From: Rhodobacteraceae bacterium F11138
GTDB taxonomy: Bacteria; Pseudomonadota; Alphaproteobacteria; Rhodobacterales; Rhodobacteraceae
Reading direction: 5' to 3'
Assembly: GCA_016521575.1 (NCBI GenBank)
Contig: JAEKDP010000017.1
Span: 1 to 33,554 of the forward strand
Length of the DNA: 33,554 bases
Shown: in pieces, positions 1-33,554 of the stretch
Position numbering within the stretch: position 1 is the stretch's first letter
How the letters are laid out: each line of letters starts with the position of its first letter
The notes under the pieces: generated by a model
Seen by the model: only the letters and a program-made list of their open reading frames with translations
The model's database searches: none
What the model was told of the DNA's origin: nothing
Program-made: the position numbers and the translations under genes

Positions 1-665
1 CGGTGACGGCTGTCGCGGGGGCCATTGACGCGGCGGGCTGCCTCATAGCCATTCAGCACGCGATGCACGGCCCCATCGCCAATGGCGTGAACCGCAATTT
101 GCAAGCCCATGGCATCGGCACGGGTACAGATCTCGTCAAAGAATGGCTGCGGAAAAAGGGGATCTCCGGTGGTGCCGGTGTCGGTGTAGGGCCGGGTCAT
201 GACGGCGGTCCGGGATTCGACCACGCCATCCATGAACATCTTGACCCGATTGCTCCAGACCATATCGCCGGAATACTGCTGGCGCATTTCGACCGCTTCT
301 TCCAGCCGGTCGATGCTGTCGAAATTCTTGAAATGCATCGGCACTTCGGTCCGACAGGTCAGCCGTCCTTTGGCTTCAAGCGCAGAAAGAAGTTCAAGCT
401 GGTAAAAGTTACCGTCCATATTGTGCAGGCCGGTAATGCCTTTGGAGGCGATGTTCTTCAGCGATGCTTCGATCAGGTCCATGTCTGCCGCGCGCTCGGC
501 GGCGGACGGGGACGGCACCGGGTCGCTGCCTGTTTCATAACCTGCCAGTTCGCGGGCACCGCTGACGGTCAGGCGCAGGACGGGGCCAAGCGCGTCAGAG
601 CTCGGTGCCAGGACCTCTATTCCTACCTTGCGAACAACTTCGACGCGCTCGTTGATTACGGCCAT
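1..665 (-). pseudogene. YtcJ-like amidohydrolase (Amidohydro_3), 3' part only
   Basis: Reading the minus strand from about 665 down to the window edge gives an open frame that resembles the middle of YtcJ-type metal-dependent amidohydrolases. Recognisable pieces are KGITGLHNMDGN, a block with VKMFMDGVVESRTA, and IAVHAIGDGAVHRVLNGYEA near the edge. These match the conserved barrel strands and the HAIGD(G/R)A metal-site motif of the family. The N-terminal part with the HxH metal motif is absent: family similarity fades beyond about 545, and an in-frame TGA lies just upstream of the ATG at 665. I read it as a gene whose 5' end was replaced during insertion-sequence activity. The 3' end lies outside the window. 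The long open frame on the plus strand over the same bases is an antisense shadow. Confidence 0.72.
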
Positions 666-849
666 CGACACCGAACTGGCCTCGCTGCTTCATCGTCCCG
701 AGCAGAGGGCTGTGTGGATGACATCGGCAACACCCGCATGGGCAAGCGTCGACGCATGAGATGGTCACCACGGGGCGCGCATCGGGTTGCCGTCACTCGG
801 GCAGCGATCCTTGACGGAAGGCTAACCGTCTCAAAGCGGGCCGCTTAAC
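666..849. other. unassigned DNA between the amidohydrolase fragment and the IS66 fragment
   Basis: No gene could be supported here. All minus-strand frames close quickly and the plus-strand open frame is an antisense extension. The stretch probably belongs to the rearranged junction that removed the start of the amidohydrolase gene. Confidence 0.4.
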
Positions 850-1238
850 CACCAAGCTTTGCCCACTCCCGATCCCTGGTGGGACGCCGACCGAGGCAAC
901 CATCGCCCATTTGATTGTCTCGAAATACGCGGATCACATACCGCTTTATAGGCAGGCGCAAATCTACAGCCGCCGAGGGGTTGATCTGGATCGTTCGACC
1001 CTGGCGGCATGGGGGGCGGGCAGCGTTTGAGCTGCGACCTGTCTATGATGCACTGATCGCCGATCTGAAAAGATCAACCAAACCATTCATGGATGAGATG
1101 GTGGCCCCGGTCCTCGACCCCGGCCGCAAAAAACCAAGACCGGCTACTTCTGGGCGCTGGCCCGGGATGATCGGCCTTGGGGCGGGGACGACCCGCCCGG
1201 TGGGGCCTTCACATATGCCCCGGGCCGCGCCGGTGATA
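850..1238 (+). pseudogene. IS66-family transposase fragment, two frameshifts
   Basis: The translation starting near 872 reads IPGGTPTEATIAHLIVSKYA and continues with HIPLYRQAQIYSRRGVDLDR, the typical central region of IS66 TnpC. The frame breaks in the G-run at about 1011-1020: the family reads AAW-VGRAAFELRPVYDAL, and the sequence looks two bases short. It breaks again in the A-run at 1128-1133 (RKK-TKTGYFWALARDD), apparently one base short. The stretch FMDEMVAPVLDPGR carries the catalytic aspartate region. At about 1238 similarity stops abruptly and continues as IS630. The fragment lacks both ends of the transposase and cannot be functional. Confidence 0.82.
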
Positions 1239-1716
1239 CCTGCGCAACGGGACGACCTCGCTCTTCGTTGCGCTGGACACTACGACCGGCGCGGTGTTCG
1301 GAAAGTGCTACAAGCGTCACCGCGCAAAGGAGTTTCTGGACCTCCTCAAGGAACTGGCCCGCAATTTACCGAAAGGTCCCGATGTGCATTTGGTGATGGA
1401 TAACTACGCCACGCACAAGACGCCAAAGGTCAAGGCATGGCTCGCGCGCAGGCCGCATTGGCACGTCCACTTCACGCCCACCTCGGCCAGTTGGCTGAAC
1501 CAGATCGAACGCTGGTTTGCCGAGCTCACCCGAAAGCAAATCCAACGTGGCGTGCATCGGTCAGTCGCAGAGTTGGAAGCGGATATCATGGCCTTCATCG
1601 ACGCCCACAACGATGACCCCAAGCCATACAAATGGGTCAAATCGGCCGACGAAATCCTAGCCGCAGTCAAGCGCTTCTGCCTCAAGACAATGAACCGAAC
1701 TTTGATTCCGGGTGAC
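1239..1716 (+). pseudogene. IS630-family transposase, C-terminal half with right IS end
   Basis: From YLRNGTTSLFVALDTTTGAV onward this closely follows the C-terminal half of the intact IS630 transposase encoded at 20391-21485, including [12 protein letters not shown] (second catalytic Asp) and [14 protein letters not shown] (catalytic Glu). The first catalytic Asp and the N-terminal helix-turn-helix are missing; their place is taken by IS66 sequence. The right end GATTCCGGGTGAC (1704-1716) followed by TA matches the terminal repeat of the full copy. The reading frame continues past the IS end to a stop at 1765-1767. No genuine start codon exists for this remnant. Confidence 0.88.
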
Positions 1717-1773
1717 TATCCAAGCTGCAAAACTATCCGAAAAGGTGGGACCTCTTCAGCGGTATGAAGTAAG

Positions 1774-1792
1774 CGGTGTGTCGTTCACACCG
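1774..1792. repeat. short perfect inverted repeat
   Basis: CGGTGTG and CACACCG are separated by five bases (TCGTT) and could form a 7-bp stem. It overlaps the stop codon of the adjacent transposase-like fragment. No U-tract follows on either strand, so I do not call it a terminator. Confidence 0.5.
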
Positions 1793-1949
1793 GCTTCTGC
1801 AGTTGCCATAACATCGTCTTGGCATCTTCGAGCAAGAGTCCAAACCCCTCGGGCTTGGTTTGTCGGAATGTGCGGGAAATGCGGCCAAGACGATGCGTCT
1901 TCGTGGTTCCGTGTTCAAATGTCGTCTCGACGATTATCCGCACATCCAT
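1785..1949 (-). pseudogene. 54-aa N-terminal fragment of a transposase (ISKra4-like?)
   Basis: ATG at 1949 opens a 54-residue frame starting MDVRIIVETTFEHGTTKTH, followed by GFGLLLEDAKTMLWQLQ and a stop at 1785. The pattern of a beta-strand start, a TxxH segment and then an L-LLEDAK leucine-rich helix resembles the N-terminus of ISKra4-type transposases, which are several hundred residues long. The family call is from memory of that pattern and only moderately sure. The rest of the protein is missing: the fragment abuts the IS630 remnant on one side and ISL3 on the other, consistent with a transposon cut by later insertions. Confidence 0.4.
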
Positions 1950-2035
1950 AGTGGTCCCTCTCTCATTGAACCCCCACTATAAACGATCACCCTCAGGTTT
2001 TGCCCACCCCCTTGAGTTCCCCATCTCACAATTAA

Positions 2036-3728
2036 GGGTTCTGCCTCAATCTGTGTGGCGCAGTGGCAGCATTCGGGCTCTGAGGAGTTCTGGTCCGGCG
2101 CGACCGTACATGGCGCGCTTGAGGGTCTTCAGGCGATTGACTTGGCCCTCAGCCTGACCGTTGCTCCACGGAAGTTCGATGGCATTGCGCACGGCCTCGA
2201 TGTCGCGGTGCAGCGTGCGGGCAAAGCGCATGATTGGTGGGATGCCAGTCTCAATGGCCAGGTCGATCCATGCGTCCAGCGGGGCGGACTGGTCGCCGCG
2301 CAAAATGCCCTGAAACCGCATGGCAAGGCTCCGCATCGTGGCAAAGCTTGGCGATCCGGCCTTCAATGCATCTACCTTTTGGGCCTGGTCTGCGGTCAAT
2401 TTGCGTCGCGGCTTGATACAGAGCGCCGCTGCGACAACCGGCGAAATGGCGTGACCGGTTTGCGGGTCCCGCACAGGCGCCAGGGGCAGCGGCGTGTCGG
2501 TCGGGCCTGCTAGAACGGTTTGTTCATCCCTTCGCCATCCGGCCAGCAGACGTTGCAAATGAGACAAGCTGCCCTCATAGCCATGGCGTTGAATTTCGAC
2601 CAATAATTCCTGGCCGGACCGGATACCCTGTTTCCAGAGATCGGCCAGTATGCTCTCAAAATACCACGGCGACGTGGGCTTCAATGCAGCTCGGCGGCGG
2701 TCTGGTGGCGAGTCGGAGCTCAACCACTTCGCCACACTACGACGCGGGAAGCCGGTCCGACGTCCAATTTCGCTACAAGACAGCCCTTGATCACGAAGCG
2801 CATGGATGTTTCGGAAAATTTCCTCACGTGATTTCCGATGAGCAAGACGCGATCGCAGTAGATGATTGGCCGTGCTGATGTTTTCGGCATCTGACAATAG
2901 CGCCCGCCCGGTGGCGCGGCCATGCATATTCATCTGCTCTTCAATGGCCTGGCGCAGGTTCTGGACGAGATGGAAACGGTCTGCGACCTGCAGGGCTTGC
3001 GGTGCACCCTGACGTGCGGCCTTCGCATATCCGCCACAACGATCCCGACTGATGACTTCAATCTCAGGGTGCTGCCGCAGCCAGCTCGCACAGCTTTCAA
3101 CGCTCCGATCCGGAAGAATATCAATTACGGTCTGCCGCTCGAGATCGACGATGATGGTTCCGTAAGTCTGCGACTTGCGCCAGCTCCAATCGTCGATGCC
3201 AATGACCGTTGGCGGCGGGGCGACGCTTTCCGCACACTTCTTGAGGTGTCGCAGCACCGTGTCATTGCTGACACCGACGCCTAAACGGCGCAAGAGCCGC
3301 TCGGCAGGCCGTCCACCCGTGGCGTGCCCCAGATGAACTACAATGTCATCAGCACGCGAAGTTCGACGTGCAAATGGACGCGCAATTGACGAGGTGTAGT
3401 CCGAAAAAGTCCGCCGCGGGCACGTGGAAGCGCGACATCGCCACCTGCAGACCCAGAGTGCGATTGTTACCTTGTCGCCAAGTGCAGGTAAATCCTGTAG
3501 CCGCCTTTGCCGCCACCCGTGACGACGCCGAGAATGCAAACCACAATCTGGGCAGATGCCTCTCGGTGCCAAAACACCGGATACAAGCCACCCGCCGGAA
3601 TCACGTCGCTTAACGCCTTGAACCGAAACGTCGCTCCCGGGCGACCAGTGCTTTTTTGAAATCACGACTATCCCTCCCGAATGTTCCAAGCTCAGGATAG
3701 TTGCGCCACACAAATTGAGGCAGAACCC
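2036..3728. mobile_element. complete ISL3-family insertion sequence
   Basis: Terminal inverted repeats lie at 2036-2062 and 3702-3728 and differ at a single position out of 27 (begin GGGTTCTGCCTCAAT). The sequence immediately outside is AATTAA on both sides, a direct repeat compatible with part of the 8-bp target duplication typical of ISL3. The element contains one transposase gene on the minus strand. It sits only about 30 bases beyond the stop codon of the usp gene and next to the 54-codon transposase fragment, so it marks the left border of the catabolic island. Confidence 0.9.
2046..3713 (-). CDS. tnpA: ISL3-family transposase
   Basis: A 555-residue uninterrupted frame with ISL3 architecture. 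An N-terminal zinc-ribbon-like region carries CPDCG at about residues 54-58 and further Cys pairs (WRCRASTCPRRTF). A helix-turn-helix region follows, then the DDE core containing VIGIDDWSWRKSQTYGTII and a downstream VADRFHLVQNL motif. The C-terminal stretch NGQAEGQVNRLKTLKRAMYG is the usual end of the catalytic domain. The first ATG (3713) lies inside the terminal inverted repeat, so translation may begin at a slightly downstream GTG. The gene looks intact and the element could still be mobile. Confidence 0.9.
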   Translation of the reverse strand: MCGATILSLEHSGGIVVISKKHWSPGSDVSVQGVKRRDSGGWLVSGVLAPRGICPDCGLHSRRRHGWRQRRLQDLPALGDKVTIALWVCRWRCRASTCPRRTFSDYTSSIARPFARRTSRADDIVVHLGHATGGRPAERLLRRLGVGVSNDTVLRHLKKCAESVAPPPTVIGIDDWSWRKSQTYGTIIVDLERQTVIDILPDRSVESCASWLRQHPEIEVISRDRCGGYAKAARQGAPQALQVADRFHLVQNLRQAIEEQMNMHGRATGRALLSDAENISTANHLLRSRLAHRKSREEIFRNIHALRDQGLSCSEIGRRTGFPRRSVAKWLSSDSPPDRRRAALKPTSPWYFESILADLWKQGIRSGQELLVEIQRHGYEGSLSHLQRLLAGWRRDEQTVLAGPTDTPLPLAPVRDPQTGHAISPVVAAALCIKPRRKLTADQAQKVDALKAGSPSFATMRSLAMRFQGILRGDQSAPLDAWIDLAIETGIPPIMRFARTLHRDIEAVRNAIELPWSNGQAEGQVNRLKTLKRAMYGRAGPELLRARMLPLRHTD

Positions 3729-3760
3729 AATTAAGGGCTACGCGACAGCGGGGGGCCCGC

Positions 3761-4594
3761 CTACTGTGAAAGCAACACGGGTATTGGTGAATTCTCTATC
3801 AGCTCCTTCCCGGTTCCGCCAAACAGCTCTTCGGCAAACCGTCGATTGGATTGGGTCACCCCCATAACCAGAACACCCGCTTGCTCCGTCGTGCAATAGT
3901 TCAGGATCGTCTCTGCAACACCATTGTCACCAGGTTGCAATCGCACGTGTCTGGCATCGATATCATGGCGAGAAAGCGCCGTAACAATGTCGACCCCCGG
4001 AAGCGGGGCACCTATCTTGCGCGTCTCGACAGTCAGAACTGTGACGCGCGGTTTGGTTTCAAGTATGTCCATAACGGCCCAAAGAGTGTTCGCCGCGGCA
4101 CGATTTCCGTCCCAAGCCAGAACGGCATGCTCATGGAACTTGTTCTCGTCGTAGTTGCGAGGAACGATCAAAACTGGCCGACCGCTCCGGGCCGCGATCC
4201 TCTCAGGATGGATTTCATAGCGTTCTTTCCCGATCAAGACATCTCGCCGCCCGGCCACAACGAGATCGAAGAGCAAGGAATAATCTGCAATCGTTTGATC
4301 CGCACTGCCAAAGACTTCCAGCCAATGCAGCTTGTCCGGTGAAATCAATCCCTGAGCGCGCTCCGCAAAGGCACGGCGTATCTTTTGGTGTTGCTCTGCC
4401 TCGACCGCACTCAAAGCGGCCTTCAGATCGGTGGGAATCCATGTTTCCTGCTTAAGTTTGGCCTGCGCGCTTTGATGAGCGAGCAAACCCGAGACATGCG
4501 CGTCGTACTTCTTGTGCATCAGGGCTGCGAGTCGCATCGCTGCGTCAGAAGATTCTGATCCGTTGTAGGCGACGAGGAGATTCTTGATGCTCAT
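3761..4594 (-). CDS. tandem-domain universal stress protein
   Basis: A 277-residue protein with two Usp folds, a cytoplasmic ATP/nucleotide-binding stress protein family. The first domain begins MSIKNLLVAYNGSESSDAA and the second begins at AVLAWDGNRAAANTLWAV. The C-terminus ends ELFGGTGKELIENSPIPVLL, like the Usp nucleotide-binding loop. The canonical G-x2-G-x9-G(S/T) is only partly kept, because MGVTQSNRRF has Gln at the second Gly position. The frame is open upstream, but the ATG at 4594 is chosen because ATGA overlaps the tctA stop (4591-4594), indicating translational coupling. Last gene of the tctCBA operon. A Usp here may tie transporter expression to starvation or energy state; that role is inference. 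Confidence 0.85.
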   Translation of the reverse strand: MSIKNLLVAYNGSESSDAAMRLAALMHKKYDAHVSGLLAHQSAQAKLKQETWIPTDLKAALSAVEAEQHQKIRRAFAERAQGLISPDKLHWLEVFGSADQTIADYSLLFDLVVAGRRDVLIGKERYEIHPERIAARSGRPVLIVPRNYDENKFHEHAVLAWDGNRAAANTLWAVMDILETKPRVTVLTVETRKIGAPLPGVDIVTALSRHDIDARHVRLQPGDNGVAETILNYCTTEQAGVLVMGVTQSNRRFAEELFGGTGKELIENSPIPVLLSQ

Positions 4595-6198
4595 GCCTTG
4601 CGCTCCGAAAACGATGACCTTCGGTCTTGCCGCAGGGCAATGATGACCGTCAAAGCAGCCAACCCCATGAAGGCCGCCGCGATTGGATTGTTCAGAAGGA
4701 ACCAAGGGTCGCTGCCTGTCGCACTAAAGGCTTGGCGCAGCGTTTCTTCGAGACGACCGCCGAGTATGAAAGCGACCATGAAGGGCAAAGGCGAAATGCC
4801 GAACACGCGCATCAAATACCCCATGACCCCAAAAGCCAGCGTAATCCAGACAGCGGCCATCGCGGTTTCCTGCACATAGATCGCCGTGAGCGTAAGCATC
4901 AGAACGCACGGCAGCAGAATCTGCTTCGGAATCCGAGTCATGACACCCATTGAGCGCATTATGACCCCGCCAACGGTCCAGTTCAGGAAGTTCGCAAGGA
5001 ACATGCAGGTGAAAAGTCCGAAGGCGATGACCAACTCGGGATTCACTTGGTCCGTTGTAAATTTGAAAACCGAAGGGCCGGGTGTGAAACCGCCGATGCT
5101 CTCAGCCGCAAGGATAAGGAAGACCGCGGCGGCGTTTCCGGGGATGCCCAGAGAGAGCACCGGGATGAGGTTTGCGCCAGAGACCGAGGAGTTCGCCGCC
5201 TCGGTAGATGCAACGCCTTCGGGAGCGCCTTGGCCAAACTCGGGATCATCCGGGTGTTTCGTTTTGGCATAGCGTGCGCGACCAAGTGCATAGCCAATTG
5301 TGGCCGCAAGGGTCGAGCCAATACCGGGAAGCGCACCAATGATCGTGCCTGCAACCGCGGATCGGCCAATATATGGCAACAGCTTGCGGATCAGCGCAAA
5401 GGACAGGCCCTGTCCCTGTCGCTTTTGCTGCCTTTGCGCTCGTTCCGCCCGGCCTCTTTCACGCCAATAGGTTGTCATTTCATATATGACTGAGCCAATG
5501 ATCAAGGCGCCAAGGATCACACTCACCAGCGGAAGCCCAGATTGCAGTGCCTCACTGCCTCCCGTGAGACGGGGATAGAAATCCTCTCCGGTGCCGATAT
5601 AGGCTGCCAATAGGCCCAAGCCCGTAGAGATCAAACCCTTCGCGGGTGATCCTCCGACCGCGGCCGCAATGAAAGACAGAGACAGGATGAGAAGCGCCGC
5701 TTTCTCGGGTAGATCGAGATAGCTTTCAACGAGCAGCGCCAGAAATGGCGCGCAAACGATAAGGACGACGTCGGAAAACGTGTCCCCTGTCACCGAGGAA
5801 AAATGCGCCACACGCAATGCTTTGCGCGCCTCTCCGTTCTCGGTCATGGGATAGCCGTCGAGCGTGGTCAGATAGGCATCTGGTGTACCGGGAGTATTGA
5901 AGAGGATGGCGGGCACAGCGCCTCCGATCGTCGCCCCCTTCATGATGCCGATCAGAAACCCCATGACGGGTAGGAGAGCATCTGGCGTGAAGCCGAAGAT
6001 GGAAACCAGTATGGGCAAGGAAATCGCCATCGCGATGGGACCCCCAAGGCCCGGCGTGGCACCAACTGCGACACCAAGAAGGAACCCAAGCGCAACCATC
6101 ACAATCGTGACGGAAACCCCTACGCCTAGGATCGAAAAGAACTCCGGTCCCTGCAAAACGGCCAGAATGCCCATCCAGATATAGTCAAGCGCACCCAT
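4591..6198 (-). CDS. tctA: tripartite tricarboxylate transporter large permease TctA
   Basis: 535 residues, the usual size for TctA, very hydrophobic with about 11-12 predicted membrane segments. Family signatures include ATPGLGGPIAMAISLPI near residue 50, the PAILFNTPGTPDAYLTTLDG segment near residue 100, and IPVLSLGIPGNAAAVFLILA in the second half. It forms the inner-membrane channel of a TTT-family secondary transporter, taking ligand from the TctC binding protein and using an ion gradient. The start ATG (6198) shares one base with the tctB stop, and its own stop overlaps the usp start. The substrate is unknown; TTT systems carry citrate-like di/tricarboxylates and aromatic carboxylates, so an aromatic or amino-acid-derived acid is plausible beside the degradation genes. 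Confidence 0.93.
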   Translation of the reverse strand: MGALDYIWMGILAVLQGPEFFSILGVGVSVTIVMVALGFLLGVAVGATPGLGGPIAMAISLPILVSIFGFTPDALLPVMGFLIGIMKGATIGGAVPAILFNTPGTPDAYLTTLDGYPMTENGEARKALRVAHFSSVTGDTFSDVVLIVCAPFLALLVESYLDLPEKAALLILSLSFIAAAVGGSPAKGLISTGLGLLAAYIGTGEDFYPRLTGGSEALQSGLPLVSVILGALIIGSVIYEMTTYWRERGRAERAQRQQKRQGQGLSFALIRKLLPYIGRSAVAGTIIGALPGIGSTLAATIGYALGRARYAKTKHPDDPEFGQGAPEGVASTEAANSSVSGANLIPVLSLGIPGNAAAVFLILAAESIGGFTPGPSVFKFTTDQVNPELVIAFGLFTCMFLANFLNWTVGGVIMRSMGVMTRIPKQILLPCVLMLTLTAIYVQETAMAAVWITLAFGVMGYLMRVFGISPLPFMVAFILGGRLEETLRQAFSATGSDPWFLLNNPIAAAFMGLAALTVIIALRQDRRSSFSERKA

Positions 6199-6761
6199 TA
6201 TACGTCTCCGTTCGGCGGCAACAGCAAGTCATCGAAGGGCAAATCGTATATGGCGATCATGGCCAAGACGGCACACAGGCCGATCAGCACAGCACGCAGC
6301 GAGAAACGTCCCTCGAGCAGTGAAATCGTGCTGGTAATGGCGAATGTACAACCAACGGCAAACCCGAGATACTTCCAGGGCGCGGCATCCCGAAGCAATC
6401 GGTATTCCTGTTCCATGCCAGTCAGAAGGTTGGACACCAGGACAGCAATTGGACCGACAAACAGCATCATCATGAAGGAGAGGACATAGACAGCGAACAG
6501 GAGTCCGGCAAACCGAAGTGCAAGAAAGTCTATGGGCTCCTGAGGCTCGTCTCGTGTCCCGCCAAACACCAACAGGAACAATCCGCCAATCAGAACGAAA
6601 ACGCCTGCGATCGTGGGGGCAAACGCATCGCCAACGGAAACCTGGCGCCGCACCTGAACAGTGTATCCACTATCAACATCCAGTGGCACCCAGACGAACA
6701 CCAGAAGTACGGCAAAGAGTAAGAAAAATGCACCAATCTTTTGGTCTCTGGATAGCGACAT
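6198..6761 (-). CDS. tctB: tripartite tricarboxylate transporter small permease TctB
   Basis: A 187-residue protein with four apparent membrane helices (IGAFFLLFAVLLVFVWVPL near the start, then FAPTIAGVFVLIGGLFLLVF, a YVLSFMMMLFV helix and a C-terminal pair), as expected for the small TctB subunit. I chose ATG at 6761 (MSLSRDQKIG) over the in-frame GTG four codons earlier, because a GGGGG ribosome-binding stretch sits about 11 bases upstream of the ATG. Lies between tctC and tctA and overlaps the tctA start by one base. A hairpin with a U-rich tail separates it from tctC. Confidence 0.88.
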   Translation of the reverse strand: MSLSRDQKIGAFFLLFAVLLVFVWVPLDVDSGYTVQVRRQVSVGDAFAPTIAGVFVLIGGLFLLVFGGTRDEPQEPIDFLALRFAGLLFAVYVLSFMMMLFVGPIAVLVSNLLTGMEQEYRLLRDAAPWKYLGFAVGCTFAITSTISLLEGRFSLRAVLIGLCAVLAMIAIYDLPFDDLLLPPNGDV

Positions 6762-6781
6762 TTCGAAACGCACCCCCGAGT

Positions 6782-6809
6782 GGGAAAAGAGGCCCCGATT
6801 GCTCAGGGC
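6782..6809 (-). terminator. hairpin with U-rich tail between tctC and tctB (attenuator)
   Basis: In the transcript of the minus strand GCCCUGA (6809-6803) pairs with UCGGGGC (6798-6792), with one U-G wobble, around a GCAA tetraloop. CUCUUUUCCC follows. Position and shape fit a partial intrinsic terminator that would give more of the binding protein than of the permeases. Confidence 0.65.
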
Positions 6810-6818
6810 TTGTCCAAG

Positions 6819-7772
6819 TTACTGCGACGCGGCTTCCAGCAGTGCCCGGGAGCTGACAAGATCGTCCTGCATGAAGGCGTCGAGCTCGACTCCAGACGCG
6901 GTGGCCGGCCCGCCGAACGCCCGGTCAACCAACGCGCCTGCTTCGGTTTCCGGATCGCTGACCACGGCGATGATCGCGTCGGAAATGGCTTGGCGGGCCT
7001 CGTCTGGAATGCCTGCTGGTGCGGCGAAGATGAACCGGCCATTTGACGGGAATTCAAGACCACGATCCAACAGGAGCGGCGCATCGGGCGACTGGTCAAG
7101 CGGCTCGGAAATTGCCGAGGCAAGATTGACCAGGTCACCCGCAGCAACACCTTTGCCCTGGATACCGGCTACAAAGCCCATATCGACATCCCCTGCTGTA
7201 ATAGCATCCAGAACGGCTCGGCCGCCGCGCAGGCTCACGATGTTGAAATCAACGCCGTTTGCCTCGCCTAGCAGATAGGCCATGTCGGCCAATTGCGGTC
7301 CTGCGACCCCGAAGCTGAGTTGCTCGCCGTCCTGGGCGGCCGAAAAGGCATCGTCGATTGTCTTCCAGCCGCGCGATGCGTCGGCGACAACACCCATCTG
7401 AAATGCAGCGGTGGTCGCTAGCGGAGTGTAGTCGTCCAAAGATAGCCCGGCACTAGGCGAGGCCTCCATGACGTAGGTGAAGACCGTCGACACGGCCATC
7501 CCGATCACGGTGCCATCCGCCGGAGCATCCTTGAGCGCGATAGCCATGTTCAGGCCGCCTCTGCCAGCAACCTCTTCGGGAATGATCTGCCAGCCGTGGC
7601 GCTTTTCAAGTTCCTCAGCGATCAGGCGCGCGTGTGTATCAGCACCGCCGCCTGCGCGGAACGCGACCATCATCTTGATGGGGCCTGGTGGCGTCCAATC
7701 CTGGGCAACAGTAGCAGTGGCAGCAAGCGCCACAACGCTTGCCGTCGCGAAGGTTTTCAATAGTGATTTCAT
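6819..7772 (-). CDS. tctC: tripartite tricarboxylate transporter binding protein TctC (Bug family)
   Basis: 317 residues, typical of Bug/TctC periplasmic receptors. A Sec signal peptide (MKSLLKTFATASVVALAAT, likely cleaved after AxA-type residues near 23) is followed by the mature start WTPPGPIKMMVAFRAGGGAD; the loop usually reads P-F-x-x-GG-x-x-D. The LRGGRAVLDAITAGDVDMGF segment matches the second-lobe ligand loop (usually GG...A...G-VD). First gene of the leftward tctC-tctB-tctA-usp operon and divergent from marR with 135 bases between. The MarR regulator is the obvious candidate for control. Its ligand cannot be read from sequence. Confidence 0.9.
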   Translation of the reverse strand: MKSLLKTFATASVVALAATATVAQDWTPPGPIKMMVAFRAGGGADTHARLIAEELEKRHGWQIIPEEVAGRGGLNMAIALKDAPADGTVIGMAVSTVFTYVMEASPSAGLSLDDYTPLATTAAFQMGVVADASRGWKTIDDAFSAAQDGEQLSFGVAGPQLADMAYLLGEANGVDFNIVSLRGGRAVLDAITAGDVDMGFVAGIQGKGVAAGDLVNLASAISEPLDQSPDAPLLLDRGLEFPSNGRFIFAAPAGIPDEARQAISDAIIAVVSDPETEAGALVDRAFGGPATASGVELDAFMQDDLVSSRALLEAASQ

Positions 7773-7798
7773 TTCTGTCTCCCTGTCCGGCTGCCGAG

Positions 7799-7872
7799 TT
7801 CAACTTGTGTTGGTTGACGCTTCACTTAATTTAATGACGGGAGCATTGCAGATTTCGGTTGAGCCTTCAACT
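7799..7872. promoter_or_regulatory. mirror-symmetric repeats between tctC and marR, candidate MarR operators
   Basis: TTCAACT (7799-7805) and GGTTGA (7812-7817) recur in mirrored order as GGTTGA (7857-7862) and TTCAACT (7866-7872), giving two inverted-repeat sites about 40 bases apart. The downstream one contains GTTGA-GCCT-TCAAC. An AT-rich TTAATTTAA lies between them. The location in the divergent promoter region suits MarR autoregulation; binding is inferred. Confidence 0.45.
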
Positions 7873-7907
7873 ATTTTCTGACAATCTTTGCTTCAGAGGC
7901 ATCAGAC

Positions 7908-8390
7908 ATGAACAACGAATCAAAAACATCGATCAATATAAAAGAAATCCCCCTTGATCAAAGGGTTAGCTTTCGCTTGCAGCGCATTGGCACATTGCTG
8001 ACCACTCAGGCAGTATCTCTTTTGAAGCAGGCCGATGGATTGACGCTGAACCAGTGGAGATTGCTGAGCTTTCTGAGTGAACGAAATTGTGGGTCGGCTC
8101 ACGAAGCGGGTCGACTCGGGCATATCGACAAGGCGACGATGAGCAGAGCCGCGGCGCAGCTGCTTGATCGCGGCCTGATCACCTCAGAAACAAGCGAGAA
8201 AGATCGGCGCGCGGCAGTTTTGCGCCTAACGTCAGAAGGGCGCGAAGTCGTGGAAGCAGTTGCCCCGATGATGATCTCACGCCAGGCCGAATTGATCGGT
8301 GCCTTGTCCGATGCCGAGCGCAAGAAATTGTTCAGAATACTGGACAAGTTGGAAACCGCGATTTCCAAATCCGAACAGGGGGCGACATGA
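7908..8390 (+). CDS. MarR-family transcriptional regulator
   Basis: 160 residues with the MarR winged-helix layout. Helical dimer segments flank a central DNA-binding part: LTLNQWRLLSFLSER (H2/H3), then HIDKATMSRAAAQLLDRGLI (recognition helix), and the wing ETSEKDRRAAVLRLTSEG with the conserved D-R-R-A. The family usually represses until it binds a small aromatic or phenolic ligand. It is divergent from tctCBA and its last four bases (ATGA, 8387-8390) overlap the sulfatase start, so it is co-translated with that gene and probably controls both directions. An AGAGG stretch lies about 9 bases upstream of the ATG. Confidence 0.92.
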   Translation: MNNESKTSINIKEIPLDQRVSFRLQRIGTLLTTQAVSLLKQADGLTLNQWRLLSFLSERNCGSAHEAGRLGHIDKATMSRAAAQLLDRGLITSETSEKDRRAAVLRLTSEGREVVEAVAPMMISRQAELIGALSDAERKKLFRILDKLETAISKSEQGAT

Positions 8391-9823
8391 CGAAAAACAA
8401 CCTTCTCGTGATTGTTTCTGACGAGCACCAAGCCCGCGCCATGGGCTGTGCTGGACATCCTTTTGTCAAAACCCCTCACCTCGATGCGTTGGCAGCAACT
8501 GGCACACGGTTTGAAACCGCCTACACGCCTTGCCCCATCTGCGTTCCGGCGCGGGCTGCTTTTGCGACTGGCAAGTACGTTCATCAAATTCGTCACTGGG
8601 ACAATGCCATGCCCTATACTGGCAGTGTGCCCGGTTGGGGCCACGCATTGCAGGCTAAAGGCGTATCAGTCGAGTCAATCGGCAAGCTCCACTATCGCGC
8701 AGAAGAAGATCCAGCAGGCTTTGATGTTGAGCACATTCCCATGATGGTGCACGGCGGCGTCGGAATGGTCTGGGCCGCGATACGAAATGAAGAAGAGCGT
8801 GTTGTGCCTTCTACCCGAATGCTGGGCAATTACGTTGGTCCGGGAACAAGCAAGTACATTGAATACGACCAGAACGTGACAGATCGCACGGTGGCTTGGC
8901 TTGCGGAACGGGCAGCGTTCAAGGATGATCGGCCCTGGTGTCTCTATGTCGGCCTGGTTGCTCCGCATTTCCCGCTGGTCGCCCCACAAGAATTCTATGA
9001 CCTCTACCCGGAAAACGAGATGCCGGATGTAAAGCTACATCCCTCTACTGGATACGCGCCTCACCCTTGGGTTGCCAAACAGAATATTGGAGCGGGCGAT
9101 TCAGAGGCGAAGTTCAGAGACGCTGCCGAGCGGCTGCGCGCATTTTCGGCCTATTATGGGCTGACCACATGGCTTGACCACAATATCGGCCGGATTGTCG
9201 AAGCCTTGCAAACTGCAGGTCTGACGGAGAAAACGAACGTGATCTATACATCAGATCATGGCGACAATCTCGGCGCGCGCGGTCAATGGGGTAAGAGCAC
9301 GTTCTACGAGGAGAGCGTCGCAATCCCGATGATCATGTCGGGTCCAGATATCGGCCAAGGTGTGTGCAAGACGCCGGTGTCCCTGTTGGATGTGTCTAAG
9401 ACGATCGTGGCTCAGTTTGATGCTGAACTTGACGGGACAGATGATTTGGCCAGCCTTCCCGAGATTGCGCAGGCCGGATCGAATGCCGAACGCGCGATCT
9501 TTAGCGAATATCACGCGGTGGGGGCTGTCACGGGTGGGTTCATGCTGCGCAAAGGGCGCTGGAAGCTTAACTACTATGTCGACTTCGAACCAGAGCTTTT
9601 CGACATGCAGAGTGACCCCGAAGAACTGCGCGATCTGGGCGCCGATCCAGAATACGCCACGATACGGAAACAGATGATCGCGGCCCTGCGCGAAATCGTC
9701 GACCCAGAGGCGGCAGACATCCAGGCCCACGCCGATCAGGCCGCCCTCGTAGAGCGTCTGGGCGGGATCAAGACTGCAAAACAGATGGGTCCAAAATCTG
9801 CGACGCCCCCGCCTTCGGGCTGA
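8387..9823 (+). CDS. type I (formylglycine) sulfatase
   Basis: 478 residues of the alkaline-phosphatase-like sulfatase fold. The N-terminal metal site is at SDEH (11-14), the formylglycine signature CVPAR has the modifiable Cys at residue 52 (PCPICVPARAAFATGKY), and the second metal site is TSDHGDNLGARGQWGK with Asp290/His291. These residues are what an active sulfatase needs; maturation requires a formylglycine-generating enzyme, not seen in this window. No signal peptide is evident (MTKNNLLVIV), so it likely acts in the cytoplasm on an imported sulfate ester. Start overlaps the marR stop. The family also contains phosphodiesterases and phosphonate hydrolases, so the ester type is not certain. 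Confidence 0.9.
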   Translation: MTKNNLLVIVSDEHQARAMGCAGHPFVKTPHLDALAATGTRFETAYTPCPICVPARAAFATGKYVHQIRHWDNAMPYTGSVPGWGHALQAKGVSVESIGKLHYRAEEDPAGFDVEHIPMMVHGGVGMVWAAIRNEEERVVPSTRMLGNYVGPGTSKYIEYDQNVTDRTVAWLAERAAFKDDRPWCLYVGLVAPHFPLVAPQEFYDLYPENEMPDVKLHPSTGYAPHPWVAKQNIGAGDSEAKFRDAAERLRAFSAYYGLTTWLDHNIGRIVEALQTAGLTEKTNVIYTSDHGDNLGARGQWGKSTFYEESVAIPMIMSGPDIGQGVCKTPVSLLDVSKTIVAQFDAELDGTDDLASLPEIAQAGSNAERAIFSEYHAVGAVTGGFMLRKGRWKLNYYVDFEPELFDMQSDPEELRDLGADPEYATIRKQMIAALREIVDPEAADIQAHADQAALVERLGGIKTAKQMGPKSATPPPSG

Positions 9824-9865
9824 TGGGCCAGTTCCGCCGCGCAAAGCCGACACTGGGGGACACGG

Positions 9866-10168
9866 ATGATCATTGAAGAGCGTATCTACACACTAAAAAT
9901 CGGCGCGTTGAAACAATATCGCGCACTTTATCTGAACGGAGCTCGACAGGTGCAGCGCCAGATTTTAGGGAACTGCCTCGGCTACTACTTCACCGAAGTG
10001 GGGACCCAAAATCAGGTTGTCCATCTTTGGCAATATGACAGCTTTGAAGAGCGATCCGTCCGCCGAGCGAAGCTTATGGAAAATCCCATATTTCAAAGCT
10101 TCATGCGCGAGTCCGCCCATTTGCTGGAATGTCAGGAAAACAGGATACTCAAGCCGCTTATTGAGTGA
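9866..10168 (+). CDS. NIPSNAP-family protein
   Basis: 100 residues with the dimeric alpha/beta-barrel pattern of NIPSNAP: IIEERIYTLKIGALKQYRAL at the start, a central GYYFTEVGTQNQVVHLWQYD and a final helix with the C-terminal strand ENRILKPL. The biochemical role of the family is poorly known; small members often sit in aromatic or amine catabolic operons. It begins 42 bases after the sulfatase stop behind a GGGGGA ribosome-binding stretch, so it is probably the last gene of the marR-sulfatase operon. Confidence 0.85.
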   Translation: MIIEERIYTLKIGALKQYRALYLNGARQVQRQILGNCLGYYFTEVGTQNQVVHLWQYDSFEERSVRRAKLMENPIFQSFMRESAHLLECQENRILKPLIE

Positions 10169-10294
10169 GCGAGTTCCAAACGAGATAGGCTGTGGCCTGC
10201 CCCCCCAGCTGGCCCCTCATTCACAACGAGAGTCTGCAGGTTGGTGCTCAGGGCACGGGGAAGAGAGCAATGCCGATGCATAGCGAATCTGTGT

Positions 10295-11200
10295 TCAAAT
10301 GTGCAGGTAGTGAGTTGTTGAAGCGCCGGCCTCCTGCGAAACTTCTTCTGCTACTCGACGCAAATCCGCGGCGACCGGACCATCAAAGCTGTCGTCCATG
10401 CCATTGACGGGACCCATAACCGTGATGCCCGCAATTATCTTGCCTCTATAGTCGAATATCGGTGCGGATACTGCTGTATGATCTGACAATAGCCCGCCTC
10501 GCGACCGGCTCATACCAATGCTCTTTATCGCCGAACGCAAGTCGCGCAGCGACGCGGCACTTCTTGGCGCCGGCATCTCCGGATCAACGTCTGCGATCAT
10601 CTGGTTCGTGTCGGAGAGCTCTCGATCGATATAGGGCTTGGTCACGTCATCCGGGAAATAAGCGAACATCACCCGGCCCAGGGCTGAACGCAGCACCGGA
10701 AGCACGCTACCGAGCCTGAGTTCCAGCAAGGTACGGCTATAGTGGCCACTAACCCTGTGGACGATTGTCGGACCTTGGTTACCCCACACCCCCATGAACA
10801 CACTTTGCCCATGTTCATTCGCGAAATCGTCTAATCTTGGCCGCGCCGCATCGAAGATATCGAACTGCTGGAGGCCGGCGATACCAAGCTGAAGCGTATA
10901 GGGTCCCAATCCATAATAGCCACTCTCTGGATCCTGGTGCACGACGCGCACCTCGATAAGACTGATCAAGTAAAACTGAAGCTTGCTGGACGCTATACCA
11001 GTCCCTTTGGAAATATCTCGAAGAGGAACCGCCTTGCCTTGCTTCAACAGGAAATCAATGATCTGGAAACCAGTCACGAGAGACTGATTACCCTTGCGTG
11101 TCGGTTTAGGACCGTTTTCGGTTTCTGCTGTTTCCAAATCGGCTCTCATTCGGGCATGCCTTTGATTATGGCTTATCATAGCTTCGTGCACTGAAACCAT
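10295..11200 (-). CDS. IclR-family transcriptional regulator
   Basis: About 301 residues. The N-terminal winged helix begins around SLVTGFQIIDFLLKQ with PLRDISKGTGIASSKLQFYL as the helix-turn-helix. The rest is the IclR effector domain, including GRVMFAYFPDD, the segment GGLLSDHTAVSAPIFDYRG and AGITVMGP near the end. The start is uncertain: ATG at 11200 is used, but ATG at 11149 (MRADLETAETENG) has a better AAAGG ribosome-binding sequence, and the extra residues are not family-typical. It lies 18 bases after the maleate isomerase stop, as the last gene of the nitrilase-dioxygenase operon, and probably controls that operon and the divergent kyn genes in response to a pathway acid. Confidence 0.9.
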   Translation of the reverse strand: MVSVHEAMISHNQRHARMRADLETAETENGPKPTRKGNQSLVTGFQIIDFLLKQGKAVPLRDISKGTGIASSKLQFYLISLIEVRVVHQDPESGYYGLGPYTLQLGIAGLQQFDIFDAARPRLDDFANEHGQSVFMGVWGNQGPTIVHRVSGHYSRTLLELRLGSVLPVLRSALGRVMFAYFPDDVTKPYIDRELSDTNQMIADVDPEMPAPRSAASLRDLRSAIKSIGMSRSRGGLLSDHTAVSAPIFDYRGKIIAGITVMGPVNGMDDSFDGPVAADLRRVAEEVSQEAGASTTHYLHI

Positions 11201-11218
11201 AATCAAAGTACCGCAGGT

Positions 11219-11974
11219 TCACGCGTATTTTCCCGAGAGCAGCATTCCACAGCCCGGAATGCGAGCCTCCAAGCCCAATTCTTTGAGCATTTGATGCGTG
11301 GTGGCAACAGACGCCGACAGCACGGGGATGCCGCATTCGTCTTCGACCTTCTGGATTGCTCCAAGTGATGGCATCTGCACGCATGCCGAAAGAACCAGCG
11401 CGTCGATGTTTTTGAGGTTCACCTGCTTGTATATCTCCATTAGGTTCAAGGGATCCTGCGCCGCCACTTCCAGATTATCCGGGATTTCGAGGGCGACGCT
11501 GTCAGAGACCTCGATGCCTTCAGCTTCGATGTACTCGGCCACCAGATTGGTCAGCGGGCGCATATAGGGCGTCACGATGGAGATTCGCGCCGCCCCCATG
11601 AGTTGAAGCCCGTCGATCAGAGCGCCAGCGGAACTGACGACAGGAGCCGGTTGTCCGTTGTCCACCGATACCTGATGCAAACGCTTCTGACTTTCGCGGT
11701 GATAGCCTTTATCCATCGACATGATCGCGACCAGACAGGCATAACCCATGACATCGACCGAGGCATCGGAAAGCTCCAGCGCACAACGGTCACTGTCTCG
11801 GTCCATCGCTTCCAGCTCATCTTTCGTGACCTTCTTCATCCGCATCCGGGATGAATGAAACGAAAATCTCTCGGGCAAAATGGCTTCGCGGGCACGCAGC
11901 ATCGCCGGAATCTCCCGCTCCATTGTCAGGTTCGACGACGGAACGATCTGACCGATCTTCAGGGTTTGGTGCAT
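11219..11974 (-). CDS. maiA: maleate cis-trans isomerase (Asp/Glu racemase superfamily)
   Basis: 251 residues, the length of bacterial maleate isomerases, which convert maleate to fumarate without cofactor. The N-terminal PSSNLTMEREIPAML is the family signature. Two cysteines lie in the expected places, C80 in YACLVA and C198 in SACVQMPSLGAI, 118 residues apart, the same spacing as the catalytic pair I recall for the characterised Nocardia enzyme (76 and 194). ATG 11974 is preferred over an upstream in-frame ATG because AGGAG lies directly before it and the extra residues would overlap the previous gene. It follows the FAH-family gene by 23 bases, which places it at the end of a maleylpyruvate- or maleamate-producing route. 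Arylmalonate decarboxylase is the main alternative. Confidence 0.85.
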   Translation of the reverse strand: MHQTLKIGQIVPSSNLTMEREIPAMLRAREAILPERFSFHSSRMRMKKVTKDELEAMDRDSDRCALELSDASVDVMGYACLVAIMSMDKGYHRESQKRLHQVSVDNGQPAPVVSSAGALIDGLQLMGAARISIVTPYMRPLTNLVAEYIEAEGIEVSDSVALEIPDNLEVAAQDPLNLMEIYKQVNLKNIDALVLSACVQMPSLGAIQKVEDECGIPVLSASVATTHQMLKELGLEARIPGCGMLLSGKYA

Positions 11975-11997
11975 GTTCTCCTGAATAGGCACTTGGG

Positions 11998-12915
11998 CTA
12001 TTCTCCGATCTTGACAACAGGGTTGCGCAGAACGCCAATCCCGTCGACACCGCATTCGATCACATCGCCCGGCCACATCCATTCCTGCGGATCACGCCCC
12101 GCGCCGACGCCTGCGGGCGTGCCGGTGGCGATAATATCGCCGGGCTCCAATGTGATGCCTGTGGAAAGATCGGCAATCAGCTCGTTGATGCGAAAAAGCA
12201 TGAACTTGGTGTTCGACCGCTGCTTTTCTTCACCGTTCTTGGTCAGCCAAAGATCGAGATCGTGCGGGTCTTCCACTTCATCGGCGGTGATGATCGCCGG
12301 CCCCATCGGCGCAAAGGTGTCCTGACCCTTGGAGAAGATCCACTGCCCGGCACGGCGGTTGTCGCGGGCAGAGATGTCGTTGAGCACGGTGTAGCCAAAG
12401 ACGTGGCTCATCGCATCTTCCTTGGCGATACGGGTCGCGCGCTTGCCGATTACCACGGCCAGCTCCACTTCCCAATCGAGTTGCTGCGTCATTGAGGCGT
12501 TGTGCTGGATCGCTTCGCCATCAGCGATAACGGCTGTGGGTGGCTTGGAAAACACAACGGGCTGCTGCGGCAGTTCGTCAGAAGTATCCAGGGCGCGGGC
12601 GCTTTCAGCGACATGCTCGGTGTAGTTCAGGCCGATGCCGAAGATGTTTTTGCGCGGGCGGGGGATCGGTGCCAAGAGACGCGCGTTGTCTTCATAAACG
12701 GCGACCCCGGCCGGGCGCGCGCCGTCGGTTTCGGCCAAGGCCCGTTCGATTGCCGCTTGGGCATCCGGGCCAAGGTCAATCAGGTCCAGCATCGTCGACG
12801 GTAGCACCGCGCCAACGGCATCGCCAAGATATTCAACATCGATGACCATGCCATCCTTTACGACGCCCAAGCGTCCTTCACCGTCCGCGCCATCACGGTA
12901 TGTCACAAGTTTCAT
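11998..12915 (-). CDS. fumarylacetoacetate-hydrolase-family enzyme (maleyl-/fumarylpyruvate hydrolase-like)
   Basis: 305 residues: an N-terminal cap domain (MKLVTYRDG...) followed by the FAH catalytic domain. Visible residues are NIFGIGLNYTEHVAES with catalytic-type His101, metal ligands Glu149 and Glu151 in DWEVELAVVIGK, Asp180 in YTVLNDISARD, and GQWIFSKGQDTFAPMGP for substrate binding. The family cleaves C-C bonds of 2,4-diketo acids. Behind a gentisate-type dioxygenase and before maleate isomerase it most likely cleaves maleylpyruvate or an amide analogue, giving pyruvate plus maleate or maleamate. Good ribosome-binding site (AGGAAAG). 21 bases after the dioxygenase stop. FAH proteins also include decarboxylases, so activity is inferred from context. 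Confidence 0.86.
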   Translation of the reverse strand: MKLVTYRDGADGEGRLGVVKDGMVIDVEYLGDAVGAVLPSTMLDLIDLGPDAQAAIERALAETDGARPAGVAVYEDNARLLAPIPRPRKNIFGIGLNYTEHVAESARALDTSDELPQQPVVFSKPPTAVIADGEAIQHNASMTQQLDWEVELAVVIGKRATRIAKEDAMSHVFGYTVLNDISARDNRRAGQWIFSKGQDTFAPMGPAIITADEVEDPHDLDLWLTKNGEEKQRSNTKFMLFRINELIADLSTGITLEPGDIIATGTPAGVGAGRDPQEWMWPGDVIECGVDGIGVLRNPVVKIGE

Positions 12916-12936
12916 GAGTTTCTTTCCTGTTCGCGT

Positions 12937-14061
12937 TTAGCCTTCGACGATCTGATGTCCGCCATTATCTTCAAGCCCCTGTTCTTTCCAGAAACCAAGT
13001 TTCTCCATCACCGGGAAATCATTAAACGAGAACAAGCACGCATCGTCACGGTCTTGCGTGTTGCAATGCTCGTGCCAGGTCCAGGCAGGCACGCAGAAGA
13101 TGTCGTGCTCGGACCAATCAAACCGCTTGCCTCCAATGATCGAATAGCCTGATCCCTTGGCAACATTATAGATCACGTTGCCGGTGTGACGATGTGCCTT
13201 GGTGTGCTGATTTGCCTTCAGCATCTGCATCGAGGCCCCCATGGTCATCATCGGATGCCCGCCTGTCTGCGGGTTGGTGTATCGCATGATCAGCCCGTCA
13301 TAGGGCGTGCCATCGCTGACCTTGGCGTAGTTCAGAAGCGCCTCATAGGTTGGCTCCCAAGAGTACTTCAGCAGCGGCGAATATGGTTTGTCCCACTTGT
13401 CGGTCTGCGGCAACAGCGCCGCACCACCATATGTCAGCGGGCTGTCATTCATCGGAACATCGGTGGACTGATAGTCATCCGGATGAACTTCGTAGAAGTT
13501 CGCCTCCAGGCAATTCGTCAGCGGGATATCGAGACCATCCTGCCAGATGCATTCGGTGCCAGTATCAAGAATGCCATGCTCGTGCCATGTGCCGTTCGGC
13601 GTCAAGACAAAATCATTGGCGCCAAGTTCCACCTTGTGGCCATTGACGATGGTGTAGGCACCCGACCCCTCCATGATGAAACGCAAGGCAGAAGCTGCAT
13701 GGCGGTGCGCGCCCGCCCTTTCCCCTGCTCGCATGGTTTGGATGCCCGAAAACAACCAGCCGCAACAAGCCGAGACGTCCTTGCGTTTGGGATTGCGCAG
13801 ATAGACCACACGGCGGCCTGCATCTTCGGGGCGCACTAGATCTATGGCGCGCAAGACTTCGCGGCGAATGTCTTGCCAGCGCCACAATACGGGTGCAGAT
13901 TTCGGTGTCGGCTCCCAAGGTTCAATGTCATTGGCCACGGTCCAAAGAGCGCCGGTTTCGATCTTGTCCAGATCCTCGTAGTACGCCTCCAGTTCCGGTG
14001 TGTCGCGCACACGCGCACGGCCCAGGACGTCGTCTTCGGGTTTGATCTCAGTTTGTGCCAT
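12937..14061 (-). CDS. gentisate/salicylate 1,2-dioxygenase-type bicupin ring-cleavage enzyme
   Basis: 374 residues with two cupin domains. The N-terminal cupin carries AHRHAASALRFIMEGSG and THE-type WHEH: His119, His121 and His160 are the iron ligands, at the same numbers I recall for the salicylate 1,2-dioxygenase of Pseudaminobacter. Arg127, His162, Gly106 and Gln108 of the active-site set are also present, while position 104 is Phe rather than Trp. The C-terminal cupin keeps HRHTGNVIYNVAKG and WHEHC. Such enzymes split the ring between the carboxyl carbon and the neighbouring hydroxyl- or amino-bearing carbon. It is 17 bases after the nitrilase stop and behind a GGGAG ribosome-binding site. 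The actual substrate (gentisate, salicylate, 5-hydroxyanthranilate) is not readable from sequence. Confidence 0.88.
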   Translation of the reverse strand: MAQTEIKPEDDVLGRARVRDTPELEAYYEDLDKIETGALWTVANDIEPWEPTPKSAPVLWRWQDIRREVLRAIDLVRPEDAGRRVVYLRNPKRKDVSACCGWLFSGIQTMRAGERAGAHRHAASALRFIMEGSGAYTIVNGHKVELGANDFVLTPNGTWHEHGILDTGTECIWQDGLDIPLTNCLEANFYEVHPDDYQSTDVPMNDSPLTYGGAALLPQTDKWDKPYSPLLKYSWEPTYEALLNYAKVSDGTPYDGLIMRYTNPQTGGHPMMTMGASMQMLKANQHTKAHRHTGNVIYNVAKGSGYSIIGGKRFDWSEHDIFCVPAWTWHEHCNTQDRDDACLFSFNDFPVMEKLGFWKEQGLEDNGGHQIVEG

Positions 14062-14078
14062 GAGGCAAACTCCCTTGG

Positions 14079-15113
14079 TTATGGAATTTCGGTTTCGCCC
14101 GATTGTTCTTCGGCATCGGCTTGCTTCATCTCAAAAGGCGCGTGCCCATGGAAAAACGCAGGCGACTGCGGCTGTTGGTTCACTTGCAAATTGAATACGT
14201 CGAACCGATTGTAGTGCCCCGTGATGTCGTGCATCTGCTTGGGCTGGATACATTTGCCAAGGTCGATATCAGCATAGACGATGCCCTCGTCGTCGATCAG
14301 GCCGGGCACGACCTCGCGGCCATCCGGTCCGATCACGCCGGAATAGGCACTGGATCTGCGTTCAAGCAGGGCGCGTGCATCGGAACGGATATCTTCCATT
14401 GCCTGGATGATTTCATCCGACACGGTGGAAGTCGCCGTGATGGTGAACACCTTGCCTTCAAAGCTATGCGACATGGAGCGCAGCTTGATCGCCTCGGCCA
14501 TATCGTAGTCAGGCGGCGCCACAGGCAGCGATATATAGCTGGCGGTATGTACCAGCTCCCCCTGCGCCAGAAGCGAGAACCGCGCCAGCGTGTTTGTGTT
14601 CTCTCCACAGGCGAGGCTGCCAATCGGGCCGATCTCGGTGGCATGCACCTTCAAGCCCGAGCCGTCGCCGCCGGTCCACGTCAGCTTTTCTGCCCAGGTC
14701 GGGACCAGCTTGCGATGCTTGCCGACGACAGCGCCATCAGGTCCGATGAGCATCAGCGTATTGTAAAGCGCGCCCAGTGAAACCTGGCTGCGCTCGTTCA
14801 GACCAATCACCACATAACATTCGCTGGCCTTTGCCGCCGCCCGAATGGCGCCAATCTCCGGCCCGCCAGCAAAGACCGAAGCGCGAACCAGCTTGTCGAA
14901 CCAAGCGCCGCCCGTCACCGGATCGGTGATCCAGTTCCAATAGGGATAGCCGGGGATAAACACCTCTGGAAACACCACCAGCTTCGCCCCGTTTCGGGCC
15001 GCCTCCCCGATCAGGGCCGCGGCTTTGTCCGCCGTCTTTGCCGCATCCAGGAACACAGGCGGCGCCTGAACCGCAGCGACAGTGAAGGTCTTGAAGTTCA
15101 GGGATTCGTGCAT
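14079..15113 (-). CDS. nitrilase-family C-N hydrolase
   Basis: 344 residues, the length of branch-1 nitrilases. The catalytic triad is in place: Glu50 in VVFPEVFIPGYPYW, Lys135 in KHRKLVPTWAEKLTW and Cys169 in SLACGENTNTLARF. The C-terminal DITGHYNRFDVF motif is typical of true nitrilases, and the CGEN context is common in that branch. Enzymes of this type turn nitriles into acids plus ammonia; some also hydrolyse amides. It is the first gene of the leftward ring-cleavage operon, which makes it likely to act in the same pathway, either as an amidase on a maleamate-like intermediate or on a nitrile such as indole-3-acetonitrile. Family call is firm, substrate is open. Confidence 0.9.
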   Translation of the reverse strand: MHESLNFKTFTVAAVQAPPVFLDAAKTADKAAALIGEAARNGAKLVVFPEVFIPGYPYWNWITDPVTGGAWFDKLVRASVFAGGPEIGAIRAAAKASECYVVIGLNERSQVSLGALYNTLMLIGPDGAVVGKHRKLVPTWAEKLTWTGGDGSGLKVHATEIGPIGSLACGENTNTLARFSLLAQGELVHTASYISLPVAPPDYDMAEAIKLRSMSHSFEGKVFTITATSTVSDEIIQAMEDIRSDARALLERRSSAYSGVIGPDGREVVPGLIDDEGIVYADIDLGKCIQPKQMHDITGHYNRFDVFNLQVNQQPQSPAFFHGHAPFEMKQADAEEQSGETEIP

Positions 15114-15195
15114 GGGAAACCTAAGTGGTATGGAGAATATGTTATACGTTTCAACCTAAATCGACCGAGACACACCAGTCAATACAAAATAATTG

Positions 15196-15226
15196 TAGAC
15201 ATCCAAAATAATGACGTCTATCCAAA
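15196..15226. promoter_or_regulatory. repeats between nitrilase and kynA, candidate regulator site
   Basis: ATCCAAA occurs at 15201-15207 and again at 15220-15226, 19 bases apart, and TAGAC (15196-15200) is mirrored by GTCTA (15216-15220). The region lies in the 135-base gap between two divergent catabolic operons, a suitable place for the IclR protein to bind. No confident -10/-35 pair could be picked. Confidence 0.35.
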
Positions 15227-15248
15227 TGAGCAAAAGAGGAGTGTCAAA

Positions 15249-16031
15249 GTGTCTGCTCAGCCAACCGCGGCCCATTCAAAGGACCAGCATAATTACCAGG
15301 GTCACCTCAATCTTGACGTCTTGCTCAGTGCGATGCGTCCGGTGACGACCCATCCTGAAGAGCATATTTTTCTGACCACGCATCACTCGCTCGAGGTCTG
15401 GATGAAGCAGATCATTTTCGATCTGCATCGCGTCATTCAGCACCTGGACAACGACGAAGTCAGCCAGGCCAACTGGCTCTTGAAACGTCTTGGTGAGATC
15501 ATGCGATTGGCAGAGGCGCACTGGGTCGTATTGGAAACCATGTCCGCCGCGGATTTCGCAGAGTATCGAAGCCTTCTGACAGGCGCTTCTGGCATGCAGT
15601 CCCGTCAATTTCGAGAGATTGAGGTGATGTTGGGCCTGTGCGCGGTTGCAGATGATGAATATTCTGCTCGTGTCGAAAAGATGTGGCCTGGCTTGATTGC
15701 AGAGCATCCGAATACGCTGCGCCAAGCCTTCTTTGCCTATATCGAACGCCGCGGTCTGTCGTTGCTGGACGTGTACAAGGATCGCTGGGATCAACACGAT
15801 CTATTCCTTCTGGCCGAGCACGCGTTCGAGTTGGATCGGCGCTTCCACAGTTGGCGGCACAACCATATTCTCATGGTGCGTCGCCAAATAGGCATCCGCG
15901 CCTTGGGGACCGGTGGGACGTTCTTTGACGACTACCTGGCGAAGACCTTGCGGTACTATTTCTTCCCTGAGCTGTTCGAGTTTCGTAACGATCTCACCGC
16001 CCATATGGGTGGCGAGGTCAAGCCCGCCTAA
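15249..16031 (+). CDS. kynA: tryptophan 2,3-dioxygenase (heme)
   Basis: A 260-residue protein of the tryptophan 2,3-dioxygenase family, which opens the indole ring of tryptophan to N-formylkynurenine. Features are NLDVLLSAMRP, HIFLTTHHSLEVWMKQIIFD (substrate-side Phe and His), GMQSRQFREIEVMLG, and the heme-ligand region SWRHNHILMVRRQIG followed by ALGTGG. After GTGG the usual SSG is replaced by TFF, next to the loop that holds the substrate amino group. The frame is open back to 15108, but I choose GTG at 15249, which has AGAGGAG 8 bases upstream; longer starts would run into the divergent promoter and add atypical residues. First gene of the kynA-kynB-kynU-sulfatase operon. Confidence 0.88.
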   Translation: MSAQPTAAHSKDQHNYQGHLNLDVLLSAMRPVTTHPEEHIFLTTHHSLEVWMKQIIFDLHRVIQHLDNDEVSQANWLLKRLGEIMRLAEAHWVVLETMSAADFAEYRSLLTGASGMQSRQFREIEVMLGLCAVADDEYSARVEKMWPGLIAEHPNTLRQAFFAYIERRGLSLLDVYKDRWDQHDLFLLAEHAFELDRRFHSWRHNHILMVRRQIGIRALGTGGTFFDDYLAKTLRYYFFPELFEFRNDLTAHMGGEVKPA

Positions 16032-16046
16032 GGTGCAGCGCACAAG

Positions 16047-16934
16047 ATGATCCATCCTTTGCTTGAAGCCTCACTGAACCTTTCCCGGGAAGATCTGGAT
16101 CATCAGCTCTCTCCCAGCCTGACTGCCAAGGATGCCAATGCCGCCTTGGCAGGACAGATGACTGCAACCAAAGCGGCCCTTGTTGACAACCGCCACTGCG
16201 TCTCCCCTGATCTGGCCTATGGACCGCGTCCGCGCCAGCGGCTTGACATCTTCAAACCACTTGAAGCGGTCTGCCCACTGCCGTGTTTAATGTTCATCCA
16301 TGGGGGATTTTGGCAGGAGGGCTCAAAGGAGGTGTCCGGATTTGCGGCGCACAGCTTCACGAGTCAGGGCTGGGCCTATACATCCGTCGGCTACACGCTG
16401 ACACCCGAGGTGACACTGACCGAATTGACTGCAGAGGTACATGATGCGGTTGCATTCATTCACGCCAACGCAGCGCGCTTCGGCATAGATCCGAGCCGAA
16501 TCATCATCGCGGGACATTCAGCAGGTGGCCATCTGACTGCCAGCATTCTGACCGATCTGTTGGGAAAAGGTGTGGGCGACAAAATCGCAGGGGCCGTAGC
16601 AATCAGCGCTGTGGTCGAACTTGAGCCAATCGCAAAATCCTATGTCAACGATTTGACGCGAATGTCAGAAAGCGAGGTCGCAAACCTCTCACCCGCGCGG
16701 CTTCCCCCGCAAAGGGACGTGCCGGTTCATATCGTCGTCGGCGGCGACGAACCCGAAGCGTTTCAGTTGCAAAGCGATCTGTTGGCCGAGCATCTGCAGG
16801 GTCAGATTACAGACCTGACCTTTTGTCGCGCAGCGGGGCGCGATCATTTTGACATCCTAGACGTTCTTGCAGACCCAGAAAGTGAAACCTTTCAGACAAT
16901 CCTGAGCATGGCACAGCAGGCAGTGAACCCATGA
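16047..16934 (+). CDS. kynB: arylformamidase, alpha/beta-hydrolase type
   Basis: 295 residues of the alpha/beta-hydrolase fold. An HGGFW oxyanion motif (85-89) precedes the nucleophile elbow AGHSAGGHL with Ser158, and the probable catalytic His is His267 in GRDHFD. The layout matches the animal-type kynurenine formamidase/HSL-like group rather than the metal-dependent KynB cyclase-like group, so the symbol describes role rather than close homology. It should hydrolyse N-formylkynurenine, or a ring-substituted form, to kynurenine and formate. It lies 15 bases after kynA, and its stop overlaps the kynU start (ATGA at 16931-16934). Confidence 0.85.
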   Translation: MIHPLLEASLNLSREDLDHQLSPSLTAKDANAALAGQMTATKAALVDNRHCVSPDLAYGPRPRQRLDIFKPLEAVCPLPCLMFIHGGFWQEGSKEVSGFAAHSFTSQGWAYTSVGYTLTPEVTLTELTAEVHDAVAFIHANAARFGIDPSRIIIAGHSAGGHLTASILTDLLGKGVGDKIAGAVAISAVVELEPIAKSYVNDLTRMSESEVANLSPARLPPQRDVPVHIVVGGDEPEAFQLQSDLLAEHLQGQITDLTFCRAAGRDHFDILDVLADPESETFQTILSMAQQAVNP

Positions 16935-18169
16935 ATAAAATTTTCCAACGCGCCAAAGACCATGACAACAGAGACGCGCTCGCCGGGTTCAAGGAGCTGT
17001 TCCATGTGCCGGAAGGTGTGATCTATCTGGACGGGAACTCACTGGGCCTGATGCCCAAGACCTGTTCCGAGCGTGTCCGGGATGTCGCCCAAAACGAATG
17101 GTCCGAGGGGCTGATCCGCAGTTGGTCCGAGGCGGGGTGGTTCCATCTGCCAATCACCGTGGGCAATCGGATCGCACCAATAGTAGGTGCAGGTGAAAAC
17201 GAGATTGCCGTCGGTGATTCGACTTCTGTGAACCTCTTCAAGTGTCTGGCCGCCGCTCTCAAATTGCGCCCGGGGCGCAAGGTGATCCTCTCTGAAGCCG
17301 ACAATTTCCCCACTGATCATTACATCGCCAATGGTTTGGCGGGCATGATCGACGGATACGAGGTTTGCGATCTCAACCCGGGCGACGACCTTGCCGAAAA
17401 GCTGGATGAAAGCGTCGCGGTTCTGATCCTGAGTCACGTTCACTACAAAAGCTGCAGAATCCGGGACATTCCGATGATCAACAAGGCCGCCCACAAAAAG
17501 GGGGTATTGGTTCTCTGGGATCTGTCCCATACATCCGGCGCTGTCGAAATCAATCTCAAGGCAGATGATTGCGACTTCGCCGTCGGCTGCACCTACAAGT
17601 ACCTGAATGGGGGTCCGGGCGCGCCGGCCTTCGCGTGGATCAACCCACGGCTTCAGGATCAGATCGACCAGCCTTTGTCCGGCTGGATGGGCCATCTTGA
17701 CCCGTTCGCGTTCACGCCCGGCTATCGTCCGGCTGAAGGCGTGCGTCGTCTTGTTTGTGGTACGCCGCAAGTGTTGAGCCTGTCCACGCTCGATGAGGCA
17801 CTCAGGCTTTGGGAGAAGGTGGATCGCAATACCCTGTTTGCAAAGTCGCGGGCGATGACTTCCTTTTTCATCGGCGCGGTCGAAGAGGTCTGCGCCGATC
17901 AGCCATTGACGCTTATCTCTCCGCGTGACCCGGCAATCCGGGGCAGCCATGTCTCATTCGACTATGACAACGGCTATGGTACGATGCGCGCGCTGGCCGA
18001 ACGCCGGGTGATCGGCGACTTCCGCGCACCGCGCACCATGCGTTTCGGGTTTGCGCCACTCTATCTATCATTCGAAGACGTCGCTCGGGCGGTTGAACAC
18101 CTAAAACATGTTCTGGACGGTCAGGAATGGCAGCGCGCCGAGTTCAATATTCGCGGCGAGGTAACATGA
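16931..18169 (+). CDS. kynU: kynureninase (PLP-dependent)
   Basis: 412 residues, standard length for kynureninase. Family marks include YLDGNSLGLMPK near residue 32, DSTSVNLFKCLAAAL (cofactor phosphate region), LWDLSHTSGAV with Asp197 for the pyridine nitrogen, and the PLP lysine Lys223 in GCTYKYLNGGPGAP. It splits kynurenine to anthranilate and alanine; the family also accepts hydroxykynurenines. Start and stop both overlap neighbours by four bases (arylformamidase before, sulfatase after), so these three are tightly co-translated. That coupling is the main reason to think the sulfatase belongs to this pathway. Confidence 0.95.
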   Translation: MNKIFQRAKDHDNRDALAGFKELFHVPEGVIYLDGNSLGLMPKTCSERVRDVAQNEWSEGLIRSWSEAGWFHLPITVGNRIAPIVGAGENEIAVGDSTSVNLFKCLAAALKLRPGRKVILSEADNFPTDHYIANGLAGMIDGYEVCDLNPGDDLAEKLDESVAVLILSHVHYKSCRIRDIPMINKAAHKKGVLVLWDLSHTSGAVEINLKADDCDFAVGCTYKYLNGGPGAPAFAWINPRLQDQIDQPLSGWMGHLDPFAFTPGYRPAEGVRRLVCGTPQVLSLSTLDEALRLWEKVDRNTLFAKSRAMTSFFIGAVEEVCADQPLTLISPRDPAIRGSHVSFDYDNGYGTMRALAERRVIGDFRAPRTMRFGFAPLYLSFEDVARAVEHLKHVLDGQEWQRAEFNIRGEVT

Positions 18170-19788
18170 CAAACCCAAAGAACATCCTGTTCATCATGTG
18201 TGACCAGCTTAGGTTCGACTATCTGGGCTGTGCGGGCCATCCGACGATCCGCACCCCTAATATAGACGCTTTGGCGGCCAAGGGGGTGCGTTTTGACCGT
18301 GCCTATGTTCAGTCACCGATCTGCGGCCCCAGTCGCATGAGTTTTTATACCGGGCGCTATGTCATCAGCCACGGATCAACTTGGAACAACGCCCCGCTGC
18401 GCGTCGGTGAGTGGAATATCGGAGACCACCTGAACCCATTGGGCATGCGCACGTTACTGTGCGGGAAGACCCATATGAAGGCAGATGTTGAAGGGATGAA
18501 ACGTCTTGGCATCGCGCCCGATAGTGTGATTGGCGCAAAACTCTCGCAATGCGGGTTCGAGGTCTGGGACCGGCTGGACGGCGTTCATCCGGAGGGTGGA
18601 AAGAAACAACCGACACATTACAACGACTACCTCAACAGTAACGGCTATGAGGGTGAATATCCCGTCGCCCATTGGGTCAACGCAGTCGAGAGTGAGGAAG
18701 GCGCGGAACTGTCTGGCTGGCTGATGTCCAACTCGGGCAGACCGGCCCGGGTCAACAAAGAGGATAGCGAAACCGCATATACAGCGCGGCGCGCCCGTGA
18801 GTTCATAGAAAACGCCGATGATGATGCCTGGTGCCTTCATCTCAGCTTCATCAAACCCCATTGGCCCTATGTCGCACCCTCCCCCTACAACACGATGTAC
18901 AGCGTGAAGGATGTTGTCCCAGCGGTTCGCTCGGCGGCTGAAAAGATCGATCCTCATCCAGTGTTTGGAGCCTTTCATCAGCATCGCGTGTGCCAGAATT
19001 TCTCGCGGAATGAGGTGCGGGAAACGGTCATCCCGACCTATATGGGACTGATCTCTCAGATTGACGATGAAATCGGTGATCTGATGTCATGGATGGAGAC
19101 CACCGGACGGGCCAAGGATACCCTTATTGTCTTCACTTCGGATCATGGCGACTATCTGGGTGATCATTGGCTGGGAGAGAAAGAGCTTTTCCACGATCCC
19201 TCCGTGCGCATCCCACTGATCGTGGTCGATCCCTCGACGAAGGCGGATGCCACACGCGGTACCGTGAGCAATCATCTTGTCGAAGCGATCGACCTGCTGC
19301 CCACCTTTGTCGAAATCGCTGGCGGCAAAACCCCTTCGCACATTCTCGAAGGCCATTCCCTTTTGCCGCTGCTGCATGATCCAAATGCAGGCCCGCTGCG
19401 CAATGTGGCGTTCAGTGAATACGACTACTCCTGCCGTCTGGCGCGCAATCTTCTGGGGCGCGACATCCCTGATTGCAGACTGCAAATGGCCTTTGACGGT
19501 CGTTGGAAACTTATACGGGCAGAAGGCTTCCGACCGATCCTGTTCGACCTGGAAACCGACCCACATGAGTTGACCGACCTCGGAGACGACCCAAGATATA
19601 GCGCAGAGATCAATCGACTGAATGACGCACTGCTCAGCTGGTCGACGGCCTTTCACAACCGCATTACCCGATCTGATGCAGACATTGAGGCTTACACCGG
19701 GTCAGAATTTCACAATGGCGTTTTGATCGGATTCTGGGATGAGCAGGAACTGCAACGCGCCAAGGAACAAGGATACGGCGGCAACTGA
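18166..19788 (+). CDS. sulfatase / phosphonate monoester hydrolase-like enzyme
   Basis: 540 residues of the type I sulfatase fold. The first metal site is MCDQLRFDYLGCAGH, the formylglycine signature is CGPSR with Cys53 (SPICGPSRMSFYTGRY), and the second metal site is TSDHGDYLGDHWLGEK with Asp326/His327. The length and the CGPSRMSFYTGRY plus HGSTWNNAPL stretch resemble the phosphonate monoester hydrolase subgroup, whose members are promiscuous on sulfate and phosphate esters. ATG 18166 is used because ATGA overlaps the kynU stop; an in-frame upstream start would lie inside kynU. No signal peptide. Likely removes a sulfate (or phosphate-type) group from a pathway compound. Only modest resemblance to the sulfatase at 8387-9823 is visible, mainly the shared motifs. 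Confidence 0.88.
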   Translation: MTNPKNILFIMCDQLRFDYLGCAGHPTIRTPNIDALAAKGVRFDRAYVQSPICGPSRMSFYTGRYVISHGSTWNNAPLRVGEWNIGDHLNPLGMRTLLCGKTHMKADVEGMKRLGIAPDSVIGAKLSQCGFEVWDRLDGVHPEGGKKQPTHYNDYLNSNGYEGEYPVAHWVNAVESEEGAELSGWLMSNSGRPARVNKEDSETAYTARRAREFIENADDDAWCLHLSFIKPHWPYVAPSPYNTMYSVKDVVPAVRSAAEKIDPHPVFGAFHQHRVCQNFSRNEVRETVIPTYMGLISQIDDEIGDLMSWMETTGRAKDTLIVFTSDHGDYLGDHWLGEKELFHDPSVRIPLIVVDPSTKADATRGTVSNHLVEAIDLLPTFVEIAGGKTPSHILEGHSLLPLLHDPNAGPLRNVAFSEYDYSCRLARNLLGRDIPDCRLQMAFDGRWKLIRAEGFRPILFDLETDPHELTDLGDDPRYSAEINRLNDALLSWSTAFHNRITRSDADIEAYTGSEFHNGVLIGFWDEQELQRAKEQGYGGN

Positions 19789-19815
19789 GCATTTCGACAT
19801 TGACACAGGACCTTT

Positions 19816-19825
19816 GGGGGGGGGG
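19816..19825. repeat. run of ten G at a sulfatase/IS boundary
   Basis: Ten consecutive G lie about 28 bases downstream of the sulfatase stop, at the point where the IS5 remnant loses similarity. Such a run is a likely slippage or sequencing-error site. Confidence 0.7.
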
Positions 19826-20303
19826 CCATAATTTCTGGGATCCGCTGCGCTTGTAATCGCTGACTTGACCAGCGGTGATGAAAAACCGGATCGGGCGTCC
19901 CGAAGCGTCAGTGACGGCATGCAGCTTCGTGTTCATGCCGCCTTTGGTGCGCCCGATCAGCCTTCCACGCCCCCCTTTTCAACCGCAGGCTGGAGGCCGT
20001 GCGAGGCGCCTTGAGGTAGGTCGCGTCGATCATGGTCATCTTCCGATCCGTTCCCTCCGAAGCCAAGCCCACCATGATCCGGGCAAACACACCCATGTCG
20101 CTCCACCGCTTCCAACGGTTGTAGAGTGTCTTCGGTGGGCCGTATTCCTTCGGTGCATCAGATCAGCGCAAGCCATTGCGATTGATGAAGATAATGCCAC
20201 TCAGAACACGCCTGTTATCGACACGTGGCTTGCCATGGCTCTTCGGAAAGTAAGGTCGGAGCCGTGCCATTTGTTCGTCAGTCAGCCAAAAAAGATTGCT
20301 CAT
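19826..20303 (-). pseudogene. IS5-family transposase remnant (stop codon, frameshift, truncated)
   Basis: ATG 20303 starts MSNLFWLTDEQMARLRPYF, followed by VDNRRVLSGIIFINRNGLR. A TGA then sits where the family has Trp (LRW-SDAPKEYG), at about 20163-20165. After YLKAPRTASSLRLK the frame slips in a G-run near 19972-19980 and resumes as GGMNTKLHAVTDASGRPIRF and ITAGQVSDY. The C-terminal part with the remaining DDE residues is absent. This is a dead IS427-group transposase. The open frames at its two ends are pieces of one gene. Confidence 0.82.
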
Positions 20304-20377
20304 CACGCCCCCCTGGAGTGTGGGAGCTTGAATCAAGATCACGCGGTGACCGCAACCAAATCAATGGGTCCAGACCC
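19826..20377 (-). mobile_element. IS5-family (IS427-like) insertion sequence, degraded
   Basis: Holds the transposase remnant described separately. Its outer end is probably the GGGTCTGGACCC-type palindromic sequence at 20366-20377, directly beside the TA where the IS630 element inserted. The inner end is missing: similarity stops within about 60 bases of the sulfatase gene. Confidence 0.6.
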
Positions 20378-20379
20378 TA

Positions 20380-21540
20380 GTCACCTGAATCTAAAGTTCG
20401 CTGCATAGGGTTCTGTCTGTTCGCTGGCAGAACCTTTTGACTGCGGCGAGGATTTCGTCGGCGGATTTGACCGATTTGTAGGGTTTCGGGTCTTCGTTGT
20501 GGGCGGCGATGAAGGCCGTGATGTCGGCCTCCAGTTCGGCGGTTGAGCGGTGCACGCCACGTTGCAGCTGCTTTCGCGTCAGTTCCGCGAACCACCGTTC
20601 GACCTGGTTGATCCAGCTGGCCGATGTGGGGGTGAAGTGGATGTGCCAGTGTGGGCGTCGGGCCAGCCAGCCCTGGATCTTTGGGGTCTTGTGGGTGGCG
20701 TAATTGTCCATCACCAGATGCACGTCCGGCCCCTTTGGCACTGCAGCGTCGATCCTTTTCAGAAAGTCGAGGAACTCGGTGGCGCGATGGCGCTTGTAGC
20801 ATTTGCCGATCACCGCGCCGGTTGCGATGTCGAGCGCGGCAAACAGCGATGTGGTGCCGTGGCGGATGTAGGTGTGGGTTCTCCGTTCGGCGACGCCCGG
20901 TGCCATCGGCAGCACCGGTTGTTCCCGATCCAAAGCCTGGATCTGGGATTTTTCGTCCACGCACAGCACGATGGCCCGGTTCGGCGGCGACATGTACAGG
21001 CCGACGATGTCCTGTACCTTGTCGACGAACAAGGGATCGGTGGACAGCTTGAAGGTTTCGCTCCGATGCGGCTGCAGGCCGAAGGCAGTCCAGATCCGGC
21101 GGATGGTGGTGTGAGACAGCCCCGTCTCGGCGGCCATCGAGCGGATCGACCAATGGGTGGCGTCCTTTGGAGTTGTATTCAGCGTGCGCTCGATCACCTC
21201 GGCGACCTGGGCGTCCTGAACCGTGCGTGGCCGGCCGGGGCGATATTCGTCGGTCAGCCCCTCGATCCGATCCTTCACGAACCGCCTGCGCCATTTCCCG
21301 ACCGTGTGTTCGTGCACCCCGAGCCTCTCGGCGACTTCCTTGCTTTGCAGCCCTTCCGCGCAAAGCAGGATCATCCGGCACCGGTCCGAAAGTGATCGCG
21401 CCGCCTTGTGCCGTCGAACCTGTGTCTCCAGAAAGGTCCGTTCCTCATCGCTCAGAACCACCTCATCCGCCACACGTCCCACCATCGCATCATCTCCTGA
21501 CTTCCCTCATAAAATGATACGAATTATAGTTCCGGGTGAC
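20380..21540. mobile_element. complete IS630-family insertion sequence
   Basis: Bounded by TA on both sides (20378-20379 and 21541-21542), as expected for IS630, which targets and duplicates TA. The termini GTCACCTGAATCTAAAGTTC (left) and, read inward from the right, GTCACCCGGAACTATAATTC agree at 15 of 20 positions. It contains one intact transposase gene on the minus strand. The 3' half of a close relative, in the opposite orientation, lies at 1239-1716. Confidence 0.92.
20391..21485 (-). CDS. tnpA: IS630-family transposase
   Basis: 364 residues, uninterrupted. The N-terminal helix-turn-helix pair includes [20 protein letters not shown], followed by a Tc1/mariner-like DDE catalytic core: Asp177 in [15 protein letters not shown], Asp260 in [15 protein letters not shown] and Glu296 in [13 protein letters not shown], about 35 residues after the second Asp. 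The gene fills nearly the whole element. A second long frame on the same strand and a plus-strand frame over the same bases are shadows. Confidence 0.93.
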
Positions 21541-21542
21541 TA

Positions 21543-21858
21543 GCGAAAACGGGGTTGGTAGCTCGGATGTACGATCCCTGCAACACTGCCACGTAGAATT
21601 ATACCGTGTATAAGATCACAGATTTTGGGAAATGCATGCCTTTGAAGCTGAACAACTTCGCAATCCTGATATTGATTTCCGAAGGCGCGCCAATTGGATC
21701 AGGTTGAAACCGGACGAAACAGAAATCCCAATGTTTGCGACACTACCACCGGCCATTTATGACGGAATCGACGAGGAATAGAGCCTGATTTCCGCGCCAT
21801 ATGGACTCTGCCGGGCGATTGCCTAAGCTGCGCCGGGTAGAGTGGGGAGCGCACAGCC
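21543..21858. other. gap between IS630 and hyuA
   Basis: About 316 bases without a recognised gene. It contains one small frame, listed separately, and the hyuA ribosome-binding region (GGGGAGCG at 21843-21850). No clear terminator or operator was found. Confidence 0.5.
21632..21781 (+). CDS. small hypothetical protein or gene remnant (49 aa)
   Basis: ATG 21632 to TAG 21781 encodes 49 residues, beginning MHAFEAEQLRNPDIDFRRRA and ending ATLPPAIYDGIDEE. The charged, non-repetitive composition looks like genuine protein, perhaps the C-terminal tail of a larger gene cut by the neighbouring insertion sequences. No clear ribosome-binding site precedes it and I do not recognise the family. Confidence 0.3.
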   Translation: MHAFEAEQLRNPDIDFRRRANWIRLKPDETEIPMFATLPPAIYDGIDEE

Positions 21859-23943
21859 ATGGGTCTGAAAATTGCATCGGATATCGGCGGCACGTTTACC
21901 GACACCGTTCTCATCGAGGATGGCCGGTTCGAGTTCGGCAAGGTACTGACCACGCCCGAACAGCCTGACGATGCGGTGATCGAGGGGATAAGGACGCTTC
22001 TGGAGGCGCGGTCCGATGGCGCGCGTAAGGCCGATCGCATCGTGCATGGTACGACCCTGTTCACCAACGCGCTGATCGAGCGGAAGGGCGCGCGTACTGC
22101 GCTGATTACCACGCGCGGGTTCCGCGACGCGGTCGAGATCGGGCGCGAGCACCGCTACGAGATTTACGATCTGAGGATCGAGAACCCCGCGCCGCTAGCG
22201 CCGAGGCACCTGCGCTATGAGGTGAGCGAGCGCATACTGGCCGATGGCAGCGTGCGCCGGGTGCCGGACGATGCGAAGCTGCGCGATCTGGCCGCGCAGT
22301 TGAAGGCCGCCGAAGTGGAGGCGGTCGGCGTCTGCCTGCTGCATTCGTATCTCAACGACGCGCATGAACGGCAGGTGGGGCGCATTCTGGCTGAGGAGGC
22401 GCCCGAGATGTCGGTGTCGCTATCGTGCGATCTGGTCCCGGAGATCGGCGAGTTCGTGCGCAGCTCCAGCGTGCTGGCCAATGTCTATGTCAAGCGAATT
22501 GCCGAACGGTATCTGACCCGGCTTCAGGCGCGGGCCAAGTGCGAGCTGGGCTTGGGTGCGCCGCTCTTCATCATCCAGTCTGACGGGGGGCTGTGCGAGA
22601 TTGCCGAGGCGACGGACAAGCCCATCCGCCTGGTCGAATCGGGGCCGGCGGGCGGCGCGCTGGCCGCTGCGCACTATGGTGAGCTGCTGGGTCATCCCGA
22701 TATCTTGGCCTTCGACATGGGCGGCACGACGGCCAAGGCTTGCATAATCGTGGACCATGAGCCGCTGATCGCCAACGAATTCGAGGTGGACCGGCAGTAT
22801 CAGTTCAAGAAACATTCGGGATTGCCTATCAAGGTTCCGGTCATCGAGCTGATCGAGATCGGCACCGGAGGCGGGTCGATCGCCAAGGTCGATGCGATGA
22901 TGCGGCTGCAGGTCGGGCCGCAGAGCGCCGGCTCGCAGCCCGGGCCGGCGGCCTACGGGCAGGGCGGGCAAGCGCCGACGGTGACGGATGCGGGGCTGGT
23001 GCTGGGCTATCTCGACCCGGCGTTTTTCCTGGGCGGGGCAATGCGGCTGGACTTGGGCCGGGCGCGCGCGGCCATCGAGGATCATGTTGCCGGGCCGCTG
23101 GGGATATCGCTGCGTGAGGCGGCGTATGGCATTCACCAACTGGCCAATGAAAGCATGGCCTCGGCCGCGCGGATCCATACGATCGAGCGGGGTCAGAACA
23201 TTCAGGCGTTTCCGATGTTCGCCACCGGCGGGGCGGGGCCGATGCATGCCTATGGCGTGGCGTCGGCGCTGCGCTGCCCGCGGGTGATCTATCCACTTGG
23301 GGCGGGCGTGATGTCGGCGCTGGGGTTCTTGACGGCGCCGATCAGCCTGAGTTTCGCGCGGTCGCGCCCCGGGCGGGTCGACGATCTGGACTGGGCCGAG
23401 GCGGGACGCATTGTCGAGGAGATGAAGGCCGAGGGGCGTGATATCCTCAGCCGCAACGTGGCCGAGGAGGGTATAGGCTACCGAGTATTTGCCGACATGC
23501 GCTATGTCCTGCAGGGCAGCGAGGTGCGCGTGCCGGTGCCGTTCGAGAGTTTTGGCGCGGACAGCCGAGACGCGCTGATGGACGCGTTCGAGCGGGTCTA
23601 TGCGGCGGTTTACGGGCATGTGATGCAGGCGCCTGCCGAGTTGATCTCGTGGCGGGTGGTTGTGCATGGGCCCAAGCCCGATCTGATGCTGCGCCGGGAT
23701 GACGTGGTCGCGGATGCGGATTCAGCGGGTGCCGTGAAAGGGCGGCGCGGGATTTACATTCCGGCCGAGAAACGGATGGTCGAGGTGCCGGTTTACGACC
23801 GCTACGCGCTGTCGGCGGGGTGCCGGATGCAGGGGCCGATGATTGTCGAAGAGCGCGAGTCGACCGTGGTCATCAACGGACCGGGGGCCGTGTTTGTCGA
23901 TGAGTTCGCGAACCTCATCGTTGATCTTGACCGGGTAGAGTAG
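21859..23943 (+). CDS. hyuA: hydantoinase/oxoprolinase subunit A (HyuA)
   Basis: 694 residues of the HyuA family, an actin/Hsp70-like ATPase subunit that with HyuB performs ATP-dependent hydrolysis of cyclic amides such as 5-oxoproline or N-methylhydantoin. Phosphate-1 motif DIGGTFTDTVL lies at residues 8-18, phosphate-2 DMGGTTAK at 286-293, GTGGGSIA at 335-342 and the adenosine-type motif ATGGAGPMHA at 455-464. Length and motif order are canonical. The gene is followed after 8 bases by hyuB. Strongly G+C-rich third positions compared with the island to its left. Confidence 0.93.
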   Translation: MGLKIASDIGGTFTDTVLIEDGRFEFGKVLTTPEQPDDAVIEGIRTLLEARSDGARKADRIVHGTTLFTNALIERKGARTALITTRGFRDAVEIGREHRYEIYDLRIENPAPLAPRHLRYEVSERILADGSVRRVPDDAKLRDLAAQLKAAEVEAVGVCLLHSYLNDAHERQVGRILAEEAPEMSVSLSCDLVPEIGEFVRSSSVLANVYVKRIAERYLTRLQARAKCELGLGAPLFIIQSDGGLCEIAEATDKPIRLVESGPAGGALAAAHYGELLGHPDILAFDMGGTTAKACIIVDHEPLIANEFEVDRQYQFKKHSGLPIKVPVIELIEIGTGGGSIAKVDAMMRLQVGPQSAGSQPGPAAYGQGGQAPTVTDAGLVLGYLDPAFFLGGAMRLDLGRARAAIEDHVAGPLGISLREAAYGIHQLANESMASAARIHTIERGQNIQAFPMFATGGAGPMHAYGVASALRCPRVIYPLGAGVMSALGFLTAPISLSFARSRPGRVDDLDWAEAGRIVEEMKAEGRDILSRNVAEEGIGYRVFADMRYVLQGSEVRVPVPFESFGADSRDALMDAFERVYAAVYGHVMQAPAELISWRVVVHGPKPDLMLRRDDVVADADSAGAVKGRRGIYIPAEKRMVEVPVYDRYALSAGCRMQGPMIVEERESTVVINGPGAVFVDEFANLIVDLDRVE

Positions 23944-23951
23944 GGGGCACC

Positions 23952-25652
23952 ATGGCGATAGATCAGATCACACTCGATATCCTGTGGGCGCGGCTGATCG
24001 CCACGACGAACGATCAGGCGACGGCGCTGATGCGCTCGTCCTTTACGTCTATCGTGCGGGATGCCGCCGATCTGGCCGCCGGGGTGTTCGACCGGCGGGG
24101 GCGGATGATCGCGCAGGCGGTGACGGGTACGCCGGGGCATATCAACTCGATGGCGACGGGGATGCTGCACATATTGCACAGGTTCCCGCCCGACAGCCTG
24201 AAGCCCGGTGATGTCATCATCACCAACGATCCGTGGTTCACCGCGTCGCAACTGAACGATATCACCATCGCGACGCCCGTGTTCAAGGATGGCCGGTGCA
24301 TCGCGGTTTTCGCCAATTGCTGTCATGCGCTGGACATCGGGGGCAGGGGGCTGTCGGCGGATTCGCGATCGGTCTTCGAGGAGGGGCTGCAGATCCCGAT
24401 CATGAAGCTGATGGATGAAGGCCGGCCAGTGCAGCCGCTATGGGATCTGATCCGCGCGAATGTGCGCACACCTGATGAGGTGGTCGGCGATCTGCATTGC
24501 CAGATCACCGGGAATGCGCAGGGGGCCAGGCAGCTCTTGCAGTTTCTCGATGAGTTCGGGCTGGACGATATCGAAGAACTGTCGGATGAGATCATCACCC
24601 GCTCAGAGGCAGCGATGCGAAGCAGGATCGCGGCGCTGCCGGACGGGGAATATCCCTATCAGCTGACCGTGGACGGCTTTGACGATCCTCTGGTTATCAA
24701 GGCGCGGCTGATCGTCGAAGGCGACCACCTGACAGTGGATTTCGCCGGCTCGCCGGCGCAGGTGCCGCAGGGTGTGAACGTGACGCTGAATTACACGACA
24801 GCCTACACGAATTACGGCGTCAAATGCGCGCTGGCCGGTGACATCCCCAACAATGAGGGCAGTTTTCTGCCTCTGACGGTCACCGCGTCGGAGGGCACGT
24901 TGCTGAACGCGGCCTTTCCGGCGGCGGTGGGCGGGCGGCATCTGGTGGGGCATTTCCTCCCCTCGGTGGTGATGGGCGCGCTGGCGCAAGCGCTGCCCGA
25001 TAACGTGATGGCGCCCGGGTTCGATGGGCTGTGGGACACACATATTGCCGGCGTGCAGCGCGGCGGTGAATCGTTTTCCTATACGTGGTTTTCCGCCGGT
25101 GGCACCGGCGCGATGAAGGGCAAGGATGGGATGCCCGCCACGGCCTATCCCAGCGGCATTGCCGGCGTGCCGGCCGAAACGATGGAGACGCTCGCCCCGC
25201 TGGTGGTGCAGGAGCGGTCCCTGCGGATGGATTCTGGTGGACCGGGCGAATCGCGCGGCGGTCTGGGGCAGGTGATGCGGATCGAGGTGCTGAGCGATCA
25301 CGATTATCTGTTCTCGGGCCTGTACGAGCGCACGAAGCACCCCGCGCCGGGCCTGCATGGCGGCGGCCCGGGGCAGTCGGGGGCGCTGAGTACCAATAAC
25401 GGGGCTGATTTGCAGCCCAAGATCACCACCATGCTGCCTCCCGATACGGTGACGACGCTGGAGATGCCCGGTGGCGGTGGCTTTGGCCCGCCCGAACGGC
25501 GCGACCCGGCGTTGGTGCTGCGCGACGTGGCCGAGGGATATGTATCGCTGGAGGCCGCGCGCGCGGTGTATGGCGTGGCGATCAACGCGCAGAGGATGTG
25601 CGTGGATGAAGAGACAACCGCACAGCTGCGCCGCAAGATGACCGGCGCCTAA
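23952..25652 (+). CDS. hyuB: hydantoinase/oxoprolinase subunit B (HyuB)
   Basis: 566 residues, usual length for HyuB, the partner of HyuA. Recognisable stretches include MRSSFTSIVRDAADLAAGVF near the start, HINSMATGM, GDVIITNDPWFTASQLNDIT (the family's GD-x-x-x-x-NDP motif), NNEGSFLPLTVTASEGTLLN, and the glycine-rich end MPGGGGFGPPERRDP. Its stop overlaps that of the convergent lysR gene by about three bases. With HyuA it should open a lactam or hydantoin ring; whether the substrate is 5-oxoproline, N-methylhydantoin or something else is not decided by sequence. Confidence 0.93.
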   Translation: MAIDQITLDILWARLIATTNDQATALMRSSFTSIVRDAADLAAGVFDRRGRMIAQAVTGTPGHINSMATGMLHILHRFPPDSLKPGDVIITNDPWFTASQLNDITIATPVFKDGRCIAVFANCCHALDIGGRGLSADSRSVFEEGLQIPIMKLMDEGRPVQPLWDLIRANVRTPDEVVGDLHCQITGNAQGARQLLQFLDEFGLDDIEELSDEIITRSEAAMRSRIAALPDGEYPYQLTVDGFDDPLVIKARLIVEGDHLTVDFAGSPAQVPQGVNVTLNYTTAYTNYGVKCALAGDIPNNEGSFLPLTVTASEGTLLNAAFPAAVGGRHLVGHFLPSVVMGALAQALPDNVMAPGFDGLWDTHIAGVQRGGESFSYTWFSAGGTGAMKGKDGMPATAYPSGIAGVPAETMETLAPLVVQERSLRMDSGGPGESRGGLGQVMRIEVLSDHDYLFSGLYERTKHPAPGLHGGGPGQSGALSTNNGADLQPKITTMLPPDTVTTLEMPGGGGFGPPERRDPALVLRDVAEGYVSLEAARAVYGVAINAQRMCVDEETTAQLRRKMTGA

Positions 25653-26551
25653 AGCGCCAGCGCGTGCAGCCTGCCGAAAATCGCCTGCCGCGCGCTTGCC
25701 GCAAAGGCGCCCTGCAGGCGCGAGAGCGATTGCCCCTTGGGCGTCAGCATGAAGATGCTGAGCGGCACACGCGGCGCGAAAGGGCGTAGCGCCAGCGTCG
25801 GGTCGGGCGCGCGCGAGAACGGATCGACGAAGGCCACCATGTCATCGCGCACCAGGCCATCGGCCAAGCGCGAGGCGTTCAGCTCCATCCGGATTCGGGG
25901 CTGCACACCGTATCTGGCGAAATTGTCGCGGATCAACACGCTTGGCGGGGTGTCGATGTCGAACACGATCAGCGGCACGTCCTCCAGGTCGCCGGGCGTC
26001 ACATGGTCCAGTCGTGCCAGCGGGTGATGAGCGTCCATCAGGCACATGACATCGGAATCGGTAATATAGGTCTCTTTGACATGGGGGTTGCCGGTGGCAC
26101 CATGGACAAAGCCGATATCGGCGCGCTTTTGCGCCACCATTTCGACCACACGTTTCGACATCTCGACGTGAAAGCCGGTGGTGACATCCTCGAAACTCCG
26201 GCTGAATTCGGTGACGGCCTGCGTCAGCCCGCCGAAGGCCAGCGCCGGGATGGCCGCGACGGTGATCCGCCCGCGCCGCGAGGTTTGCAGCGCATCGACC
26301 CCGTCGGAGAACAGCCGCACCTGGTTTTGCAACCTCTCGGCCTCTTCGCGAAGCTGCGCGCCGGCCTGCGTCAGATAGAGCCGGTTCTTGCGCCGTTCGA
26401 AGAGGCGCAGACCGGTGGTATCCTCGAACAGCGCGATTGCCTTGCTGACGGCCGGCTGCGTCAGGTTCATGCGGCGCGCGGTTTGCGACACGCTGGCGCA
26501 GTCGCAAAGCGTCAAGAAAATCTCGAGATGGCGCAGGTTTGGATGGATCAT
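25649..26551 (-). CDS. LysR-family transcriptional regulator
   Basis: 300 residues. The N-terminal winged helix LRHLEIFLTLCDCASVSQTA with MNLTQPAVSKAIALFEDTTG is a textbook LysR DNA-binding domain. The remaining two thirds are the periplasmic-binding-like effector domain. ATG 26551 (MIHPNLRHLEI) is preferred; an in-frame ATG 12 codons earlier would add non-family residues and cover the promoter region. It lies convergent to hyuB and divergent from the M24-hydrolase gene, so it probably regulates the rightward operon. Confidence 0.9.
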   Translation of the reverse strand: MIHPNLRHLEIFLTLCDCASVSQTARRMNLTQPAVSKAIALFEDTTGLRLFERRKNRLYLTQAGAQLREEAERLQNQVRLFSDGVDALQTSRRGRITVAAIPALAFGGLTQAVTEFSRSFEDVTTGFHVEMSKRVVEMVAQKRADIGFVHGATGNPHVKETYITDSDVMCLMDAHHPLARLDHVTPGDLEDVPLIVFDIDTPPSVLIRDNFARYGVQPRIRMELNASRLADGLVRDDMVAFVDPFSRAPDPTLALRPFAPRVPLSIFMLTPKGQSLSRLQGAFAASARQAIFGRLHALAL

Positions 26552-26561
26552 TCTTTTTAAG

Positions 26562-26582
26562 TTATGGATATGAGAAATATAA
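26562..26582. promoter_or_regulatory. AT-rich dyad, candidate LysR box
   Basis: TTAT (26562-26565) and ATAA (26579-26582) enclose ATAT-GAGAA-ATAT (26568-26580). This nested dyad lies in the divergent region just upstream of the lysR start and about 60 bases before the M24-hydrolase gene, where a LysR protein would bind. Inferred from position and symmetry. Confidence 0.4.
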
Positions 26583-26598
26583 TTCAATAGACAACATG

Positions 26599-26611
26599 CC
26601 CCGACGCGGGG
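26599..26611. other. small GC hairpin in the leader of the M24-hydrolase gene
   Basis: CCCCG-ACG-CGGGG is a perfect 5-bp stem with a 3-base loop, followed by TTTG, about 30 bases upstream of the start codon. It could act on translation or early termination; function is unproven. Confidence 0.4.
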
Positions 26612-26643
26612 TTTGATGGCCCAAACACGATGGGAGATGGGCC

Positions 26644-27822
26644 GTGAAGCTGTTGTTCGAGCATGAGGAATTCCGGGCGCGCGTGGCGCGGATCAAAGAC
26701 GCGATGCGCGCGCGGGGTTTTGACGTTTTGCTCATTTCCAATCCGGCGAACCAGTTTTACGCCACGGGCTATGACGGCTGGTCATTCTACACGCCGCAGA
26801 TGGTGGTTGTTGCGCTGGACGCGGACGAGCCGATCTGGTTCGGCCGCAAGATGGACGCAGTGGGTGCCAGGTTCACCGCCTATCTGGCCGAGGAAAACGT
26901 GATTGCCTATCCCGACAAATATGTTGGAAACGATGATTTGCATCCGATGGATTACCTGGTGCAGATCTTGCGCGAAAAGGGTTGGGACAAGGGGCGCATC
27001 GGCGCCGAGCAGGATGATTACTATTACAGCGCCAAGTGGAACCGCATCCTGACCGCAGGGATGGGCCAGGGCGAGTTCGAGGACGCTTTCCTTTTGGTCA
27101 ACCAAGTACGGATGGTGAAATCTGCGCAGGAGATCGAATACATGAGCCAGGCTGGCCAGATCGCGACGCTGGCCATGGACAGCGCGCGGCGATTGGTTCG
27201 ACCCGGTGTGCGGCAATGCGATGTGATGGCCGAGATCTACCGCGTGACCACCGCCGGCACGCCGGAATTCGGCGGCACCTTCCCGTGCAAGCCGCCCAAT
27301 GCCATGGTCGGCGAGATGGCCTCGGCCCCGCATCTGAGCTGGACCGACCGCCCGCTGGAGGACGGCGAGGTGTTTTATATCGAGATGGGCGGCATCCGGC
27401 ACCGCTATCATTCGCCGCTGTCACGCTGTGTCTATACCGGCACGCCGACGCGCGAGGTGCTGAACACGACCGCGATCATCCGCGAGGGGCTGGAGGCCGC
27501 GTTGGATGTGGTGCGGCCGGGTGCAGAGTGTCAGGATATGGCGGTTGCCTGGGAAAAAGTGATCCGCAAGCACGGCATCGAGAAGGACAGCCGCATCGGC
27601 TATCCCGTGGGGATCGGGTTTCCGCCGACATGGGGTGAGCTGACATGTTCGCTGCGGATGGGCGACGACACGGTGATGGAGGAAAACATGACCTTCCACT
27701 GCATTCCCGCGCTCTGGATGGAGCATTACGGCCTTGTCGTGAGCGAGACATTTGCCGTGACGAAGGATGGCGCGCGGCCCTTTGCCAATTGCCCGCGGGA
27801 GATGCTGACCGCGGATGGCTGA
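26644..27822 (+). CDS. M24-fold hydrolase, creatinase / ectoine-hydrolase (DoeA)-like
   Basis: 392 residues: a creatinase N-terminal domain followed by a pita-bread M24 domain. The stretch NPANQFYATGYDGWSFYTPQ and the later RIGYPVGIGFPPTWGELT resemble ectoine hydrolase DoeA and creatinase rather than aminopeptidase P. Most residues that bind the two metals in M24 peptidases are changed. The first Asp is Glu (IEMGG), the second Asp is His (RYHSPLSR), the GHGIG histidine is lost, and the IEPG glutamate is Ile (HCIPAL). Only the last Glu (SETFAV) remains. A metal-free C-N hydrolase acting on a guanidine, amidine or cyclic amide is likely. Divergent from lysR and first gene of the operon ending in the TRAP transporter. 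Confidence 0.83.
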   Translation: MKLLFEHEEFRARVARIKDAMRARGFDVLLISNPANQFYATGYDGWSFYTPQMVVVALDADEPIWFGRKMDAVGARFTAYLAEENVIAYPDKYVGNDDLHPMDYLVQILREKGWDKGRIGAEQDDYYYSAKWNRILTAGMGQGEFEDAFLLVNQVRMVKSAQEIEYMSQAGQIATLAMDSARRLVRPGVRQCDVMAEIYRVTTAGTPEFGGTFPCKPPNAMVGEMASAPHLSWTDRPLEDGEVFYIEMGGIRHRYHSPLSRCVYTGTPTREVLNTTAIIREGLEAALDVVRPGAECQDMAVAWEKVIRKHGIEKDSRIGYPVGIGFPPTWGELTCSLRMGDDTVMEENMTFHCIPALWMEHYGLVVSETFAVTKDGARPFANCPREMLTADG

Positions 27823-27845
27823 GGCCCTGCCCGGAAAGGAGACAT

Positions 27846-29639
27846 ATGGTTGAGTTCACTACAAGGCCCGAGATTCGCGGCACGTTCGGGGTTGTCACCT
27901 CGACGCACTGGATCGCCTCGGCGGTTGGCATGGCGATCCTGGAAAAGGGGGGCAATGCCTTTGATGCGGCGGTTGCGACGGGGTTCGTGCTGCAGGTGGT
28001 CGAGCCGCATCTGAACGGGCCGGCGGGCGATCTGCCGGCGATCTTCCACTCAACGCGCGACGGGGCCGAGGGCGTGCTGTGCGCGCAGGGGCCAGCGCCG
28101 GAGGCGGCGACCATCGCGGCGATGAAGGACGCCGGGATAGATCAACAGATCCCCGGGTCGGGCCTCTTGGCGACCGTGGTGCCGGGGGCGTTCGACGGCT
28201 GGCTGCTGCTCTTGCGCGAATACGGGACGATGGAGCTGGCCGAGGTTCTGAACCCGGCTATCGGATATTGCGAGGACGGGCATCCGATGCTGCCAGCGGT
28301 GGCCGAGGCCATAGCGCCGCTGCAGGATTTCTTCGAGGCGGAATGGCCCAGCTCGGCCGAGCTGTGGTGCCCCGGCGGCACCGCGCCCGAGGCGCAGAGC
28401 CTGCACCGGAATCCCGATCTGGCGCGCACCTATGGCCGGCTGCGCGATGCGGCAAAGGGCGACACCCGCGAGGCGCGGATCGATGCGGCGCGAGATGAAT
28501 GGCGCAACGGTTTTGTCGCGGACGCCATCGGGGACTACCTCAAAGATGCCGAAGCGATGGACGTGACAGGCCGGCGCAATTCCTCACTGTTGACACGCTC
28601 GGATATTAGCGGCTGGCAGGCCGGTTTTGAGGCGCCGGCGACGATAGACTATCACGGCTGGACTGTTTGCAAGACGGGGCCTTGGGGGCAGGGGCCCGTT
28701 CTGCTGCAGGCGCTGCAGATCTTGCGCAATTTCGATATCGCGTCGATGGATCCTTTCGGCACCGACTTCGTGCATACCGTCATCGAGGCGATCAAGCTGG
28801 CCTATGCCGACCGCGAGGCGTATTATGGAGATCCCGATTTTCACGACATCCCGATGGAGAAGCTTCTGGGCGCCGACTATGGTCAGACCCGCGCGGCGCT
28901 GATCGGTGACGCGGCCTCGACAGAGCAGCGGCCCGGTGTGATCGAGGGCTTCGAGGCGCAGGCCGAGGGGGTCAATATGCGCGCGGCGCGCGAGATCGAG
29001 GTGATTGACGACCCCGCGACGGGCGAGCCGACGATGGCGCATCTGACCAATACCAAGGGCGACACGGTACATCTGGACATCATCGACCGCTGGGGAAATC
29101 TGGTATCGTCCACGCCCTCGGGCGGGTGGCTGCAATCCAATCCGGTGGTGCCGGGATTGGGATTCGCGCTGAATTCGCGCGCACAGATGTTCTGGCTGGA
29201 CGAGGGGTTGGCGTCGTCGCTGAAGCCAGGCGCGCGCCCGCGCACGACGCTGACGCCGACGATCGCACGGCACGAGGACGGCGCGATGCTGGCCTTCGGG
29301 ACGCCTGGCGGGGACCAGCAGGATCAGTGGCAGCTGATCTGGTTCCTGCGTTTCGTCCATCACGGTCTGGACTTGCAGCAGGGGATCGATGCACCGCTGT
29401 TTCACTCGGCGCATTTTCAGTCGTCCTTCTATCCTCGGCGCGCGTCGCCCGGCGAGATGATGATCGAAGAGACGATCGGCGCGGATGTGATCGACGCGCT
29501 GCGCGCACGTGGTCATTCGGTGAATGTCGCGCAGGCTAACACGATCGGCCGGTTGACCGCCGCGCTGCGTCATGCGGACGGGCAGGTGCAGGCTGCGGCC
29601 ACCCCGCGCCTGATGCAAGCCTATGCGATCGGACGGTGA
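27846..29639 (+). CDS. gamma-glutamyltransferase-family protein
   Basis: 597 residues of the Ntn-hydrolase GGT family, made as a precursor that self-cleaves before a Thr. The N-terminal stretch includes ASAVGMAILEKGGNAFDAAV and the glycine-rich NGPAGDLPAIF. The autocleavage site is GDTVHLDIIDRWGNLVS with nucleophile Thr407; E. coli has TTH where this has TVH. Downstream, GARPRTTLTPTI replaces the usual SSM-PT loop, and FGTPGGDQQDQ is conserved. ATG 27846 is chosen because AAAGGAG lies directly upstream; the frame's longer extension runs back into the M24 gene. No signal peptide, so probably cytoplasmic, unlike periplasmic GGT. May act as an amidase on a gamma-glutamyl or related amide. Confidence 0.87.
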   Translation: MVEFTTRPEIRGTFGVVTSTHWIASAVGMAILEKGGNAFDAAVATGFVLQVVEPHLNGPAGDLPAIFHSTRDGAEGVLCAQGPAPEAATIAAMKDAGIDQQIPGSGLLATVVPGAFDGWLLLLREYGTMELAEVLNPAIGYCEDGHPMLPAVAEAIAPLQDFFEAEWPSSAELWCPGGTAPEAQSLHRNPDLARTYGRLRDAAKGDTREARIDAARDEWRNGFVADAIGDYLKDAEAMDVTGRRNSSLLTRSDISGWQAGFEAPATIDYHGWTVCKTGPWGQGPVLLQALQILRNFDIASMDPFGTDFVHTVIEAIKLAYADREAYYGDPDFHDIPMEKLLGADYGQTRAALIGDAASTEQRPGVIEGFEAQAEGVNMRAAREIEVIDDPATGEPTMAHLTNTKGDTVHLDIIDRWGNLVSSTPSGGWLQSNPVVPGLGFALNSRAQMFWLDEGLASSLKPGARPRTTLTPTIARHEDGAMLAFGTPGGDQQDQWQLIWFLRFVHHGLDLQQGIDAPLFHSAHFQSSFYPRRASPGEMMIEETIGADVIDALRARGHSVNVAQANTIGRLTAALRHADGQVQAAATPRLMQAYAIGR

Positions 29640-29727
29640 GCATGGCGCGGACCCACCCCCGCGCGGCGCTGTTGACGCGGACTATGGTTCTGGCGGATGC
29701 TGAAACCTGTGCCATTGTGGGGGATCG

Positions 29728-30084
29728 ATGATGAGCGAAATTACCCGCGTCCGCGGCCACGCCAGGGGGCGCAATTCCGGCAGCGCCGCGAATGGCTTTG
29801 CTTGGGCCGTCGCCACGTCGCAGGTGGCGACGGACGATCTTTATGAGCAGACGCACAGCACGCTGGCGCGGATCGACGCGATCCTGGCGCGGATGAATAC
29901 CGACCGCACCCGCGCAGTGACGGCGACGGTCTATATCACCGACATCACCCAAAAGCAGCAGATGGATCGTGCCTGGTGCGAATGGGTGGGCGACGATCCC
30001 GCGCACTGGCCGCAACGCGCCTGCGTCGAGGCGGCGCTGCATGAGAACGATCTTGTCGAGGTGGTCCTGATGGTCGCTCTCTAG
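29728..30084 (+). CDS. RidA/YjgF-family protein (enamine/imine deaminase type)
   Basis: 118 residues with the Rid fold. AWAVATSQVATD corresponds to the strand before the active site, AVTATVYITDITQKQQMDRA to the central helix-strand, and WPQRACVEAALHENDLVEVV to the C-terminal motif, where the conserved Arg that binds the substrate carboxylate is kept. Rid proteins hydrolyse reactive enamines or imines produced by amino-acid and amine catabolism. Two adjacent ATGs are possible (29728 or 29731); GGGGG at 29719-29723 serves either. The 88 bases between the GGT-like stop and this gene contain nothing else I can support. Confidence 0.88.
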   Translation: MMSEITRVRGHARGRNSGSAANGFAWAVATSQVATDDLYEQTHSTLARIDAILARMNTDRTRAVTATVYITDITQKQQMDRAWCEWVGDDPAHWPQRACVEAALHENDLVEVVLMVAL

Positions 30085-30154
30085 CCCGGGGCGCGCCCGA
30101 CCACCGCCTTGATACCAAGCGAGCCTGAATTATAACCAACAAGGAGAGAGAGAA

Positions 30155-31135
30155 ATGAAAACCCTGACCAGACTTTTCGTCGCGACGGCCCTGACCGGCG
30201 TGATTGCCCCGGCCGCCTTTGCCGAGAAATGGGACATGCCCATGGCCTATGCCGCGTCGAACTTCCATTCTGAGGTGGGCGCGAAGTTTGCGCAATGCGT
30301 CACTGACGGCACCGACAGCGAGATCGAGATCGTAACCCACCCGTCCGGGTCGCTCTTTCCCGGCGCGCAGATTAAGCGCGCGGTGCAGACCGGGCAGGTC
30401 CAGATTGGCGAACGTCTGTTGTCGGCGCATCAGAATGACAATGTGCTCTACGGGTTCGATTCCATCCCGTTTCTGGCCACGTCGTTTGACGCGTCCGGCA
30501 CCCTCTGGGAGGTGGCAAAACCAACCATCGAAGAGGCGCTGGCCTCCGAGAACCTGACGCTGCTCTATTCGGTGCCATGGCCGCCGCAGGGCTTTTACTC
30601 GCGCGACGAAGTGACGTCGGTGGCCGATATGGAGGGCATGAAATTCCGGTCCTTCAACAACATCACCACCCGCCTGGCCGAACTAATGAACATGCTGCCC
30701 GTCACCATCGAGGCCGCCGAGCTGAGCCAGGCCCTGGCGACCGGCGTGGCCGATGCGATGATTACCTCGGGCGCGACCGGGTATGACCGCAAGGTATGGG
30801 AAAGCCTCAACTATTACTACGAGGTCGATGCGTGGCTGCCGCGCAACTACATCATCGTCAATTCCGATACCTGGAACGATGTGAACGACGACAACAAGGG
30901 CGTCATCCGGGATTGCGCGGCCGCCGCCGAGGCCGAAGGGCTGCAACGCTCCAAGGATTACACCCAGTTCACGCTGGACGGCTTGCGCGAGGGCGGCATG
31001 GAAGTGGGCCCGCCCAGCGAACAGCTGGAGACTGATCTCAAGGGTGTCGGCGCGGTCCTGACCGACGAATGGCTGGAAGAGGCGGGCGACGAAGGTCGCG
31101 CCATCGTCGATGCCTACAAGGCAAAGGCCGAATAA
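30155..31135 (+). CDS. dctP: TRAP transporter periplasmic binding protein DctP
   Basis: 326 residues. A Sec signal peptide MKTLTRLFVATALTGVIAPA ends at AFA before EKWDMP. The mature protein follows the DctP pattern: AYAASNFHSEVGAKFAQCV (TRAP family F/H-x-x-x-x-K start), then GMKFRSFNNITTRLAELM with the conserved Arg that contacts ligand carboxylate, and ADAMITSGATGYDRKVWESL. Such receptors deliver carboxylate-containing ligands to the DctQM membrane pair. AGGAGAGAG ribosome-binding site. Transcribed in line with ridA 70 bases upstream and followed by a hairpin before dctQ. Confidence 0.92.
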   Translation: MKTLTRLFVATALTGVIAPAAFAEKWDMPMAYAASNFHSEVGAKFAQCVTDGTDSEIEIVTHPSGSLFPGAQIKRAVQTGQVQIGERLLSAHQNDNVLYGFDSIPFLATSFDASGTLWEVAKPTIEEALASENLTLLYSVPWPPQGFYSRDEVTSVADMEGMKFRSFNNITTRLAELMNMLPVTIEAAELSQALATGVADAMITSGATGYDRKVWESLNYYYEVDAWLPRNYIIVNSDTWNDVNDDNKGVIRDCAAAAEAEGLQRSKDYTQFTLDGLREGGMEVGPPSEQLETDLKGVGAVLTDEWLEEAGDEGRAIVDAYKAKAE

Positions 31136-31144
31136 GGCCGGTCT

Positions 31145-31175
31145 GGGGGGTGCGGTCTGCGCCCCCCTGTTTTCC
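31145..31175 (+). terminator. strong hairpin with T-tract between dctP and dctQ (attenuator)
   Basis: GGGGGGTGC (31145-31153) pairs with GCGCCCCCC (31159-31167) with a single wobble around the loop GGTCT, and TGTTTTCC follows. It has the form of an intrinsic terminator. Because dctQ and dctM follow closely in line, it probably lets only part of transcription through. Confidence 0.75.
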
Positions 31176-31195
31176 TTCAGGTAGGGGGACCGTGC

Positions 31196-31729
31196 ATGGC
31201 ACTGGCAAGGATAATGCGTGCGGGGCTTGACGGGCTCTACCGGCTGACCGGCGCGTTGGCCGGAATCGCCTTGGTGATGATCCTGGTTCTGGTGATGGGG
31301 CAGATGGCCGCCCGCTGGACCGGCGAGGTGTTTCCCGGGAGCGCGGAATATGCAGGTTATGCGATGGCCGCTGCGTCGTTTCTGGCCTTTGCCAATGCGC
31401 TGAACCATGGCAGCCATATCCGGGTGTCGATCCTGCTGAATGCGGTGCCGGAAAAGGCACGGTATCTGCTTGAGATCTGGTGTTTCGTCATCGGCGCCGC
31501 GATGATGTGGTATTTCGTCTATTACGGTCAGAAATTCATCTACTGGTCCTGGAAATTCGGCGAACGCTCGCAAGGGCAGGACGCCGTTTTGCTGTGGATT
31601 CCGCAGTCCCTGATGTTGTTTGGCGCGGTCGTTCTGGCGATCAGCCTGACCGATCATCTTGTTTCGGTGCTGGTTCACGGGCGCAGCCGGATCGTGCGCA
31701 ATCTCGCCGATCAAAGCCACGCGGAGTAG
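31196..31729 (+). CDS. dctQ: TRAP transporter small permease DctQ
   Basis: 177 residues with four membrane helices, as usual for DctQ: LAGIALVMILVLVMGQMAAR, YAGYAMAAASFLAFANAL, a helix around FVIGAAMMWYFVYYG, and LMLFGAVVLAISLTD. The segment HGSHIRVSILLN between helices 2 and 3 is the family's conserved H-I-R-V motif. It binds DctM and probably helps dock the receptor. ATG 31196 follows a GGTAGGGGG ribosome-binding stretch. Confidence 0.9.
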   Translation: MALARIMRAGLDGLYRLTGALAGIALVMILVLVMGQMAARWTGEVFPGSAEYAGYAMAAASFLAFANALNHGSHIRVSILLNAVPEKARYLLEIWCFVIGAAMMWYFVYYGQKFIYWSWKFGERSQGQDAVLLWIPQSLMLFGAVVLAISLTDHLVSVLVHGRSRIVRNLADQSHAE

Positions 31730-31735
31730 GCCGGA

Positions 31736-33043
31736 ATGGAAGATGCCGCAATAATCATCCTGTTCGTTTTCGTGCTGTTCACCCTCTTGGGCACCGGTGT
31801 CTGGGTGGGCCTCGCACTGATGGGCGTGGCCTGGGTGGGGATGGAGCTGTTCACGTCGCGCCCCGTGGGCGACGTGATGCTGACCACGATCTGGTCGGCC
31901 AGTTCCAGCTGGACATTGACGGCATTGCCGATGTTCATCTGGATGGGCGAGATCCTCTATCGTACGCGATTGTCCGAAGACATGTTCAAGGGGCTGTCGC
32001 CCTGGATGGCGGTGCTGCCGGGGGGCCTGCTGCATACCAATATCGCCGGCTGCACGGTGTTCGCGGCCGTGTCAGGCTCGTCCGCGGCGACGCTGACGAC
32101 GGTCGGCAAGATGTCCATCCCCGAGCTGCGCCGCCGCAATTATCCCGAGCATCTGGTGGTGGGCACGCTGGCCGGCGCGGCGACGCTGGGCCTGATGATC
32201 CCGCCGTCGCTGACGCTGATTGTCTATGGCGTGACCGTGAACGAGAGCATCTCCAAGCTGTTCTTTGCCGGCGTGATGCCGGGTTTCGTTCTGGCCGCGA
32301 TGTTCATGGGCTATGTTGCGATCTATTCGTTCACCTCGAAGAACTGGAACCCCGATGACGAGGAGAGGCTCAGCTTTTTGCAGAAGATCAGCAATTCGCG
32401 GTTTCTGATCCCGGTGCTGCTGCTGATCTCGGTGGTGATAGGGTCGCTTTATCTGGGCTATGCCACTGCGACGGAGGCAGCGGCGATCGGCGTGGTGGGC
32501 GCGCTGATCTTGGCCGCGCTGCAGGGCTCGCTCAGCTGGTGCAGTTTCACGCAGAGCCTGATGGGCGCCACGCGCACCAGCGCGATGATTGCGCTCATCC
32601 TGGCGGGGGCCGCGTTTTTGTCGCTTGCCATGGGGTTTACCGGGCTGCCGCGGGGCCTGGCCGACCTGATCGCGCATTGGGATCTGTCGCGCTTTCAACT
32701 GTTGATGGTCCTGCTGGTCTTCTACATCATTCTGGGCTGTTTCCTGGACGGCATCTCATCCGTCGTGCTGACCATGGCAGTGGTCGAGCCGATGGTGCGC
32801 GAGGCGGGGATCGACCTAATATGGTTCGGCATTTTTGTGGTCGTTGTGATCGAAATGGCGCAGATCACGCCGCCTATCGGGTTCAACCTGTTCGTGCTGC
32901 AGGGCATGACCGGTCACGAGATGGGCTATATCACGAAATGCGCCTTCCCTATGTTCCTTCTGATGATCGTGATGGTTTTCGTGCTGATCGCGTTCCCCGA
33001 TCTGGCGTTATGGTTACCCGAGACGATCGTGGCGCGGGAATAG
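31736..33043 (+). CDS. dctM: TRAP transporter large permease DctM
   Basis: 435 residues, very hydrophobic, about 12 membrane segments, the ion-coupled channel of a TRAP system. Family features include LTALPMFIWMGEILYRT, VSGSSAATLTTVGKMSIPEL and GTLAGAATLGLMIPPSLTLIV (the G-x-LG-x-x-IPPS motif), and near the end EMAQITPPIGFNLFVLQGM. It begins 6 bases after the dctQ stop. Last gene of the second catabolic unit; insertion-sequence debris starts about 40 bases downstream. Confidence 0.93.
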   Translation: MEDAAIIILFVFVLFTLLGTGVWVGLALMGVAWVGMELFTSRPVGDVMLTTIWSASSSWTLTALPMFIWMGEILYRTRLSEDMFKGLSPWMAVLPGGLLHTNIAGCTVFAAVSGSSAATLTTVGKMSIPELRRRNYPEHLVVGTLAGAATLGLMIPPSLTLIVYGVTVNESISKLFFAGVMPGFVLAAMFMGYVAIYSFTSKNWNPDDEERLSFLQKISNSRFLIPVLLLISVVIGSLYLGYATATEAAAIGVVGALILAALQGSLSWCSFTQSLMGATRTSAMIALILAGAAFLSLAMGFTGLPRGLADLIAHWDLSRFQLLMVLLVFYIILGCFLDGISSVVLTMAVVEPMVREAGIDLIWFGIFVVVVIEMAQITPPIGFNLFVLQGMTGHEMGYITKCAFPMFLLMIVMVFVLIAFPDLALWLPETIVARE

Positions 33044-33081
33044 GGCATGTCGCAAATGCCGGTCATCGGGCGCGTTCTACG

Positions 33082-33199
33082 GGGCTGTTGCATTGATCGG
33101 AAACTTTGGTGACGTTCAGTGTTTTGAGGTTGCGAATGTCCCGTAGATCACCATTCAAACACCACCGCTTCCCGCGTGAGATTATTCTGTGCGCTGTTC
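33082..33199 (+). mobile_element. IS6-family insertion sequence, 5' end fragment
   Basis: GGGCTGTTGCATTGATCGG resembles an IS6 terminal repeat. ATG 33136 opens MSRRSPFKHHRFPREIILCA, the typical N-terminus of IS6-family transposases, and similarity breaks off at about 33199 after some 21 codons. The rest was removed or displaced by the IS5-type element that begins there. Confidence 0.7.
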
Positions 33200-33554
33200 G
33201 GCATTGTTGCAGAACTCGCGCCTGAAGCGTGACTTCCCCTTTTCTCATTGATGTCATGCCACACGAAAGATCTCGGCGGTGCCGAGGGCGTTGAAGCGGT
33301 TCATGAGGGGGATGCGGATGTGGATTTCGGCGGTCTGTCGGTTGGGGTCTCTGGCTGCGATGCGCTCGCCGAAGGATTTCAGACAGCGCATCTTGGCCTC
33401 GATCCGGCTGCGCGCGTGGTATCTGGTCCACCGTTTCCAGAAGCGCCCGGCCGTAGTGACGGGTGGCGCGCAAGGTTTCGTTCCGAACCCGCGCAGCTGG
33501 GCAATCTTCCTTCCACGGCCGACCGTTCTTGCGGACCGGAATGATCGGGACGGC
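33200..33554 (-). pseudogene. IS5-family transposase, C-terminal end, frameshifted and cut by window edge
   Basis: The minus strand from the window edge reads IIPVRKNGRPWKEDCPA, then RNETLRATRHYGRA. After an apparent one-base insertion near 33440 it continues as FWKRWTRYHARSRIEAKMRC and ends NRFNALGTAEIFRVA with stop TGA at 33254-33256. This is the familiar C-terminal part of a DDE transposase common in Rhodobacterales. GGCATTGTTGCAG at 33200-33212 looks like the element's terminal repeat. The start lies outside the window, so the element may be longer. Confidence 0.75.

Follow-up and report, generated by a model that had tools for sequence, protein, structure and literature searches.

Organization of the locus

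The locus studied here, from Rhodobacteraceae bacterium F11138, places tryptophan-opening genes back to back with gentisate-type ring-cleavage genes and adds sulfatases, raising the question of whether they form one catabolic pathway and for which substrate. The window analysed is the whole stretch of 33,554 nt (contig JAEKDP010000017.1, positions 1 to 33,554). An ORF and profile check of the window found all the genes named in a first-pass annotation as intact ORFs on the strands given there. The features are as follows.

3761..4705, minus: universal stress protein-like ORF at the Tct operon end, start uncertain; 33% to L111:9875-10705, whose ORF matches Pfam Usp
4591..6198, minus: TctA transporter permease; Pfam TctA 324 bits, L111 has a 41% homologue next to a TDO of the window clade
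6198..6773, minus: TctB-like small permease, assigned by position; ORF with 1-nt overlap with tctA
6819..7772, minus: TctC periplasmic binding protein; Pfam TctC 49 bits
7908..8390, plus: MarR-family regulator; Pfam MarR_2 47.5 bits
8387..9823, plus: sulf1 sulfatase, CxPxR motif CVPAR at residue 52; Pfam Sulfatase 139 bits, 53% homologue in L111
10295..11206, minus: IclR-family regulator; Pfam IclR_C 64 bits, 53% homologue after maiA in L027/L110
11219..11974, minus: maiA, maleate cis-trans isomerase; 330 bits to PDB 4fq7 maleate isomerase, start by RBS
11998..12915, minus: fah, FAH-family acylpyruvase, predicted maleamylpyruvate hydrolase; Pfam FAA_hydrolase 244 bits
12937..14061, minus: gdo, bicupin gentisate-type 1,2-dioxygenase, predicted 5-hydroxyanthranilate 1,2-dioxygenase; 837 bits to PDB 3bu7
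14079..15113, minus: nit, nitrilase-superfamily C-N hydrolase, predicted maleamate (or maleamylpyruvate) amidase; Pfam CN_hydrolase 129 bits
15249..16031, plus: tdo, non-canonical tryptophan 2,3-dioxygenase (TDO), predicted 5-hydroxytryptophan 2,3-dioxygenase; Pfam Trp_dioxygenase 155 bits, clade and pocket analysis
16047..16934, plus: afm, alpha/beta-hydrolase (HSL/BD-FAE) type arylformamidase, its role assigned by position; Pfam BD-FAE 81 bits, L111 has a 46% homologue flanked by tdo and kynU
16931..18169, plus: kynU, kynureninase; TIGR01814 279 bits (over the cut-off of 246.4), 423 bits to PDB 1qz9
18166..19788, plus: sulf2 sulfatase, FGly-type motif CGPSR; Pfam Sulfatase 147 bits, 63% homologue next to the L111 tdo, 57% to the L089 sulfatase of R. 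pomeroyi

The kynA-arylformamidase-kynU-sulfatase operon of the first-pass annotation is confirmed as tdo-afm-kynU-sulfatase on the plus strand, with 15 nt between tdo and afm, a 4-nt overlap of afm and kynU, and overlapping kynU and sulfatase genes. The divergent set it described (nitrilase, bicupin dioxygenase, FAH hydrolase, maleate isomerase and IclR) is also complete and tightly spaced as nit-gdo-fah-maiA-iclR on the minus strand, with 21 nt between fah and gdo, 17 nt between gdo and nit and 12 nt between iclR and maiA. The most likely start of tdo is predicted to be the GTG at 15249, which has GAGGAG upstream and is supported by the RBS and the homologues, with 15108 disfavoured; it leaves a gap of ~135 nt to nit. 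The start of maiA is most likely the ATG at 11974, as judged by its RBS, and that of the kyn-linked sulf2 the ATG at 18166, overlapping the kynU stop.

A MarR-sulfatase pair and TctABC lie beside these operons. These genes had been described as neighbours and are all present, but the boundary has to be moved: the unit is larger and takes in MarR (7908) and TctABC (4591-7772), because the relative L111 carries MarR-sulf1-Tct-sulf2-tdo-afm-kynU in one direction. The cluster is flanked by an ISL3 transposase on one side and an IS630 transposase on the other. Promoter-like matches are at chance level (6 versus 6.7 expected), terminator-like matches number 18 versus 11.9 +/- 3.9, and the three intergenic gaps searched gave no inverted repeats.

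A non-canonical tryptophan dioxygenase and its neighbours

The gene first called kynA does belong to the Trp_dioxygenase family, being over the Pfam superfamily cut-off, but it is not an ordinary kynA, with 156 bits versus the TIGR03036 equivalog cut-off of 390.7. In X. campestris numbering, H55, R117 and S124 as well as the GTGG loop, all features of the TDO superfamily, are kept in 5/5 members of the window clade. The same five all carry the substitutions Y27H and Q56H, and have M or L at position 126 versus Phe in 42/42 canonical sequences. The canonical alignment rows are L109, L029, L118-L129 and L155-L182, a set slightly different from the neighbourhood controls; among them L129 is odd and long-branched and also has His at position 28. 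The substrate lid and F126 are altered in a second non-canonical clade as well. The window clade is rare (2 of the 390 genomes of the host's order). Genome G758 carries a window-clade TDO and kynU, yet has no gdo ortholog (best match 38%), and L149 is a lone TDO.

The window clade lies beside gdo in two further loci. In L027/L110 its tdo is divergent from nit-gdo-fah-mai-iclR, and the same genome has the L111 gene order given above; in Rhodosalinus the two sulfatases, Tct, afm and kynU accompany it too. The second clade forms afm-tdo-kynU-permease operons, the permease being of the amino-acid type, with nit, gdo and fah and with no linked 5-hydroxylase, CoA ligase or thioesterase (6/7 loci). 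Some of the co-locations with non-canonical TDO are single-strand operons.

It had been stated beforehand that rarity of kyn and ring-cleavage genes as neighbours would count against a joint pathway. They are indeed rarely neighbours for canonical kynA, with gdo nearby at 1/37 loci, but not for the two non-canonical clades (9/12). The controls were 35 regions chosen from TDO matches plus L109 and L029, with L204 and L215 cut by contig ends. L027/L110, L038, L046, L071 and L079, five of the 12 non-canonical loci, were first reached via gdo; counting the TDO-led finds only, gdo is near 4/7 non-canonical versus 0/36 canonical loci (p=2.8e-4), or 3/6 versus 0/36 when the near-identical L151 and L152 are collapsed. 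Since the non-canonical clades lie near gdo and canonical kynA rarely does, a special, ring-hydroxylated tryptophan is favoured as the substrate.

The ring-cleavage module

The gdo protein is ~91% identical to PDB 3bu7 (188 of the first 206 residues), which was deposited as a gentisate 1,2-dioxygenase; over the 206 residues compared, 3bu7 and the L089 gene of R. pomeroyi do not differ. The 3bu7 protein, GDOsp, is the subject of a 2008 paper by Chen, and activity on gentisate is reported for it. The iron, carboxylate and 5-OH binding residues R83, Q108, R127, H119, H121, H160, H162 and D174 (SDO numbering) are all kept in gdo; D174 of SDO binds the 5-OH of gentisate according to PMC10306065. 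We tried the residue set named there for telling gentisate from 5-hydroxyanthranilate and rejected it: all are conserved, and position 104 (Phe in gdo versus Trp in SDO and Tyr in E. coli) is F/Y mixed, so the residues are not diagnostic of gentisate versus its 2-amino analogue. The protein is under both the TIGR02272 gentisate 1,2-dioxygenase equivalog cut-off (296 versus 442.1 bits) and the cut-off of NF049978 for the 5-aminosalicylate 1,2-dioxygenase MabB (272 versus 650 bits). The window copy is the host's sole gdo-like match at E<=1e-20. We predict gdo to be a 5-hydroxyanthranilate 1,2-dioxygenase.

The nearest solved relatives of nit are nitrilases (8uxu, 212 bits). The best PDB relative of fah is 8sky (208 bits), and the maleylpyruvate hydrolase 6jvv scores 114 bits. 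maiA keeps both Cys motifs of the 4fq7-type isomerase, YACLVAIM and SACVQMPS, whose two cysteines we take to be catalytic.

We surveyed 88 gdo loci, i.e. the best 80 of 242 relatives plus 8 plasmid loci picked among 30 listed of 200 records, with the window excluded and L110 dropped as a copy of L027. Presence was called at >=50% identity (nit, gdo, fah, mai) over >=45% of the query; loci cut by contig ends were retained, and absences are therefore upper bounds. The lower module is widespread, and nit is found at 64 of these 88 loci. The idea that gdo is invariably paired with nit was rejected, as 24/88 show no nit at these thresholds, although in L036 and L052, at a minimum, the locus stops too near gdo for a decision. 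Partial scans of three such contexts gave a CoA ligase, thiolase and SDR (L014), a nitroreductase and aldehyde dehydrogenase (L021), and a carbamoyl-phosphate-synthase small-chain ORF (L030). Anthranilate-type genes, a label defined post hoc as a 5-hydroxylase, IorA, TDO or KynU nearby, are found at 52/64 loci with nit versus 2/24 without it in this survey. The numbers are 16/27 versus 2/23 after removal of 38 Bacteroidota-like loci, hand-marked by titles except that L045 (titled Bifidobacterium) was placed there by gene content. Gentisate degradation offers no evident task for nit, and the added C-N hydrolase suggests an amide product.

Both sulfatases have the type I (FGly) motif CxPSR/CxPxR, and no leader peptide of sulf1 is obvious by eye. 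The sulfatase link recurs with the window-clade TDO in one further genome (L111); a sulf2-like sulfatase is also seen without this TDO at 5/88 of the surveyed loci (best 80 of 242 plus 8 plasmid).

Proposed pathway and alternatives

On balance we think it somewhat more likely than not that the cluster serves the catabolism of a 5-hydroxylated tryptophan, probably arriving as an O-sulfate. TctABC would import the sulfated anion, and cytoplasmic sulf1 and sulf2 would strip the sulfate to give 5-hydroxytryptophan. The specialised TDO would open its indole, the arylformamidase would take off formate, and KynU would yield 5-hydroxyanthranilate and alanine. gdo would then split 5-hydroxyanthranilate between C1 and C2; the product would be an amide, maleamylpyruvate, because C2 bears the amine. 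The FAH hydrolase would convert it to pyruvate and maleamate, nit would release ammonia to give maleate, and maiA would form fumarate. We observed the genes and how they are linked, the structure of the clades, the conservation of catalytic residues and the association statistics; from these we infer the substrates of all enzymes, the order of desulfation and the regulation by MarR and IclR. The first interpretation of the cluster is partly supported. Counting against the proposed pathway are the match of gdo to a protein deposited as a gentisate dioxygenase, the nitrilase-like character of nit, the surveyed gdo loci with no nit found, G758 and L149, the discovery of five non-canonical loci via gdo, and the 5-hydroxylases that the host and some second-clade genomes carry elsewhere.

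The host has a second, canonical TDO and KynU pair (L109) outside the window, and a cluster (L108) of an enoyl-CoA hydratase, an acyl-CoA-dehydrogenase-like protein, a CoA ligase, a salicylyl-CoA-5-hydroxylase-type protein, an SDR and RidA. Together with the single gdo-like match, these make the window set look like a parallel route. It is quite unlikely that the kyn trio makes plain anthranilate, for which a CoA-dependent 5-hydroxylase, ligase and thioesterase-like protein on host contig C28 would supply 5-hydroxyanthranilate to the gdo module in trans. Such a full-length 5-hydroxylase homologue does exist on C28 (1210 bits, over the cut-off) beside a CoA ligase and a weak (29-33%) thioesterase match, and operons of Flavobacterium and L029 join the same gene types to gdo in cis. 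However, beta-oxidation-like enzymes are encoded within the C28 cluster itself, the host already has the canonical pair, and the altered TDO pocket and the sulfatases would be left unexplained; a linked 5-hydroxylase at 0/12 non-canonical versus 5/37 canonical TDO loci points the same way, a difference too small to decide. The assumption that genomes with no linked 5-hydroxylase have none at all was rejected, as the host and the genomes of three second-clade TDO operons (G1107, G1108, G1109) have one elsewhere. Among the 7 genomes or records searched, R. pomeroyi being its megaplasmid only, Ruegeria ANG-R (G1111) alone has no full-length copy.

The operons could also be unrelated neighbours, with gdo, FAH (as maleylpyruvate hydrolase) and maiA forming an ordinary gentisate pathway and the kyn trio and sulfatase serving another purpose. 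The deposition of 3bu7 and its R. pomeroyi identity speak for this, as do the 24 surveyed loci with no nit found, and a divergent arrangement does not oblige two operons to act in one pathway. In other loci the hydroxylases found with gdo match an NCBIfam model named salicylyl-CoA 5-hydroxylase, whose product would lead to gentisate; the one in L040 scores 973 bits, below the model's cut-off of 1078. These proteins may correspond to the 2-aminobenzoyl-CoA enzyme. The repeated co-location with two TDO clades, single-strand operons included, and the frequency of nit argue against it, and we regard it as unlikely. The least probable reading keeps the chemistry and changes the entry to 5-hydroxykynurenine, to an N- or side-chain-modified 5-hydroxytryptophan, or to loss of sulfate only after ring opening. 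Sequence does not fix the desulfation order or the exact precursor, sulf1 and sulf2 match each other at only 28%, and in R. pomeroyi the gdo module and a sulf2-like sulfatase lie beside an aminotransferase, a StyD-like aldehyde dehydrogenase and IorAB, not kyn genes. On the other side, KynU requires an alanine-type side chain, which together with the amino-acid permease of the second TDO clade points to an amino acid as the entry compound.

Beyond the 5-hydroxytryptophan reading, we tentatively suggest, as somewhat less probable, that dedicated hydroxytryptophan 2,3-dioxygenases evolved at least twice from TDO in bacteria, each time through changes in the lid and at F126, and became coupled to a 5-hydroxyanthranilate ring-cleaving dioxygenase. 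3bu7 would then physiologically be such a dioxygenase; its substrate would derive from sulfated 5-hydroxyindoles in marine bacteria and, possibly, from serotonin-like amines in Ruegeria.

Comparison with known systems

We found no published description of this combination of specialised tryptophan- and gentisate-splitting enzyme relatives. This compact set in a marine-type bacterium looks able to degrade hydroxylated, probably sulfated, tryptophan to central metabolites. If so, it would add a hydroxytryptophan branch to the kynurenine pathway of bacterial tryptophan catabolism, assign genes to 5-hydroxyanthranilate ring cleavage, and revise what a dioxygenase of known structure (3bu7) probably does in the cell. 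It would also give marker genes for tracing how marine and soil bacteria break down 5-hydroxyindoles, whether sulfated or free (5-hydroxytryptophan, perhaps relatives of serotonin).

The cluster shares its three upper reaction types with the kynurenine-anthranilate pathway (KynA/KynB/KynU), and its kynureninase is over the curated cut-off, but its TDO belongs to a rare non-canonical clade and its neighbour operon encodes gentisate-type cleavage rather than an anthranilate dioxygenase or anthraniloyl-CoA route. Its gdo is the ortholog of GDOsp and keeps the SDO/GDO iron, carboxylate and 5-OH residues of the gentisate pathway, whereas the operon adds a C-N hydrolase, and no gentisate-forming gene was found among the window proteins scanned. 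In the 2-aminobenzoyl-CoA monooxygenase/reductase route (Azoarcus evansii), 5-hydroxyanthraniloyl-CoA is reported to arise from the monooxygenase/reductase under limiting NADH (PMC3534580). A salicylyl-CoA-5-hydroxylase-type homologue, a CoA ligase and a thioesterase precede nit-gdo-fah-mai in Flavobacterium; this route is not in the window, where the hydroxyl is proposed to be already on the substrate. Nocardia opaca degrades anthranilate via 5-hydroxyanthranilate and gentisate (Cain 1968, as cited in PMC4539516). The intermediate 5-hydroxyanthranilate is shared, but gentisate is made before cleavage there and the citing passage names no genes, whereas the window cluster is proposed to cleave the amine itself. 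Aerobic nicotinate degradation ends with maleamate, maleate and fumarate, and the cluster resembles it in the maleate isomerase homologous to 4fq7 and in the proposed maleamate step. The maleamate amidase of the nicotinate pathway is of the isochorismatase type, whereas that of the cluster would be a nitrilase-superfamily enzyme.

Gene organization of the window

Our ORF and family scans agree with the gene list of the first-pass annotation, and the gene cluster that it had described is real. The genes are laid out as follows:

Plus strand: MarR-sulf1 (the first sulfatase), then tdo-afm-kynU-sulf2, with tdo the non-canonical tryptophan 2,3-dioxygenase (TDO) gene
Minus strand: nit-gdo-fah-maiA-iclR; TctC-B-A

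The starts of tdo (15249), sulf2 (18166) and maiA (11974) were set from ribosome-binding sites and homologues, with tdo then lying ~135 nt from nit. ISL3 and IS630 transposases stand on either side of the cluster. Beyond the IS630 element, positions 21859-29639 hold a separate cluster with a hydantoinase A/B pair (caprolactamase-like by NCBIfam), a LysR gene, an M24 peptidase (ectoine-hydrolase-like) and a gamma-glutamyltranspeptidase, the two likenesses in brackets both scoring below their cut-offs.

By its score KynU is an ordinary kynureninase (279 bits vs a cut-off of 246; 423 bits to PDB 1qz9), while TDO, at 156 bits, is far below its equivalog cut-off of 390.7. The maiA product shows strong homology to maleate isomerase (330 bits to PDB 4fq7), fah belongs to the FAH family, nit is a member of the nitrilase superfamily whose closest solved structures are nitrilases, and both sulfatases carry a CxPxR-type motif. 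The gdo product and PDB 3bu7, whose deposited name is gentisate 1,2-dioxygenase, are orthologs (837 bits) with 188 identities among the first 206 residues. PMC10306065 reports that the 3bu7 enzyme, from S. pomeroyi, is a bicupin and contains two ferrous centres.

Two non-canonical TDO lineages

The window TDO has few relatives: they were found in 2/390 genomes from the order of the host (presumably Rhodobacterales), 2/385 of its class and 1/398 of its phylum, where the samples overlap, the E-value limits are strict and the host is included each time. This clade 1 is known from five loci, the window and the following:

L027/L110, Rhodosalinus halophilus, identical 10-kb core: tdo divergent from nit-gdo-fah-mai-iclR, laid out as in the window
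L111, another contig of the same genome: MarR-sulf1-Tct-sulf2-tdo-afm-kynU in one direction
L079, Rhodospirillales MAG: gdo-fah-tdo, then a carboxylesterase
L113, genome G758: a branched-chain-type ABC transporter accompanies tdo; kynU 8 kb off

The co-directional order in L111 ties the sulfatases and the transporter to the clade-1 TDO. The G758 genome has no gdo ortholog (best match 38%), which counts against a fixed TDO-gdo pairing, and the context of L113 points to a different end for a clade-1 TDO. Positions 8617-19448 of L113 hold a TDO of the window type next to a RidA-like ORF, as well as an aldo/keto reductase, an ABC amino-acid-type transporter and kynU.

Clade 2 comprises L038, L046 and L071 (Burkholderia, Paraburkholderia and Pseudomonas gessardii), L150-L152, from three genomes recovered by scanning the family of the L046 genome (5/349 genomes matched, the L046 genome included), and L149, whose tdo lacks afm, kynU, permease, nit, gdo and fah as neighbours. 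The other six share one layout:

L038, L046, L071, L150-L152: afm-tdo-kynU-amino-acid permease, then nit, gdo and fah, whose order varies

The mai gene lies within the run in L046 and L150-L152 and nearby on the other strand in L071, and was undetected in L038. Queries for the 5-hydroxylase, CoA ligase and thioesterase gave zero matches in the searched stretches of these six loci; in L038, a flavin-reductase-like match lies 2 kb past fah. L029 is the sole locus where gdo accompanies a canonical TDO, and there the 5-hydroxylase, ligase and thioesterase are present too. This contrast, from one locus, fits the prediction that the clade-2 operons start from an already 5-hydroxylated amino acid.

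The two clades were compared at pocket positions in X. campestris numbering, read from aligned segments. Canonical TDOs (n=42) have Y27 (41/42), L28 (41/42), H55 (41/42), Q56 (42/42) and F126 (42/42). All five clade-1 enzymes have H27, H56 and M/L126 and retain H55, and all seven of clade 2 have H28 and Q126, with T (6) or A (1) in place of H55; H28 is also present in L129, a long-branched row counted as canonical. Judged by their spacing, Y24, Y27 and L28 would correspond to human Tyr42, Tyr45 and Leu46. These human residues, in an N-terminal segment of the neighbouring subunit, make up part of the tryptophan side-chain pocket (PMC5071832). In the tree, clade 2 falls inside the canonical enzymes (100/100) and clade 1 apart from them (92/98, below the starred level), and, given the starred branches, the canonical label must change twice. 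The placement of both clades is unsure because both stems are long and carry a long-branch-join warning. As aligned, two TDO lineages tied to one ring-cleavage module differ at the same pocket regions, and one guess is a contact between a lid histidine and the 5-OH.

Linkage of TDO and gdo

A gdo gene lies near 9/12 non-canonical TDOs vs 1/37 canonical ones, the control regions spanning roughly 10 kb either side, some shorter. The single canonical positive (L029) and five of the 12 non-canonical loci had been found first through gdo. Counting only finds of the TDO search, the figures are 4/7 vs 0/36 (p=2.8e-4), and 3/6 non-canonical (p=0.0017) when two near-identical loci are collapsed. For kynU we observed 9/12 non-canonical vs 24/37 canonical, and for the 5-hydroxylase 0/12 vs 5/37. 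L194 (genome G938, 3416-14028) has two canonical-type TDO genes separated by ~8 kb, along with kynU and two amino-acid permeases that lie between and beside them.

The ring-cleavage module and its proposed substrate

Among 88 distinct gdo loci, made up of the best 80 of 242 relatives and eight plasmid loci, fah is present in 75, nit in 64 and the complete set of nit, gdo, fah and mai in 59, counting matches of at least 50% identity over at least 45% of the query. An anthranilate-type gene (5-hydroxylase, IorA, TDO or KynU, a label set after seeing the data) is nearby in 52/64 of these loci with nit vs 2/24 without it, and in 16/27 vs 2/23 when the Bacteroidota-like loci are removed. Those Bacteroidota-like loci have a 5-hydroxylase-type gene upstream (36/38), a benzoate-CoA-ligase-type gene (37/38) and a thioesterase (37/38), with families assigned from L040, whose hydroxylase scores 973 bits, below the cut-off of 1078. 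The Flavobacterium operon of L040 (2401-12782) reads flavin reductase-hydroxylase-CoA ligase-(GltS-like)-thioesterase-nit-gdo-fah-mai. Operons of this type apparently process anthranilate via 5-hydroxyanthraniloyl-CoA and free 5-hydroxyanthranilate, or salicylate via gentisate. IorA/IorB-like genes with a thioesterase are found at gdo loci of several Rhodobacteraceae and a Shinella, and kyn genes at others; PMC9613470 places IorA/IorB, isatin and isatinic acid in the breakdown of auxin to anthranilate by iad loci. In L014, L015, L017 and L018, gdo-fah occurs without nit or mai and adjoins a thioesterase and a cyclase-family gene, L014 having in addition a glutamine-amidotransferase-like ORF, an acyl-CoA ligase, a thiolase and an SDR.

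Cleavage between C1 and C2 beside an amine leaves an amide, so an amine-bearing ring would need a C-N hydrolase. Under limiting NADH, 2-aminobenzoyl-CoA monooxygenase/reductase is reported to produce 5-hydroxyanthraniloyl-CoA (PMC3534580). Together with the association of nit with anthranilate-type genes, these points suggest 5-hydroxyanthranilate as the gdo substrate that best unites the contexts. Gentisate is a live rival: a salicylyl-CoA 5-hydroxylase with a thioesterase would yield it, and the catalytic residues of gdo do not separate the two substrates. Another live rival is the supply of 5-hydroxyanthranilate to gdo in trans.

A probable parallel route in the host

The host, whose genome comprises 28 contigs (4.48 Mb), encodes a second, canonical TDO adjoining KynU on contig C26. 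Contig C28 has a separate cluster. One of its products matches NCBIfam 'bifunctional salicylyl-CoA 5-hydroxylase/oxidoreductase' at 1210 bits, which is over the cut-off, and the cluster also encodes a CoA ligase, an enoyl-CoA hydratase, an acyl-CoA-dehydrogenase-like protein, an SDR, a thioesterase (weak match) and RidA-like, IorA/IorB-like and cyclase-like genes. This cluster is presumably an anthraniloyl-CoA route of the Azoarcus evansii kind. With the ordinary route already in the host, the window set appears to form a second system alongside it. At E<=1e-20 the genome gave no gdo-like match besides the window copy.

Sulfatases and the Ruegeria pomeroyi locus

Five of the 88 gdo loci have a sulf2-like sulfatase (54-57% identity) without a clade-1 TDO (L012, L016, L020, L089 and L091), and none of the five has a 5-hydroxylase in the same stretch. 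L089, on the megaplasmid of R. pomeroyi DSS-3 (719-17757), combines the 3bu7 gene (206/206 residues match) and nit-fah-mai with Tct, sulfatase, thioesterase, IorA/IorB-like, omega-aminotransferase-like and StyD-like aldehyde dehydrogenase genes. We speculate that this set suits a serotonin-type amine, and the locus may encode a serotonin- or hydroxyindole-type pathway. The megaplasmid also has a 5-hydroxylase (66%).

Comparison with known pathways

The first-pass annotation had proposed a route from 5-hydroxytryptophan through 5-hydroxyanthranilate, a maleamyl compound, maleamate and maleate to fumarate. A dedicated hydroxytryptophan pathway, its substrates predicted from sequence, best fits the gene content, the linkage and the evolution of TDO. 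Judged by title and abstract opening, none of the matches listed, which mostly exclude the subscription literature, describes such a pathway. The 5-nitrosalicylate dioxygenase is reported to be inactive on 5-hydroxyanthranilate (PMC10306065). The nearest precedent is the conversion of 5-hydroxyanthranilate to gentisate in Nocardia opaca (Cain 1968, as cited in PMC4539516).
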